64,000 nt of DNA from Oceanimonas aquatica (lineage in GTDB: Bacteria; Pseudomonadota; Gammaproteobacteria; Enterobacterales; Aeromonadaceae). The stretch is taken from contig NZ_JAVBHX010000003.1 of the NCBI RefSeq assembly GCF_030732065.1, positions 62,001 to 126,000 on the forward strand. The letters are read 5' to 3'. This document shows, piece after piece, positions 1 through 64,000 of this stretch. A program made the position numbers and the translations under genes. How positions within the stretch are numbered: the first letter of the stretch is position 1; every line of letters starts with the position of its first letter. The notes under the pieces were generated by a model, which saw only the letters and a program-made list of their open reading frames with translations, was not told where the DNA came from and ran no database searches.

Positions 1-349
1 CCACCACCACAAAGTCGGGATCAATGTCGGTAATGGTAAAGCCGGCCTTGTACAACTCGTGGATCAGTGCCCCTTCACCGATGACATAGGCCTTTTCACC
101 GCTCTGGCGCTTGAGAAAGTCGGCGGTGGCCATGGCCGAGGTGTAAAAGCAGCTTTCCGGCACCTCGATGCCCGCCGAGTAAAAGCGGTTTTGCAGATCC
201 TTGGGGGTCTGTGCCGGATAGTTGGTGAGGAACAGCAGGTTCATGTCCTGCTCCAGCACGCGACGCACAAAGGCATCGGCGCCGGGAATAAGATCGTTGT
301 TGTGCAGTATGACGCCGTCAATATCACAGATCAGGTTGTTTTTTTGCAT
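1..349 (-). CDS. nagD: NagD-family HAD phosphatase (UMP phosphatase), 3' end outside window
   Basis: This is the first 116 codons of a HAD-superfamily nucleotide phosphatase; the rest lies beyond the left edge. The start ATG (349-347 on the minus strand) follows AAGGAGCACC, a strong ribosome site. HAD motif I, DIDGV, lies near residues 8-12, and the LTNYP motif (residues about 41-45) provides the second conserved HAD block. The segments FYTSAMATADFL and GEGALIHELYKAGFTITD match E. coli NagD closely. NagD is known to hydrolyse UMP and other nucleoside monophosphates in the cytoplasm. No nag operon genes are visible here, so a role in amino-sugar metabolism is not implied. Confidence 0.92.
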   Translation of the reverse strand, partial: MQKNNLICDIDGVILHNNDLIPGADAFVRRVLEQDMNLLFLTNYPAQTPKDLQNRFYSAGIEVPESCFYTSAMATADFLKRQSGEKAYVIGEGALIHELYKAGFTITDIDPDFVVV

Positions 350-439
350 TGGTGCTCCTTGTGCCGGATTCTCGTGCCGGCCTGGTTCCCACTGTGTTGC
401 CAGAATATGACAGTTTCATGACCGCGGGAATGGCTTTTG

Positions 440-1114
440 TCATTTGCCGATGCAGTCAAGCCAGCCGCCCAGGCCATTAATGCGCCGGGAAATGGCAGCC
501 GCGCGTCCTTGCACATAGGCCGAAGGCCGGCCGGCTGAAAAACGTCGGGGATTGGGCAACACTGCCGCCAGCAGGCTGGCCTGCTGGCGGTTAAGTCGGG
601 CGGCGGAGGTGTTGAACCAGGCTCGGGCGGCGGCTTCGGCGCCATAAATCCCGGGGCCGAACTCGGCAATGTTGAGATACAGGGTAAGAATGCGCTCTTT
701 GGGCAGCAGCCACTCCAGCATGGGCGTATAAAGCGCCTCCAGGGCCTTGCGGGTGTAACTGCGCCCCGGCCATAAATACAGGTTTTTGGCGGTCTGCATG
801 GTAATGGTGCTGCCGCCGCGCAGCCGGCCCCCTTCGGCGGCTTCGCTCAGCACATCGCCAAAGGCGTCCCAGTCAAAGCCGTGATGGCGGCAGAACTTGT
901 TGTCTTCCGCGGCGATCACCGCCATTTTCAGCTGATTGGAAATGCGCGAGGCGGGCTGCCAGTCCTTGTGCAGGGGTTCGCCCTCAAACAGTCTGATCAC
1001 CATCAGGGGCGTTACCGGAACGGGCACGAAGCGGTACAGCAGGGTCAGGGCCAGCGGCACCAGCAGTAACAGAATGGCCAGCCATCGCAGCAGGCGCTTA
1101 AACAGGGTGGTCAT
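440..1114 (-). CDS. mtgA: Monofunctional biosynthetic peptidoglycan transglycosylase
   Basis: This 224-aa GT51 glycosyltransferase polymerises lipid II into glycan strands at the outer face of the inner membrane. One N-terminal membrane anchor (about residues 8-28) precedes the catalytic domain. The domain carries the family signature [14 protein letters not shown] with the catalytic Glu, the [13 protein letters not shown] block, and the second catalytic-region Glu in YLNIAEFG. No transpeptidase domain follows, which separates it from class A PBPs. Length is close to E. coli MtgA (242 aa). It is divergent from the deaminase gene across a 124-bp gap that must hold both promoters. Confidence 0.95.
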
Positions 1115-1238
1115 GAATAGGCAATCTCTTGGTCACGGGCAGATCACGGTTTTCAAATTTGTCCCAGATGGCACCACGGCCGAAGGGGATTCTTTGTTAT
1201 CTTTAAGTAACAGGCCGGCAGAATTAAGGAGAGGTGCC

Positions 1239-2264
1239 ATGTCTGCATTTATCGAGCAACTGCCCAAGGTGGAGCTGCATCTCCACATTGAAGGCTCTCT
1301 GGAGCCAGAGCTGGTCTTTGCCCTGGCCCGGCGCAATGGTATCACCCTGAATTACGCGGATGAAAGCGCCCTGAGGGCGGCCTACGACTTCGATGATCTT
1401 CAGTCGTTCCTGGATATCTATTACGCGGGCATGAGTGTGCTGCAGACCGAGCAGGACTTTTTCGACATGACCCATGCCTACCTGCAACGGGCCCACCGCG
1501 AAAATGTGCGTCATACCGAGATATTTTTTGACCCCCAGGCCCATACCGACAGGGGTATTCCCTTTTCGGCGGTGGTTACCGGTATTCACCGGGCGCTGGA
1601 GCAGGCCCGCCACGACTGGGGCATGAGCAGCCGGCTGATCTTGTCGTTTCTGCGCCATCTGCCGGAAGAATCGGCCATTGAAACCCTGCGACAGGCCGAG
1701 CCGTTTCATGCCTTTCTCACCGGGGTGGGGCTGGACTCCGCCGAGCAGGGCAACCCGCCCGAGAAGTTTCGCCGCGCCTATGCCCTGGCCCGGGAGCAGG
1801 GCTACCGGCTGGTGGCTCACGCCGGCGAGGAAGGGCCGCCGCAATACATTCGCGATGCCCTCACGCTGCTGGGCGTGGAGCGCGTTGATCACGGCGTGGC
1901 GGCCATTGAGGATACCGCACTGATGGAAGAACTTGCCAAGGCGCGTATTCCGCTGACCGTGTGTCCGCTGTCAAATCTCAAGCTCAGGGTGGTCAATTCG
2001 ATGGCCGATCATCCCATGCAAAAATTGTTGCAGGCCGGCCTGTGCGTCACCGTGAACTCGGACGATCCGGCCTATTTTGGCGGCTACATGAACGCCAACT
2101 ATCAGGCGCTGCAACAGGGCCTTGGCATGAGCGACGGTGAACTGCTGAGGCTGGCCATGAACGGGGTGGAGGCCTGCTGGTTGTCGCCGGAAGAGAAAAC
2201 CCTGCTGTTGCACGAAATCCAGGCGCACGGAGAAAAATTCGGCGTTCGCCCCGATGCCGGCTAA
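1239..2264 (+). CDS. Adenine deaminase, adenosine-deaminase-like family
   Basis: This 341-aa TIM-barrel amidohydrolase would deaminate adenine to hypoxanthine for purine salvage. Metal and catalytic motifs are present: the HxH pair in [17 protein letters not shown] with the catalytic Glu, VDHG, and [10 protein letters not shown] near the C terminus. The segments [15 protein letters not shown] and EEGPPQYI are typical of the ADA-like adenine deaminases (Pseudomonas PA0148 type) rather than true adenosine deaminases, so adenine is the preferred substrate by inference. The start ATG follows AAGGAGAGGTGCC; an in-frame extension back to 936 crosses the divergent mtgA gene and is rejected. Automatic pipelines may call this gene add. 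Confidence 0.85.
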
Positions 2265-2319
2265 AGCTGTTCGCCCTGGCGCCGATAAGCATATCAGGGT
2301 GTAACAAGAGGCGAAGGGT

Positions 2320-3189
2320 GTGCGCAAACTCATGGCAGTAACGGGACTGGTGCTCAGCACAACGTGCTGGGCCCAGCCGCGTACCTATGTGGCCAGTCTG
2401 GATCATTCCCGCTGGCGGCTGGCCGCCGACTCGGCGGTGGAGTGTCGGCTGGAGCACGGTATTCCCGGCTTTGGTACCGGCGCTTTTGTCAGCCGTGCCG
2501 GCAAAAACGTGAACCTGGTGTTTGAGCTGAGCCCGCTCAGGGCCATGCCCCGGACCCGGCAGGCGGCACTGAGAAGCGAGTCACCCTACTGGCAGCCCGG
2601 CCGCGCGGCCAGGCCCATCAGCCAGGTGACCTTTTATCAGCAGTTCGATGCCATGGTGGAGCAGCAAAACGCCTGGATCATGCTCGACGAGCTCAGCCAG
2701 GGACGCTGGCCCACCTTTTATTTTGACGACTGGTATGCCGGTGACAAAACCACCGGCGTGGGGCTGTCGTCGGTGAACTTTCGCGCCCGCTACGCCGCCT
2801 TTCTGGACTGCCAGCACAATCTGCTGCCCTACGGCTTTGAAGACATCGCCTTCAGCGTGCTCAACTACGTGAACAACGCCGACGAGCTGACCCCGCACTC
2901 ACGCCAGCGACTGGCGATGATCGCCGACTATGTGCGTGCCGATCCCAATATCGGTGAAGTGGTGATCAACACCTATACCGACAGCTTTGGTACCGAGTTT
3001 CACAACAAGCAGTTATCGCTGTTGCGGGCCAGGGCCATCAAGGATCGCTTTCTCGAGCTGGGCCTGCCGGACACCAGCATCAGCGTGGAAGGTCACGGCG
3101 AACGCCGGCCCATTGCCGACAACAGCACCCCGGACGGGCGCAACAGCAACCGCCGGGTGGTGATAAGCCTGGGCCGGGCGCCGATCTGA
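2320..3189 (+). CDS. motY: MotY, sodium-driven flagellar motor T-ring protein
   Basis: This 289-aa secreted protein has a short signal peptide ending near CWA-Q (residue about 18). An N-terminal beta-rich half of MotY type is followed by an OmpA-like peptidoglycan-binding domain (about residues 185-285). That domain includes INTYTDSFGTEFHNKQLS and the C-terminal NSNRRVVI motif. MotY forms the periplasmic T ring that holds PomA/MotA-type stators around sodium-driven polar flagella; length matches Vibrio MotY. The GTG start at 2320 follows AAGAGGCGAAGG and gives the best signal peptide. It stands alone, 55 bp after the deaminase, as motY commonly does away from the other flagellar genes. Confidence 0.85.
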   Translation: MRKLMAVTGLVLSTTCWAQPRTYVASLDHSRWRLAADSAVECRLEHGIPGFGTGAFVSRAGKNVNLVFELSPLRAMPRTRQAALRSESPYWQPGRAARPISQVTFYQQFDAMVEQQNAWIMLDELSQGRWPTFYFDDWYAGDKTTGVGLSSVNFRARYAAFLDCQHNLLPYGFEDIAFSVLNYVNNADELTPHSRQRLAMIADYVRADPNIGEVVINTYTDSFGTEFHNKQLSLLRARAIKDRFLELGLPDTSISVEGHGERRPIADNSTPDGRNSNRRVVISLGRAPI

Positions 3190-3350
3190 CCTGGTCATTC
3201 CAGTCCCCCGAGCCGAAATCCATTCTGCAGGCCACTGTGTCTCGTTCCCGCGCTTGGCGTGGGAATGCACATATAAATCATATTCCCCCTTTTCCTTTGC
3301 GTCTCGCTTGGGTAGCTTATTGGGCCTTTTCAAATTTTCAGGGATACAAG

Positions 3351-4142
3351 ATGACCTGGTTGATGTACATGGTGCTGGGAGCCTTTGCCGGCACCCTGGC
3401 GGGACTGTTTGGCGTGGGCGGCGGCCTGATTATTGTGCCGGTGCTGATTTTCAGCTTCAATTTGCAGGGCATCGGCGGTGAGCTGGTGGCCCACATGGCG
3501 GTGGGCACCTCGCTTGCCACCATCGTGTTTACCTCGCTCAGCGCCATTCATACCCATCACGGTCGTCGCGCCATCGACTGGAAGCTGGCGGCCATGTTGT
3601 CGGCGGGCATTGTGGTGGGCGCCTGGCTGGGCGGTTATACCGCCGACAAGATGTCGGGCCTGCAGTTGCAGCGGGTGATCGGTCTGTTTGCCTGGCTGAT
3701 GTCGGCGCAGATGCTGTTTAACCTGATGCCGAGCGGCAGCGGTAAACTGCCGGGTAAACCGACACAGGTGGCCATGGGGGGCTTTATCGGCTGGGCCTCT
3801 GGCATTTTCGGCATTGGTGGCGGCTCGCTCACGGTGCCGTTTTTAAGCTGGTGTTCGGTGCCCATGCAGCGGGCGGTGGCGGTGTCGTCAGCCTGCGGTT
3901 TTCCCATCGCCCTGGTGGGGGCGCTGAGCTATGTGGTGCATGGCATGGATCAGACCACCCTGCCTGATGAGGCCTGGGGCTATGTTTATCTGCCGGCGCT
4001 GATTGGCATCAGCGTGGCCAGCATGCCCTTTGCCCGTGTGGGCGCCATTCTGGCGCACAAGCTGTCGGCGGTGGTACTGAAGCGCGCCTTTGCGGTGTTC
4101 CTGCTGCTGGTGGGCGCCAAATTCCTGTTTTTTCCGGCGTAA
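3351..4142 (+). CDS. TauE/SafE-family membrane exporter
   Basis: This 263-aa polytopic inner-membrane protein of the TauE/SafE family has about eight predicted helices. Two internally related halves carry glycine-rich loops: GLFGVGGGLIIVP near residues 18-30 and GIFGIGGGSLTVP near residues 150-162. Family members export sulfite, sulfoacetate or other organosulfur anions; the substrate here cannot be told from sequence. The ATG at 3351 is chosen because the first helix begins directly after it; an upstream in-frame extension to 3237 is low-complexity intergenic sequence. No sulfur-metabolism genes are adjacent. It is followed by a dispersed hairpin repeat. Confidence 0.85.
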   Translation: MTWLMYMVLGAFAGTLAGLFGVGGGLIIVPVLIFSFNLQGIGGELVAHMAVGTSLATIVFTSLSAIHTHHGRRAIDWKLAAMLSAGIVVGAWLGGYTADKMSGLQLQRVIGLFAWLMSAQMLFNLMPSGSGKLPGKPTQVAMGGFIGWASGIFGIGGGSLTVPFLSWCSVPMQRAVAVSSACGFPIALVGALSYVVHGMDQTTLPDEAWGYVYLPALIGISVASMPFARVGAILAHKLSAVVLKRAFAVFLLLVGAKFLFFPA

Positions 4143-4179
4143 CAACCAGCCCCTGCTGACAAACCTTCGTTTTATCTGC

Positions 4180-4246
4180 CGTCACTCCCGCGAAGGCGGG
4201 AGTCCAGTGCGATATGTCATGGACCCCCGCCTTCGCGGGGGTGACG
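4180..4246. repeat. Dispersed hairpin repeat, family A, copy 1 (compact)
   Basis: The 67-bp element has outward inverted ends: CGTCACTCCCGCGAAGGCGG on the left and its near reverse complement on the right (ending CGGGGGTGACG). Each end is itself a small hairpin. Related elements lie at 15065-15158, 39088-40507 (split by an IS) and 54352-54446. It sits between convergent genes and may also act as a transcript-ending structure. Confidence 0.75.
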
Positions 4247-4290
4247 TACTTTCCTGGAGCCCCCGGGCTTTTGGGGTTCGCTAATCGCTT

Positions 4291-4416
4291 TCAGTGCTTC
4301 GAAGGAGACTTCTCCCGCGCCGCCAGCCAGTCATCCAGCCGGGCCACGGCCCAGAGAATCAGCAGGCCAAGGGCCACCAGGCCGGCATAATTGAAGACAT
4401 GGTTCAGCCAGTTCAT
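4291..4416 (-). CDS. 41-aa single-helix membrane peptide coupled to lpxM
   Basis: The 41-codon frame starts with an ATG that overlaps the lpxM stop (TGATG), the classic arrangement for translational coupling. The product has one clear transmembrane helix (about residues 11-28, AGLVALGLLILWAVARL) and a short basic tail ending EKSPSKH. I do not recognise a family. Coupling to a lipid A acyltransferase suggests an inner-membrane helper, but that is inference. The frame ends in a run of coding-like codons rather than an early chance stop, which supports it modestly. Confidence 0.55.
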   Translation of the reverse strand: MNWLNHVFNYAGLVALGLLILWAVARLDDWLAAREKSPSKH

Positions 4417-5384
4417 CAGCGCCCCCGAATCTTGCGAATACCCGCCTCGTAACGGCCTTCCCGGCTGTCTACCTGAGTCTGAAAATACTTCAGAAACCAC
4501 ATGTACTGTTCGGGCCAGTCGCCCAGCAGGGCCTCGATTTCGGCGTTCATGGCGCGGGTGTCGGCGGTGAGATCGCGGGTGGGATAGGGCTCCATGGGCG
4601 GGCGGACGACCAGCTCATAGCGGTGCGCGTCCGTGTTATACACACTCAGCACCGGTATCACGCGGGCGCCGGTCAGTTTCACCAGCTTGGGCAGGGCGGG
4701 CAGGGTAGCCTTCATCTCGGCAAAAAAGGGCACGAAGATACTGGCATCCCGGCCGTGATCCTGATCCGGCAGGTAAAAGAAGTGCTTGCCGTCGCGAATG
4801 GTCTTGATCACCGCCTTGATGCCGGCATCGCGCTCGTAAACAATGCCGTTAAAGCGAGCCCGCTGGCGGTTGATAAACCAGTCAAACACTTCGTTCTTGG
4901 CGCTGTGCATCATGGTGCACATGGGCATGCCCAATGAGGTCAGGTACAGGCCGCCGGCGTCGATGGCCCAGGTGTGGGGGATCATAAAGATGATCTGCTT
5001 GTTCTCGGCCAGGCAGGCGTCGATATGCTCCTGGCCATGCACTTTAAAGCGCCCCTGCAGATAGTCCGGGCTGCGGGCGGTCCATTCGCCGTAGGCAAAA
5101 AAGGTCATCAGGCCGGCGCGTATGGACTGCAGTAACATGGCTTCCACTTTGTCGTCGGACAGGTCGGGAAAGCACAGACGAATGTTGGTACGGGCGATAT
5201 AGCATTGTTTTTTGGCCAGTTTTACCAGCAGGGGAGCAAACGCGCCAGCAAAGGCATCCCGGGCGCGGACCGGCAGCCAGGCCAGCAGCCACAGCAGGGC
5301 AATGGACAGCCAGGTTGGCCAGTAGCGCGGGTGCAGATAGCGGGATTTGAACTGTGCATCGTAAACGGGATCCTGCCCGGACAT
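4416..5384 (-). CDS. lpxM: Lipid A late acyltransferase, LpxM (MsbB) type
   Basis: This 322-aa inner-membrane acyltransferase of the LpxL/LpxM/LpxP family adds a secondary acyl chain (myristate in E. coli) to Kdo2-lipid A precursor. One N-terminal helix (about residues 25-42) is followed by the HX4D/E catalytic motif in MIPHTWAIDAGG and by FYLPDQDHGRDASIF, FFAEMKATLPAL and VRPPMEPYP. The LHPRYWPTWL start and the YLPDQDHG signature fit LpxM better than LpxL. The start ATG at 5384 is chosen over an upstream extension with no family similarity. The downstream 41-aa peptide overlaps its stop. Confidence 0.9.
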   Translation of the reverse strand: MSGQDPVYDAQFKSRYLHPRYWPTWLSIALLWLLAWLPVRARDAFAGAFAPLLVKLAKKQCYIARTNIRLCFPDLSDDKVEAMLLQSIRAGLMTFFAYGEWTARSPDYLQGRFKVHGQEHIDACLAENKQIIFMIPHTWAIDAGGLYLTSLGMPMCTMMHSAKNEVFDWFINRQRARFNGIVYERDAGIKAVIKTIRDGKHFFYLPDQDHGRDASIFVPFFAEMKATLPALPKLVKLTGARVIPVLSVYNTDAHRYELVVRPPMEPYPTRDLTADTRAMNAEIEALLGDWPEQYMWFLKYFQTQVDSREGRYEAGIRKIRGR

Positions 5385-5439
5385 AACATCTACCTCGAAA
5401 CCAGAAGATCGCCAAGTGTATGAAAAAACCGGCGGCAAA

Positions 5440-6213
5440 TCACCCTTGCCGGCGGGGCCGGAAATAGTCGGTGTTGTCGTAAAAGCTCGAAGCCTCGTTG
5501 GCGGGCCACCAGCCGGGAATGCCCAGCAGCGGCAATGGCCGCAGGGGACGTGGCCTGTCGAACAGCTGCCGGGTCTGTAATGCGTCACTCAGGTGCCGGT
5601 CCAGCACTCCGTATTGTTCGTTGCGTGGCAACGCAAAAAAGGCATCGGGCATGGGCAGTATCACCGCCTTGGCCGTCAGACCAATAAAGGGACTGAGTGC
5701 CAGCTCGTACAGGGCGTGGCCAAAGATAAAGGGTTGCCAGTCGTTGCCCCAGCGGCTGCGCTGTTCGAGAAACAGTTTTTGCCAGTCGTGGGCCAGCAGC
5801 AGCGCCTCAACATCGTCACCCTCGGGCACCGCCAGCACCAGGCCGCATTCATCGAAATGGGTGATGCGATCCCGGCGTGGCGTCCGTTGGCGTGCCCCAT
5901 GGGCATGAATGTCGTCCATGTGCAGCCGGTTCAGCAGTGCCTTGGTGCGGGGAAACAGATGCCAGATCATGGCACCGAAGAAGTCATGCCAGTTGGCGCT
6001 GCGGGTGGGCACTTGTCCTCGCGCCACGGCTTCTTCGTAGTAGCAGCCGAGCGCGGCAAAGGCCTCGTCATCCACAAAGCGCACCGGCAGCCCGGCGGCC
6101 AGTTCCCGGTTCAGGCTGGCGTTGGTCGGCCAGTCGGACTCATTAAATGCCACCAGACCAGCCAGCTGGCCAAGAATGGCGTTACGCGTGGTAAAATCGG
6201 GATCCCAGTTCAT
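5440..6213 (-). CDS. DUF3025 domain protein
   Basis: This 257-aa soluble protein matches the uncharacterised DUF3025 family. Recognisable features are WHDFFGAMIWHLFPRTKALLN (central; the W/DFF/FPR pattern is the family hallmark), a following HFDECGLVLAV strand, and PNEA-like proline-rich C-terminal segments. The function is unknown. I chose the ATG at 6213 because AAGGGA lies 7 bp upstream; an ATG at 6231 is possible but lacks a good ribosome site. It lies 55 bp upstream of lpxM on the same strand and may be co-transcribed. Confidence 0.8.
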   Translation of the reverse strand: MNWDPDFTTRNAILGQLAGLVAFNESDWPTNASLNRELAAGLPVRFVDDEAFAALGCYYEEAVARGQVPTRSANWHDFFGAMIWHLFPRTKALLNRLHMDDIHAHGARQRTPRRDRITHFDECGLVLAVPEGDDVEALLLAHDWQKLFLEQRSRWGNDWQPFIFGHALYELALSPFIGLTAKAVILPMPDAFFALPRNEQYGVLDRHLSDALQTRQLFDRPRPLRPLPLLGIPGWWPANEASSFYDNTDYFRPRRQG

Positions 6214-6358
6214 CGGCCGTCCCTTCAGCATAAAAGCCGCCAAGGATACTCCCGGCGAAGGGCAATGTTCAGCATAATTTTGCTGTTTTTCCTATTTTCG
6301 AGGCCGAGTGTGCTTGAGTAAACTAATGGCGACAATGGCTGACGCACGAGGAGTGCCG

Positions 6359-6871
6359 ATGAAACGGGTCATGGGAGTAATCTGGTTGATGGTTCTGTTG
6401 TTCCCTGGCGTGATGGCGCAGGCGGCAAATGGAGAAAACGTGAAAATAGAGAATAAATGGTTGCTGGGCCGGGTGGAGTGGCTGTGGCTGCCGACGCTGG
6501 AAGACAGCGTCAAGGCGCGCATTGATTCGGGGGCCAAGACCTCGTCGATGTCGGCCACCGATATTGAAGAGTTCGAGCGGGACGGCAAGGCATGGATCCG
6601 CTTTCATTTTCGCCACGACAATCATCTGGCTCAGCTGGAAGCGCCGCTCAGCCGGTATGTGAGAATTCGCCAGGCCAACAGCAAAAAGACAGATCGCCGG
6701 CCGGTGATCATGCTGCCGGTGCGGGTCGGTGATCTGGACAAGGAGGTGGAATTTACCCTCAAGGATCGTACCCGCATGCTTTACCCGGTGCTGCTGGGCC
6801 GTGAGTTCATGAACGATGATGTGCTGATTGATCCGTCACGGTTGTTTGTGCAACCCAAGCACAAACCGTAA
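6359..6871 (+). CDS. Retropepsin-like "ATP-dependent zinc protease" family protein, secreted
   Basis: This 170-aa protein belongs to the Zn_protease/RimB-like family (PF05618 type), whose members fold as retropepsin-like aspartic peptidases. The diagnostic motif ARIDSGAKTSSM (about residues 54-65) contains the DSGA active-site signature. The C-terminal LLGREFMNDDVLIDPSR block is also typical. A signal peptide (about residues 1-22, ending MAQA-A) puts it in the periplasm. The start is set by GAGGAG 5 bp upstream of ATG 6359. The family is often linked to glutamate-ligase-like RimK partners, but none is adjacent here. The substrate is unknown. Confidence 0.82.
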   Translation: MKRVMGVIWLMVLLFPGVMAQAANGENVKIENKWLLGRVEWLWLPTLEDSVKARIDSGAKTSSMSATDIEEFERDGKAWIRFHFRHDNHLAQLEAPLSRYVRIRQANSKKTDRRPVIMLPVRVGDLDKEVEFTLKDRTRMLYPVLLGREFMNDDVLIDPSRLFVQPKHKP

Positions 6872-6931
6872 GGAGAGCATAGTGACATGCCGGCATGGGG
6901 AACCGGTAGCATGGCAGCATACGACATCCAC

Positions 6932-6960
6932 AAAAAAGGCAGCCAACCGGCTGCCTTTTG
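6932..6960. terminator. Bidirectional rho-independent terminator
   Basis: An 11-bp perfect stem (AAAAGGCAGCC / GGCTGCCTTTT) has an AACC loop. Minus-strand readout ends in six T residues after the stem, so it mainly serves the NSS transporter/MetS pair. It also closes the protease-family gene from the plus strand. Confidence 0.85.
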
Positions 6961-6975
6961 CGTTACTGCTTGTGC

Positions 6976-7074
6976 TTATTGCTTGGCCTTCATGGCCCGG
7001 CGAATGCACAGGGCGGCACCGCCCCAGGTGATGCCCAGACCAATCAGCATCATGATAATGGCTCCGGTACTCAT
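6976..7074 (-). CDS. MetS-family small subunit of NSS transporter (32 aa)
   Basis: The 32-residue membrane peptide begins MSTGAIIMMLIGLGITWGG and ends in a basic cytoplasmic tail (RRAMKAKQ). The ATG overlaps the transporter stop codon (ATGA), so translation is coupled. In Corynebacterium, MetS is the small subunit needed by the NSS-type methionine/alanine transporter MetP; this peptide has the same size, topology and position. It was found by direct translation of the complementary strand and is easily missed because of its length. The strong terminator starts 16 bp beyond its stop. Confidence 0.85.
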   Translation of the reverse strand: MSTGAIIMMLIGLGITWGGAALCIRRAMKAKQ

Positions 7075-8546
7075 GCTTTCACCTCCTGCTTGCTGCTGGC
7101 GTTGATGATCACGGCCAGAACCAGCATCACCGCAATCATGCCCCAGCCGATAAACAGAATTTCGTTATCGCTGTAACCGCCGTAGTTTTCCTTGAAGGCA
7201 CCCACTATGTTGTTGAACAGGATCACCACCAGCATGGCGATGGACACAAACTTGATGCACAGCTGCCACCAGATGCCGATGGTAAACTCCGACAGCTGGT
7301 TGGCCCGCTGCTGATAATCGGACAGCTTGCACAGCCAGCCCACCAGGAACAGCTCAAGCAGACAGGAGCCCAGCAGCGCCATGTTGTTGATAAAGTGGTC
7401 CACCAGATCTAGCAGCAGCAAACCGCCTTCGGTGATGAACAGCAGGCTGACCACAAAACCGGTACCACAGAACACCACGGAGGTTTTCTGCCGGCTCCAT
7501 CCGGTTTTGTCCATCAGGCCGGTGGTCACCGCCTGGGCAATGGAAATGTGCGAGCTGATACCGGCAAACACCAGTGCCAGGAAGAACAGCGGGCCCATCA
7601 CGCCGGGGGCGGGCAGCAGGTTAATGGCTGTCGGCAGGGTCACAAAGGCCAGACCCACGCCCGAGCTCACTACGTCGGTCAGCGCCTTGTCCTGTGCCTG
7701 GGCCATGTAGCCCAGCGCACCAAAGATCATGATGCCGGCCAGCATGGAGAAGCCGCAGTTCATCAGCACCGTCATAAAGGCGTTGTTGTTGATGTCGGAC
7801 TTTTCCGGCAAAAAGCTGGCATAAGACAGCATGATGGCAAAGCCCACACTCAGGGTGAAGAAGATCTGGCCATAGGCGGCAGACCATACCTTGAGATCCC
7901 AGATCTTGCTGAAATCGGGCTCCAGCAGCCAGTTAATGCCGTTCAGGGCACCCGGCAGAAACGCGATACGGCCAATCAGCACCAGCACCAGCAGGAACAA
8001 CAGCGGCATCAGCACCTTGTTGATTTTCTCGATACCGCCCTGCACACCCCGGTAGGTGGCAATAAAGCTGGCGGCCCAGGCCAGTACCAGCGGCAGCAGC
8101 AGGTGGCTCTGAATGCCGCCCAGACTGGACGGCGAGTTGTCACCCAGCCCCAGGAACTCGCCAAAGAAGAAAGCGTTGCTGTCGTCACCCCAGCTCTGAT
8201 CAACAGCAAACCAGGCATAGGAAATGGCCCAAGCGATGACCACCACGTAATAAAAGGCGATCACGGCGCAGATCATCACCTGAAACCAGCCCAGCCATTC
8301 AAAGCGGGAGTTCAGCCGGCGCAGAACACCGGGCGCGCCGGCGCGGTATTTCTGACCCAGGGTAAACTCCAGGATCATAAAGGGAATGCCGGCGGTCAGC
8401 ATGGCAAACAGATAGGGAATAAAGAAGGCGCCACCGCCGTTCTCATAAGCCATATAGGGGAAGCGCCAGATGTTACCCAGGCCGACGGCAGAGCCGACCG
8501 CGGCCAGGATAAAACCGGTGCGGGAACCCCATTGTTCTCGTTTCAT
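7071..8546 (-). CDS. Neurotransmitter:sodium symporter family transporter
   Basis: This 491-aa inner-membrane protein has 11-12 helices. The N-terminal signature WGSRTGFILAAVGSAVGLGN is followed by IWRFPYMAYENGGGAFF, both diagnostic of the NSS/SNF family and forming its Na+ and substrate sites. Members import amino acids with sodium. The coupled 32-aa MetS-like subunit suggests a MetPS-type methionine/alanine carrier, but the substrate is not provable here. The ATG at 8546 has a GAGGAATC ribosome site upstream. It is read from a long AT-rich leader region. Confidence 0.9.
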   Translation of the reverse strand: MKREQWGSRTGFILAAVGSAVGLGNIWRFPYMAYENGGGAFFIPYLFAMLTAGIPFMILEFTLGQKYRAGAPGVLRRLNSRFEWLGWFQVMICAVIAFYYVVVIAWAISYAWFAVDQSWGDDSNAFFFGEFLGLGDNSPSSLGGIQSHLLLPLVLAWAASFIATYRGVQGGIEKINKVLMPLLFLLVLVLIGRIAFLPGALNGINWLLEPDFSKIWDLKVWSAAYGQIFFTLSVGFAIMLSYASFLPEKSDINNNAFMTVLMNCGFSMLAGIMIFGALGYMAQAQDKALTDVVSSGVGLAFVTLPTAINLLPAPGVMGPLFFLALVFAGISSHISIAQAVTTGLMDKTGWSRQKTSVVFCGTGFVVSLLFITEGGLLLLDLVDHFINNMALLGSCLLELFLVGWLCKLSDYQQRANQLSEFTIGIWWQLCIKFVSIAMLVVILFNNIVGAFKENYGGYSDNEILFIGWGMIAVMLVLAVIINASSKQEVKA

Positions 8547-9121
8547 AACGATTCCTCGGGAATTTAAAAAGAATAACTACAGGATAGTTTTACCGGGCGC
8601 AGGGTAGGGGCTGCTGACCACAAAATCAACGCGCCGATCTGCTGTGATGCAGGATTAATGCCTTATATTTAAGGGCTTGATTGAGTATGACTGGAATTAT
8701 CCATGATTTTTTATTGTTGAGTTGGTGTTATCGTCTTTGGTTTTACCATTCCGCCAGCGTATTCGTGTTTTTTGCATTTTGATAAAAATCGTCGAGCGGC
8801 GCTCAGCGTGGCAGGACTCAAGGCTGATTGCAGAATATGCAGCAGGTCCCGCTGTAACCGGCCTTTATCAAAGCATATTGCCATGTTTTGTGCATAAAAA
8901 TTCATCGGTGAGGGGGGGGCGGCTTGAAGGTATTTTTTCTCATGTTACCGTCAGTGACCGCTGTGTTTGTGAAATGTAATGCACTGGTTTTATCGCTGTT
9001 TTCTTCCTGTTTGTCAGTGATCTGCCATTAGTTTTTTTTATTTTACCGGACAGAAAAACTCGGTTGAGCCGGCCATGCCGACATCACTAAGCTGTGCGCG
9101 CATTCACTCAGGAGGCGCGTT
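8547..9121. other. 575-bp AT-rich intergenic region, no gene seen
   Basis: This gap separates the divergent NSS transporter and DUF1127 genes. It is clearly richer in A+T than its surroundings and contains a G8 tract at 8912-8919. Short frames exist (for example 8722-8979) but lack ribosome sites and plausible codon use. The last bases before 9122 form a strong AGGAGG site for the DUF1127 gene. A small RNA or a long 5' leader cannot be excluded by eye. Confidence 0.6.
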
Positions 9122-9331
9122 ATGAACACCACTCAAACTTCAGTCCGCACTGCCCGCACTCAAAGCACCACACGTCGTTCGACCGGTCTGCTGGCCACCC
9201 TTGGTCTCTGGCTGGGTCGCAGCCGCTCCCGTCGTGAGCTGGCCGAACTGCCCCCTTATTTGCTGAAGGACATTGGCCTGAACGAAGCCGACCGCCATCA
9301 GGAAGTCAGCAAGCCGTTCTGGCAACAATAA
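9122..9331 (+). CDS. DUF1127 (YjiS-like) small protein
   Basis: This 69-aa basic protein has the DUF1127 pattern: a tryptophan/arginine-rich segment (LGRSRSRRELAELPPYLL, about residues 32-49) followed by KDIGLNEADRHQEV. In other bacteria such proteins bind RNA and link phosphate, carbon or stress responses; no role can be assigned here. A strong AGGAGG sits 7 bp before the ATG. A rho-independent terminator begins 22 bp after the stop, so it is a monocistronic unit. Confidence 0.85.
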   Translation: MNTTQTSVRTARTQSTTRRSTGLLATLGLWLGRSRSRRELAELPPYLLKDIGLNEADRHQEVSKPFWQQ

Positions 9332-9353
9332 TCGCAAGGAATGCGCCTCAACC

Positions 9354-9384
9354 AAAAAAGCCGCTGCCAGTCAGCGGCTTTTTT
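9354..9384. terminator. Bidirectional rho-independent terminator
   Basis: A 13-bp stem (AAAAAAGCCGCTG / CAGCGGCTTTTTT) has a short CCAGT loop and T-runs on both strands. It closes both the DUF1127 gene and the convergent SLC13 transporter. Confidence 0.9.
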
Positions 9385-9402
9385 GATCCTTCGGCCCGGT
9401 GC

Positions 9403-10767
9403 TCAGCCGGTCAGGCCGAACCAGGCGGTCAGCAGGCTAATACAGCTCAGGTTGATGGCAAAGCCCGCCTTCATCATTTGCCGCTGAGGCACCAGCCCCG
9501 AGCCAAACACGATGGCATTGGGGGGCGTGGCCACCGGCAGCATAAAGGCGCAGGACGCCGATACCGCGATCAGGGCCGCCACCATGACCGGCGACAGCCC
9601 CAGCCCCTCGGCCACCGCCGCAAACACCGGGATCAACAGGGCGGCGCTGGCGGTATTGGACGCCAGCTCGGTAAGAAACACCACAAAGGCGGTAATGGTC
9701 AGCAAAATCAGCCAGGGACCGGCGCTGGCCAGCCAGCCGGCCAGATGAGTGGCGAGAAACAGGCTGGTGCCGGTTTCCTTGAGAATATGGCTCAGGGTGA
9801 GGCCGCCGCCAAATAGCAGCAGCACGCCCCAGTCGGCCTGGTGTTCAATGTCTTTCCAGCCGGCTACCCGGGTCATGCCAATCAGTATGATGGCCAGCAC
9901 GGCCACCAGGGTATCAAAGGCGGGCAGGGTGCCCAGCGCCTTAGATACCGGCGCCGAGAAGATCCACAGGCTCACGGTGAGCAGAAAAATGCCCAGGGTC
10001 ACCCGGCGGCTGCGGTTCCAGCTCAGGCTGTCTTCGGTGATCTCCACCCGCTCGTTCAGCTGGGGGCGAAACAGCAGCCACAGCATGCCCACGGCCACCG
10101 GCAGCAGTAACAGGGTAATGGGCAGGCCAATGGCCATCCAGTCGGTAAAATCCAGGCCGGTTTCGGCGGCGGCAATGGCGTTGGGTGGGCTACCCACCAG
10201 GGTGGCGATGCCGCCGATATTGGCGCTGTAGGCCACGCCCAGCAGCACAAACACATAAGTGGCGGCGTGGCGCTCGGCGTCCAGACAGCGCAGCAGGCCC
10301 AGGGCAAGGGGCAGCATCATGGCGGCGGTGGCGGTATTGCTTATCCACATGGACAGAAAGGCCGAGGTGGCAAACAACAGCAATACGGCGGCCAGCAGCC
10401 GGCCTTGAGCCAGCTGCAGTATGCGCCCGGCCACCAGCCGGTCCAGGCCCTGGCAGCGCATGGCGGCGGCCAGGGCAAAGCCGCCCAGAAACAAAAAGAT
10501 AATGGGGTTGGCAAAGTTGCCGAGGGCGGTACCGGTGTCGAGTATCCCCAGCAGCACCGCCAGCAGGGGCACCAGCAGGGCGGTAATGGTAATATGCACC
10601 GCTTCGGTCAGCCACAGGGTGGCGATCACCAGCAGCAGCGCCAGCCCCTTGTTGATGGCCGGCTCAAACGGCAGGGCGAAAATCAGCACCGGCAGGGCCA
10701 GCAGGCCAAGCACTAAAATGCCCGTGCGGCCCGAGGGCGAGGCCGGCGGCGAAACATGGTTGGACAT
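9403..10767 (-). CDS. SLC13/DASS-family sodium:anion symporter
   Basis: This 454-aa membrane protein of the divalent-anion:sodium symporter family has two SNT-type substrate/Na+ motifs, [11 protein letters not shown] (about residues 140-150) and [13 protein letters not shown] (about 370-382). The GGFALAAAM and SPPNAIA segments are also typical. Family members carry C4-dicarboxylates, sulfate or related anions with sodium; the substrate is undetermined. The start at 10767 is chosen because membrane-protein-like sequence begins there and AGGAAC lies upstream; the longer frame to 11172 overlaps the divergent kinase gene. Convergent with the DUF1127 gene. Confidence 0.88.
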
Positions 10768-10848
10768 GATGTTCCTGTTATGTTGTTGTTTTGGTTTTGA
10801 ATTGTCGGGATCCCGGCAAACTATATCACCACGAGGTAGACACAAGAG

Positions 10849-13524
10849 ATGATGGCGGCCGCAAAACCCGACGCCCGTGTTCAAAAACGCCGCTGGCTGT
10901 TGCTGCCGCTCGCGGTGGCCTTGTTGCTGTTGTTCGGCCACGCTCACGGCCTGTATCGTCAGTATGAGGACGGCCGCCAGTTGCTGCGCTATGCCGAGCC
11001 CATTGTCGACGAGCTCTACCACATTCACCACCAGGTAATGATGCCCGACGCTGAGGGCGCCGTGCTGCTGGACGACAAGGTGCGCCGGCTCAGCCTGCTG
11101 CTGTCGCAATTTCAGCAGCACATCAGTCAGTCGGGCATGGCTCAGCTGGCCACCCTGGCCGGGGATCAGCACCCCGACGACTACCTCGAGACCCTGCAGC
11201 AGTTACAGGAGGCGGAGCTGCATGCGCGCCACAGCCTGGGGGTGTTTGCCGATGCCGTGGGCCGGGTGCCGGCGGGTGAAGCCGGACCGGGCCTGCAGCA
11301 GCTTTTGCAGCACAGCCGGCTCTATCTCTACACCACCAATCCGCTGTTTGTCAGGGGACTGGAGCGTGAAGCGGGCGCCCTGCGCCAGCGGACCCCGTCC
11401 ACGCCACGGCTGGATGAGGCGCTTTATGCGCAGGGCATCTACTCGGTCAACCTGCGCCGGTTGATCCGGTTGCGCCACCGTTTTGCCGATACCAATATCG
11501 CCGAGTTCTACGACTGGATCGCCGGCTGGCGGCAGCGTACCGAGCACAGCCGGGACCAGCTGCTGGGGCTGGCGCTGATGCTGGTGCTGGGGTTGCTGTG
11601 CGCCGGCGGCGGCCTGCTCTATCTCAATAACCGCAAGTGGCGCCAGGCCAGCCGCAGCGCCGGGGCCCTGGCCCAGGCCAAGACCGATTTTCTGGCCAAC
11701 ATGAGTCACGAAATCCGCACCCCGATGAACGCCATCATCGGGTTTGTGTCGTTGCTGCAGCAAACCGCCCTCGACGCCCGCCAGAGCGATTACCTGTCCA
11801 AGATCCAGCTGTCTTCCGACAACCTGCTGTTGCTGATCAACGACATTCTCGATCTCACCAAGGTGGAAGCCGGCAAGCTCGAGCTGGAAGACATCGCCTT
11901 TGATCTGAACGAACAGCTGGAGCGGCTGGCGGGGCTGTTTGCCGACATGTCGGAGCAAAAACAGCTGGAAGTGATCATCAACAAGGCGCCCAACGTACCT
12001 GACCGGCTGCAGGGCGATCCCCTGCGTCTGGGCCAGGTGCTCACCAACCTGGTCAGCAATGCCCTCAAGTTCACCGAGCGGGGGGAGGTGGTGCTGAGCC
12101 TGTCGGTCATCGACGAGGCCGAGCCCCGGCTGCGGTTTGACGTGCGCGACACCGGCATCGGCATTGTGCCCGAGTTGCAGGAGCAGCTGTTTCAGTCCTT
12201 TACCCAGGTGGATGCCAGCACCACCCGCAAATACGGTGGCAGCGGGCTGGGGCTCAGCATTTGCCGGCACCTGGTGGAGCTGATGGGCGGGAGTATCAGT
12301 GTGCACAGTGTGCCGGGGCGGGGCTCTACCTTCAGCGTGACCCTGCCGTTGCGTCCGGCCCGTGACGACAAGCCCGACTTTACCCCGGTGTTTGAGCCGG
12401 GCCAGAAGGTACTGGTGGTGGACGACAATCCCCAGGCGCTGGAGGTGATGAGCGACATGCTCAGACGGGCCGGTTTTGTGGTGTATACCGCCATGAACAT
12501 CGACGCCGCCAGGGCCCTGCTGCAACACCGGGGCGGAGAGCTGGCACTGGCGCTGATCGACTGCTGCCTGGGGCGGGAAAACGGGCTTGACCTGGCCCGC
12601 AGCATTCGTCAGCAAGCTCACCTTGAAGCGCTGCCCATTCTGGTGGTCAGTGCCTTTGGCCGGGATCGTCCGGCGACCCAAATGCGGGCGCTGGGCATTG
12701 AGCATTATGTCTCCAAACCCGTCACCTGGAGCCGGCTGTCGGCCTGTCTGGCGCGGGTGCTGAATCCCGCGCCGGCGGCACAGGCCCCGGTTATGACCGA
12801 TACCGACGCCGATCATTACCGCCGCCGGCTGTCCGGCTGTCATGTGCTGCTGGCGGAAGACAATCGTCTTAACCAGCAGCTGGTGATCGAATACCTCGCC
12901 CGGGTGGGCGTGACCGTGAGTCTGGCCGATAACGGCCGTCAGGCGGTGGAGCTGGTGTCCCGGCAGGCCTTTGATGCCATTCTGATGGACTTGCAGATGC
13001 CCATTCTCGATGGTCTGGAAGCCACCCGTCAGATCCGCCGGCTGCAGCGCCATCATGACGTGCCCATTATTGCCCTGACCGCCAGTGCCATGCGCAGCGA
13101 TCGGGAAAGCAGCTACGGCTCGGGCATGAATGCCTATGTGTCCAAGCCGGTCAATCGCAACGACTTGTATCAGGCGCTGGTGGAGCAGTGCGGCCGCCCC
13201 GGTACCGAACGGCCTGCATCCGTACCGGCCGGCGGCGAGCCGGTGCCGCCGGTGAAGCCCGACAGCAAATCCGCCGAGTTGCCGGCGTGCCGGGACGAGC
13301 TGTGGTTGCTGCAGGCGGCTCAGGCAGAAGGCGACTGGGCCGAAGTGGCGCATTTGCTGAGTGGACTGGCCCGTTGTGCCCGTGCCGATGGTGAAACCGC
13401 CCTGGCCGAACTGGCCGAGGGAGCACGGCAATGGCCCGAGCAACAGCAACCCCTGCCATACGCGCAACTGGCGCTACTGCAAAAAGGACTCGAAGAGGCC
13501 ATTTCCCGCCTGGAAAGCGACTGA
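10849..13524 (+). CDS. Hybrid sensor histidine kinase: TM-HisKA-HATPase-REC-REC-HPt-like
   Basis: This 891-aa inner-membrane phosphorelay kinase has helices at about residues 15-33 and 233-255 that flank a periplasmic sensor region of unknown fold. The HisKA phosphoacceptor is His287 in [16 protein letters not shown]. HATPase boxes follow ([28 protein letters not shown]). Receiver 1 has Asp571 (ALIDCC), a VVDD acidic pair and SKP. Receiver 2 has Asp714 (ILMDLQMP), AEDN and SKP, so both look functional. The C terminus (about residues 815-891) resembles an HPt domain with candidate His835 in [12 protein letters not shown]. The architecture is like BarA or LuxQ-type kinases; the signal and final response regulator are unknown. 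Two adjacent ATGs occur; the first is used. Confidence 0.9.
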
Positions 13525-13658
13525 TTCTTCACGTTTTGTGAAGTGGATCACAGGTATTTAATGTTTGGTTTTAAGTTCTGTATTTTTGTTTTTTATTGGA
13601 ATTTTATTCTTAGGTAAAAACCCGCCGCAGACTAACCTGTAATGCTTGCCCGTCATCG

Positions 13659-13700
13659 CCTCGCGTCCGCCTTTCCCCCAGATAAACGCGAGGTTTTTTT
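13659..13700 (+). terminator. Rho-independent terminator between kinase gene and dadA
   Basis: CCTCGCGT (13659-13666) pairs with ACGCGAGG (13686-13693), followed by seven T residues. The loop is large (19 nt). It lies upstream of dadA, so it could end kinase transcription or act as an attenuator in the dadA leader. Confidence 0.6.
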
Positions 13701-13776
13701 GTGATGTATCACTCTGGATATTTCCATTTTTTTGGATGATATTCTCGCTCAACAGGCATCTTGATAGGGAAGTGTT

Positions 13777-15030
13777 ATGAAAGTTTTGGTTCTGGGTAGT
13801 GGTGTTGTCGGCGTAACCAGCGCCTGGTATCTGGCGCAACAGGGCCACGAAGTGGTGGTGCTGGATCGTCAGCCCGATGCGGCGGAAGAAACCAGCTTTG
13901 CCAACGCCGGCCAGCTGTCGTTCGGCATGTCTTCTCCCTGGGCGGCCCCCGGCATTCCGGTGAAGGCAATGAAGTGGATGTTCCAGTCCCACGCCCCGCT
14001 CAAGGTCCGCCCCGGCACCAATCCGGCGCAGTGGAAGTTTATGCTGTCCATGCTGGCCAATTGCAACGAAAAGTCCTACAGCATCAATAAGTCACGCATG
14101 GTGCGGGTATCCGAGTACAGCCGCCAGTGCATCAACGCCCTGCAGAACGAGCTGAACCTGCCCTTTGAAGGCCGCAAGAAAGGCCTGCTGCAGGTGTTCC
14201 GCACCGAGAAGCAGGTGGCCGATGCCGCCAAGGACATCAAGGTGCTGCAGGAGTTCGGCGTGAATCACGCCATGCTTAACGTGGAAGACTGTATTGCCCG
14301 CGAGCCGGCCCTGGCCCGGGTAAAGGACAAGCTGGTGGGTGGCCTGCATTTTCCCGATGATCAGACCGGTGACTGCAACCTGTTCACCAAGGCATTGGTG
14401 AAGAAGTGTCAGGAAAAGGGCGTGGTGTTCAAGTTCAACTCCGAGATCAAGGCATTGGTGCGCGACGGCGACGAAATTCGCGGCGTGCAGACCGATCATG
14501 GCCTGGAAACCGCCGATCAGGTGCTGGTGTGCATGGGCAGCTACTCGCCCTTCCTGCTCACCCCGCTCGGCATCAGCCTGCCCATCTATCCGGTGAAGGG
14601 CTACTCCCTGACCATTGAGGTCAACAAGGACGAAGACGCGCCTCAGTCCACCGTGATGGACGAGACCTTCAAGGTGGCCATTACCCGCTTTGAAAACCGT
14701 ATTCGTGCCGCCGGCACCGCAGAGCTGGCCGACTTCAACAAGGATCTGCCCGCCGCCCGCCGGGAGACCATCGCCCACTCGGTCAGCAGCCTGTTCCCCA
14801 AAGGCGGCAAAATTGATGAAGCCGAGTTCTGGACCGGTTTCCGTCCCATGACCCCGGACGGTACCCCCATCATCGGCGGCACCCGCTACAAGAACCTGTG
14901 GCTGAACACCGGCCACGGCACGCTTGGGTGGACCATGGGCGCCGGCTCGGCGGCACTGGTGGCCGATCTGATCTCCGGCAAGCAGCCGGACATCGACAGC
15001 GACGGCCTGGCCTACAGCCGTTACGGCTGA
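13777..15030 (+). CDS. dadA: D-amino acid dehydrogenase small subunit
   Basis: This 417-aa FAD-dependent oxidoreductase of the DAO family oxidises D-amino acids (mainly D-alanine) to 2-oxo acids at the inner membrane, feeding electrons to the respiratory chain. The N-terminal dinucleotide site is VLGSGVVGVTSAWYLAQQGH, followed by ANAGQLSFGMSSPWAAPG, both diagnostic of DadA. The C-terminal FAD contact is WLNTGHGTLGWTMG. Length equals that of other proteobacterial DadA proteins. The usual partner alanine racemase gene dadX is not adjacent; an AEC transporter follows instead. AGGGAAG precedes the ATG. Confidence 0.95.
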   Translation: MKVLVLGSGVVGVTSAWYLAQQGHEVVVLDRQPDAAEETSFANAGQLSFGMSSPWAAPGIPVKAMKWMFQSHAPLKVRPGTNPAQWKFMLSMLANCNEKSYSINKSRMVRVSEYSRQCINALQNELNLPFEGRKKGLLQVFRTEKQVADAAKDIKVLQEFGVNHAMLNVEDCIAREPALARVKDKLVGGLHFPDDQTGDCNLFTKALVKKCQEKGVVFKFNSEIKALVRDGDEIRGVQTDHGLETADQVLVCMGSYSPFLLTPLGISLPIYPVKGYSLTIEVNKDEDAPQSTVMDETFKVAITRFENRIRAAGTAELADFNKDLPAARRETIAHSVSSLFPKGGKIDEAEFWTGFRPMTPDGTPIIGGTRYKNLWLNTGHGTLGWTMGAGSAALVADLISGKQPDIDSDGLAYSRYG

Positions 15031-15064
15031 GGCTGGAGCGCGGGGCGCCTTCGCCCCCAAAGGT

Positions 15065-15158
15065 CGTCACTCCGGGCCTGACCCGGAGTCCGGGGCGGGA
15101 TGCACTTGTTCAAGAGCACAGCTGTAGAAAGATACCGGCTCAAAGGCCGGTATGACAG
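15065..15158. repeat. Dispersed hairpin repeat, family A, copy 2
   Basis: The 94-bp element has a left hairpin beginning CGTCACTCCGGGCC (stem CTCCGGG/CCCGGAG) and a right hairpin ATACCGGC/GCCGGTAT ending ATGACAG. It has the same outward GTCAC...TGAC(A/G) organisation as 4180-4246 and 54352-54446 but different stem sequences, so it is a diverged relative. Confidence 0.6.
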
Positions 15159-15240
15159 GCTCGGGTGCTGACGAGCCTCACATCTGGACACCGAAAGCCA
15201 AAAGACGCACTATTGCCGTTTTTTGGCTTTCCTTTCTTTT

Positions 15241-16122
15241 ATGCTGCTTACTCTGCTTAACATCGTACTGCCGGTGTTCGCCGTGGTGGCGGTCGGCTAT
15301 GTGTTTGGCCGGCGTCAGCGCAACCCGGACATGGGCTTTGTCAATCTGGCCAACGTGGCGGTGTTCTGCCCGGCACTGGTGTTTTCCGCCCTTATTCACA
15401 ACCCCGTTTCCCTTGCCGACAGCTGGCCGCTGATCCTGGCCGGTGCCTTGTGCATTACCCTGCCGGGGCTGCTGCTCAGCCTGTTCCGTTTTCAGGGCCT
15501 GGAGCGACGCACCCTGGTGCTGGCAGGCATGTTCCGCAATACCGGCAATATCGGCATTCCGCTGATGATGCTGGCCTATGGCGAAGATCAGCTCGGCGCC
15601 ATCATCATTTTGTTTGTCTTGTCCAACCTGCTGCACTTTTCGCTGGGGCTGTTTATTCTTTCCCGCGAGGCGGGTCGCTGGCAGTGGCTGAAAAACCCCA
15701 TTGTGTGGGCGGCGGTGGCCGGTGTGCTGCTGGCGGATCATAAAGCGCTGCTGCCCGACTTTGTTTACACCAGCGCCGATCTGCTGGGGCAGATGGCGGT
15801 GCCGCTGATGCTGTTTGCGCTGGGTGTGCGGCTGTCGGTGGGGGAGGTCGGCAACCTGGGGCTGGCGTTTCGGGTGAACCTGGCCTACCTGCTGGCGGGG
15901 GCGGTGGCCTTTGCGCTGGTAACGTGGTGGCTGCCGCTCAGGTCCGAGTGGTTGCAGTTGTTGGCACTGTCGGTGATGTTGCCGCCGGCGGTCCTCAATT
16001 ACCTGCTGTGTGAGCAATATCGCTGCCAGCCCGACAAAATGGCCAGCATAGTGCTGCTGGGCAATGTGATGGCAGTGGCCATTATTCCCGTGGTGGTTTA
16101 TCTTACCTTAAGCTTCTTCTGA
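15241..16122 (+). CDS. AEC-family (auxin efflux carrier) transporter
   Basis: This 293-aa protein has about ten transmembrane helices and belongs to the AEC family, which exports or exchanges small organic acids such as malate. Typical features are the N-terminal LLNIVLPVFAVVAVGY helix, the central MFRNTGNIGIPL motif with its conserved Asn-Thr-Gly-Asn, and the C-terminal LPPAVLNYLL and VMAVAIIPV helices. No good ribosome site is visible. The ATG at 15241 is preferred over a TTG at 15223 because the first helix starts immediately. An inverted repeat (AAAGCCAAAA / TTTTTTGGCTTT, about 15195-15230) precedes it and may be a terminator or leader hairpin. Confidence 0.85.
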   Translation: MLLTLLNIVLPVFAVVAVGYVFGRRQRNPDMGFVNLANVAVFCPALVFSALIHNPVSLADSWPLILAGALCITLPGLLLSLFRFQGLERRTLVLAGMFRNTGNIGIPLMMLAYGEDQLGAIIILFVLSNLLHFSLGLFILSREAGRWQWLKNPIVWAAVAGVLLADHKALLPDFVYTSADLLGQMAVPLMLFALGVRLSVGEVGNLGLAFRVNLAYLLAGAVAFALVTWWLPLRSEWLQLLALSVMLPPAVLNYLLCEQYRCQPDKMASIVLLGNVMAVAIIPVVVYLTLSFF

Positions 16123-16272
16123 ATCCCTTCCTCGCCGGGGCGCTCTGCCGCTCCGGCTTTGCTTGTTTCATTTTTGTTAACGCCTTGTTAATACCAAAGT
16201 CTAAGTTTCAAATTCCTTTCTTCGCGTTAATGTTATTTTCGAACCGTATTCGGTGATTCAAGGAGAGAAAGA

Positions 16273-16539
16273 ATGGCGTTCGAAAGTCAGGAAAAACAAA
16301 AGGCGTACTGGAAGGAAAACCTGCGGCTGATGGGCATATTGCTGGCCATCTGGTTCACGGTTTCCTATTTGTGCGGCATCGTGCTGGTGGATGTGCTCAA
16401 TGCCTTCACCATTGGCGGTGCCAAACTCGGATTCTGGTTCTCCCAGCAGGGAGCCATTTATGTATTTGTGGTGCTCATCTTCGTTTATGTATGGCGAATG
16501 AATGTGCTCGACAAGAAATACAACGTAGACGAAGCGTAA
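16273..16539 (+). CDS. DUF4212 small subunit of sodium:solute symporter
   Basis: This 88-aa protein has two transmembrane helices (about residues 20-40 and 55-75) and the DUF4212 pattern: an amphipathic start rich in K/E/W (YWKENLRLM), WFTVSYLCGI, GGAKLGFWFSQQGAIY, and the ending MNVLDKKYNV. DUF4212 proteins occur almost always just upstream of an SSS-family symporter and are thought to be its small subunit. That partner follows after 12 bp. AAGGAGAGAAAG precedes the ATG. Confidence 0.9.
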   Translation: MAFESQEKQKAYWKENLRLMGILLAIWFTVSYLCGIVLVDVLNAFTIGGAKLGFWFSQQGAIYVFVVLIFVYVWRMNVLDKKYNVDEA

Positions 16540-16551
16540 AAGGGGCAGGAA

Positions 16552-18252
16552 ATGGATATTCAAACCTGGACATTTATTCTGGTGGGGCTCAGCTTCGCTC
16601 TTTATATCGGTATTGCCATCTGGGCTCGGGCCGGCACCACCGGTGAATTTTACGTGGCCGGCGGTGGCGTGCACCCGGTGGCCAACGGCATGGCCACGGC
16701 GGCCGACTGGATGTCGGCGGCGTCCTTTATTTCCATGGCGGGCATCATTTCCTTTGCCGGCTACGACGGCAGTGTGTATCTGATGGGCTGGACCGGTGGC
16801 TATGTGCTGCTGGCGCTGTGCCTGGCGCCTTACCTGCGCAAGTTTGGCAAGTTTACCGTGCCGGACTTTATCGGTGATCGTTACTACTCCCAGACTGCGC
16901 GCATGGTAGCGGTATTCTGTGCCATCTTTGTGTCCTTCACCTATGTGGCGGGCCAGATGCGTGGTACCGGCGTGGTGTTTTCCCGCTTCCTGGAAGTGGA
17001 CATCGACGTGGGTGTGATCATCGGCATGGCCATCGTGTTCTTCTACGCGGTGCTCGGCGGAATGAAGGGCATCACCTACACCCAGGTGGCCCAGTACTGC
17101 GTGCTGATCTTCGCTTTCCTGGTACCGGCCATTTTTGTGTCTATTCTGGTGACCGGCAATGCCATTCCGCAGCTGGGCTTTATTGGCCAGACCACGGACG
17201 GCATGGAGCTGCTCGACAAGCTTGACGGCCTGTCTGAAGAGCTGGGCTTTACCGAATATACCTCGGGCAGCAAGTCGGGCATTGATGTGTTCTTCATCAC
17301 CGCCGCGCTCATGGTGGGTACCGCCGGTCTGCCTCACGTGATCATTCGTTTCTTCACCGTGCCCAAGGTGCGTGATGCCCGTATCTCTGCCGGCTGGGCG
17401 CTGCTGTTCATCTCCTTCCTGTATACCACAGCCCCCGCCGTGGCCGCCTTTGCTCGGGTCAACATGATTGACGGCCTCAACGGTGCCGACGGCAAGGGTG
17501 TGGTCGCCGAACAGGCCCCCGGTTGGGTCGCCAACTGGGAGAAAACCGGCCTGGTTACCTGGGAAGACAAGAACAACGACGGTCGCCTCTTCTATTCCGG
17601 TGACGAGCGCAACGAAATGACCATCAGCCCCGACATCATCGTGCTGGCCAGCCCCGAAATTGGCAAGCTGCCCAACTGGGTCGTGGCCCTGCTGGCGGCC
17701 GGCGGCATGGCGGCGGCGCTGTCGACTGCGGCGGGTCTGCTGCTGGTGATCTCCACCTCCATTGCGCACGATCTGCTGAAGAAAGGCTTGAAGCCCGACA
17801 TGACCGACAAGCAGGAGCTGCTGGCCGCGCGCATTGCCGCCGCCGTGGCGGTGATTGGGGCTGGTTACCTGGGGATTAACCCGCCCGGCTTTGTGGCGCA
17901 GGTGGTGGCCTTTGCCTTTGGTCTGGCAGCGGCGTCCTTCTTCCCGGCCATTGTTCTTGGTATTTTCTACAAGAAGATGAACAAGGAAGGCGCCATTGCC
18001 GGTATGGTGAGCGGTATTGCCTTTACCGCCAGCTACATCATTTACTTCAAGTTCATCAATCCGGCGGCCAGCACCCCTGAAAACTGGCTGTTCGGTATTT
18101 CTCCCGAAGGGATTGGTACCCTGGGTATGCTGGTGAACCTGGCGGTCTCGCTGATTGTGGCCAAAGTCACTACCGAAACTCCGCAGGAAGTACAGGACCT
18201 GGTGGAAAGCATTCGTTTTCCCAAGGGAGCCGGTGCCGCGCACAGCCATTGA
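16552..18252 (+). CDS. SSS-family sodium:solute symporter (ActP-like, DUF4212-associated)
   Basis: This 566-aa inner-membrane symporter has about 13 helices. SSS-family landmarks are EFYVAGGGVHPVANGMATAAD near the N terminus, MSAASFISMAGIISFAGYDG, and the GMAAALSTAAGLLLVISTSIAHD sodium-site helix. Relatives take up acetate, propionate or other monocarboxylates with Na+; the paired DUF4212 subunit places it in the ActP-like subgroup. A hydrophilic insertion (about residues 310-360) with EDKNNDGRLFYSGDERNEM looks like a periplasmic loop. A His-containing tail ends the protein. A strong terminator begins 22 bp after the stop, defining a two-gene operon. Confidence 0.9.
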   Translation: MDIQTWTFILVGLSFALYIGIAIWARAGTTGEFYVAGGGVHPVANGMATAADWMSAASFISMAGIISFAGYDGSVYLMGWTGGYVLLALCLAPYLRKFGKFTVPDFIGDRYYSQTARMVAVFCAIFVSFTYVAGQMRGTGVVFSRFLEVDIDVGVIIGMAIVFFYAVLGGMKGITYTQVAQYCVLIFAFLVPAIFVSILVTGNAIPQLGFIGQTTDGMELLDKLDGLSEELGFTEYTSGSKSGIDVFFITAALMVGTAGLPHVIIRFFTVPKVRDARISAGWALLFISFLYTTAPAVAAFARVNMIDGLNGADGKGVVAEQAPGWVANWEKTGLVTWEDKNNDGRLFYSGDERNEMTISPDIIVLASPEIGKLPNWVVALLAAGGMAAALSTAAGLLLVISTSIAHDLLKKGLKPDMTDKQELLAARIAAAVAVIGAGYLGINPPGFVAQVVAFAFGLAAASFFPAIVLGIFYKKMNKEGAIAGMVSGIAFTASYIIYFKFINPAASTPENWLFGISPEGIGTLGMLVNLAVSLIVAKVTTETPQEVQDLVESIRFPKGAGAAHSH

Positions 18253-18273
18253 TCCACATCAATGAAAATAACA

Positions 18274-18297
18274 GGGACGCGAAAGCGTCCCTTTTTT
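18274..18297 (+). terminator. Rho-independent terminator after SSS symporter operon
   Basis: GGGACGC and GCGTCCC form a perfect 7-bp stem around a stable GAAA tetraloop, followed by six T residues. Confidence 0.95.
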
Positions 18298-18384
18298 ATT
18301 TCTGCTTTGTTCAAGCCCATGTTCATTAACCGCTTTTAACTGTTTATACTGCCTTTTCTTTATTTCACCGAAGAAAGGGCCTGA

Positions 18385-19242
18385 ATGTTCAAATGGTTCA
18401 AATCTGCCCAGAGCAGCACGGCAGTGGGCATTTACCTCACTTCAAGTGCGCTCTATGCGGTGGAAGAGCAATATCCGCAGCAGGTGGTGGAGTACCCTCT
18501 GGCCAGTGGCGAGCAACCGGCCGAAGCTCTGACCGCCCTGATTGAAGCGCAACACTGGCAGGGCCGGCGGTTGCGGCTGGCGCTGGGACGGCAATATTAC
18601 CGTCAGGCGCAGCTCGACAAACCCGCCATGCCCGATGACGAGCTGGCCCAGGCCCTGCCCTGGTGCATGCGCGAGCTGGTGGACGAGCCGGTGGAGCAAT
18701 TGCTGTTTGACTATATTGACCTGCCCGCGGGCCCCCAGGGCACCGAGCGCATTGCCGTTTATTACAGCCGGCGGGCTCAACTGGCGGCCTTGGTCAAGGC
18801 GGTGTCGCCCCTGTGCGACATTGAGACCATGGGCGTGGATGAACTGGCCATGACCAACCTGCTGGCCCCGGACCAGCGCGGCCTGGTGCTGCACAAGGTG
18901 CCCGGCCAGGAGCTGACCATGACCTTTGTGCATCAGCGCCAGTGGCATTTTTCCCGAACCATTCGCGGCTTTCAGGCCCTGGACGACGACACCATGGCGG
19001 TGGATCAGTTCGTGTTTGACAACCTGCTGCTGGAGCTGCAGCGCAGCATCGACTACGCCACTGGTCAGCTCAGGCTCAATGCCCCCAACAAGTGGTTTCT
19101 GGCCCTGCCGGCCCGGGTGACAACGGCGGTGCAGACCGCCATTGGCCAGGTGTTTGATATTCAGCCCGAATCCCTCAGCAACGAACACCTGTCACCGGTC
19201 AGCCTGCCGGCCCTGGGCATGTTGCAGGAGGAAAGCCGGTGA
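18385..19242 (+). CDS. mshI: MSHA biogenesis protein MshI (PilM-like)
   Basis: This 285-aa cytoplasmic protein has an actin-like, PilM-type fold: an N-terminal GIYLTSSALYAVE strand and a later SIDYATGQLRLN segment typical of PilM/MshI. It should form the cytoplasmic platform that docks the PilN-like partner encoded next. It is the first gene of the overlapping assembly operon; the next start (GTG) overlaps its stop. AAAGGG precedes the ATG. The usual upstream gene mshH is not present: a symporter operon and terminator lie upstream instead. Confidence 0.85.
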   Translation: MFKWFKSAQSSTAVGIYLTSSALYAVEEQYPQQVVEYPLASGEQPAEALTALIEAQHWQGRRLRLALGRQYYRQAQLDKPAMPDDELAQALPWCMRELVDEPVEQLLFDYIDLPAGPQGTERIAVYYSRRAQLAALVKAVSPLCDIETMGVDELAMTNLLAPDQRGLVLHKVPGQELTMTFVHQRQWHFSRTIRGFQALDDDTMAVDQFVFDNLLLELQRSIDYATGQLRLNAPNKWFLALPARVTTAVQTAIGQVFDIQPESLSNEHLSPVSLPALGMLQEESR

Positions 19243-19817
19243 AAACACGCATCGAGTTTTATCAGGCCGCCCTCAAGCCGGTGCGGGATCTGCCCACCCT
19301 GCGCCAGTGTGGACTAGGGCTGGTGGCACTGGTGTTGCTGTGGGGCAGTGTGTTTGCCTGGCAACACCTGACCAACTATCAATTGCACGCCGCCAACCGC
19401 GGCCTGGAGCAGCAGCTTGCCGCTGCCCGGAACAATGTGGCGCAACTGCAACAAGGCCTGGCCCTGCTTAATCAGCGCCAGGACGATGGCGAGCGTCTGC
19501 GCCTGGAGCGGGACATTCGCACCCGCCGCCAGTTGCTGGGTCTGCTGAGTCAGGACGAGCTGGTGTCTTACGCCGACACCCTGGAAGATCTGGCCCGGGT
19601 GCCCTGGAGCAGAGTGTCGCTGACCGGCGTGCAGTTGCAGGGCCGCGCCATGACCCTGACCGGCGAAGCCAGCGATGCCGCCGCCGTGCCGGCCTGGATC
19701 CTGGGTTTTGACGGCCGCGAGAGCCTGGCCCGGCGGGAATTTGGCAAGCTGAACATACATCGCCGCGAGCCCGGCGGACTGTCGTTCAGCCTGCACAGTG
19801 AAGGAGTCACCCAATGA
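19239..19817 (+). CDS. PilN-like MSHA assembly protein
   Basis: This 192-aa bitopic protein has one helix (about residues 26-44), then a coiled coil (about 50-90) and a small periplasmic alpha/beta domain. Size, topology and position between MshI and MshJ identify it as the PilN equivalent of the alignment subcomplex; some genomes call it MshI2. A GTG start overlaps the mshI stop and has AGGAGG upstream. Its stop overlaps the mshJ ATG (ATGA). Confidence 0.8.
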   Translation: MKTRIEFYQAALKPVRDLPTLRQCGLGLVALVLLWGSVFAWQHLTNYQLHAANRGLEQQLAAARNNVAQLQQGLALLNQRQDDGERLRLERDIRTRRQLLGLLSQDELVSYADTLEDLARVPWSRVSLTGVQLQGRAMTLTGEASDAAAVPAWILGFDGRESLARREFGKLNIHRREPGGLSFSLHSEGVTQ

Positions 19818-20458
19818 AACAGCGGCTGATCCTGCTCAACGACCATTTTATGGCCCGGCCCAAACGCGAGCGCTGGCTGCTGGCGGTCGCCGGCTGGGCG
19901 CTGGCGGCCTGGCTGGGGCTGACCCTGTTTGAACAAACGCTGCAGGCCACCGGTGAACGTCTGAAGGCCGAGCAACAGCGCCTGGAACGGGAGCTGGCCG
20001 AGCAGCGCGGGCTGGCGGATGAGTTTAACCGGCGTATTGGCGAGCTCAAGGCCAGTGATCAAAGTCAGCGCATTCAGCGGCTCAACCGCCAGCTGGACCG
20101 GCTTAACCAGAATGTGGATCAGCGCATGCGCACCCTGGTGGGAGCGGAGCAGATGGCCGGACTGCTGCTGTCGGTGCTGGATCAGGGCAGTGGCCTGACC
20201 CTGCTGGGGCTTACCAACCTGCCGGCCGAGCCCATGGCGCAGAACCAGGAAGGCGGCCAGCGCCTGTATCGCCATGCCCTGGCGCTGGAGCTGTCCGGCA
20301 GCTACCTGCAGTTGCTGGACTACGCCAAAGGGCTGGAGCGGCTGAACGGGCGGATTTTCTGGCAAAGCCTGAGCTTTGAGCTGGACCAATATCCCACCGG
20401 CCATATTCGGCTGGAATTCTTTACCATCAGTCAACACAAGGAGCTGATCCGTGGTTAA
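19814..20458 (+). CDS. mshJ: MSHA biogenesis protein MshJ (PilO-like)
   Basis: This 214-aa bitopic inner-membrane protein has a helix at about residues 21-40, a long coiled coil (about 45-105) and a C-terminal ferredoxin-like region. This is PilO organisation. It should pair with the PilN-like protein to bridge the cytoplasmic platform and the secretin. AAGGAG lies upstream of the ATG. The final 8 nt overlap mshK. Confidence 0.85.
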   Translation: MKQRLILLNDHFMARPKRERWLLAVAGWALAAWLGLTLFEQTLQATGERLKAEQQRLERELAEQRGLADEFNRRIGELKASDQSQRIQRLNRQLDRLNQNVDQRMRTLVGAEQMAGLLLSVLDQGSGLTLLGLTNLPAEPMAQNQEGGQRLYRHALALELSGSYLQLLDYAKGLERLNGRIFWQSLSFELDQYPTGHIRLEFFTISQHKELIRG

Positions 20459-20777
20459 TGCCAGTGCCCTGGTTTTTACCCTGCTGAGTGCCACCAGCAG
20501 CTTGCAGGATCCCACCCGGCCCCTTGCGGGCCTGACCCCGCCGGCGGCCGGCTCAACCGAGCTGCATGCCCAGACGCCGGCTGAGCCCCGCCTGCAGGCC
20601 ATTTTCGGCGGTGGCCAGCCCAGCGCCATTCTCGACGGCCATCGCTATGTGCAGGGCGACACCATTGGTGGCTACCGGCTGTTGCGCATCACCAGCGAGC
20701 GGGTGGTGCTTGAAGGCCAGGGCAAGCGCCTGGTGCTGAGCCTGTTTCCCACTTTTGATAACGCGGATACTCAATGA
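20451..20777 (+). CDS. mshK: MSHA biogenesis protein MshK (PilP-like)
   Basis: This 108-aa small protein has a weak hydrophobic leader, the LQDPTRPL motif common to PilP/GspC-like pilot regions, and a compact beta domain containing LQAIFGGGQPSAILDG and VQGDTIGGYRLLRI. It is expected in the periplasm linking the inner-membrane complex to secretin MshL. The GTG start at 20451 overlaps mshJ by 8 nt. The stop overlaps the mshL ATG. Confidence 0.8.
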   Translation: MVNASALVFTLLSATSSLQDPTRPLAGLTPPAAGSTELHAQTPAEPRLQAIFGGGQPSAILDGHRYVQGDTIGGYRLLRITSERVVLEGQGKRLVLSLFPTFDNADTQ

Positions 20778-22366
20778 AACGGATGATACGACCTCTTACC
20801 CTGGCCCTCTTGTGTGCCGGCCTTGGCGCCTGTGTACATGCGCCCGATGGCACCCTGCCCAAGGACGCCCTCGACGAGGCCTTGCGGGCCACGCCCGATG
20901 CGGTGCCGGCAGCGGTAGAGCAGGAGCTGTTGAGTACGCGCCGCCCGGTAAGCGGCAGTCAGACTGCGCCGCTGCGCCGTTTCGATATTTCGGCCCGGGA
21001 TGTGGATGCGCGGGAGTTTTTTGCCGCCCTTGGCAGCCAGCACAAGGTCAGCATTGCGGTGCACCCGCAAGTGGCGGGCACCATTACCCTTAACCTGCGC
21101 CGGGTCACCTTGCCGGAGATCCTTGAGGCCATTTCCGGCCTTTACGGCTACGGCATTGAGCGCCGGGGCGGCGTGTATCAGGTGTTTCCCAACGGCGTGC
21201 GTACCCGCACCTTTAACGTCAACTACCTGATGCTCAGCCGCAACGGCCAGTCGCAAACCGCCATCAGCGGCAGCAGTCTGGCCACCGGCGAGGACGGCAA
21301 CGGCGAGGGCAGCGCCACCCGCATCAATACCGAGTCGAGCAACGATTTCTGGTCCGATCTGGAAAGCGCCCTCGGCCGGCTGATTGGCGATGACGAAGGC
21401 AGGGTAGTGGTCACCAATCCTCAGGCCGGCCTGGTAACCGTGCGGGCTGCCCCCGACGAGCTGGCCCTGGTGGATGACTTTCTCACCCGCGCCGAGCGCC
21501 AGCTCAAGCGTCAGGTGATCCTCGAAGCCCGCATTGTGGAAGTGGAGCTGAATGACGGTTATGAGCAGGGCATTGAGTGGAATAACCTGTCGGCCGACAG
21601 CCGAAAGGGTCAGATAGCCACAGGGGGTACCAGCCAGCCCTATCCGGGATTTTTAAGCCCCTTGGCTAATTTGCTGGGTGGCGGGGCCGTGTTTAATTAT
21701 ACCGACGGTAACTTTGAAGCCGTGGTTAACCTGTTACAGACACAAGGCGAGGTAAATACCCTGTCCAATCCGCGGGTGACCACCAGCAATAACCAGAAAG
21801 CCGTGATCAAGGTGGGCACCGATGAATACTTTGTGACCGACTTTTCACTGACCACCACCAATACCAGCGGTGTATCGGAAACGTCTCCCGACATTGAACT
21901 GAGTCCGTTTTTCTCGGGTATTTCGCTGGATGTGACTCCTCAGATCGCCGATGACAACCGCGTGTTGCTGCATATTCACCCGGCGGTGAGTGAGGTGGAA
22001 GATGCCAATAAAACCATTAATTTCGGCCAGGGTGAACTTCAGCTCCCTCTTGCCAGAAGTACGGTGCGGGAGTCGGATACAGTGGTGGAAGCCGCGTCCG
22101 GCGAGGTGATTATTATCGGCGGTCTGATGCAGGAAAAACAAATCCAGCAGGAAACCGCCGTGCCTCTGATAAGCCAGATCCCGGTGCTGGGCAACCTGTT
22201 CAAGAACCGCAACCTGGCCACTCAGAAGAGCGAGCTGGTGATCATGCTGCGCCCCGTGGTGGTGGCGGCCAATACCTGGGAAACCGAGCTGCAACGCTCC
22301 CGGGATTTGTTGGAAAAATGGTATCCGCCGTCCGCTCTTGATGCCTTGCACAGTGGCATTCGCTGA
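20774..22366 (+). CDS. mshL: MSHA outer-membrane secretin MshL
   Basis: This 530-aa secretin lipoprotein has a lipobox LGAC with lipidation Cys20, so it is anchored to the outer membrane. N-domains (about residues 60-245) include a STN-like segment. The secretin core (about residues 270-510) has the VNTLSNPRVTTSNNQKA block and ends with the conserved VIIIGGLMQ...PVLGNLF motif. It forms the multimeric pore for the pilus. The stop overlaps the next ATG (TGATG); mshM normally sits at this point but is absent. Confidence 0.95.
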   Translation: MKRMIRPLTLALLCAGLGACVHAPDGTLPKDALDEALRATPDAVPAAVEQELLSTRRPVSGSQTAPLRRFDISARDVDAREFFAALGSQHKVSIAVHPQVAGTITLNLRRVTLPEILEAISGLYGYGIERRGGVYQVFPNGVRTRTFNVNYLMLSRNGQSQTAISGSSLATGEDGNGEGSATRINTESSNDFWSDLESALGRLIGDDEGRVVVTNPQAGLVTVRAAPDELALVDDFLTRAERQLKRQVILEARIVEVELNDGYEQGIEWNNLSADSRKGQIATGGTSQPYPGFLSPLANLLGGGAVFNYTDGNFEAVVNLLQTQGEVNTLSNPRVTTSNNQKAVIKVGTDEYFVTDFSLTTTNTSGVSETSPDIELSPFFSGISLDVTPQIADDNRVLLHIHPAVSEVEDANKTINFGQGELQLPLARSTVRESDTVVEAASGEVIIIGGLMQEKQIQQETAVPLISQIPVLGNLFKNRNLATQKSELVIMLRPVVVAANTWETELQRSRDLLEKWYPPSALDALHSGIR

Positions 22367-23097
22367 TGAGAGTCGTTAGTGGGGTAATTTTGCTGGCGCT
22401 GTCTGGTACACCCGCGCTGGCCCAGAACGACAAACCCGACTGGCAGGATCCGGTGTGGGCCGAGGTAATGAGCACTCCGCCGGCGGCCAGCGAGCTGGCG
22501 ATTAGCGAGGTGGCCTACAGTCGGAGCGAACGTCTGGCAGAAAGCCAAAAGGCTGCCGATCTGGCTCTTGCTGCCGGCGACTGGGCCGGAGCCGAAGGCG
22601 CCCTGGCCGGGGTGCTGGCAGAATTTCCTGACGCTCATGACCTTCGCTTAAAGCTGGCATCACTCCAATATGGCCGGGGCGCGCTTAATGAGGCCAAACA
22701 TCTGCTGCAGCAGGGCATTGAACTGGCCCTGCAACAACCGGAGTTGCGCCTGACCCTGGCGCGCATTCTGGCCAGTGAAAACCGCCACGCCGCCACCTGG
22801 AAGGTACTGGACGGCGCCGAGCCGGCACTGGCTGAACACCTCGACTACTACGGTCTCAAGGCCGAGGCCGGCCGGCGTAGCGGCCGGTGTGATGCCGCCG
22901 TTTCTCTTTATCATCGCCTGCTGGCACAACAGGACAGCGGCCCCTGGTGGCTGGGCCTGGGCCTGTGTCAGCGGACCCTGGGGCGCGACTTTACCGCCGC
23001 CTTTGAGCAGGCCCGCGCCAGTGTGGATCTGGGCGTGGCCTCCTTGCAATTTGTGAACCAGCAACTGGAGCAACATGGCACAACGCAAACTCACTAA
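22366..23097 (+). CDS. mshN: MshN-like TPR protein with signal peptide
   Basis: This 243-aa protein has tetratricopeptide-like helical pairs (about residues 60-190, for example AGDWAGAEGALAGVLAEFPD). Position between mshL and mshE and the TPR C-terminal half identify it as MshN-like. Unlike most MshN proteins, which are longer and have a cytoplasmic N-terminal segment before the helix, this one opens directly with a signal-peptide-like stretch (MRVVSGVILLALSGTPALA-Q). It is therefore either periplasmic or a shortened form. It overlaps mshE by 23 nt. Confidence 0.7.
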   Translation: MRVVSGVILLALSGTPALAQNDKPDWQDPVWAEVMSTPPAASELAISEVAYSRSERLAESQKAADLALAAGDWAGAEGALAGVLAEFPDAHDLRLKLASLQYGRGALNEAKHLLQQGIELALQQPELRLTLARILASENRHAATWKVLDGAEPALAEHLDYYGLKAEAGRRSGRCDAAVSLYHRLLAQQDSGPWWLGLGLCQRTLGRDFTAAFEQARASVDLGVASLQFVNQQLEQHGTTQTH

Positions 23098-24772
23098 ACG
23101 TCTGGGCGAGCTGCTGATTGACCATGGCGTGATCAGCGAAGCCCAGCTGGAGACAGTACTGCAACGCCAGCGCCAGGAAGGTGGCCGCCTCGGGGCGGTG
23201 ATGGTGCAGATGGGCATACTCACCGAGCTGCAACTGCTGGGCTTTGTGGCCGAGCAGCTGGTGATCCCGCTGCTGGATCTCAATAAAATCGAGATAAAGC
23301 CCCAGGCGGTTAAACTGCTGTCGGAAGTGTACGCCCGGCGCTACCGGGCCCTGGTGATCGACGCCGACGATAACCAGGCCACGGTGGTGCTGGCCGACCC
23401 TGCCGATCTCGATACTCAGGACGCCATCAGCAATCTGCTGGCCCCCCGCGAGGTACACCTGGCGGTGGCGCCTCACAGCCAGATGCTGGCGCTGTACGAT
23501 CAGCTCTACCGGCGTACCGACGATATCGCCAACCTGGCCGGTCAGCTGTCGGAAGAGCACGCCCCCAGCCGCAGCGTAATTGACACCGCCGGGCTGGAAG
23601 ATAACGACGCCACGGTGGCGCGACTGCTCAACTCGCTGTTTGAAGATGCCCTGCAGGTGGGCGCCTCCGACATTCACATTGAGCCCGATAACAAGGTTAT
23701 TCGCCTGCGCATGCGGGTAGACGGCCTGCTGCAGGAAACCGAGCTGAAGGAAGTGGCCATTGCGCCGGCGCTGGTGTCGCGGCTCAAGCTGATGGCCGGG
23801 CTGGATATTTCCGAGCGGCGCCTGCCTCAGGATGGCCGCTTTGAGCTGAGTATCAAAAATAATCCGGTAGATGTGCGCATGGCCACCATGCCGGTGCAAT
23901 ATGGCGAGGCGGTGGTACTGCGACTGCTGGATCAGTCCGGCGGCACCCGCACCCTGGAGCAGGCCGGCATGGCACCGGCGCTGATGGCGTCGTTCCGGCG
24001 CAAGCTGGCCAGCCCCAATGGCATTATTCTGGTAACCGGCCCCACCGGCAGCGGCAAAACCACCACCCTGTATGGTGCGCTGTCCGAGCTCAATACCCCG
24101 GATCGCAAAATCATTACCGCCGAGGACCCGGTGGAATACCGGCTACCCCGGGTGAACCAGGTGCAGGTGAACAGCAAGGTGGGGCTCACCTTTGCCCGCA
24201 TTCTGCGCACCAGCCTGCGGCAGGACCCGGACGTGCTGCTGATCGGCGAAATGCGCGATCAGGAAACCGCCGAAATCGCCATGCGCGGCGCACTCACCGG
24301 CCACCTGGTGCTGTCTACCCTGCACACCAACGACGCCCCCAGCTCCGCGGTTCGGCTGATGGACATGGGTGTGCCCGGTTACCTGGTGGCCAGCACCCTG
24401 AAAGCCGTGCTGGCCCAGCGCCTGGTCCGTAAAATCTGTGACTACTGCAAGGTGCCGCACCAGCCCGACGAGGGCGAGCGCCAGTTTTTGATGCACCTGA
24501 ACCCTCAGGCCGAGCACGGTCAGTTTTATCGGGGCGAGGGCTGTGCCAGCTGCAACCACACCGGCTACAAGGGACGCATTGGCGTGTTTGAATGGCTGGA
24601 AGTCAACCAGGCCATGGCCGACGCCCTGCGCAAACAGCATATCGAGGCCTTTGAGGCGGAAGTGGCCAGCCAGCCCGGGTTTGTGACTCTGGCCCAGGCG
24701 GCACTGGAGCAGGCCCTGCAGGGCAATATTGCGGTGTCGGAAGTGCTGCGCCTGTCCGAGTGGGTGGACTGA
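23075..24772 (+). CDS. mshE: MSHA pilus extension ATPase MshE
   Basis: This 565-aa hexameric GspE/PilB-type ATPase powers pilus extension. The N terminus has two copies of the MshEN c-di-GMP-binding pattern: RLG at residues 9-11 and again at 38-40, each followed by the spaced G, hydrophobic, L and Q positions. The Walker A is GPTGSGKTTT (about residues 321-330), then Asp boxes (AEDPVEYRL), Walker B (VLLIGEMRDQETA) and His boxes (STLHTNDAPSS). A zinc-type tetracysteine is visible (CDYC ... CASC). Known MshE proteins are activated by c-di-GMP through this domain. Confidence 0.95.
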   Translation: MAQRKLTKRLGELLIDHGVISEAQLETVLQRQRQEGGRLGAVMVQMGILTELQLLGFVAEQLVIPLLDLNKIEIKPQAVKLLSEVYARRYRALVIDADDNQATVVLADPADLDTQDAISNLLAPREVHLAVAPHSQMLALYDQLYRRTDDIANLAGQLSEEHAPSRSVIDTAGLEDNDATVARLLNSLFEDALQVGASDIHIEPDNKVIRLRMRVDGLLQETELKEVAIAPALVSRLKLMAGLDISERRLPQDGRFELSIKNNPVDVRMATMPVQYGEAVVLRLLDQSGGTRTLEQAGMAPALMASFRRKLASPNGIILVTGPTGSGKTTTLYGALSELNTPDRKIITAEDPVEYRLPRVNQVQVNSKVGLTFARILRTSLRQDPDVLLIGEMRDQETAEIAMRGALTGHLVLSTLHTNDAPSSAVRLMDMGVPGYLVASTLKAVLAQRLVRKICDYCKVPHQPDEGERQFLMHLNPQAEHGQFYRGEGCASCNHTGYKGRIGVFEWLEVNQAMADALRKQHIEAFEAEVASQPGFVTLAQAALEQALQGNIAVSEVLRLSEWVD

Positions 24773-25995
24773 TGGCCTTTTACCAGTACAAGGCCCGGGA
24801 TCGTCAGGGCCAGCTCAGCGAGGGCCGCATGGAGGCCAGCTCGCCCGAAAGCGCCGCCGCCAGCCTGGCCCAGGCGGGGTTGATACCGGTGGAAATGAAG
24901 GAAGCCCGCTCTGGCACCAAAACCTGGCTGCAACTGCGTCAGTTCCTCAAGGGTGGCATCAAGCCCGAGGCACTGCTGATTTTAAGCCGCCAGTTTGCCT
25001 CACTCACCCGGGCCGGCATTCCCATTTTGCGCATTGTGGAAGGGCTGCGCGATACCACGGACGTGCGGGTACTGAAAGAAGCCCTCGATGAGGTTGCCCA
25101 GTCTCTCAATCAGGGCCAGACCCTGGCCAACGCCCTGGCGGCCCACCCGCATCTGTTCAACAGTTTGTTTGTGTCGCTGGTGGAAGTGGGGGAGAGCACC
25201 GGCCAGCTGGAGCAGGCGTTTTTGCAGCTGGCTCATTATTACCAGCTGGAGCTGGACACCCGCCGGCGCATCAAGGCCGCCATTCGTTACCCCATGTTCG
25301 TGACCATTGCCATGGTGGCGGCCATGACCATCATCAACCTTTATGTGATCCCGGCTTTCAGTGGCATTTTTGCCCGCCTGGGGGCGGAATTGCCCCCGAC
25401 TACCCGATTTCTGATTGGCAGCTCTTACTTTTTTACTCATTACTTTGGTCTGGTGGTGGCCGGCGGCCTGGCCCTCGCCGGCGGGTTCGCCTGGTATGTG
25501 CGCACGCCAACGGGCCGGCTGCGCTGGCACCATACCCTGCTGCGCATTCCCATTGTGGGGCCGCTGATCAAGCGCATTTTGTTGGCGCGCTTTTGTCGCA
25601 GTTTTGCCATGATGCTCTCCGCCGGTGTGCCCATTACCCGGGTGCTGCGCCTGGCGGGCAGTGCCACCGACAATGCCTTTCTGACCCAGGCCATTCACCG
25701 CATGGGCGAGGGGCTGACCTCCGGCGACAGCCTGTCGGCGGTGGCCGATAACAGCGGCGTGTTTACCCCCCTGATTTTGCAGATGTTCCGGGTAGGGGAA
25801 GAAACCGGCCGGGTGGATGAAATGGTGATGGAAGCGGGGCGTTTCTACGAAGAAGAGGTGGATTATGACATTGCCAACCTGTCGTCGCGCATTGAACCCA
25901 TTTTGATCACCGCCATTGCCGGCATGGTACTGGTGCTGGCGCTCGGCATATTCACCCCCATGTGGGACATGGTCAACATTGTAAAAGGCGGGTGA
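24772..25995 (+). CDS. mshG: MSHA inner-membrane platform protein MshG (PilC/GspF-like)
   Basis: This 407-aa polytopic protein of the GspF/PilC family has two homologous cytoplasmic domains, each starting with an ILSRQFASLTRAGIP- or RFCRSFAMMLSAGVP-type motif, and three transmembrane helices near residues 175-195, 222-242 and 380-400. It is the platform rotated by MshE. The ATG overlaps the mshE stop (TGATG); a GTG 12 nt upstream is not needed. Usual downstream gene mshF is missing; a 157-bp gap leads to the first pilin gene. Confidence 0.93.
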   Translation: MAFYQYKARDRQGQLSEGRMEASSPESAAASLAQAGLIPVEMKEARSGTKTWLQLRQFLKGGIKPEALLILSRQFASLTRAGIPILRIVEGLRDTTDVRVLKEALDEVAQSLNQGQTLANALAAHPHLFNSLFVSLVEVGESTGQLEQAFLQLAHYYQLELDTRRRIKAAIRYPMFVTIAMVAAMTIINLYVIPAFSGIFARLGAELPPTTRFLIGSSYFFTHYFGLVVAGGLALAGGFAWYVRTPTGRLRWHHTLLRIPIVGPLIKRILLARFCRSFAMMLSAGVPITRVLRLAGSATDNAFLTQAIHRMGEGLTSGDSLSAVADNSGVFTPLILQMFRVGEETGRVDEMVMEAGRFYEEEVDYDIANLSSRIEPILITAIAGMVLVLALGIFTPMWDMVNIVKGG

Positions 25996-26092
25996 GCCGG
26001 TTTTTTGCATGCATGAACGGTTTTTACACAAAAAAGGCTGGATTGAAACCGGCTCTATCAGTACCATTTATTACGATAATTAATTGAATTAG

Positions 26093-26120
26093 TTGAGTAA
26101 ATTTCTCAACCTTTCATAAC
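26093..26120 (+). promoter_or_regulatory. Candidate sigma-70 promoter for first pilin gene
   Basis: TTGAGT (26093-26098) and CATAAC (26115-26120) are separated by 16 bp in an AT-rich gap, 33 bp before the pilin ATG. An inverted repeat TTGAG/CTCAA overlaps it (26093-26109) and could be an operator. An independent promoter fits a highly expressed major pilin. Confidence 0.4.
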
Positions 26121-26152
26121 AGACTGGCAACACAAAAAAGCAAGGAAAAAAA

Positions 26153-26665
26153 ATGAAAAGAGCAGCGGGTTTTACCCTGATAGAACTGGTAATTGTTATC
26201 GTGATCCTCGGTATTCTGGGTGCGGTGGCCGCACCGCGGTTTATCAACCTGCAAGATGATGCCTATGGTGCGAATGTAAATGCGCTTAAAGGATCATTTA
26301 ACTCTGCGATGACACTTGGTAGTACTAAAGCTGTTTTGGCAGGAGTGGACCAAGAATCAGATGAAAGTGTTGATGTTGATGGTATTGGGAATGTGAAATT
26401 TGAATATGGTTTCCCCGAAGCGTCTAAAGACGGAATTCTGAAGCTGATTGACCTGACTGAAAACACTGACTACGCAGTTGTAACCACTGAATCTAATACA
26501 GAAGTATCCTATAACGTAATTATCTCGGGTGATGTTACCCCTCCTACCTTGCAGATTTTCCCTTCTGCAAGGTTTTCTAAGAGAGACACGTGCGGCCTAA
26601 CCTACACTGAAGCTTCAGGTGCTGGCAGCACGGCAGGAGTCGCAGCTACAACCAGCGATTGCTAA
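26153..26665 (+). CDS. mshA: MSHA-type major pilin (MshA-like)
   Basis: This 170-aa class IVa-type prepilin has a short leader MKRAAG, cleaved before FTLIELVIVIVILG; Glu5 of the mature protein is present. Two cysteines near the C terminus (DTC ... SDC) form the usual disulfide loop. It has its own promoter-sized upstream gap and terminator and a strong AAGGA ribosome site, as expected for the major pilin. In V. cholerae mshB precedes mshA, so assigning A or B between this gene and the next is uncertain. Its base composition is richer in A+T than the assembly genes. Confidence 0.75.
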   Translation: MKRAAGFTLIELVIVIVILGILGAVAAPRFINLQDDAYGANVNALKGSFNSAMTLGSTKAVLAGVDQESDESVDVDGIGNVKFEYGFPEASKDGILKLIDLTENTDYAVVTTESNTEVSYNVIISGDVTPPTLQIFPSARFSKRDTCGLTYTEASGAGSTAGVAATTSDC

Positions 26666-26672
26666 CTCCTTT

Positions 26673-26696
26673 AAGGCGGCTTCGGCTGCCTTTTCT
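26673..26696 (+). terminator. Terminator or attenuator after first pilin gene
   Basis: AAGGCGGC pairs with GCTGCCTT (one G-T pair) around a TTCG tetraloop, followed by TTCT. Partial read-through would keep the downstream minor pilins at lower expression. Confidence 0.75.
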
Positions 26697-26778
26697 CCCC
26701 CTGTAGAACGCTTGTTGTCTCTAAGTTATTTATTGTTGGCGTCACTAATTCCGTACATTTAACCATCGTAGGTGTACC

Positions 26779-27318
26779 ATGTGTCTCTCAGCCGGATTTA
26801 CCCTTATCGAGCTGGTGCTGGTAATGGTCATCCTCGGTATTCTCGGGGCTACCGCCGCACCCCGCTTTCTGAATTTACAGCGTGATGCCTATATTGCCAA
26901 TCTCACTGCACTGGCCAACGCTATGAAAACCGCGACCACCCTGGCTCACACCAAAGCTATTATCGGCGGTTTCGACAAACTCGGCGCCGGCACTCATACC
27001 GATGCCAGTTTTAACCTGGTGGCGAGCCGTGTAGACGGAGGTGTCAGCTGGGTGCGGGGCTATCCCACCGCCGACGAATACGGCATTATTGCTCTGCTTA
27101 CCGGATCTGAAGGTTTTAAAAACGAAAAGGCCGGTGAAGTGCTCGACAGCGATAACTACGTAATTAAATACACCGATAGTGACGACAGTGGTCAGGCTGG
27201 AAAAAATCTGCATATCAAACCAAGGCAGCGCCAGGAACTTGATAACTGCAAAGTGACCTATACGGCGGCAACCAACAGCAAGCCGGCAAGTATAAAACTG
27301 AACACCAAGGGGTGCTGA
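26779..27318 (+). CDS. Second MSHA-type pilin (MshB/MshA-like)
   Basis: This 179-aa type IV prepilin has the leader MCLSAG before FTLIELVLVMVILG, with Glu5 present. The first 40 mature residues closely resemble the preceding pilin (APRFLNLQRDAYIANL), but the C-terminal domain differs. It has the paired cysteines (LDNCKVTY ... TKGC). It could be MshB or a second major-type subunit. AGGTG precedes the ATG. mshC follows after 4 bp, so it heads the minor-pilin operon. Confidence 0.8.
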   Translation: MCLSAGFTLIELVLVMVILGILGATAAPRFLNLQRDAYIANLTALANAMKTATTLAHTKAIIGGFDKLGAGTHTDASFNLVASRVDGGVSWVRGYPTADEYGIIALLTGSEGFKNEKAGEVLDSDNYVIKYTDSDDSGQAGKNLHIKPRQRQELDNCKVTYTAATNSKPASIKLNTKGC

Positions 27319-27322
27319 ATAT

Positions 27323-27862
27323 TTGAGCAAGCAGGGCGCTTTTACATTAATAGAAATGGTCGCAGTGCTGGTGCTGGTAGGCATACTGGCCGCCGTGGCC
27401 ATTCCGCGCCTGCCCGTTGGTGGTGATTTTGAAGGCTCCCTTCAGGCGCGCAATCTGGCGGGTTTACTGCGTCTGGCTCAGCTCAGAGCCATGAACGACC
27501 CTCAGGCGCTGCAGAGCACTGCACCTTTAGAACGCTGCGGTGTGATTGCGGTTACTACCAATGGGGTATCCATTTCCAGTAATTGCCAAAGCTCGAGTTT
27601 GCTGGAAGATATGACTAGTCTGGACCCCAACCTGTGGCTGGGTGTTGAACTACCGGTTAGTGCCAGTATCACTCTTCCATTTGTACTGCAATTTGGCGAA
27701 GTCGCCAGCGATACCAATTATCTCAGTGAATCCAGCCGCCTTGGCCGTCCCTTTGTAAATACTGGTACTGGCTATCAGTCGTTGGTAACTAGGCTGCAAA
27801 TCACCCTTGCCGGTAAAACCGTACTGATAGAACCCGAGGGATATATTCATGTTGCGCCGTAA
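27323..27862 (+). CDS. mshC: MSHA minor pilin MshC
   Basis: This 179-aa minor prepilin has the leader MSKQGA and then FTLIEMVAVLVLVG; the cleavage-site residue is Ala rather than the usual Gly, which is atypical. Glu5 is kept. A GspH-like globular domain follows. The TTG start at 27323 is the only in-frame start giving a normal leader, with AAGGGG upstream. The last 14 nt overlap mshD. Confidence 0.75.
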   Translation: MSKQGAFTLIEMVAVLVLVGILAAVAIPRLPVGGDFEGSLQARNLAGLLRLAQLRAMNDPQALQSTAPLERCGVIAVTTNGVSISSNCQSSSLLEDMTSLDPNLWLGVELPVSASITLPFVLQFGEVASDTNYLSESSRLGRPFVNTGTGYQSLVTRLQITLAGKTVLIEPEGYIHVAP

Positions 27863-28376
27863 TGCAGGGCTCAGCCTGCTGGAATATGTGGTAGGGCTGG
27901 CGGTGCTGGCCATTATCCTGGTGGGGGCGGGATTGTTTTTTTTAAGCCAGCCGCGACAGCTGGATCCGGTATTTCAGTTTCGCGCCGTGGCCCTGGCCGA
28001 AGCCTTGGCTGAGCAGGTGCTGGCGGTAAAATATGATGAAAAAAACAAGCCCGACGAACAGGAACGCTGCTCCACCGACTGCACCAAAGAGGAAGATTTC
28101 GGACCCGATGGCAGCGAAAGTGAACTAACTGACTTTGATGATGTAGATGACTTTCACCTCTGGTGCGGTGATGAAAATGCTATCTCTGGAGATGTGCTTG
28201 CAGGGGAAGAACAGCTTAATTTAAGCCATGCCACTTTGTATTCTCGTTACAAGATAAATACTTGTGTTGAAGAAAAAAGTGATGGCAGTGCTGATTACAA
28301 AAAAGTCATCATCACCATTGCGGATAAGAGCGGGAGCGACATTTCCTTTATTCTGCACAGGTACAACATACGATGA
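27849..28376 (+). CDS. mshD: MSHA minor pilin MshD
   Basis: This 175-aa minor prepilin has the leader MLRRNAG and then LSLLEYVVGLAVLAII. The first mature residue is Leu rather than Phe; Glu5 is present. The globular part is strongly acidic (a run rich in D and E about residues 75-110) with cysteine pairs. Order and size identify MshD, which is thought to prime pilus assembly at the tip. The stop overlaps mshO (ATGA). Confidence 0.75.
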   Translation: MLRRNAGLSLLEYVVGLAVLAIILVGAGLFFLSQPRQLDPVFQFRAVALAEALAEQVLAVKYDEKNKPDEQERCSTDCTKEEDFGPDGSESELTDFDDVDDFHLWCGDENAISGDVLAGEEQLNLSHATLYSRYKINTCVEEKSDGSADYKKVIITIADKSGSDISFILHRYNIR

Positions 28377-29128
28377 AGGCCCGTGGTTTTACCCTGCTGG
28401 AGCTGGTGATTGTGATGGTGCTGATTGGCATCAGTGCCGTATTCGGCACCGGTTTTATCGCTCAAATGGCTGAGAGTTACGTAGGGGGGGCAGAACGCGC
28501 TCAGGCCCTGGCCGGCGCCCGTTTTGCCATGGAACGCCTGCGCCGTGAACTGGCAGTTTCCTATGGGCCCAGCGTTTATATCAGTGACAGCAACCGCTGC
28601 CTTTCTTTTGTACCCGCCCTGGCTGCCGGCACCTATACCGGGATGGCCAAAAACAATCTGGCTACCTTTATCAAGCCCCTCAGTCTGAACAATACAAACA
28701 TCAAAAGCAGCTATATGGCCATTCGTGCCGACAGCGGAGAGATTGAATGGGGTGATTACCCGGCGATAGCCCCTGAAAATGTTTATCAGCTGGAGCAAGA
28801 GCCTACCGATAACAATTTTGTCGTGAGTAATATCTTTGATACTCCCGCTGATATTGACTTCAGACGTGAAGGACTGGGTCAGCGCTATACCTTGCTGAAA
28901 AATGAGCAGGTGCGCTATTGCCTGCGCAGCGGCGACCTTGAACGTGAAGTAAAAAGCCCCGGTAAAGACTGGGGAAAAACCAGCCTGATGGTGACCGGGA
29001 TCACAGGAGATACCGTCTTTCTGGGCTACGATTGGTCCAATCAATTGGTTCAGATGGAGCTGACCTTGAGCACGCGGGATGGTGATTTGGTACTGCCGGC
29101 ACAATTACAGGTGACTTATGCACCCTGA
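28373..29128 (+). CDS. mshO: MSHA minor pilin MshO (PilW-like)
   Basis: This 251-aa minor prepilin has the leader MKARG and then FTLLELVIVMVLIG with Glu5. The MERLRRELAVSYGPSVY segment after the N-terminal helix is typical of MshO/PilW proteins. Overlaps with both neighbours (4 nt with mshD, 11 nt with mshP) show translational coupling in the minor-pilin operon. Confidence 0.82.
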   Translation: MKARGFTLLELVIVMVLIGISAVFGTGFIAQMAESYVGGAERAQALAGARFAMERLRRELAVSYGPSVYISDSNRCLSFVPALAAGTYTGMAKNNLATFIKPLSLNNTNIKSSYMAIRADSGEIEWGDYPAIAPENVYQLEQEPTDNNFVVSNIFDTPADIDFRREGLGQRYTLLKNEQVRYCLRSGDLEREVKSPGKDWGKTSLMVTGITGDTVFLGYDWSNQLVQMELTLSTRDGDLVLPAQLQVTYAP

Positions 29129-29507
29129 GGTCTCACGCCAGCACGGCAGCATGCTGATCAGCGTGCTCTTTATCATGCTTATTCTGTCTGGCCTGATGGC
29201 AACCATGGTCACCCTCTCGGGGCAGAGCAGCCGCCAGCTGGTGTATGAAACCCTGGCCCTTCGAGCCCGGCTTGCGGCCGAAGCCGTACTGGAGCAACAA
29301 ATCTTTGCAACGCTCGATAATATTGACGCCGACATGGTAGTCACAAGTAGCGCTCCCGCCATCATTAACCAATGCCAGGCCCATGTTCAGGATCTGCAAA
29401 AGCCCAGCGGCGGCGCAGCAACCCAGGTAAAAATCATAACCACAGGTAACTGCTCCGGCAGCGGCCTGACTGTGGTCCGAAATATCGAAGTTGAGGTGAT
29501 TGAATGA
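29118..29507 (+). CDS. mshP: MSHA minor pilin-like protein MshP (PilX-like)
   Basis: This 129-aa protein has a hydrophobic N-terminal helix (MLISVLFIMLILSGLMATMV, about residues 12-31) after a short leader with QHGSML. Its prepilin site (G|SML) lacks the canonical Glu5, as is common for MshP/PilX. A short globular part contains two cysteines. It starts within mshO and overlaps mshQ by 4 nt. Confidence 0.72.
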   Translation: MHPEVSRQHGSMLISVLFIMLILSGLMATMVTLSGQSSRQLVYETLALRARLAAEAVLEQQIFATLDNIDADMVVTSSAPAIINQCQAHVQDLQKPSGGAATQVKIITTGNCSGSGLTVVRNIEVEVIE

Positions 29508-32500
29508 AAAAAGTGATAGCGCTGTCACTTATAGCCTTGCTGTCTTTGTCTTTCCATAGTTATGCTGGCAATAACGGCAATAACGGCAATAACGGCAATA
29601 ACGGCAATAACGGCAATAACGGCAATAACGGCAATAACGGCAATAACGGCAATAACGGCAATAATGACAGTCGCGCCTGCAATGAAGCGGGCGCCACAGA
29701 AGAGCTGTTTTGCTATGCTGCTCAAAGTCACAGTGAGTTAGGTGAAATAGAAATGGATGCGGGAGCTGAAATTTATGGCTCACGTAAAATGAGCGGCACC
29801 TTGGGTTATCTTGATTTCAAAAACAAGGATGACTCGCTGGATGGAAAGTGTGATGATAAAGACTGTCGGCTGAGTTATAAGTTGGGGAAGAAAGCTGAAT
29901 TATCGAGCTTTAATGGTAATGCAGTGCTATTTCCACGGGTATTTGAAAGTACAAGCTCTTCGCATGAAGTGGATTGTGATGAAGGTAATAAACGAGATTC
30001 TGCGTCATCTTATGAAAAAATCATTGTCAAAGATAAATGTAAATTCGAGATAATAAACTCTAATGGCGAATATAAAATAAAAAAAATAGAAGTGAAGGAC
30101 GGTGGGCAGATAACTTTTCCGGCAGGTGAGTACTGGATTGAAGAACTCGACGTTAGTGATGGCACTCTCATTCTAGAAGGTGAAACCCACTTTTATGTAA
30201 AAAATGATGTCGATATTGTCGAAGCTGGCAGTATCAATCATCTTCATATCTATGCACCTGATACGGACATCAAAATTGAAAAAACAGACTTCACCGGAAG
30301 TTTGCTTACCAATAAAAAGCTGGATATTGATGGCTTTTCTTCAAAGGTTCGAGGAAAAGTGTCTGCTGAGAAGCTTGAACTGGAAGGTTCACTCATCCTG
30401 GATGCGGGGAATTATTACTTCCATGAAGTTGAACTGAAAGACCAGGATGATGGCAACAAGGCTGCGGTACTTGAAGCTGCGGGCGCGGTAACGTTGCATG
30501 TCGGGGCTGAGCTGGAACTTGATGACAAAACAAGGCTAGGCAGCAGCAGCCAGCCCATCACTGTTTATGTGTATGGCATGAGTAATCGCTACCTCAGCGA
30601 TGACAATGATGACGACGATGGCGAAGAAGGCGAAGTGGAGCTGGATGAAGGTGCCAGGCTTTATGGCTCGGTGTATGTAAATGGCGAACTGGATTTGGAT
30701 AAAAATGCTGGCATTTACGGTGCGGTAAACGTTATTGATCTGGACATGGATGAAAATAGCTTTATCAATAATATCTCTCAAAATGCTTCTACGGGCCTGG
30801 TTCATCATTACGAATTGCACTTCAATAGCTGTAGTAAGCAGCTTACTGCCTATGCTTGTGTCAATGAAAGTTGCACTGAAAAATACACAGATAAGGCCAA
30901 GCTGCACGTTAAGGCTAATGGTTCCAATTTGGCGATTTTCAACAAAATTTACGGTAGTGAGTCCCAGTCGCTGAACAGAACACCGGGCTACCCCTTTACC
31001 ATGGTGGTGCAGAGCGACGGCCAGGGTGGCAACATGAATCCTGATACGGATAACCCTTTGGTATGTTATGTGAACGGTGAAAGAACCTGTACCGTATCAT
31101 CTTCCGTAACTAGCAGTAATAACGGCCCGCTGACCTTTGACGTTGATACCGCTTATGCGGGTGGCAAGGCGGCTATCTCTTTTAACGGTAATTGTCTCTC
31201 CGGTGGCAGTGAGGTTGACGTATTATTGAATTTTGACAGTAACGCCAGCTATGATGACGAAATCCCGGTGACATTATATAAAGCGGATGGCGGTATTATT
31301 GCCACCCTCAAGGCAGGAGAAAGCAAAAGACTAAGCTTGCCGGTGAGCGGTAGTACTTTGAGCTATCCCAATGCAGATCAGTTAACCCTGAGTGTTGAAC
31401 AAGCTCTCCCCGAAGGTGGATTCGATACTGCCATCACCGATAAGGTCGCCTTTGTACCCAGATATTGGCAAGTTCAAGAGAGTGTTGATTGCGGTGGCGC
31501 CAGCGGTTTTGACTATTCGAGCGATGCCGGCAGCTGTGCTGTACTAGCCGCAGCAGGTGAACAAATCGAACTCACAGTAGCGGCGCTCGACATTGATGAT
31601 CAGCCACTGTCATTGAACTGGCTCGCAGGTCGGACTTTAAATGGCATCCACGCGACCTTGGAAAATGAAGATCTTAATCAGCTAAAGGATTATGATCTGA
31701 ATGATGATGGTGCATCAAATTTGTATTCTTCCCACCTGTTTCCCAGTGATATTGTAGGGCGACTGGGCGTGACGGTTGATGCTTGGAAAGCCGACTATAT
31801 ACCAGAGGGTGATACTCCACTTATTACTGAAGGTCATAGTGCATATATCGGCCGTACCGTACCTGCGTCACTAGAGGTGATCAAAACTCAAAACGGTGAT
31901 ATTACGGGTAATATAGTTTATGCGGGTAGGCCTGGTATGAGCTTTGATACCCCCCCTTCCTTTACCGTAGTGGGGCTGGACACCGAGGGTAATAAATTGC
32001 CCAGTTACAGCGGCGAGTTTGCCGGTGGCCTTGACGGCAATATAGAGCTTGAGCTTGATCCATCATTTGATTATGACGAGCTGGAATGGAGTGTCAGCGA
32101 TAGCAGTAATGGTGAGCATGTAGTTACTGTTGATACCGACAATTTTGTCTTCATCAAGGACTCGCCGTTCCCGGAAACAGAACTCAATTTGCCGCTTGAG
32201 CTGACCATCAATGATCACGATGAAACTAAGGGAATTGATGATGCAAACACCACCTTGGCTCAAGAAAACGACACCCTGCGCTTCGGCTTTGTCACCCTGC
32301 TGGATACTGAAGTGAAAGTCGGCGAAGAAGGTAAGATGCTCAGTAAACTGCATTATTTCGGCAAGGATAAGTTTACTCTGGAGGAAGACAAGAGCACGGC
32401 TTATAGCCTTGCCAGCCCGGAACTTAAGCCTGAACAGCAGTTTGTCCTTGAGCCGGTACTCGATGAACTGAAGCTTGGCCTTGATAAGCTTGATGATAAG

Positions 32501-32695
32501 CCTGTCTTGAATGTTCCTCCCTATGAGCAGCAAAAGGAGAACATCAAAGTCACCATAGAAGGCCTGCCCGACTGGCTGAAACCGGTCGATAAAGACGACA
32601 AACTGACCAACCCCTCCGCCATGCTGGACATTCTCAACAATCCGCGACGGCGGGCCAGCGATCGCACCTTTAACCGGCGCGAGGTGACCCGCTGA
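29504..32695 (+). CDS. mshQ: MshQ-like large secreted protein with N-terminal Gly-Asn-Asn repeat
   Basis: This 1063-aa extracytoplasmic protein has a signal peptide (residues 1-21, ending SYA). It is followed by 11 Gly-Asn-Asn units (residues 22-54), then a long acidic beta-strand-rich region (about 60-430) with recurring blocks such as GARLYGSVYVNGELDLD and a D-rich stretch DDNDDDDGEEGE. The C-terminal half resembles the DUF6701 region of MshQ: FVPRYWQVQ, IGRTVPASLEV, RFGFVTLLDT and the ending WLKPV...NPSAML...FNRREV. MshQ is the last gene of MSHA loci and is thought to be a tip or surface adhesin component. AT-rich codons dominate residues 60-950. Confidence 0.75.
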   Translation: MKKVIALSLIALLSLSFHSYAGNNGNNGNNGNNGNNGNNGNNGNNGNNGNNGNNDSRACNEAGATEELFCYAAQSHSELGEIEMDAGAEIYGSRKMSGTLGYLDFKNKDDSLDGKCDDKDCRLSYKLGKKAELSSFNGNAVLFPRVFESTSSSHEVDCDEGNKRDSASSYEKIIVKDKCKFEIINSNGEYKIKKIEVKDGGQITFPAGEYWIEELDVSDGTLILEGETHFYVKNDVDIVEAGSINHLHIYAPDTDIKIEKTDFTGSLLTNKKLDIDGFSSKVRGKVSAEKLELEGSLILDAGNYYFHEVELKDQDDGNKAAVLEAAGAVTLHVGAELELDDKTRLGSSSQPITVYVYGMSNRYLSDDNDDDDGEEGEVELDEGARLYGSVYVNGELDLDKNAGIYGAVNVIDLDMDENSFINNISQNASTGLVHHYELHFNSCSKQLTAYACVNESCTEKYTDKAKLHVKANGSNLAIFNKIYGSESQSLNRTPGYPFTMVVQSDGQGGNMNPDTDNPLVCYVNGERTCTVSSSVTSSNNGPLTFDVDTAYAGGKAAISFNGNCLSGGSEVDVLLNFDSNASYDDEIPVTLYKADGGIIATLKAGESKRLSLPVSGSTLSYPNADQLTLSVEQALPEGGFDTAITDKVAFVPRYWQVQESVDCGGASGFDYSSDAGSCAVLAAAGEQIELTVAALDIDDQPLSLNWLAGRTLNGIHATLENEDLNQLKDYDLNDDGASNLYSSHLFPSDIVGRLGVTVDAWKADYIPEGDTPLITEGHSAYIGRTVPASLEVIKTQNGDITGNIVYAGRPGMSFDTPPSFTVVGLDTEGNKLPSYSGEFAGGLDGNIELELDPSFDYDELEWSVSDSSNGEHVVTVDTDNFVFIKDSPFPETELNLPLELTINDHDETKGIDDANTTLAQENDTLRFGFVTLLDTEVKVGEEGKMLSKLHYFGKDKFTLEEDKSTAYSLASPELKPEQQFVLEPVLDELKLGLDKLDDKPVLNVPPYEQQKENIKVTIEGLPDWLKPVDKDDKLTNPSAMLDILNNPRRRASDRTFNRREVTR
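29567..29665 (+). repeat. 9-bp tandem repeat (11 units) inside mshQ
   Basis: Eleven units of GGCAATAAC run head to tail, the last one ending in T. Each encodes Gly-Asn-Asn, so unit gain or loss keeps the reading frame. The array starts immediately after the predicted signal-peptide cleavage site. Confidence 0.97.
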
Positions 32696-32820
32696 CGGAC
32701 TTTGTTGCGCCACCATGATCCCGGTGGCGTAAAATGTGACAAAAATGTTTCAATTAATGTTTACAAGAAATTATCATGGACGTGTAAAAAAATAACAATC
32801 AAACGGTAAGGATACCCACA

Positions 32821-34599
32821 GTGCGCGAAGAACAGTCTCCTTCAGTGGCAGTACCAGGCATGGATGCCTTTACCCTGGAGCACAACCTCAAGTTCAAGCG
32901 GCAGTTGTTGCAGCATGTGTTCGACAACGCCCTGGAATCCATTATTGTGACCAACGCCGACGGCGTGATCGAGCGGGTGAATCCGGCCTTTACCCAAATC
33001 ACCGGTTACAGTCCCGAAGAGGTGCTCGGTAAAACTCCCAGGCTGATGCAGTCGGCCAGGCACGATCCCGACTTTTACCGGAAAATGTGGCATCAACTGC
33101 TGCACCATGGCAGCTGGAGCGGCCAGGTCTGGAACCGGCGCAAGACCGGTGAGGTGTATCCGCAGTGGCTCAGCATCAACAGCCTGACCAATGCCAGGGG
33201 CGATGTAACTCACCGCGTGGCCATTGGCCACGATCTCAGCGGCCAGCGCAGTTACGAGCAGGACCGCACCCCCTTTACCTTCAAGGATCCCTTAACCCAG
33301 CTGGGCAATCGCCAGCTGCTGGCCACCCGGCTGGATCAGGCCCTGGCCGAAGCCCAGCGAAACAAAATTCGAGTTGGTCTCATGGTGCTGGATATCGGCC
33401 GCCTCAAGCCGGTAAACGAGCAACTGGGCATGACCTGGGGCGACGACGTGCTGCGCCAGCAGGCGCGTACCCTGCAGGCCGCGGTAGATGAAGCCGATAC
33501 CCTGGTGCGGCTGCAGGGCGACGTGTTTGCGGTGCTGCGCCACAGCAAGGCGGAAGACGCCACCATGGCGCAACTGGCCGACAAACTGCTGCATTTACTG
33601 TCTCAGCCCATGGTGCTGGCGGATAAAAACATCGTTTGCCTGCAACCCAGCATCGGGATCTCGGTGTACCCCAGGGATGCGCGTGAGCCCGAAAACCTGC
33701 TGCAGGCGGCGGAATATGCTCATGCCATGGCGAAGCGGGAAGGGCGAAACCGCTTTCAGTTTGTGGATCAGCGTCAGCACGAGATGCACCACAGGGAGCT
33801 GGTTATAGAGCATAGTCTCAGTCATATGTTGAGCACCGGCGAGTCTCAGGGGGTAAGCCTGCATTACCAGCCACAGGTATGCTCCAGCGACGAGCGTATT
33901 GTGGGGCTGGAGGCGCTGCTGCGCTGGACACATCCGCGCCTGGGTGTGCTGTCGCCGGTGGAGTTTATTCCGGTGGCCGAGCAAAGCGGCCTGTCGGTCA
34001 GGCTGGATCGCTGGGTCATCGAACAGGCCTGTGCTCAGCTGGTGGCCTGGCGTGAGCAGGGGCTGGCGCCGCCGGTGGTGTCGGTGAATCTGGGCGCCCA
34101 GCAGTTTACTCAGCCCGATTTCTGCGACTGGCTGATGGCCACCGTCAGCCACTTTGGACTGGCTCCCCGGCAGCTGCGGCTGGAGGTCACCGAGTCGACC
34201 ATGATGGAGCAGATAGAGGCCGGTGTGAATATGCTGCAACAGTTGCGGGATTGCGGCTTTACCCTGTCGCTAGATGACTTTGGTACCGGTTATTCGGCGC
34301 TGTCGTGCCTGCATCGTTTTCCTCTTGATGAACTCAAGATCGACCGCAGTTTTATGGTGGAAGCCTGTGAAAATGAGCGGGCGCTGATCCTGCTGCGCAC
34401 CATTATGGAGCTGGCCCGTCAGTTGTCGCTGAGCCTGGTGGTGGAAGGGGTAGAGCAGGCGGAGCAGCTGGAGCTGCTGAACGACTTCGGCCCGTTAAGG
34501 GTGCAGGGCTATTACTATTACAAACCCATGCAGGTGAACGAAATGTGCCCTCTGCTGGATTTAGCCGCCGGGCGGCCCGAAGGCGGGGCGCTGAATTGA
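32821..34599 (+). CDS. PAS-GGDEF-EAL protein, probable c-di-GMP phosphodiesterase
   Basis: This 592-aa cytoplasmic signalling protein has a PAS domain (about residues 28-145, with ITNADGVIERVNPAF-like pattern and TGEVYPQWLSI), a GGDEF domain (about 158-320) whose active-site motif is degenerate (VRLQGDVF at about 228-235), and an EAL domain (about 335-580). The EAL domain keeps EALLRW (Glu about 363), EVTESTMM, LDDFGTGYSAL, KIDRSFM and VEGVEQ. By family knowledge it should hydrolyse c-di-GMP, with the GGDEF domain only regulatory. The GTG start has AAGGA 8 bp upstream. It follows mshQ with a 125-bp gap and could reset MshE activity. Confidence 0.88.
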   Translation: MREEQSPSVAVPGMDAFTLEHNLKFKRQLLQHVFDNALESIIVTNADGVIERVNPAFTQITGYSPEEVLGKTPRLMQSARHDPDFYRKMWHQLLHHGSWSGQVWNRRKTGEVYPQWLSINSLTNARGDVTHRVAIGHDLSGQRSYEQDRTPFTFKDPLTQLGNRQLLATRLDQALAEAQRNKIRVGLMVLDIGRLKPVNEQLGMTWGDDVLRQQARTLQAAVDEADTLVRLQGDVFAVLRHSKAEDATMAQLADKLLHLLSQPMVLADKNIVCLQPSIGISVYPRDAREPENLLQAAEYAHAMAKREGRNRFQFVDQRQHEMHHRELVIEHSLSHMLSTGESQGVSLHYQPQVCSSDERIVGLEALLRWTHPRLGVLSPVEFIPVAEQSGLSVRLDRWVIEQACAQLVAWREQGLAPPVVSVNLGAQQFTQPDFCDWLMATVSHFGLAPRQLRLEVTESTMMEQIEAGVNMLQQLRDCGFTLSLDDFGTGYSALSCLHRFPLDELKIDRSFMVEACENERALILLRTIMELARQLSLSLVVEGVEQAEQLELLNDFGPLRVQGYYYYKPMQVNEMCPLLDLAAGRPEGGALN

Positions 34600-34616
34600 A
34601 AATCCGGCTGCGGCGG

Positions 34617-38376
<3,760 letters not shown>

Positions 38377-38470
38377 GGTCTGCACCTTGTTTTGCCCATA
38401 TGGCACCATTATTTATGCCCTCGAGGTTTTTTGCTAGGGTAGCGTTTTTTGACGCACTCGGAATTCCATC

Positions 38471-39079
38471 ATGACCATGCAGCGCCTGACCGTGCAACAG
38501 TTGTTACAGCAGCCCCTTGAGTATGTGCTGCAGCCTCCCGCTTTTCGTTTTTATGCCACCCAGGGGGCCGTGCTGCTGGCCAGTCTGGTGGCGGTGGTAT
38601 GGTCGTGGCTTGATGCGCAAAACGGCTTTGAGCTGATGCACTATGTGGGCCTGGTGTTTGGCGGCGTGCTGCTGCTGGTGAGCCTGTGGCCCGCCAGCTG
38701 GAGCCGGCAGCGGCTGATTAACCTGGCGTTCGATAATGAGCGGCTGTATCTGGTGAACGGCAATCGCAAACAGGCGGTGAGCCTGCCTCGCGAGCGGGTG
38801 AGGGCAGTAAACAAGGGCAAGCTGCCGGGGCACGACGGCGCCATTATCGCCTTTACCATGGACTTGCAGTTGAATCACGACGAGCTGGCCGAGGTGCACC
38901 AGACCCTGGAAACTCAGGCGGAAGAGCGCTTTGCCCTGGGTGAAAGCTGCTACCGCTTTGGCTTTGTCGCCAACTGGCAGCCGCGCCGTACATTGCTGGC
39001 GGCCATCGCCCCGCTGGCGCCTATCGTCGTGGTGGATGAGCCGGTGCAGGACGAAGACGATGACGACTGGGATGATTGA
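38471..39079 (+). CDS. Uncharacterised 202-aa membrane protein with acidic tail
   Basis: I do not recognise a family. The protein has two transmembrane helices (about residues 28-47 and 55-75), a soluble C-terminal domain (about 80-180) and an acidic end (QDEDDDDWDD). After the second helix, RQRLINLAFDNERLYLVNGNRKQAVSLPRERV looks like a PH-like or DUF-type beta domain. The tail resembles those of small membrane proteins that bind basic partners, but function is unknown. The gene stands alone, divergent from mepA and 28 bp before an IS10-like insertion. Confidence 0.7.
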   Translation: MTMQRLTVQQLLQQPLEYVLQPPAFRFYATQGAVLLASLVAVVWSWLDAQNGFELMHYVGLVFGGVLLLVSLWPASWSRQRLINLAFDNERLYLVNGNRKQAVSLPRERVRAVNKGKLPGHDGAIIAFTMDLQLNHDELAEVHQTLETQAEERFALGESCYRFGFVANWQPRRTLLAAIAPLAPIVVVDEPVQDEDDDDWDD

Positions 39080-39107
39080 GTTACGGGCTGTCACTCCCGC
39101 GAAGGCG

Positions 39108-40413
39108 CTGAGGGATCCCCAAAAAAATAGGCAGGCATGGTAGATTTTCTCTTTTGTTAATCGCCAAAAAAACAAAGAGGACCCGCCATGCCTGCCGTCC
39201 GCACAGTCTGCCATAACTTCTTCCGCTCTGCCCTCACTTCTTTCCATCAGGCTCGTACCAAAAACCTGCTGTCTTGCGCGGAAGGGTTGATCGCGGGGAA
39301 CACGCTTTCCCTGACGCAAATTGGTCGCCATTTTCCGGGAAAATCCAAGGTGAAGCACAAGATAAAGCGGGTAGACCGGTTCATCGGCAATAAAAAACTG
39401 CACCATGAAAATACCGCCATCAGCGCCGCTATTGCCCGCCGTATCACGGCATGCCTGCCCAGCTGTGTCATTGCCATTGACTGGAGTGGCTGCTGCAGCC
39501 AGGACTTCCATGTGTTGCGTGCCAGTCTGGTGTACGAGGGCCGTGGGTTACCCTTGTTGAACCGGGTGGTGTCCTCCGAGCGTCAGGAGCACACCGATGA
39601 GCACCAGCAGTTTCTTCTCGACCTACAAACACTGCTGGGAACACAGCGTCGTGTGGTGATTGTGACAGATGCCGGCTTCAAAACACCATGGTTACGGCAG
39701 GTACGCGCATTGGGCTGGGAGTTTGTGGGGCGGGTCCGCGGCCGTATCTACGGCAAGCTGGATAGTGAACAGGAATGGCACCCGGCGGCCGAACTGGCAC
39801 AGCATGCGAACTCTATCCCCAAGGCACTGGGGCTGGGTTTGTTGGGCAAGTCAGTGCAGCGGCGTTGCCCGGTGTATTTTCATCAATATCACGGACCATC
39901 CAAGGGACGGCATAAAAAGCGGGGTAAAAAACAGCCGCTTTATCCGCAAGCAGAGGCACGTTACAGCGCCTTGACCAAGGAGCCTTGGTTGTTGGTGACC
40001 TCGGATGAGCACCTGAGCGCGAAAGAAGTGGTCTCCATCTACCAGACCCGGATGCAAATTGAGCAGAACTTCCGCGATGACAAGAGCCAGCGCTACGGTT
40101 TTGGCTGGAGTAACAGTAAAACGCTCGGGGAGAAACGGATTGCGGTGCTGTGCCTGATTGCCCAGGTTGCCACGCTGATGCTGTGGCTGGTGGGGTTCGA
40201 GTGCGAACAACAAGGACGGCACCGGCGTTATCAGGCGAATACGCTGCAACGCCGGGTGCTGTCTTTTATCACTCTGGGCAAGCAAGTGCTGTTTCATGAA
40301 TCCCGGCGAGTGACAGGCTCACTACTGGAGCGAGCTCTGGCAAGGTTGAGCCGCCTTTACTTACTCTCACCAGGCGTTTCTGCATGACCAGTAAAAAACT
40401 GGGGAGCCCTCAG
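39108..40413 (+). mobile_element. IS10-like insertion sequence (IS4 family), complete, 1306 bp
   Basis: The terminal inverted repeats start CTGAGGGATCCCCA on the left and CTGAGGGCTCCCCA (reverse complement) on the right, very close to IS10 ends (CTGAGAGATCCCC). The element is flanked by a 10-bp direct repeat CGCGAAGGCG at 39098-39107 and 40414-40423, the target duplication. It holds one intact transposase gene, so it looks recently mobile. Length is close to IS10 (1329 bp). Confidence 0.95.
39188..40387 (+). CDS. IS4-family (IS10-like) transposase
   Basis: This 399-aa DDE transposase fills most of the IS. Catalytic residues by position: Asp98 (IAIDWS), Asp161 (IVTDAGF) and Glu292 in the YREK signature (YQTRMQIEQNFRDDK, with Y-x2-R-x3-E-x6-K). 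Spacing matches Tn10/IS10 transposase. AAAGAGGACCCGCC precedes the ATG. The frame is intact with no premature stop. The gene reads toward gloC on the opposite strand. Confidence 0.96.
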   Translation: MPAVRTVCHNFFRSALTSFHQARTKNLLSCAEGLIAGNTLSLTQIGRHFPGKSKVKHKIKRVDRFIGNKKLHHENTAISAAIARRITACLPSCVIAIDWSGCCSQDFHVLRASLVYEGRGLPLLNRVVSSERQEHTDEHQQFLLDLQTLLGTQRRVVIVTDAGFKTPWLRQVRALGWEFVGRVRGRIYGKLDSEQEWHPAAELAQHANSIPKALGLGLLGKSVQRRCPVYFHQYHGPSKGRHKKRGKKQPLYPQAEARYSALTKEPWLLVTSDEHLSAKEVVSIYQTRMQIEQNFRDDKSQRYGFGWSNSKTLGEKRIAVLCLIAQVATLMLWLVGFECEQQGRHRRYQANTLQRRVLSFITLGKQVLFHESRRVTGSLLERALARLSRLYLLSPGVSA

Positions 40414-40535
40414 CGCGAAGGCGGGAGTTCATGCATGTCTTCAGATCCTGTGTTGTTTTCAAAGCACTGCTCCATGTTCTGGATGCCCGTCTTCACGGGC
40501 ATGACAGAGGTGGGGCGATTGCCCCTAAAGGGCTT

Positions 40536-41168
40536 TTAGCGCAAAAACGGGTTATTGAGGCGCTCAGCGCCAAAGGTGCTTTCCGGGCCGTGGCCGGGCA
40601 CAAAGGTGATGTCGTCACCCAGCGGCAGCAGAGTGTGCTTGATGCTGTTGATCAGCTGCTCATGGTTGCCACCGGGAAAGTCGGTGCGGCCAATGCCGCC
40701 GTTGAACAGCACGTCGCCCACAAAGGACAGCCGCTGGCCTTGATGCAGCAGCACCATGTGGCCCGGGGTATGACCGGGGCAGTGGTATACCTCGAGAGTT
40801 TCTTCACCCACGGTAACGGTGTCGCCGGGGGTCAGCCAGCGATCGGGAGTAAAGCCCGGCACCGGATCAAAGCCAAACATCTGCGCCTGCTGGGGCAGGC
40901 CATCTATCCAGTAGGCGTCCGCTTCGCCGGGGCCGTCCACCGGTACCCCGGTTTTTTCCACCAGCTCGCCGGTGGCGCCCACATGATCCAGATGACCGTG
41001 GGTCAGAATAATGCGCTCCAGGGTGAGATGTCGCTCATCAATCGCTTCCAGCAGGCGGTCGGTTTCACCACCGGGATCAATCAGAGCCGCCTTGTTGGTG
41101 GCAGAGCACCAGACCAGGCTGCAGTTTTGCATAAAAGGCGTCACCGGCAGGGTGATTCGGTTCAGCAT
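40536..41168 (-). CDS. gloC: Type II hydroxyacylglutathione hydrolase GloC
   Basis: This 210-aa metallo-beta-lactamase-fold hydrolase of the YcbL/GloC type is the second enzyme of the glyoxalase pathway, cleaving S-lactoylglutathione. The metal motif THGHLDHVG (about residues 58-66) is complete. Later ligands are HCPGHTPGH, SFVGDVLFNGG and PGHGP. The N-terminal PVTPFMQNCSLVWC and C-terminal ERLNNPFLR match E. coli GloC closely. It lacks the C-terminal substrate domain of classic GloB. AAAGGAAG precedes the ATG, 12 bp after the selU stop. Confidence 0.93.
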   Translation of the reverse strand: MLNRITLPVTPFMQNCSLVWCSATNKAALIDPGGETDRLLEAIDERHLTLERIILTHGHLDHVGATGELVEKTGVPVDGPGEADAYWIDGLPQQAQMFGFDPVPGFTPDRWLTPGDTVTVGEETLEVYHCPGHTPGHMVLLHQGQRLSFVGDVLFNGGIGRTDFPGGNHEQLINSIKHTLLPLGDDITFVPGHGPESTFGAERLNNPFLR

Positions 41169-41180
41169 GTCAGTCTTCCT

Positions 41181-42284
41181 TTAACATAAAACTCGAGGTT
41201 GTGAAGTCTGCGCCTCGGGCTGCTGTGCCAGCCACTCGGCCAGCTCCTCGGCCTCGCCGCGTTTGACAATGCGATCCGCCTTGGCGGCCTGATGACGGGC
41301 GTAGATGGGATCGTAATAGACCCCCAGCAGGGTGGCGATCCACTCTTCGTGGGCAGCACAACCAAACCCGGCCCGCTGCTGGCGCACCGCTTCGGCCACA
41401 ATGTCGGACAACCGTCGCCATTCCCGGTCGCCCAGGCGTTTGTACAGCCGCTTGAGGCTGTCCTGCAGGTAGCTTTCCAGCCGGTCGAAATCGTCATGAA
41501 AATGGCGCTGCATGGTTTCCACATAGTCGTGACGAATTTGTTGTACCCGCTGCTCAAAGGGCACTTCCAGCAACAACAGTGGCACTCGCTGCATGCGCTC
41601 ATACAGGGGCAGGGGCACTGGGCAGCGGCCGATCATGGCGCTTTCGTCTTCCACCAGCCAGCCCTGAATGCCGGCCTGGCGCTGTTTCATTCGGGCAATG
41701 GCCAGGCGGTTTTCAAAGTTGATGGGGGTGGGCTGGGGCTCGCCCCAGTGGCCAAAGCTGGAGCCCCTGTGGTGAGCATAACCTTCCAGATCCAGCGACA
41801 GCGGCGAGCGTGCCAGCCAGTCGGTCTTGCCGCTGCCGGTGAGCCCGGTCAGCACAAAGCCGGGGCCGGCAAAGCCCTGTTCAATTTCCTGCAGCAGGCG
41901 CCGGCGTAGCGCCTTGTAGCCGCCTTTTACACGGGCTACCGGGCGGCCGGCATCGTGCAGCCACTGCTGCACCGTCTGGCTGCGCAGGCCACCGCGAAAG
42001 CAGTAAATCACGCCGTTTGAGTGTTCGTTCAGCCAGTTCAGCCAGCCCTGCAGCCGTTCTTCACGCACGGCCCCGGCCACCAGTTGGTGACCCAGCTCGA
42101 TGGCCGCCTGCTGGCCCTGCTGCTTGTAGCAGGTGCCCACCTGGGCCCGTTCGTCATCGGTCATCAGCGGCAGGTTGGTGGCGGCGGGAAAGGCGCCCTG
42201 AATAAACTCTACCGGGGCGCGCAGATCCAGCATGGGCACATCTTCGGTCAACAGCCGGTCGAGATCGGTTTCCAGCTCAGACAT
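41181..42284 (-). CDS. selU: tRNA 2-selenouridine synthase
   Basis: This 367-aa enzyme (YbbB/MnmH) replaces sulfur with selenium at wobble U34 of tRNAs for Lys, Glu and Gln, through geranylated intermediates. An N-terminal rhodanese domain carries the catalytic Cys95 in [12 protein letters not shown]-loop domain follows with [10 protein letters not shown] (residues about 147-156). [15 protein letters not shown] and the DESAMIG block are typical. The start ATG overlaps the end of selD by 8 nt; the selenophosphate donor and its user are thus coupled. Confidence 0.95.
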
Positions 42285-43314
42285 CGATGACCTCAACGCG
42301 GTGCTCACCGGCGGCCACCAGCTCACCGATGGCAGACAGGCTCAGCTCATGGCGCGCGGCCACGCTCAGGAATTCATCGATGGCATCGGGGCGCACCGCC
42401 ACCAGCAGGCCGCCGCTGGTTTGCGGATCGCACAGAATATGTTGCTGGCGCTGAGTGAGCGGCGCCAGCTTGTGGCCGTAGGCGTCAAAGTTGCGCAGGG
42501 TGCCGCCGGGCACGGCGCCGGCCTGCAGGTAGTGATCCAGGTTGGGCAGCAGGGGAATGTCGGCCATGTTGAGGCGCGCGCTGACATCGGCACCTTCGCA
42601 CACTTCCACCAGATGGCCGAGCAGACCAAAGCCGGTCACGTCGGTCATGGCACTCACGCCGTCCAGGGCAGCAAAGTCCTGGCCCGGCTTGTTGAGTCGG
42701 CACATTACCTCAGGCGCCAGCTGGCTGTCTTCTTCCCGCAGCACGCCCTTTTTCTGGGCGGTGGAGAGCACGCCAATGCCCAGCGGCTTGGTCAGAAACA
42801 GCACGTCGCCGGCGGCGGCGGTGTCGTTGCGCTTGACCTGACTGAGCGGGATCTGGCCGGTGACCGCCAGCCCAAAAATGGGCTCGGGGGCGTCGATGCT
42901 GTGACCACCGGCAAGGGTAATGCCGGCATCATGGCAGGCCTGACGACCGCCGTCGATAACCTGCTGGGCCACTTCCGGCGCCAGGGTGTTAACCGGCCAG
43001 CCGAGAATGGCAATGGCCACCACAGGGGTGCCGCCCATGGCGTAAATGTCGCTGATGGCGTTGGTGGCGGCGATGCGGCCAAAGGTAAAGGGGTCGTCGA
43101 CGATGGGCATAAAGAAGTCGGTGGTGGAAATGATCCCCATGCCATTGCCGATATCGACCACGGCGGCGTCATCGCGGCTGTCGTTGCCCACCACCAGGCG
43201 CGGATCGTTAAACCCGGGCAACTGGCTGTGCAGTATGGTGTCGAGAATTTTGGGGGAAATTTTACAGCCGCAGCCGGCGCCGTGGCTGTATTGGGTCAGG
43301 CGAATGGGTTCCAC
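42277..43314 (-). CDS. selD: Selenophosphate synthetase
   Basis: This 345-aa enzyme makes selenophosphate from selenide and ATP, the Se donor for SelU and for Sec-tRNA synthesis. The active site GAGCGCKI has Cys15 and Lys18, equivalent to E. coli Cys17 and Lys20; it is Cys, not selenocysteine. ATP-binding segments DDAAVVDIG and [11 protein letters not shown] follow. The GTG start at 43314 has AAGGAAG upstream. No selA, selB or Sec-protein gene is in the window, so tRNA modification may be the main use here. Confidence 0.96.
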
Positions 43315-43380
43315 TCGAGCTTCCTTGGTGACTAACGGAAAGCGCCCATTCTACTCTTTCTCGTCGGCCTTCGCATCCGC

Positions 43381-43406
43381 TTCCCCGGCGCACACGCGCC
43401 GGGGAA
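43381..43406. terminator. Strong hairpin between rlmI and selD
   Basis: TTCCCCGGCGC pairs perfectly with GCGCCGGGGAA over 11 bp around an ACAC loop. No T-run follows on the minus strand, so classical termination is uncertain; it may instead protect the rlmI 3' end or lie in the selD leader. Confidence 0.4.
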
Positions 43407-43418
43407 AATGAGCGGGGT

Positions 43419-44612
43419 TTACCAGGCCCGTACCACCAGACCCTTAAGGTAGTGGCCTTCCGGGTAGGCGGTGCCGATGGGGTGATCGGCAGCCTGGTTC
43501 AGGCGCTCCAGGATCTGGGCGTCGCGACCGGCATCCAGGGCGGCGTCGGCCACGATTTTCTGAAACAGATCCGAGGTCATCAGCCCGGAGCAGGAGAAGG
43601 TGAGCAGCACGCCGCCCGGATTGAGCAGCTGAAAGGCCAGCATATTGATGTCTTTATAGCCCCGGCAGGCGCCGTTGAGCTGGGCCTTGCTTTCGGCAAA
43701 CTTGGGCGGATCCAGCACAATCACATCAAAGCTTTCACCCTGCTCCCGGTATTCCCGCAGCAGCTTGAACACGTCGGCCTGCTCAAAGCGAGCCCGGCTG
43801 AGATCCAGCTGGTTAAGCTCGGCATTTTGTTTCGCCAGTGCCAGGGCTGACTCGGACACATCGGCATTCACCACTTCGCTGGCGCCGCCCTTCAGAGCAT
43901 ACACACCAAAGGTGCCGGTGTAGCTGAAGCAGTTAAGCACCCGCTTGCCCTGGCAGTAGCGGCCGGCAATGCGGCGGTTGTCGCGCTGATCCAGATAAAA
44001 GCCGGTTTTGTGGCCGGTTTCCACGTCTATCAGAATGCGCACACCGTTGTTTTCTTCAATCACCACCGGCTCCGTGGGCAGGGTGCCGGCCAGCAGGCCC
44101 TTGCGCTCTTTCAGGCCTTCCTTCTTGCGCACTGCCACGTCGGAGCGCTCGTAGATGCAGGCGCCGGGATACAGGCTGGTGAGGGCAGCCACAATGGCCT
44201 TGCGCCAGCGCTCGGCGCCGGTGCTGAGCAGCTGGCACACCACCACGTTGGCGTACACGTCTATGGTCACCCCGGGCAGGCCGTCGGACTCGGCGGCGCA
44301 CAGCCGGTAGCCGGTCAGGCCCTGCTCATGGATCAAATCCTCGCGGCCGGCCTTGGCGCGCTCAAGGCGGCGTAGAAAGAAGGCCTCGTCGATGTGCTCA
44401 TTGCGGTCAAAGGTCCACACCCGGGCGCGGATCTGGGACTGGGGTGAGTAAAAGCCCCGGCCCAGCCACTGGCCCTTGTGGCTCAGAATGTCGACGGTGT
44501 CGCCGGCGTTGGGCTGGCCCTGTACTCTGTCAACGGCACGGGAGAATACCCAGGGGTGGCGGCGCAGAAGGGATTTTTCCCGTCCGGCAACTAGGGTTAT
44601 AGAGGAGGTCAT
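43419..44612 (-). CDS. rlmI: 23S rRNA m5C1962 methyltransferase RlmI
   Basis: This 397-aa protein has an N-terminal PUA domain (about residues 1-70, [20 protein letters not shown]), a linker, and a C-terminal SAM-dependent methyltransferase domain. That domain has [16 protein letters not shown] (SAM motif I), [13 protein letters not shown] and FSCSG with the catalytic cysteine. Length matches E. coli RlmI (396 aa). The start at 44612 (AGGAGG-like overlap aside) is the one that aligns with family members; an upstream ATG adds 11 unrelated residues. acyP lies divergent across 80 bp. Confidence 0.93.
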
Positions 44613-44692
44613 AGGCTGGGCCGCTTGCTTGAAAAAAAGGGGCATAATTCTAGAAGTGACGAGCCTAAAACACAAAGGGGAGGCGAGAAAAA

Positions 44693-44965
44693 ATGACCGT
44701 GATTGCCAAAAAAATCTGGGTCAGCGGCCGGGTGCAGGGGGTGAGCTTTCGTTATTACACCCAGTGTGAAGCCGAGCGGCTGGGGGTAAACGGCTACGCC
44801 CGCAACCTGCCCGACGGTCGGGTAGAAGTGCTGGCGGAAGGAGAGTTGGCCAGCGTGCGCCAGTTGCTCAACTGGCTGCACACCGGGCCGGATACCGCGC
44901 AAGTAACCGGGCTGCAGGAAGACGAGATTGCGCCCACCGGGCTGCACGGATTTGAAACCGGATGA
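44693..44965 (+). CDS. acyP: Acylphosphatase
   Basis: This 90-aa small alpha/beta enzyme hydrolyses acyl phosphates. The signature [13 protein letters not shown] has the catalytic Arg, and [17 protein letters not shown] holds the catalytic Asn. AGGCGAGA precedes the ATG. It pairs with rlmI as yccX does in E. coli. A family B repeat begins one base after its stop codon. Confidence 0.95.
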
Positions 44966-44966
44966 A

Positions 44967-45059
44967 GGGAGCGCAGGCTGCCAGCCTGCATTAGCGCCCG
45001 AAGGGGGCTAAAAACCTTGCCGCGTTGCGGCAATTTGCGGGCAGGCTGCCCGCGCTCCC
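44967..45059. repeat. Dispersed hairpin repeat, family B, copy 1
   Basis: The 93-bp element is bounded by GGGAGCGC / GCGCTCCC. Inside are CAGGCTGCCAGCCTG, an imperfect AGCGCCC/GGGGGCT hairpin, a TTGCCGC/GCGGCAA hairpin and GCGGGCAGGCTGCCCGC. Its reverse complement is nearly the same as 50284-50372. Confidence 0.85.
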
Positions 45060-45062
45060 AAG

Positions 45063-45086
45063 AAAATGCCGGCTCGAAGCCGGCAT
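45063..45086 (-). terminator. Terminator for fumarase gene
   Basis: On the minus strand ATGCCGGCT-TCG-AGCCGGCAT is followed by TTTCTT. It begins 12 bp after the fumarase stop. Confidence 0.7.
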
Positions 45087-45097
45087 GCGTATCGGGT

Positions 45098-46618
45098 TTA
45101 GCCCTTCAGGGTGGCGTCCAGCTCTTCGATTTTGGCTTTCCAGATGGCGGGGCCGGCTTCGTGGGCGTTGTTGCCCAGGCTGTCGACGGCCACGGTCACC
45201 GGCATGTCTTCCACCTCGAATTCATAGATGGCTTCCATGCCCAGATCTTCAAAGGCCAGCACCTTGGCTTTTTTCACCGCCTTGGCCACCAGGTAGGCGG
45301 CGCCGCCTACGGCCATCAGGTACACCGCCTTGTGATCGCGAATGGAGCCCACGGTGGCCGGGCCGCGCTCGGCCTTGCCCACCATGCCCATCAGGCCGGC
45401 CTGCTCCAGCATCATGTCGGTGAACTTGTCCATGCGGGTGGAGGTGGTGGGGCCGGCGGGGCCCACGGCTTCGTCGCCAATGGCGTCTACCGGGCCCACG
45501 TAGTAGATGAAGCGACCCTTGAAGTCGACCGGCAGTTGTTCGCCCTTGCTGAGCATGTCCTGAATGCGCTTGTGGGCCGCATCCCGGCCGGTGAGCAGCT
45601 TGCCGGAGAGCAGCAGCGTTTCACCCATCTTCCACTCTTGAATGTCGTCCCGGGTCACGGTGTCCAGGTTGACCCGGCGCACGTTTTCACCCACTTCCCA
45701 GGTGACTTCCGGCCAGTCTTCCAGCTTCGGCGGAGTCAGCTCGGCGGGGCCGGTGCCGTCCAGGTGGAAGTGCACGTGGCGGGTAGCGGCGCAGTTGGGG
45801 ATCATCACCACCGGCTTGGAGGCGGCGTGCGTAGGCGCGGTCTTGATTTTCACATCGACAACCGTGGTCAGGCCACCCAGGCCCTGGGCGCCAATGCCCA
45901 GCTTGTTGGCCTTTTCAAACAGCTCCAGGCGCAGTTTTTCCTCGGTGGTCTCGGCGCCACGCTCGATCAATTCGTGAATATCCACCGGATCCATCAGGGA
46001 TTCCTTGGCCAGCACAGCAGCCTTTTCGGCGGTGCCGCCGATGCCGATGCCCAGCATGCCCGGAGGGCACCAGCCGGCACCCATGGTAGGCAGGGTTTTC
46101 AGTACCCACTCCACCACGTCGTCGGACGGGTTCAGCATCACCATCTTGGACTTGTTCTCGGAGCCGCCACCCTTGGCGGCAATGGCCACTTCCACTTCGC
46201 CACCGGGCACCATGTCGATGTGCACCACGGCAGGGGCATTGTCCTTGGTGTTTTTACGGGCACCGGCGGGATCGGCGACAATGCTGGCACGCAGCGGGTT
46301 GTCGGGGGTGGAGTAGGCACGACGTACGCCCTCATCCACCATTTCCTGCACGGTGAAATCGGAGTCCCACTGCACCTGCATGCCGATTTTCACAAAGCAG
46401 GTCACAATGCCGGTGTCCTGGCACAGGGGGCGGTGACCTTCGGCGGACATGCGTGAGTTGATGAGTATCTGCGCGATGGCGTCCTTGGCGGCCTGGCTTT
46501 GTTCCTTTTCGTAGGCCTTTTCCAGCGCCTTCACGAAATCCAGCGGGTGGTAATAGGAGATATATTGAAGGGCGTCAGCAACGGAGTCGATAAAGTCCTG
46601 CTTTTTGATAATGCTCAT
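45098..46618 (-). CDS. Class I (iron-sulfur) fumarate hydratase
   Basis: This 506-aa single-chain fumarase uses a [4Fe-4S] cluster and interconverts fumarate and malate in the TCA cycle. N-terminal alpha-part motifs are RPLCQDTGIVTCF, SENKSKMVML and GAGWCPPGMLGIGIGG. Candidate cluster cysteines fall in LCQDT, GWCPP and MIPNCAATRH. The C-terminal beta-part has GRDAAHKRIQDML and GPAGPTTSTRMDKF. The start at 46618 has GAGGAAG upstream; a longer frame to 46681 is not supported. pabB is divergent. Confidence 0.93.
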   Translation of the reverse strand: MSIIKKQDFIDSVADALQYISYYHPLDFVKALEKAYEKEQSQAAKDAIAQILINSRMSAEGHRPLCQDTGIVTCFVKIGMQVQWDSDFTVQEMVDEGVRRAYSTPDNPLRASIVADPAGARKNTKDNAPAVVHIDMVPGGEVEVAIAAKGGGSENKSKMVMLNPSDDVVEWVLKTLPTMGAGWCPPGMLGIGIGGTAEKAAVLAKESLMDPVDIHELIERGAETTEEKLRLELFEKANKLGIGAQGLGGLTTVVDVKIKTAPTHAASKPVVMIPNCAATRHVHFHLDGTGPAELTPPKLEDWPEVTWEVGENVRRVNLDTVTRDDIQEWKMGETLLLSGKLLTGRDAAHKRIQDMLSKGEQLPVDFKGRFIYYVGPVDAIGDEAVGPAGPTTSTRMDKFTDMMLEQAGLMGMVGKAERGPATVGSIRDHKAVYLMAVGGAAYLVAKAVKKAKVLAFEDLGMEAIYEFEVEDMPVTVAVDSLGNNAHEAGPAIWKAKIEELDATLKG

Positions 46619-46743
46619 GGCTTCCTCATGGGTTATCGGCTGGCTCTGTATTGTTATAATCGGCGCCATGATACGCTTCACCGCCCCCGGCTGACCAGTC
46701 TGGCCCGGGGCGGAATGCCAAAACTGTCGAGTGGATTACATAA

Positions 46744-48120
46744 ATGGGACTGCCTTTGCACATACACAGCGAGCCCTTTGCCGGCGCGGTGCGCGACTTC
46801 TTTTCACCCCTGGCCAATACCCCCTGGGCGGTGTTGCTTGAGTCGGCCTCGCCGCAGGCCTCAGACAGCCGCTTTCACATACTCAGCGCCCATCCCCTGG
46901 CGACCCTGGTCACTCACGGTGAGACCACCGTCATCAGCCATGGCGACGGCAGCGAACACTCCACCGACTGCCCGTTTTCCTTGCTCAAAACCTGGCAGCA
47001 GCGTCTGCTGGGGAAGGTCAGTCTGCCCGAGAACTACGCCCATTTGCCCTTTGCCGGTGGCGCCCTGGGTCTCTTTGGTTACGATCTGGGCCGTCGGCTG
47101 GAGCGGATCCCCGAGCGCGCCATCAACGAGCTGGATACTCCCGATATGGCGGTGGGCATCTACGACTGGGCCTGGGTCATTGACCGGGAGCAGCAAATGG
47201 CCCATTTACTGGTGCTGGGCGACGAAGCCGCCTTGCAACAAAAACTGGCCTGGTGGCGGGGGCTGACGGCTGAGCCCGCTAATTCGTTTCATCTGACCGG
47301 ACCCTGGCAGGCCAACCAGAGCCGTGAGCAATACGGAGCCAACTTTGATCGAGTGCAGGCGTACCTGGCCGCCGGCGACTGTTATCAGATCAACCTTACG
47401 GTGCGCTTTACCGCCCCGTTTGAGGGCGACCCCTGGGCCGCCTACTGTGCCTTAAGCGAGCACAATCGCGCGCCGTTTTCCGCCTTTATGCCGCTGCCCG
47501 AGGGCACTGTGCTCAGCCTGTCGCCGGAGCGTTTTATTGCCCTTGACGGACAGCGGGTGGAAACCAAGCCCATCAAGGGCACCCGGCCCAGAGGCGAAAA
47601 CGAGGCGCAGGACCGGCAACTGGCCGAAGAGCTGGCTGCCGCGCCCAAGGACAGATCCGAGAACCTGATGATCGTGGACTTGCTGCGCAACGACATTGGC
47701 CGGGTCTGTGTGCCGGGCACGGTCAAGGTGCCGTCGCTGTTTGCCATCGAGTCGTTTCCGGCGGTACATCATCTGGTGTCCACCATCACCGGTGAGCTGA
47801 AAGAAGGCCTGGACGGCACCGACTTGCTGGCGGCTACCTTTCCCGGCGGCTCCATTACCGGGGCTCCCAAGGTGCGGGCCATGGAAATCATCGAGGAGCT
47901 GGAGCCCCACCGTCGCCACGGCTACTGCGGCAGCATGGGCTATATCAGCGCTCACGGTCGCATGGACACCAGCATTACCATTCGCACCCTGCTGGCGGAG
48001 CAAAACCGGCTTTATTGCTGGGCCGGCGGCGGCGTGGTGGCCGACTCGAAGCAGGCGGATGAATATCAGGAGCTTTTCGACAAGCTGGGCCGCATTCTGC
48101 CGGTGCTTGAAACCCTATGA
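46744..48120 (+). CDS. pabB: Aminodeoxychorismate synthase component I
   Basis: This 458-aa chorismate-utilising enzyme makes 4-amino-4-deoxychorismate for folate synthesis with PabA. It carries the PIKGT motif (KPIKGTRPRG), which marks aminodeoxychorismate rather than anthranilate synthase. Other blocks are GDCYQINLTVRF, LSLSPERFI, SENLMIVDLLRND and FPGGSITGAPKVRAME. Order pabB-nudL-sdaA is the same as in E. coli. The 4-nt overlap with nudL (ATGA) suggests translational coupling. Confidence 0.95.
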   Translation: MGLPLHIHSEPFAGAVRDFFSPLANTPWAVLLESASPQASDSRFHILSAHPLATLVTHGETTVISHGDGSEHSTDCPFSLLKTWQQRLLGKVSLPENYAHLPFAGGALGLFGYDLGRRLERIPERAINELDTPDMAVGIYDWAWVIDREQQMAHLLVLGDEAALQQKLAWWRGLTAEPANSFHLTGPWQANQSREQYGANFDRVQAYLAAGDCYQINLTVRFTAPFEGDPWAAYCALSEHNRAPFSAFMPLPEGTVLSLSPERFIALDGQRVETKPIKGTRPRGENEAQDRQLAEELAAAPKDRSENLMIVDLLRNDIGRVCVPGTVKVPSLFAIESFPAVHHLVSTITGELKEGLDGTDLLAATFPGGSITGAPKVRAMEIIEELEPHRRHGYCGSMGYISAHGRMDTSITIRTLLAEQNRLYCWAGGGVVADSKQADEYQELFDKLGRILPVLETL

Positions 48121-48680
48121 CCCTGGACGAGCTGATCACCCGTATCAACCTATTGCCACCGGCGCCCGATCCGGGCTGGCCGGATCACGCCCGGCCGGCG
48201 GCGGTGCTGATGCCGTTGCTGGAAGGGGAGCAGGGCCTTGAGCTGGTGCTGACCCGGCGCAGCCGCCATTTGCGCCAGCATCCGGGGCAGATCAGTTTTC
48301 CCGGCGGCCGGGTGGATGAGGGTGATGCCAGCCTGTGGCACACCGCCCTGCGTGAGAGCGAAGAAGAAATTGGCCTGCCGCCGGAATGTTGCCGGTTGCT
48401 GGCACGACTGCGGGCCCAGTACACCATCTCCGGCTTTGCGCTCACGCCCTTTGTAGGACTGGTGCAGGGCCAGCCGGAGTTTGTGCTCAACCCGGAAGAA
48501 GTGGATGAGCTTTACCGGGTGCCGCTGGATTACCTGCTGGATCTGCGCCACCATCATGTGCTGAGCCAGCACCGGCGGGGCAAGCTGCACCGGGTGGTGT
48601 TTATTCACTGGCGAGGCCTGTGGGTGTGGGGCATTACCGCCGCGGTTATTCATCAGTTTGCACGCCAGATAGCCCGCTGA
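48117..48680 (+). CDS. nudL: CoA pyrophosphatase NudL (Nudix hydrolase)
   Basis: This 187-aa Nudix protein has the CoA-pyrophosphatase signature: LTRRSRHLRQHPGQISFPGG directly before the Nudix box, which continues with DEGDASLWHTALRESEEEIG (Glu and Arg of REXXEE intact). It would hydrolyse CoA to 3',5'-ADP and 4'-phosphopantetheine. The box has Asp rather than Glu at the first acidic position, as in E. coli NudL. It overlaps pabB by 4 nt. Confidence 0.9.
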   Translation: MTLDELITRINLLPPAPDPGWPDHARPAAVLMPLLEGEQGLELVLTRRSRHLRQHPGQISFPGGRVDEGDASLWHTALRESEEEIGLPPECCRLLARLRAQYTISGFALTPFVGLVQGQPEFVLNPEEVDELYRVPLDYLLDLRHHHVLSQHRRGKLHRVVFIHWRGLWVWGITAAVIHQFARQIAR

Positions 48681-48737
48681 ACGGGCGATCCCCATCACAG
48701 TTCCCGCTTTACATTTTTGTAACTTGTTAAAATGTTG

Positions 48738-48766
48738 TTGGGTTAAAACTCAAATAAACCTACAAT
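48738..48766 (+). promoter_or_regulatory. Candidate sigma-70 promoter for sdaA
   Basis: TTGGGT (48738-48743) and TACAAT (48761-48766) are 17 bp apart, 70 bp before the sdaA ATG, in an AT-rich gap. The -10 matches consensus at 5 of 6 positions. Confidence 0.5.
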
Positions 48767-48836
48767 CGTTCAATAATAGTTGAGCGATAGCCAGTGCGCG
48801 TCGCTGTTCCTAAGCGAGTAGTGTTTGGAGTTTGCC

Positions 48837-50219
48837 ATGATCAGCGTGTTTGACATGTTCAGTATCGGTATCGGCCCGTCCTCTTCCCATACCGTTGGCC
48901 CCATGCGGGCAGCCCATGCCTTTGTTCAGGCCATGGCCGAGCAGGGCACACTCAGCCGAACCACCCGCGTGGAAGTTGAGCTGTTTGGCTCTCTGGGCCA
49001 GACCGGCATCGGCCACGGCACCGGCAAGGCAGTGATCCTCGGCCTGGGCGGCTTTGATCCGGAATCTGTGGATGTGGACATCATTCCCGGCTTTCTGGAA
49101 AAGGTGGAAACCAGCCAGGAAATTGTGCTCAACCAGACTCATCCGGCTGCCTTTCCGCGCACCGGCGCCATTGTGTTTCACCGCCGCAAAACCCTGCCTC
49201 TGCACAGCAACGGCATGACCTGCCGTGCCTTTGAGGGCAATGAAGTGCTGGCCGAACAGTCCTATTACTCCATCGGTGGCGGCTTTATCGTCAAGGCCGA
49301 GGAATTTGCCGACACCAAGGCCGCCGCCGTGGCCGAGTCCAGCGCCCGCCCGGTGCCGTATCCGTTCAAGAGCGGCGACGAGCTGCTGCGGCTGTGCCGG
49401 GAAAACGGCCTGTCCATCAGCGCCCTGATGATGGCCAACGAAACCGTCAATCGCAGCGAGGAAGAGATCGTCGCCGGCCTGCGGGAGATCTGGGAGGTGA
49501 TGAAGGCCTGCGTCAAGCGCGGCTGCAAGACCGAGGGCATTCTTCCTGGCGGTCTCAAGGTCAAGCGCCGGGCGCCGTCACTGCATCGCCGCCTGGTGAG
49601 CGAAGCCCAGTACAACAAGGATCCCCTGAGCGTAATGGAGTGGGTGGACCTGTTCGCCCTGGCGGTGAACGAGGAAAACGCCGCCGGTGGCCGGGTGGTG
49701 ACTGCGCCCACCAACGGCGCCGCCGGTATTTTGCCCGCCGTGCTGCACTATTACGACAAGTTCGTACAGCCGGTGGATGACGACGCCCTGGTGCAGTATT
49801 TCCTCACCGCCGCCGCCATTGGCATTTTGTACAAGGAAAACGCCTCCATCTCCGGTGCCGAAGTGGGCTGCCAGGGGGAAGTGGGCGTGGCCTGCTCCAT
49901 GGCCGCCGGTGCGCTGACTGCCGTGGTGGGGGGCACCATCGAGTACGTGGAAAACGCCGCGGAAATCGGCATGGAGCACAACCTGGGTCTGACCTGCGAT
50001 CCCGTGGGTGGCCTGGTGCAGGTGCCCTGCATTGAGCGTAACGCCATGGGCGCAGTGAAGGCCATCAACGCCAGCCGCCTGGCCCTGCGGGGCACCGGTG
50101 AGCACAAGGTGTCCCTCGACAAGGTGATCAAGACCATGCGTGACACCGGCATGGACATGAAAACCAAATACAAGGAAACCGCCCGCGGTGGTCTGGCAGT
50201 GAACATTATTGAATGCTGA
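48837..50219 (+). CDS. sdaA: L-serine dehydratase (iron-sulfur type)
   Basis: This 460-aa [4Fe-4S] enzyme converts L-serine to pyruvate and ammonia. N-terminal [16 protein letters not shown] is the substrate-side signature. Further blocks are [34 protein letters not shown] and [16 protein letters not shown], whose cysteines include cluster ligands. The ATG at 48837 has GGAG 8 bp upstream and gives the family N terminus; the longer TTG frame is not needed. Named sdaA from its E. coli-like position after nudL; sdaB is a near-identical alternative name. A strong terminator follows. Confidence 0.93.
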
Positions 50220-50252
50220 TGCCTGCCCGTGAGGCGTGAGGAGTAAGGCGTA

Positions 50253-50280
50253 AAAAAGCCCGGCGATTGCCGGGCTTTTT
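50253..50280 (+). terminator. Rho-independent terminator after sdaA
   Basis: AAAAAAGCCCGGC and GCCGGGCTTTT enclose a GATT loop, with T-runs on both strands. It separates sdaA from the convergent metG. Confidence 0.92.
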
Positions 50281-50283
50281 GTT

Positions 50284-50372
50284 GGAGCGCGGGCAGCTTG
50301 CCCGCATATTGCCACGTCAGCGGCAAAGGAGCGCCCTGTCGGGCGCTCATGCAGGCTGGCAGCCTGCGCTCC
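50284..50372. repeat. Dispersed hairpin repeat, family B, copy 2 (inverted)
   Basis: The 89-bp element is bounded by GGAGCGC / GCGCTCC. It reads as the reverse complement of 44967-45059 with few differences and the same nested hairpins. It lies 6 bp from the metG stop codon. Confidence 0.85.
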
Positions 50373-50378
50373 GGATAA

Positions 50379-52412
50379 TTATTTAATCCGCATACCCGGC
50401 TGGGCGCCGTCGTGGGGCTCCAGGATCCACAGATCCTTGCCGCCGGGGCCGGCGGCCAGCACCATGCCTTCGCTCATGCCAAAGCGCATCTTGCGCGGGG
50501 CCAGGTTGGCCACCATGACGGTGAGCTTGCCTTCCAGATCTTCCGGGTTGTAGGCAGACTTGATGCCGGCGAACACCTGACGGGTTTCACCACCCAGATC
50601 CAGTTGCAGGCGCAGCAGCTTGTCGGCCTTGGGCACGGCTTCCGCCTTTTTGATCAGCGCCACCCGCAGATCCACCTTGGCGAAGTCGTCAAAGCTGATG
50701 GTATCGCTGATGGGATCGTCCGCCAGCGGGCCGGTGGGGGCGACCTTGGCCTGCTCGGCGGCCAGATCTTCCTTGGAGGCTTCCACCATGGCGTCCACCT
50801 TGTCGGCTTCAATGCGGCTGAACAGCGCCTTGAACTTGTTGATGCCATGACCGGTGAGCGGAGTGGCGACGGCGTTCCAGGCCAGATCGGCGTTGAGGAA
50901 GGCCTCGGCCCGTTCGGCCAGTTTCGGCATCACCGGCTTCAGGTAGGTCATCAGTACCCGGAACAGGTTGATGCCCACGGAGCAGATGGCCTGTAGTTCG
51001 GCGTCCTTGCCTTCTTCCTTGGCCACCACCCAGGGGGCCTTGTCGTCCACATAGCGATTGGCCTTGTCGGCCAGGGCCATGATCTCGCGAATGGCGCGGC
51101 CGAATTCCCGCTGCTCGTAAAACTCGCCAATGCGCTCGGCGGCCGCGGCAAACTCGGCGTATAGTTCGGGCTCGGCACAGTCGGCGGCAAGCTGGCCGTC
51201 AAAGCGCTTGGCAATAAAGCCGGCGTTGCGCGACGCCAGGTTCACCAGCTTGTTGACCACGTCGGCATTCACCCGGGCGACAAAATCGCCCAGGTTCAGA
51301 TCCAGATCATCAATGCGGCTGGTGAGCTTGGCGGCGTAGTAATAACGCAGGCACTCGGGATCCAGGTGCTTAAGATAGGTGTCGGCCTTGATAAAGGTGC
51401 CCTTGGACTTGGACATCTTGGCGCCGTTCACGGTGACATAGCCATGCACGAAGATGTTGTTGGGCTTGCGGAAGTCACTGCCTTCCAGCATGGCCGGCCA
51501 GAACAGGCTGTGGAAGTAGACGATATCCTTGCCGATAAAGTGGTACAGCTCGGCGTCACTGTTCTTGTTCCAGTAATCATCAAAGCTGAGATCGCCGCGC
51601 TTGTCGCAATAGTTCTTGAACGAGCCCATGTAGCCGATGGGGGCGTCCAGCCAGACGTAGAAATACTTGCCCGGGGCACCGGGGATTTCAAAGCCGAAGT
51701 AGGGAGCGTCGCGGGTGATGTCCCACTGTTGCAGGCCGGATTCAAACCATTCTTCCAGCTTGTTGGCCATTTCTTCCTGCAGGGCGCCGGAGCGGGTCCA
51801 GGCCTTGAGCATGCCGTCGAACTGGGGCAGGTCAAAGAAGAAGTGCTCGGTGTCCTTCATTACCGGAGTGGCGCCGGACACGGCAGACTTGGGATCGATC
51901 AGCTCTGCTGGCGTATAGGTGGCGGAGCACACCTCGCAGTTGTCGCCGTACTGATCTTCCGCCTTGCAGCTGGGGCAGGTGCCTTTCACAAAGCGGTCGG
52001 GCAGGAACATGTACTGCTCGGGATCAAACAGCTGGGAGATGGTGCGGCTCTGAATAAAGCCGTTTTCTTTCAGCCGGCCGTAGATCAGCTCGGCAAATTC
52101 CCGGTTTTCGCTGCTGTGAGTGCTGTGATAGTTGTCGAAACCGATGTTGAAGCGGTCGAAGTCGTGCTGGTGCTCTTTCTGCACCGCCGCAATCATGTCT
52201 TCCGGGCTCACGCCCAGCTGCTGGGCCTTAAGCATGATGGGGGTGCCGTGGGCGTCGTCGGCGCAAATGAAATGGACCTGATGACCACGCATTCGCTGAT
52301 AGCGAACCCAGATGTCGGCCTGAATGTGCTCAAGCATATGACCAAGGTGAATTGAACCGTTGGCATAGGGCAGGGCGCAGGTAACGAGAATCTTACGTGG
52401 ATCGGTAGCCAT
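50379..52412 (-). CDS. metG: Methionyl-tRNA synthetase
   Basis: This 677-aa class I synthetase is the same length as E. coli MetG. Visible motifs are the HLGH form of HIGH ([14 protein letters not shown]), zinc-knot cysteines ([14 protein letters not shown]), the KMSKS loop ([11 protein letters not shown]), an anticodon-binding domain, and a C-terminal tRNA-binding OB domain ([24 protein letters not shown]). The ATG at 52412 is preferred over one at 52421 because it aligns with the family start and has GGAA upstream. It is divergent from apbC, as metG is from mrp in E. coli. Confidence 0.96.
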
Positions 52413-52551
52413 AATTTCCATTTTTAATGAGTCGGGTTGACGGGACCCTGCATGTTACCCGAGTTTTTTCTCATATACACTCTTCAACGGCGTTTTCCCC
52501 CTGTTGCGCTTTTGCTACAGTGCAGCCATTCCCCCAAGTGGACGCAAGTGA

Positions 52552-53625
52552 ATGAATATTGAACCAATTCGCCAGCGGCTGAGCCGTTTTACGCCCAAAC
52601 ACTGGCCCGAGGATCTGGTCTCTGCCGGCGTGGTGCGTAACATCGAAGTTCGTGATGGCACGCTTCACATCTCGCTGGTGCTTCCGTTTGCACAACACCG
52701 TCTTGCCGATGAACTGCAATCCCTGAATGCCGAGCTGTGTGCCCTGGCCGGGGCACAGGTCGTGGACTGGCAACTGCACACAGAGGTGGCCACCCTGGCC
52801 CATGCCAACGAGGCACCGGCGGTGGCCGGGGTGCGTAACATTATTGCTGTGTCGTCGGGCAAGGGTGGGGTAGGCAAGTCCACCACGGCGGTTAATCTCG
52901 CGTTGGCGCTGAGCCGCATGGGGGCCCGGGTGGGCCTTCTCGACGCCGATGTCTACGGCCCTTCCATTCCCATGATGCTGGGGGTAGCCGAGGCCCGCCC
53001 GGCCAGCGACGACGGCAAAACCATGGCGCCGGTTAAGGCTCACGGCATTTGTGCCAACAGCATCGGTTTTCTGGTGGGCGCCACCGACGCCACCGTCTGG
53101 CGCGGACCCATGGCCAGCAAGGCGCTGTCGCAGATATTGCGGGAAACCCGCTGGGGTGAGCTCGACTATCTGGTGGTGGACCTGCCACCGGGCACGGGCG
53201 ATATTCAGCTCACCATTGCCCAGCAGGTGCCCACCACGGCGGCGGTGGTGGTGACCACGCCCCAGAACGTGGCCCTGGCCGATGCGGTAAAAGGCATTAA
53301 CATGTTCGGCAAGGTCAATATTCCCGTGTTGGGGGTAATAGAAAACATGAGTTACCACCAGTGCAGCCAGTGCGGCCACCAGGAAAGCCTGTTTGGCGAA
53401 GGTGGCGGCGAGCACCTGTGCAGCGAGCACGGCGTGCCCCTGCTGGGCCGAATGCCGCTCAATGCCACCCTGTGCCGGCAAATGGACGCGGGAACGCCCG
53501 TGGTGGCTGCCGAGCCCGAGGGGGAGATTACCGGCCTTTATCTCAATATGGCCGAGCGCCTGGCCGCCGGCCTCTATTTCTCCGGCAAGGCGGTACCCTC
53601 CACCCTGTATACCCGGCAGGTATAA
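52552..53625 (+). CDS. apbC: Iron-sulfur cluster carrier ATPase ApbC (Mrp)
   Basis: This 357-aa P-loop NTPase of the Mrp/NBP35 family loads or transfers Fe-S clusters. A short N-terminal MIP18-like domain (about residues 1-85) precedes the deviant Walker A SGKGGVGKSTT (about residues 102-112). DADVYGPSIPMM and VDLPPGTGDIQL follow. The CSQCGH CxxC motif (about residues 268-273) is the cluster ligand pair. Length matches E. coli Mrp (369 aa). Confidence 0.94.
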   Translation: MNIEPIRQRLSRFTPKHWPEDLVSAGVVRNIEVRDGTLHISLVLPFAQHRLADELQSLNAELCALAGAQVVDWQLHTEVATLAHANEAPAVAGVRNIIAVSSGKGGVGKSTTAVNLALALSRMGARVGLLDADVYGPSIPMMLGVAEARPASDDGKTMAPVKAHGICANSIGFLVGATDATVWRGPMASKALSQILRETRWGELDYLVVDLPPGTGDIQLTIAQQVPTTAAVVVTTPQNVALADAVKGINMFGKVNIPVLGVIENMSYHQCSQCGHQESLFGEGGGEHLCSEHGVPLLGRMPLNATLCRQMDAGTPVVAAEPEGEITGLYLNMAERLAAGLYFSGKAVPSTLYTRQV

Positions 53626-53643
53626 TAACGAATGGTCTTTTCC

Positions 53644-53675
53644 CGGTGCCGGCAAGGCCGGCACCGTTTTCTTTT
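53644..53675 (+). terminator. Rho-independent terminator after apbC
   Basis: CGGTGCCGGC and GCCGGCACCG form a 10-bp stem with an AAG loop, followed by TTTTCTTTT. Confidence 0.9.
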
Positions 53676-53721
53676 GGGCTTCGGGCAATGGCCGGAAGCT
53701 GGTCTGGTTTAAGGAGTTTTC

Positions 53722-54303
53722 ATGCGTCTTTGCGATCGGGATATCAAGCAGTACCTGGCGGAGGGCCGAATTCAAATCGTGCCCGAGCCACCGGCGGAGC
53801 GGATCAGCGGTGTGACCGTGGATGTGTTGCTCGGCAACGCGTTTCGGGTGTTTCAGGATCATACCGCTCCCTATATCGATCTGAGCGGCCCCAAGGGCCA
53901 GGTGCAGGAGCAGATCAACCGGGTCATGAGCGACGAGATCGTGATTGAGGACGGCGAGGCGTTTTTTCTGCACCCCGGCGAGCTGGCCTTGGCGGTAACG
54001 CACGAGTCCGTTACCCTGCCCGACGATATTGTCGGCTGGCTCGATGGCCGCTCTTCACTGGCCCGGCTGGGGCTCATGGTGCACGTGACCGCTCACCGCA
54101 TCGATCCGGGCTGGAGCGGGCGCATCGTGCTGGAGTTCTATAACAGCGGCAAGCTGCCGCTGGCGCTGCGCCCCCAAATGGTGATTGGTGCCCTGAACTT
54201 TGAAACCATGTCGGGCCCCGCCGAGCGGCCCTACATGAGCCGCGCCAGTGCCAAATACAAGGCCCAGAAAGGCGCCGATGCCAGCCGGATCACTCAGGAC
54301 TGA
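53722..54303 (+). CDS. dcd: dCTP deaminase
   Basis: This 193-aa homotrimeric enzyme deaminates dCTP to dUTP for dTMP synthesis; length is identical to E. coli Dcd. Signatures are the N-terminal [15 protein letters not shown], the active-site [20 protein letters not shown] block, and [18 protein letters not shown] with the catalytic Glu. AAGGAG precedes the ATG. asmA follows, as in E. coli. Confidence 0.97.
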
Positions 54304-54351
54304 GCCCCCTTCGGGGGAGCTGAAAGCTGGAAGCCGAAAGCTTTAAGAATC

Positions 54352-54446
54352 CGTCACTCCCGTGGAGGCGGGAGTCCATGTTTAGTCCGGCACTGTGTTA
54401 CAGGCCGGCGCCGGGTTCCTGGATTCCCACCTTCGTGGGAATGACA
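54352..54446. repeat. Dispersed hairpin repeat, family A, copy 4
   Basis: The 95-bp element begins CGTCACTCCCGTGGAGGCGG and ends with GATTCCCACCTTCGTGGGAA then TGACA. Each end is a hairpin, and a central GCCGGCGCCGG stretch lies between. It is in the dcd-asmA gap. A small CCCCC-TTCG-GGGGG hairpin (54306-54319) sits just before it, right after the dcd stop. Confidence 0.75.
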
Positions 54447-54523
54447 ATAAACGGCTTACCGGCCGGAGTGACAGGGAAACGGTCACTTATTGGTTTTACA
54501 CGCACAAAACGGGACAAAAAATA

Positions 54524-56473
54524 ATGAGAAAATGGCTTTACGGGGTGGCAGTGCTGTTGCTGCTGGTGTTGGTGGGGGCCTTTGCCCTGACCCGGCTGGT
54601 GGATACCGACAGGGTAAAACGCCTGCTGGTGGAGCAGACCCGGGAAAAAACCGGCCGCACCCTGGTCATCGACGGCGATCTGAGCTGGCGCTTTTTCCCC
54701 TCTGTGGGCTTCACTCTGGGCAAGACCGCCCTGCTGAACCCGGCCGGCTTTGAAGAAGGCGCAACCCTGTCGGTGGGTGAGGTGAGCCTGGATGTGGCGC
54801 TCAAGCCGTTGTTTGATAACCGGCTGGAAGTGGGCGAGGCGGTGCTGAGCAACGCCCGTTTGCACCTTATCACCCGCAAGGATGGCACCACCAACCTGGA
54901 TGATCTGCGCAACCTGGGCAAGAAAGATGAGTCATCGGCCGGAGAAACGACCGGTTCCAACGCGGCCGAGGCTCAGCCCAAGCAAAAGCGCGAGCTGGAA
55001 TTCGTCAGCCTGGCCGGGGTACGAGTGGTGGACGCCGAAGTGCTGCTGCAGGACGAGCGAACCGACACCCTGACCCGGCTGAACCGGGTCAACCTCGCCC
55101 TGGATCGCTTTTCCCCGGGCGAAGAAGTCCTGCTGACACTGTCGGGCAACCTGTTTTCCGACGAGGTGCAGGCCAGCATCGAAGCCGGCGGCCGCCTGTG
55201 GCTGGCGCCGGAGCTGGATCGCCTGCGCCTGGCCGGCCTGAGCCTCAAGGCCGGTGCTACCGGCCGTGCCGTGCCCGGCAACAAGGAGCTCAGTCTGAAC
55301 GGCGATCTGGCCTACAGCATGGCGACCCAGCAGGCTGAATTCAGCAATCTGGCGCTGGTGGTGGGCTCGCTCACCCTGGATGGCAAACTCAGCGTTAACC
55401 ATGCCACCAATATCCCCAAAATCCGCTTTGATCTGCACACCCCGCTGCTGGATCTGGAACAGCTGAGCGACGAGTGGAGCAGTGAGCAGGGCGGCGCCGC
55501 CAGTGGTGCCAGCGCCACCGACAGCAGCGAGACACCGGCGAAGCGGGCCAAACTGCCGCCCTCGGTGGCATCGAACGAACCGGATCTTTCCATTCTCAAA
55601 ACCCTGGATGTGCAGGGTCGTCTTGCCGCCGATCAGCTGAAAGTGCAGGGCATGGAAATGGACAACCTCAAGCTCGACATCAAGGTCCGTCAGGGCAAGG
55701 CCACGGCCGAGCAAATCAGTGCCCGGCTGTATGATGGCGAACTCAAGGGCAAGGCCAGCCTGGATGCCAACCCGTCGCCGGCGCGTTTTGCCCTGCAAAC
55801 CGCGCTAAACGGGGTAGACGGCTATCGATTGCTGAATGCCGCTGCCGGCATGGACTCGCTCGAAGGTCGAGCCACCGTGGCCCTGGACGTTACTGGCCGG
55901 GGCCTGTCGGCCCAGGCCATCAAGAAAAGCCTGAACGGCACCAGCCGGGTGGAGTTTGCCGATGGCGCCCTGCGTGGCGTGAATATTGCCGCCATGATCC
56001 GCCGGGGCTATGCCCAGGTAAGGGGCCAGCCGCTGCCTGAGGATAACGAGCCCCAGAAAACCGACTTCAGCGTCCTGACCGCCGACTTTGCCATCGGCAA
56101 GGGCAAGATAGCGACCAATAACCTTAACCTGGCCTCACCTTTGCTGCGGGTGCAGGGCGAGGGCGAAACCAGTCTGCTGGATGAGTCCCTGAATGTGCTG
56201 CTCAATACCTCCATCGTTGGCACCCTCAAGGGCCAGGACGGCGAGTCCCTGGATGAACTCAAGAACATCACGGTGCCGGTGCGCATCAGCGGCAGCTACA
56301 AGGAGCCCCGCTACACCCTGGACATGCAGCGGGTGTTCGATCTCTACCTGAAGGAAAAAGCCGACAAGGAAGCGGAGCGGGTCAAGCGCAAGCTGAATGA
56401 GAAACTCGGCGGCGAGCTGGGTGACAAGATCAATGAAAAACTGCCCGGCTTGTTCGACAAACTGGGGCTATAA
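54524..56473 (+). CDS. asmA: AsmA-family outer-membrane assembly/lipid-transport protein
   Basis: This 649-aa protein has one N-terminal helix (about residues 5-22) and a long periplasmic part with the AsmA N-terminal chorein-like pattern (DGDLSWRFFPSVGFTLG) and the AsmA_2 C-terminal region (FADGALRGVNIAAMIR, VRISGSYKEPRYTLD). AsmA relatives are proposed to carry phospholipids toward the outer membrane. A low-complexity linker rich in A/S/E/K lies at about 140-165 and another at about 325-345. The start at 54524 is chosen over a longer frame that crosses the repeat. No strong ribosome site is visible (GGGACAAAAAATA). Confidence 0.9.
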   Translation: MRKWLYGVAVLLLLVLVGAFALTRLVDTDRVKRLLVEQTREKTGRTLVIDGDLSWRFFPSVGFTLGKTALLNPAGFEEGATLSVGEVSLDVALKPLFDNRLEVGEAVLSNARLHLITRKDGTTNLDDLRNLGKKDESSAGETTGSNAAEAQPKQKRELEFVSLAGVRVVDAEVLLQDERTDTLTRLNRVNLALDRFSPGEEVLLTLSGNLFSDEVQASIEAGGRLWLAPELDRLRLAGLSLKAGATGRAVPGNKELSLNGDLAYSMATQQAEFSNLALVVGSLTLDGKLSVNHATNIPKIRFDLHTPLLDLEQLSDEWSSEQGGAASGASATDSSETPAKRAKLPPSVASNEPDLSILKTLDVQGRLAADQLKVQGMEMDNLKLDIKVRQGKATAEQISARLYDGELKGKASLDANPSPARFALQTALNGVDGYRLLNAAAGMDSLEGRATVALDVTGRGLSAQAIKKSLNGTSRVEFADGALRGVNIAAMIRRGYAQVRGQPLPEDNEPQKTDFSVLTADFAIGKGKIATNNLNLASPLLRVQGEGETSLLDESLNVLLNTSIVGTLKGQDGESLDELKNITVPVRISGSYKEPRYTLDMQRVFDLYLKEKADKEAERVKRKLNEKLGGELGDKINEKLPGLFDKLGL

Positions 56474-56495
56474 CGCGTTACGGTTTTTCCAATGA

Positions 56496-56522
56496 AAAGA
56501 GGCGGTCATCACCGCCTCTTTG
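56496..56522. terminator. Bidirectional terminator between asmA and yghU
   Basis: AAAGAGGCGGT pairs with ACCGCCTCTTT around a CATC loop; it closes the two convergent genes. Confidence 0.85.
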
Positions 56523-56523
56523 T

Positions 56524-57360
56524 TTAGTCGAGATCCGCGGCACTGTGCCGCTCTTCCAGTTGCTCCGACTCATCCCCCCAGGTGCGATTTACCCGACGCC
56601 CACGCTGTACTGCGGGCCGTTCAGCGATGGCATTGGCCCAGCGCAGCACATGTTTGTAGTCGCTCACCGACAGAAACTCGCCCGCATCGTACAGGCGGCC
56701 CAGTACCAGGGCGCCATACCAGGGCCAGATGGCAATATCTGCAATGCTGTAGTGGTCACCGGCGATATAGGGCCGCTCGGCCAGCTGGCGATTCAGTACA
56801 TCCAGCTGACGCTTGGTTTCCATGGCAAAGCGGTTGATGGGGTATTCCAGCTTTTCCGGCGCGTAGTTATAAAAGTGGCCAAAGCCGCCGCCCAGATAAG
56901 GCGCCGAGCCCATTTGCCAGAACAGCCAGTTCATCACCTCGGTTTTTTCAGCGGTATCTTCTGGCAGCAGGGCACCGAACTTGTCGGCGAGATACAGCAG
57001 TATGGAGCCGGACTCAAACACCCGCACCGGCTTATCCGTGCTGTGATCCACCAGTGCCGGGATCTTGGAGTTGGGGTTTACTTCCACAAACCCCGATGAA
57101 AACTGATCGCCCTCACCAATGCGAATCAGCCAGGCGTCGTACTCGGCACCGCTGTGACCGAGCGCCAGCAGCTCTTCCAGCATAATGGTCACTTTCATCC
57201 CGTTGGGCGTGCCCAGGGAATACAGTTGCAGCGGGTGCTTGCCCACGGGCAGCGCCTTGTCGTGGGTGGCGCCCGCCACGGGTCGGTTGATATTGGCAAA
57301 TTCACCGCCACTGGCGGAATCCCAGCTCCAGACCCTGGGTGGGGTATAAGGTGTGCTCAT
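56524..57360 (-). CDS. yghU: Glutathione-dependent disulfide-bond oxidoreductase YghU
   Basis: This 278-aa GST-fold protein of the Nu-class YghU type reduces small disulfides using two bound glutathiones. The N-terminal GEFANINRPVAGATHDKALP extension and HPLQLYSLGTPNGMKVTIML start of the thioredoxin fold are characteristic. VNPNSKIPAL and FESGSILLYLA form the glutathione site, and YIAGDHYSIADIAIWPW lies in the helical domain. AGGAG lies 6 bp before the ATG at 57360; an adjacent ATG at 57363 is possible. Confidence 0.93.
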   Translation of the reverse strand: MSTPYTPPRVWSWDSASGGEFANINRPVAGATHDKALPVGKHPLQLYSLGTPNGMKVTIMLEELLALGHSGAEYDAWLIRIGEGDQFSSGFVEVNPNSKIPALVDHSTDKPVRVFESGSILLYLADKFGALLPEDTAEKTEVMNWLFWQMGSAPYLGGGFGHFYNYAPEKLEYPINRFAMETKRQLDVLNRQLAERPYIAGDHYSIADIAIWPWYGALVLGRLYDAGEFLSVSDYKHVLRWANAIAERPAVQRGRRVNRTWGDESEQLEERHSAADLD

Positions 57361-57531
57361 CATCGTCTCCTGTTGATTTGATGGTGACAAGGCAGTCGTG
57401 GCGCCACATCGTCAAGAAAGTCAGTGATACGGCCGGAAAGCGCCGTGGTCCGATAATACACGGCATGCACCGGTTCGTGCTCGTTTGGCATCATCATATA
57501 CCGCCCGAGCATTCTGATCAGTCGGTCCGGA

Positions 57532-58905
57532 TCAGTGCTCTGTCCCCCCGGTATGCTGGCATGGAGGCTTAGTGGTGATGGGAGTTTTCAGCACCAGCAG
57601 CAGGGCGAGCGCCAGGGTCAGGCCTTCGGCCAGTGGCAGTGCCAGCAGAAAAGAGGTATCCGCAAAGCGGTTGGCCAGCCACAGCATCAGGCCCACCGGC
57701 AGGATCAGCCCGCGGCTGAAAGCGATCAGCGCCGAGGGCAGGGGCCGCTGCAGCGCGGTAAAGGTAACGGCAATCAGCATATTGAAACCGTTAAACAGAA
57801 ACAGCGGCCAGATAATAGCCAGATAATGACTGGCCAGGATCAGGGTATGTTGCTCGTCGGTGTCGAGAAACAGGGCCGGAATGCGCGAGCCGGCCAGCAA
57901 CAGCAGGCTGGTCATCAGCACGGCGATGGCGGCCAGGGTCAGCGCCGCCATCTTGACCACCTGACGCACCCGGTCGGGCCGGCCCGCGCCCTGATTGTGA
58001 CTGACCAGCGGATGAACGCCATCGACAATGCCGTAGCAGATCATGACCCCGGTAAAAATCAGATAATTGACAATGCTGAAGGCGGCCACGCCGTCGGGCC
58101 CCACGGCGTCGAGCATCAGCCAGTTAATCAGCCAGATCACCACGCCCACCGAAATTTCATTCACCCCTTCCGACAGGCCATTGCGCCACACAGCGGCCAT
58201 ATCGCGCCAGGGATAGCCATTCAGGCGCAAACGCAGTGTTCGTTCGGGTCTTTGAAAATAGCGACCGAGCAGCAGTATCTGAATCAGCTGGGCCAGCAGG
58301 GTGGCCCAGGCCGCGCCCGCCAGCCCCAGCTCCAGTACGCCCACCAGCAAACCGTTGAGCAGCATGTTGCACAGAGCACCGCCGATCAGGGCGCGGGTGG
58401 CCAGCTCGGGGTGGCCGTCGCTGCGAATGAAGTAGTAGGCCACCATGGTCACCAGCTGAATGACCAGGGCCATGTTCATGATGCCGAGATACTCCGCCAT
58501 CAGCGGGCGCAGCCGTGCCGGTGCCCCCAGGGCATCGAACAGCAGATGCGGCCACAGGGTGGCCGCCACCCCGGCCAGCATGGCCAGCAGGGCAATGGTC
58601 AGCAGGGCGGCGCCAAACAGCCGGCCGGCGGCCATGGCATTGCCGGCGCCGAGGTGGTGTCCGGCCCGCACCGAGCCGCCAATGGCCAGCACAAGCGCGA
58701 GGGCGAACAGCAGGGTGAAGTAGGGCACCAGCAGGGTAACGGCCGCCAGGGCGTCGGCGCCGACCAGGTTGCCAACAAAGAGGCCATCCACCAGTGAGGC
58801 ACTGGTGATCGCCAGCAGGCTGATCAGTGCCTGGCCGGCAAAACGGAAAAACAGCGGCAATACCGGCGTCTGCACCATGGGGTGGCCGCGTTCAACGACT
58901 GACAT
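57532..58905 (-). CDS. MATE-family efflux transporter, candidate petrobactin exporter
   Basis: This 457-aa protein has twelve predicted helices in two halves and belongs to the MATE family of Na+- or H+-driven exporters. The N-terminal SLVDGLFVGNLVGADALAAVTL loop-helix and AIGGSVRAGHHLGAGN segment are typical. It is divergent from the siderophore operon across 140 bp containing a Fur-like site, which suggests it exports the siderophore; a multidrug role cannot be excluded. GGGAG lies 6 bp before the ATG. Confidence 0.82.
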   Translation of the reverse strand: MSVVERGHPMVQTPVLPLFFRFAGQALISLLAITSASLVDGLFVGNLVGADALAAVTLLVPYFTLLFALALVLAIGGSVRAGHHLGAGNAMAAGRLFGAALLTIALLAMLAGVAATLWPHLLFDALGAPARLRPLMAEYLGIMNMALVIQLVTMVAYYFIRSDGHPELATRALIGGALCNMLLNGLLVGVLELGLAGAAWATLLAQLIQILLLGRYFQRPERTLRLRLNGYPWRDMAAVWRNGLSEGVNEISVGVVIWLINWLMLDAVGPDGVAAFSIVNYLIFTGVMICYGIVDGVHPLVSHNQGAGRPDRVRQVVKMAALTLAAIAVLMTSLLLLAGSRIPALFLDTDEQHTLILASHYLAIIWPLFLFNGFNMLIAVTFTALQRPLPSALIAFSRGLILPVGLMLWLANRFADTSFLLALPLAEGLTLALALLLVLKTPITTKPPCQHTGGTEH

Positions 58906-58925
58906 GAATTACTCCCTGATGTAAC

Positions 58926-58940
58926 ATATGTAACACATAT
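58926..58940. promoter_or_regulatory. 15-bp palindrome ATATGT-AAC-ACATAT upstream of MATE gene
   Basis: A perfect inverted repeat with 6-bp arms and a 3-bp spacer lies 21 bp upstream of the MATE start. It is placed like an operator in the MATE leader or promoter and is distinct from the Fur-like site next to it. Confidence 0.4.
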
Positions 58941-58946
58941 AGAAAT

Positions 58947-58965
58947 AAAAACGATTATCATGCAA
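58947..58965. promoter_or_regulatory. Candidate Fur box between MATE gene and asbA
   Basis: The core GATTATCAT (58953-58961) matches all nine central positions of the Fur consensus (reverse orientation), with weaker flanks, about 12 of 19 overall. It lies between two genes expected to be iron-repressed. Confidence 0.5.
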
Positions 58966-59045
58966 ATTACTGTTCGTTGATACTTTACTTCCTGCGCATG
59001 CCAAACAAAAGCATGAATCGCTCCCAGAACGAACAAGGTTAAAGG

Positions 59046-60842
59046 ATGACCACATCATCACGGTATATCGCCGAACAGGCTACCCTGAGAGCCTTCCTCA
59101 ACTGTTATTTGCGTGAAGTCGAGCCGGGGATCGACTGTACTCATGTCGTCGGGTCGGAAAGCGGCGAGCCGGCAACCATCGAGGCCATTGAGCTGCCGCT
59201 GACCAGCCACCAGGCGACGCTGCGGGCCGAGCTGAGCTATCGCTCGCTCACCGGCTGCCATGTGTTTGGCCGGCTCTGGCTGTGCCGCACCCGGGAAGAT
59301 GGCTGGCAACCGGTAGAGCCGTTCAGCGCAGTGCTGATGCTGGTCCATGAAATTTACCGGGTGTTCTGCCGGGGCCATGCCGAACAGTTGCGCGAGCGGG
59401 AGCTGGAACTGCTGCACCGTCTCACCGACAGCTACCGGCTGATGGCCGCCTATGTGGAAGCGCGGCGCCGGCACCGGGAGATGGACACTTTTATTACCGC
59501 CGAGCAGGCGGTGCTGTTCGGTCACTGGCTGCACCCCACGCCCAAGAGTCGTCAGGGCATGACCGACTGGCAGCAAAGGGTCTACGCGCCCGAGCTTGGC
59601 GGTTGCTTTGCCCTGCATTATTTTGCCGCCGATGCGAGTCTGGTGCGGCACGGCTCGTCCCGGCCGCAGCAGGCACCGGACATGATCAAGGCACTGCTGG
59701 GGGACGACGCTCAGCGGCTGGCGCGCACGGACGGCAAGCTGCTGCTGCCCATGCATCCGCTGCAGGCGCAGGCGCTGCTGCTGGATCCGGCGGTCAATGC
59801 CCTGCTCGCCGACGGCAGGCTCAGTTATCTGGGGCCGGCCGGCCCCGAGTTTGCCGCCACTTCGTCGGTGCGTACTCTGTATCACCCGGCCTTGCCCTGG
59901 ATGGTCAAGTTTTCGATTCCGGTGCGGATCACCAACTCGCTGCGGCGCAACCGTCGCCATGAGCTGGAAGCAGGGGGCATGATGGACCGTCTGCTGGCCC
60001 GCACCGGCTTTTTACGCCGTTATCCGGCGTTTCGCATGATTCAGGATCCCGCCTACATCACCCTGGATCTGCCCGGCCGGGAAGAAAGCGGGTTTGAGGT
60101 GATACTGCGTGACAATCCCTTTACCGGCGGTAAAGAGCGGGGCGTGTGCACCATAGCGGCGCTGACCGCTGATCCCCTGCCGGGCGCGCCGTCGCGGCTG
60201 GCTGCCCTGCTCAAAGACCTGGCTCAGCGTGACGGACAGTCGCCGGAAGCTGCAGGCCGCCAGTGGTTTGAGCGCTATCTGGATTGTGCCCTCGAGCCGC
60301 TGCTCCGCCTCTTCGATGAGCAGGGCATTGCCCTGGAGGCCCACCAGCAGAACAGCTTGCTCGATGTCTCCACCGGCTATCCCACCGCTTATTATTACCG
60401 GGACAATCAGGGCTATTACCTGTCCGAGCGCTATCGTGGCCAGCTCGACCGGCTGGCGCCGGAGGCGGCGCAGATAGCATCGCTCTATTATCCGGACGAC
60501 ACCATTCAGGATCGTTTTGCCTATTACCTGATCGTTAACCAGGTTTACGCCATTATCAGCCGCATGGGGCAGGACGGCCTGGTCAGCGAGGCCGCGCTGC
60601 TGGCCATGCTGTACCGCCGTCTTGAGCGGCTGGCGGGCACCCTTGAAGGCGCCGGCCGCGACTTTGCCCGCTCCTTGCTGCACAGATCCACCATTCCGGC
60701 CAAGGGCAATTTGCTGACCCGGCTGTATGACGTGGATGAACTGGAAGCCGACAACGAGCAGGCCATTTATACCGAGCTGGTCAATCCGCTGTGGCAATGG
60801 CGACAGCGCCAGCGGCAGGAGGTGGCCGATGCCGTTGCCTGA
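59046..60842 (+). CDS. asbA: Petrobactin NIS synthetase AsbA
   Basis: This 598-aa IucA/IucC-family NRPS-independent siderophore synthetase is expected to condense citrate with spermidine using ATP. It matches Bacillus AsbA in length and in blocks throughout: ATLRAFLNCYLRE at the N terminus, GHWLHPTPKSRQGM (about residues 158-171), LPMHPLQAQALL, ATSSVRTLYHP, KFSIPVRITNSLRRN and ALEAHQQNSLLD (about 429-440) with the ATP/Mg-binding positions. An AAGG site precedes the ATG. The following three genes have the asbBCD order, which makes petrobactin more likely than aerobactin or vibrioferrin. Confidence 0.9.
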   Translation: MTTSSRYIAEQATLRAFLNCYLREVEPGIDCTHVVGSESGEPATIEAIELPLTSHQATLRAELSYRSLTGCHVFGRLWLCRTREDGWQPVEPFSAVLMLVHEIYRVFCRGHAEQLRERELELLHRLTDSYRLMAAYVEARRRHREMDTFITAEQAVLFGHWLHPTPKSRQGMTDWQQRVYAPELGGCFALHYFAADASLVRHGSSRPQQAPDMIKALLGDDAQRLARTDGKLLLPMHPLQAQALLLDPAVNALLADGRLSYLGPAGPEFAATSSVRTLYHPALPWMVKFSIPVRITNSLRRNRRHELEAGGMMDRLLARTGFLRRYPAFRMIQDPAYITLDLPGREESGFEVILRDNPFTGGKERGVCTIAALTADPLPGAPSRLAALLKDLAQRDGQSPEAAGRQWFERYLDCALEPLLRLFDEQGIALEAHQQNSLLDVSTGYPTAYYYRDNQGYYLSERYRGQLDRLAPEAAQIASLYYPDDTIQDRFAYYLIVNQVYAIISRMGQDGLVSEAALLAMLYRRLERLAGTLEGAGRDFARSLLHRSTIPAKGNLLTRLYDVDELEADNEQAIYTELVNPLWQWRQRQRQEVADAVA

Positions 60843-62544
60843 GGAACGGATCAACCAGCCGGAAGAGCGGGTGCTGCGGCAGCTGGTGGAAGCCCTGCTG
60901 TTTGAAAAACGGCTGCCGGCGGAATGGCAAAACACGGACGATGGCACCTTTCTGCACTGGCGCTTGCGCAACATTCACTACCGTTGCCGGGCCCGTATCG
61001 GTGCCTTTGGGCGGGTACGGATAACCGCCGGCAGCCTGCAGCAGAATGACGGCTGGGGCTGGCAGCCGGCCGGGTTGCAGCAGCTGCTTACGGCGCTGCC
61101 GGCGCAGCCTCGGGTGCGCGAGCAACTGGCGAGCGAGCTTGAACAAACGGTACGGCTGTGTCGCTGGAACCGGCAGCAGCTGGTCACGCCGCGCTCACGC
61201 CGCGGGCTGGATTTTGCCCGGCTGGAGGCCGCCCTCGACGAGGGGCATCCTTACCATCCCTGCTTCAAGGCGCGCACCGGATTCAGCGAGCGGGATCACC
61301 GGCAGTACGGCCCCGAGGCCGCGGCCCGCTTTCAGCTGGTGTGGCTGGCGGTGGAGCGTTCCTGCCTGCGTCAGTCACTGCCGGCGAAAGACACCGCCTT
61401 CTGGCTGGCCGAGCTGGGCGGCGAGGCCTGGGATCTGCTTTCTACCCGGTTGCATGGCCTGGGTGGCAGCTGGGAAAGTCACGGCCTGCTGCCCCTGCAT
61501 CCCTGGCAGTGGCAACAGCAACGCCACGCCCGGCTGGCCGCAGGGCTGGAGCAGGGGCGTTATCTTTTTCTCGGCGCGGCCGGCGATCACTATCAGGCCA
61601 GCCAGTCGGTACGCACCCTGCTGAATGCAGACTGCCCCCACAAGGCCAATATCAAGCTGGCGATGAACATGGTGAACAGCTCTTCGCTGCGCACCCTGGC
61701 ACCTCATTCGGTATGCAGCGCCCCGGCCATTTCGCACTGGCTGACCGGGGTGGTGGCGTCCGATCCCTTGTTCAACACGCGTTATCCGCTAACCCTGCTG
61801 GCCGAATATGCCGGCATGATCGCCGATGAAGAGGGGCAGCTGGCCGCCATCTGGCGTCAAAGCCTGACCCCACTGCTGCAGCCCGGCGAGCAGGCGGTGC
61901 CCTTTAATGCGCTGATGATGCTGGAGCAGGACGGCCGGCCCTTTATTGCCGACTGGCTGGCCCGGCACGGGCTGGAGCCCTGGCTCGACCGGCTGTTTGA
62001 GGTGGCGGTGCTGCCGGTGTGGCACCTGCTGGTGGCCCACGGCATTGCGCTGGAAGCCCATGGTCAGAACATGGTGCTGGTGCATCGCAATGGCTGGCCG
62101 GTGCGGCTGGTGCTGCGCGATTTTCACGAGAGCGTGGAGTATGTGCCCGCCTTTGTTCGCGCGCCGGAGCGGGTGCCGGACTTTCCGGCGCTGGATGCCT
62201 GCTACCGGAAAGCCGCGCCCAACCAGTATTACTGGATGGAAACCCTGGAGTTGCTGCGCGAGCTGGTGATGGACACCCTCTTTGTGTTCAACCTGAGCGA
62301 AGTGTCCAATCTGCTTGAAAGTCACTGTGGCCTGCCGGAAAACCGGTTCTGGTCCCGGCTGGCGCTCCGGCTGGAGCGCTACGCCAGCGAGCACCATCTG
62401 CAGGCGCGCCAGCGCCGGCTGGGGCACGATGCCCGCCAGCTTTATACCGAATCCCTGTTAACCCGCAAGTTGTCCGGTAACCGGGTGGACTATCACCATC
62501 TGATCGACAACCCCCTGTGTGCGGAACCCCATCACGAGAGCTGA
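60829..62544 (+). CDS. asbB: Petrobactin NIS synthetase AsbB
   Basis: This 571-aa second IucA/IucC-family synthetase should add the second spermidine arm to the citrate intermediate (and can couple 3,4-dihydroxybenzoyl-spermidine). Motifs parallel AsbA: GHPYHPCFKARTGFSERDH, LLPLHPWQWQQQ, SVRTLLNADCPHKANIKLAM and ALEAHGQNMVLVHRNGWP. The ATG at 60829 has AGGAGG 7 bp upstream and overlaps asbA by 14 nt; a longer frame back to 60727 is entirely inside asbA and is rejected. Confidence 0.9.
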   Translation: MPLPEERINQPEERVLRQLVEALLFEKRLPAEWQNTDDGTFLHWRLRNIHYRCRARIGAFGRVRITAGSLQQNDGWGWQPAGLQQLLTALPAQPRVREQLASELEQTVRLCRWNRQQLVTPRSRRGLDFARLEAALDEGHPYHPCFKARTGFSERDHRQYGPEAAARFQLVWLAVERSCLRQSLPAKDTAFWLAELGGEAWDLLSTRLHGLGGSWESHGLLPLHPWQWQQQRHARLAAGLEQGRYLFLGAAGDHYQASQSVRTLLNADCPHKANIKLAMNMVNSSSLRTLAPHSVCSAPAISHWLTGVVASDPLFNTRYPLTLLAEYAGMIADEEGQLAAIWRQSLTPLLQPGEQAVPFNALMMLEQDGRPFIADWLARHGLEPWLDRLFEVAVLPVWHLLVAHGIALEAHGQNMVLVHRNGWPVRLVLRDFHESVEYVPAFVRAPERVPDFPALDACYRKAAPNQYYWMETLELLRELVMDTLFVFNLSEVSNLLESHCGLPENRFWSRLALRLERYASEHHLQARQRRLGHDARQLYTESLLTRKLSGNRVDYHHLIDNPLCAEPHHES

Positions 62545-62549
62545 ATCCG

Positions 62550-63824
62550 ATGTTGTATGTAAACGAGCAATTTTATGATCGGGCCCATTTCGAGGCCGCC
62601 GCCCGTGAGTTTGCGGCCCTGTCGGCCCTTGCTGACTGCCGGCAATACCGCTACGCGGTCTGTCTGCCGGCCACGGCAGACTGGCTGGCGCTGTTTTTCT
62701 ATCTGCGCGACGCCGGCAGCACGGTATTGCCGCTGCACCCGGACATGCCCCTGGAAGCGGCCCAGCGACAGGCCCGGCGGGCCGGCTGTCACTGGCTGTT
62801 TTATCACGATCTGCATGCCGAACCGCTGGATCAGGGCCGCCCGGCGATACCGGGGGGCGAGTTGCTGCAGATGAGCTCCGGCACCACCGGCGAGCCCAAG
62901 TGTATTGCCCGCGCCTGGGCCAGCATAGAGCGCGAGCTGAGCAGTTATGTGAGTCATTTTCGCGAGCCCGAGACCATGACGGCGGTGATCGCCTGTCCGC
63001 TCACCCATTCCTACGGTCTGATCGCCGGCCTGCTGGTGGCCCTGCGCCGGGGACAGGTGCCGGTGATCCTCGACAACCTCAATCCCAAATACCTGCTGCG
63101 GCGTTTGCGGGCCATACCGCAGCATTTGCTCTATTCCTCACCGGCCATGCTCAACACCCTGTGCCGGCTGCTGCCGGCCGGGGAGCGCCTGCATGGGGTG
63201 ATGACCTCCGGCACCGTGTTGCCCGGTCCCTGGTTTCAGACCCTGAGCGCCTGCACCGAGCATCTGTTTCAGCAATACGGTTGTTCCGAGGCTGGCTGCA
63301 TTGCCATCAACCCGGCGGTGACCTCCGCCGGTGATATTGGCTTTGTGCTGCCGCATCTGATGCTGGTCAATGCCCCCAGCGGCGAAGCGCCGGCCGAGCT
63401 GGTGTTTAAAGGGGAGGACGGCGTTATTCACACTCGGGATCTGGGTTACCGGCGCCCCGACGGCATGCTGGTGTTCGTGGCCCGCAGTGATGACACCATC
63501 AATGTGGCCGGGCTGAACCTCTACCCACAGGAGGTGGAAGACGTGGTCATGGCGATGCCCGGCATTGATGACGCCGTGGTGCTGCGCAAGCCGGATCCCT
63601 TTTCCGGCGAGCGGGCCTGCCTGCTGTTTACCGCCGATGCGTCGGTCTCGCTAAATGCGTTACGGGACTGGTGCCGGGCCCGGCTGGTGCCCTATCAGAT
63701 CCCGGCGGAGATGGTGCAGGTGGAGGATATCGCGCGCCAGGCCAACGGCAAGATCAGCCGCCGGGAGGTGGCGGCGCGCTTTGCCGCCGGTGAGCTGACC
63801 CTCACTGCCGGGGAGGTGGCCTGA
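62550..63824 (+). CDS. asbC: 3,4-dihydroxybenzoate-AMP ligase AsbC-like
   Basis: This 424-aa ANL-superfamily adenylating enzyme has the P-loop core MSSGTTGEPKCIARAW (about residues 109-124), a middle motif QQYGCSEAG, and the A8-like DLGYRRPDG...GRSDDTINVAG-equivalent (ARSDDTINVAGLNLYP). A C-terminal NGKISRREV lysine motif ends it. In petrobactin synthesis AsbC activates 3,4-dihydroxybenzoate and loads it on carrier AsbD. Shorter than typical ANL enzymes, as AsbC is. It starts 5 bp after asbB. Confidence 0.88.
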   Translation: MLYVNEQFYDRAHFEAAAREFAALSALADCRQYRYAVCLPATADWLALFFYLRDAGSTVLPLHPDMPLEAAQRQARRAGCHWLFYHDLHAEPLDQGRPAIPGGELLQMSSGTTGEPKCIARAWASIERELSSYVSHFREPETMTAVIACPLTHSYGLIAGLLVALRRGQVPVILDNLNPKYLLRRLRAIPQHLLYSSPAMLNTLCRLLPAGERLHGVMTSGTVLPGPWFQTLSACTEHLFQQYGCSEAGCIAINPAVTSAGDIGFVLPHLMLVNAPSGEAPAELVFKGEDGVIHTRDLGYRRPDGMLVFVARSDDTINVAGLNLYPQEVEDVVMAMPGIDDAVVLRKPDPFSGERACLLFTADASVSLNALRDWCRARLVPYQIPAEMVQVEDIARQANGKISRREVAARFAAGELTLTAGEVA

Positions 63825-64000
63825 TGGAACAACAGCAGATTATCAACGCCATTCACCGGGTGCTGCGCGATACCCTGGCTCATCCGCATCTGAGCGGGTT
63901 CGGGCCCGATGCTCGGTTGAATGAAGACTTGTACCTGGACTCGATACAGATGCTGCAGTTGCTGCTTCACCTGGAGCTGGACTGGGGCTTTACCATTCCC
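63824..64000 (+). CDS. asbD: Aryl carrier protein AsbD-like, 3' end outside window
   Basis: The first 59 codons of a small acyl/aryl carrier protein are present. The start overlaps the asbC stop (TGATG). The 4'-phosphopantetheine attachment serine is in LYLDSIQMLQLLLHLE (Ser about residue 40), matching the AsbD pattern (DSI.MLQL). It would hold 3,4-dihydroxybenzoyl as a thioester for transfer to the spermidine arms by AsbE, which should lie just beyond the right edge with AsbF. Confidence 0.88.
   Translation, partial: MEQQQIINAIHRVLRDTLAHPHLSGFGPDARLNEDLYLDSIQMLQLLLHLELDWGFTIP

Follow-up and report, generated by a model that had tools for sequence, protein, structure and literature searches.

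An MSHA pilus operon without mshM and mshF, away from the ancestral msh site, in the Oceanimonas/Oceanisphaera/Zobellella clade

The msh operon of the window

The window, the whole 64,000-nucleotide stretch of Oceanimonas aquatica DNA analyzed here, carries a surface-attachment (MSHA) pilus operon ordered mshI, PilN-like gene, mshJ, mshK, mshL, mshN, mshE, and mshG, followed by a pilin block that runs to mshQ; all window genes described below lie on the forward strand. The first gene, mshI (18385–19242), has no Pfam or NCBIfam match and is named by blast and by its position before the PilN-like gene in relatives. The PilN-like gene (19239–19817) and the PilO-like mshJ (19814–20458) score slightly below the cut-offs of PF05137 (21.6 vs. 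22.8 bits) and PF04350 (21.5 vs. 22 bits), while mshK (20451–20777) exceeds that of PF23893 (29.3 vs. 27 bits) and falls below that of PF16537, T2SSB (24.1 vs. 28.4). The secretin gene mshL (20774–22366) scores 291.4 bits with TIGR02519, above the NCBIfam MshL cut-off of 250.2, and its product has a putative lipobox, read by eye, whose Cys20 is invariant in 12 aligned MshL. A short mshN (22366–23097) overlaps mshE (23075–24772), the ATPase gene with an MshEN domain (PF00437, PF05157, NF053729), which is followed by mshG (24760–25995), encoding the platform protein (PF00482).

From the gene coordinates and a comparison with relatives, the next 157 bp (25996–26152) correspond to the position of mshF. 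Beyond this gap lie an MshA-like pilin gene (26153–26665) with PF07963 that matches the same-place pilins of relatives, a second one (26779–27318) also with PF07963, and two minor pilin genes: mshC-like (27323–27862), with PF07963, and mshD-like (27849–28376), below the PF07963 cut-off (18.5 vs. 21.2), both identified by comparison with relatives. An mshO-like gene (28373–29128; PF07963 and comparison with relatives), an mshP-like gene (29118–29507; no Pfam match, named by position and blast), and a gene for a large mshQ-like protein (29504–32695; position and blast) complete the block. The two MshA-like pilin genes stand in tandem (26153–27318), and among the filtered matches the second was matched only in loci L070, L075, and L077. 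A perfect 9-bp tandem repeat, GGCAATAAC, occurs in 10.9 copies at 29567–29664 and encodes (N-G-N)n near the MshQ N-terminus, possibly a length-variable tract. The G+C content from mshI to mshG (0.58–0.64) is the same as in the flanks and is lower in the pilin-mshQ part (0.43–0.53). Gene order, overlaps, and gaps, as first described from the letters, were all reproduced from the coordinates.

On the left, the operon is bordered by a sodium:solute symporter gene (16552–18252; PF00474), ActP-like, which together with a DUF4212 protein gene forms the upstream neighborhood; on the right, it is bordered by a PAS-GGDEF-EAL gene (32821–34599; PF00990, PF00563).

Genomes and loci compared

The window genome belongs to a mostly marine clade formed by Oceanimonas, Oceanisphaera, and Zobellella. 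Our genome set holds 23 genomes of this genus group (g1), and MshL is found in 20 of them; the corresponding 20 clade loci are the window, L059, L060, and L063–L079. Among the best 80 of 569 relatives, MshL identity to the window is 76% in Oceanimonas marisflavi, 67–73% in Oceanisphaera and Zobellella species, 52% in an Aeromonadaceae MAG, and 46–50% in Aeromonas. MSH was also reported, by MacSyFinder, in all Oceanisphaera strains of one study (PMC11943896). All 20 MshL-bearing clade genomes share the msh arrangement, so the state of the window is not an accident of assembly.

Four samples were used outside the clade. The first comprised 21 Aeromonadaceae loci. The second was a set of 80 named loci, of which 8 are clade loci already counted (identical mshL-mshE intervals), 8 repeat other loci, and two (L103 and L154) have mshM but no mshE in the DNA fetched and were left uncounted, leaving 62. 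At the order level outside the family, 101 genomes matched MshL and 40 were fetched, covering every one of 35 genera. Outside the order, 38 genomes matched MshE and 20 were fetched; seven of these lacked MshL and are not MSHA, and 13 had it.

Absence of mshM

In the window, the mshL stop and the mshN start share one base (TGATG), leaving no room for mshM, exactly as originally predicted. The same holds across the clade: in 20/20 loci, mshL overlaps mshN and no ORF lies between them. Outside the clade, mshM is present in all 136 distinct MSHA loci examined. An MshM of ~295 residues is encoded between mshL and mshN in 21/21 Aeromonadaceae loci, and mshM is likewise found in 40/40 order-level loci (all 35 non-family genera that matched) and in 13/13 MshL-bearing loci outside the order. 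In the named set, 72/80 loci have the gene (in L145 it is split into two ORFs in draft sequence), and the eight without it are exactly the eight from Oceanimonas, Oceanisphaera, and Zobellella.

Relocation of mshM within the genome was ruled out by profile search. In the window genome, the sole match is GspA, encoded on another contig with GspB next to it; both are named by sequence and a T2SSB match, and GspD is encoded on the same contig. Across the 23 clade genomes, an MshM alignment search at E ≤ 1e-10 returned one match in 16 and none in seven. Six of the MshL-bearing genomes (G010, G032, G038, G040, G050, and G054) have no GspA-family match at this threshold; G054 is 93% complete and the other five are 99–100% complete. 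GspD (E ≤ 1e-80) is present in 17/23 clade genomes and, among these six, in G040 only.

Among the matches listed in our searches of the open-licence PMC library, no title or abstract opening describes mshM as missing from this clade.

The MshN N-terminus

The original prediction that MshN starts with a signal peptide instead of a cytoplasmic region was right and proved its most informative part. By eye, residues 1–19 of the window MshN (22366–22422) read as a putative type I signal peptide, MRVVSGVILLALSGTPALA, followed by QN and without a cysteine lipobox. In mshM-positive loci, MshN begins with MS[VAL]INxML(K/R)DL(E/D) or a variant of it (also written MSxINxMLKDLE or MSxINxMLKDLExR; MSAINxALSEL in Vibrio), ~30–40 residues ahead of a membrane helix. 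We counted a locus only if the motif and the helix stood in frame in an ORF of at least 200 residues ending at mshE. With frame, helix, and ORF length combined, 135/136 mshM-positive loci qualify, as opposed to 0/20 clade loci. The lone exception, L043, has motif and helix in a frame that ends after 186 residues. A looser motif scan was unspecific, giving spurious strings in 5/20 clade loci and a wrong string in L104, and missing L145 and L180; in a strict scan of the clade loci, L060 and L077 alone gave strings, all of them internal or out of frame. The conservation of the in-frame motif and helix across orders indicates that this segment is constrained where mshM exists.

The clade MshN is short, with longest ORFs of 243–325 residues versus 378–452 in Aeromonas-group loci. 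Structure prediction for the window MshN gives a TPR superhelix with good confidence at residues 53–242 and has low confidence before residue 50. In Foldseek, this model matched TPR proteins by fold only, with MamA ranked first and PilW 25th.

Absence of mshF

The 157-bp gap between mshG and the first pilin gene was predicted to be too short for mshF, and no credible mshF match was found in the 23 clade genomes. In the 19 other clade loci, the gap measures 111–174 bp in 12 and 268–1502 bp in seven, L071 falling in the latter group since its mshG is split. In the eight clade loci inspected, no ORF of MshF size (148–173 residues in relatives) lies between mshG and the pilin gene. We built an MshF profile from five Aeromonadaceae MshF that also recognizes the Vibrio and Shewanella proteins. 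At E ≤ 10, it matches an ORF in 68/80 named loci, mostly with E-values of 1e-9 or lower; it matches none of the eight clade loci and also misses L103, L134, L139, and L154. Some of the weak matches (1e-4 to 1e-7, and 0.02 in L158) may be MshB. In the 23 clade genomes, nothing scored below E 0.02, and the window genome gave nothing at E ≤ 10. Concealment of mshF by divergence was thus rejected, as a profile that recognizes distant MshF finds no credible match in the 23 genomes. At the clade loci inspected, we also saw no larger MshB-like pilin (compare the g3 locus L044).

A second, divergent MSHA operon in one genome of the g4 (Aeromonas) group, L081 (G022:C77), has mshM and lacks a separate mshF ORF; an upstream ORF at 2593–3543 may be transposase-like.

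Chromosomal site and mshH

A symporter operon was originally said to occupy the position of mshH. The symporter is indeed upstream, but mshH has been retained elsewhere: it is found in 23/23 clade genomes (with one internal stop codon in the G056 match), which rules out its loss. The window genome, G023, and G050 share the gene order uvrA, ssb, csrD (mshH), PLP enzyme gene, mreB, mreC, and rng, names that we assigned by sequence, with no msh operon among them. In relatives, the operon lies at this very site: between csrD and mreB in g2, 3′ of csrD and the PLP enzyme gene and 5′ of mreB in Aeromonas G019, before mreB in g3, and after csrD in g5. In the three clade genomes read, the operon has thus gone from the site where relatives have it. 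The csrD-mreB interval, marked by mshH in these genomes, is the ancestral msh site, and the operon has been moved or replaced.

The new site in the window lies between the symporter and the PAS-GGDEF-EAL genes. In G046 (L257, G046:C6), these two border genes adjoin with no msh gene between them. G046 groups with the operon-bearing G029 in the CsrD tree, which suggests that its msh operon was lost secondarily.

The original prediction offered two readings of the locus, a reduced pilus machine or functions moved elsewhere. The former is supported for mshM and mshF, which are found nowhere else and are missing clade-wide, and does not extend to mshH, which is present. The latter finds no support for mshM and mshF, and for mshH it is inverted, as it is the operon itself that was moved or replaced.

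Origin of the operon

Taken as a whole, the data are probably best explained by a functional MSHA variant in which MshM was lost along with the part of MshN that may have contacted it, and in which MshF is missing too. On this account, the operon, off its ancestral csrD-mreB site in the genomes read, would operate with neither MshM, an AAA+ protein of the GspA/ExeA type, nor MshF.

The origin of the variant leaves room for a different history, in which the resident csrD-mreB operon was lost and horizontal transfer brought a divergent MSHA operon, already without mshM, to the symporter-EAL site. The new location would fit such a replacement, as would several features of the phylogeny. The clade is monophyletic in MshL+MshE trees, on a long stem of 0.99. 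In these free trees, it is placed beside Vibrio at 82/66 or, in the other tree, among forks of 45–48, and not with Aeromonadaceae. Its MshL+MshE distance to Aeromonas is 1.41 changes per site, as compared to 0.62 for g5, while CsrD has no such excess (1.63 for the clade vs. 1.83 for g5). MshE is no nearer to Aeromonadaceae (56–59% identity) than to other families (51–59%), and MshL identity is as low as 46% for g2, which belongs to the family. These last two observations add some weight to replacement and take a little from the best explanation above. On the other side, the data do not reject a grouping of the clade with g3, g4, and g5, g2 excluded (p-AU 0.2), MshL is nearest to that of g3, g4, and g5 (51–53% vs. 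43–48%), and no closer donor turned up in the 80 best kept from 569 relatives or in the sets of 217 and 370 genomes searched. Relocation with fast change and replacement from an unsampled donor are both plausible histories, and we give replacement roughly one chance in three.

A possible MshM–MshN module

If the MSHA variant favored above is taken as the working model, the joint absence of MshM and of the MshN segment calls for a mechanism. MshM probably works in relatives by way of the N-terminal cytoplasmic segment of MshN, made of the motif and the membrane helix, much like ExeA with ExeB; we infer this because the GspB N-terminus is analogous and because the cytoplasmic ATPase domain of ExeA is reported as required for its complex with ExeB (PMC4098917). 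In the clade, MshM and the MshN segment would have gone as a module, and the putative signal peptide would carry MshN into the periplasm, where it would be a soluble TPR protein. MshL would then be assembled and targeted to the outer membrane by way of its own lipobox plus periplasmic MshN and MshK, with no ATP-driven assembly factor.

A bolder version holds that MshM and the MshN N-terminus constitute a dispensable docking module like GspA/GspB, and that the clade is a natural deletion of this module plus MshF, so that assembly of an MSHA pilus would require neither, and MshN would have turned from a membrane-anchored secretin chaperone into a free periplasmic one. We advance it tentatively, as somewhat less probable than its negation. 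In V. cholerae, ΔmshM and ΔmshN strains are reported to carry surface pili like wild type (PMC4624765). The loss of mshM is thus tolerable in principle; by the same token, MshM may be minor for piliation and its loss may have needed no rewiring.

The V. cholerae result, with each of the two genes dispensable for surface pili, also speaks for a deletion that simply hitchhiked, in which a single event took mshM along with the 5′ portion of mshN, no MshM–MshN contact is implied, and MshN regained an export signal. The two stand side by side wherever mshM-positive loci were read, so a single deletion might have taken both with no functional tie between them. Against this, all but one of the mshM-positive loci across orders retain the MshN motif and helix in frame, and the two GspA-less f19 genomes read also lack the GspB motif. 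The latter point is blunted by gspA and gspB being neighbors too, and by the GspA-positive G184 and G154 likewise lacking the GspB motif. Hitchhiking keeps a substantial, minority share of the probability.

It is very improbable, as a general rule, that GspA stands in for MshM in the clade MSHA: it is the sole close MshM relative remaining in the window genome, but the six MshL-bearing genomes named above have no GspA-family match at E ≤ 1e-10, and the clade MshN lacks the segment through which a GspA-type ATPase would presumably work.

Selection on the operon

Relative to two close relatives (G023 and G014), dN/dS from mshI to mshG ranges over 0.05–0.39 and is lowest in mshE (0.05–0.06) and mshG (0.06–0.08), with 0.08–0.10 in mshL and 0.20–0.26 in mshN. 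Such purifying selection on the assembly genes argues that the operon works and is an indirect sign that the clade may make pili. Decay of the operon is hardly credible, for although 3/23 clade genomes lack MshL and G046 has the border genes side by side, dN/dS is low in the assembly genes and these are still recognizable in 20 genomes.

Comparison with known systems

The clade operon shares with the MSHA of Vibrio cholerae, Aeromonas, and Shewanella the order mshI-J-K-L-N-E-G followed by the pilin/mshO-P-Q block, the MshEN-type ATPase, and the MshL secretin. It differs from them in lacking mshM, mshF, and any visible mshB-like pilin, in its unlinked mshH, in its short MshN with a signal peptide, in its chromosomal site, and in its long stem branch. 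The type IV filament model (PMC6668835) lists mshA, E, G, L, and M as mandatory for MSH, with MMGR 3 and MGR 4, which we take to mean at least three mandatory genes and four in total. The window has the MshL secretin (TIGR02519), MshE and MshG (PF05157, NF053729, PF00437, PF00482, and synteny), and MshA-type pilins (two PF07963 pilins in the same place as those of relatives); mshM is missing from operon and genome. Judged from homology and position, mshA, E, G, and L, plus others, reach the quorum, so the system still counts as MSH without a gene that the model lists as mandatory.

MshM belongs to the same type of AAA+ protein as GspA (ExeA) of the T2SS. The window genome encodes a GspB that starts with (M/V)SYILDALKQSERRR and a hydrophobic helix, as full-length MshN starts with MSVINQMLKDLEQR and a helix. 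The clade MSHA has neither half of this module, with no GspA-type AAA+ gene in the operon and no MshN (0/20) with the MSxI..L cytoplasmic motif and membrane helix; GspA and GspB are retained for the T2SS in the window genome. Motif and ATPase are less strictly paired in the T2SS than in MSHA. The GspB motif was seen in 5/11 clade GspA loci scanned; 30 further GspB loci (L278–L307) were kept out of all counts, as many had been read out of frame. In six genomes checked, GspA and the motif occur together in G070 and G191, GspA occurs without the motif in G184 and G154, and neither occurs in G173 and G235. The motif is thus no strict indicator of GspA, and not every GspA-type ATPase needs it, given that two of the four GspA-bearing genomes checked lack it. 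A GspB without MSxI..L is encoded at L308 (G173) and L309 (G235); at E ≤ 1e-20, neither genome gives a GspA-family match.

An AAA+ partner is likewise absent and the scaffold protein kept in the GspA-less T2SS of Dickeya and Klebsiella, where the pilotin GspS and a C-terminal extension of GspB are proposed as compensation (PMC9239104). MshM, MshQ, and MshF are listed among the MSHA components whose function is unknown (PMC9815625). A whole clade without two of these three, and with a matching change in MshN, amounts to a natural experiment, and the joint loss gives a hint on the role of this poorly understood ATPase. The state of the clade predicts that MshM contacts the first ~60 residues of MshN and that it is specifically dispensable.

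MshN also resembles TadD of the TadD-RcpA pilotin-secretin pair, both being TPR proteins; TadD is a lipoprotein (PMC10499894), whereas the putative signal peptide of the window MshN lacks a lipobox. Close to the C-terminus of MshL, LLxKWYP is invariant in 12 aligned MshL. With RcpA-TadD as a model, it is a candidate binding site for the TPR groove of MshN.
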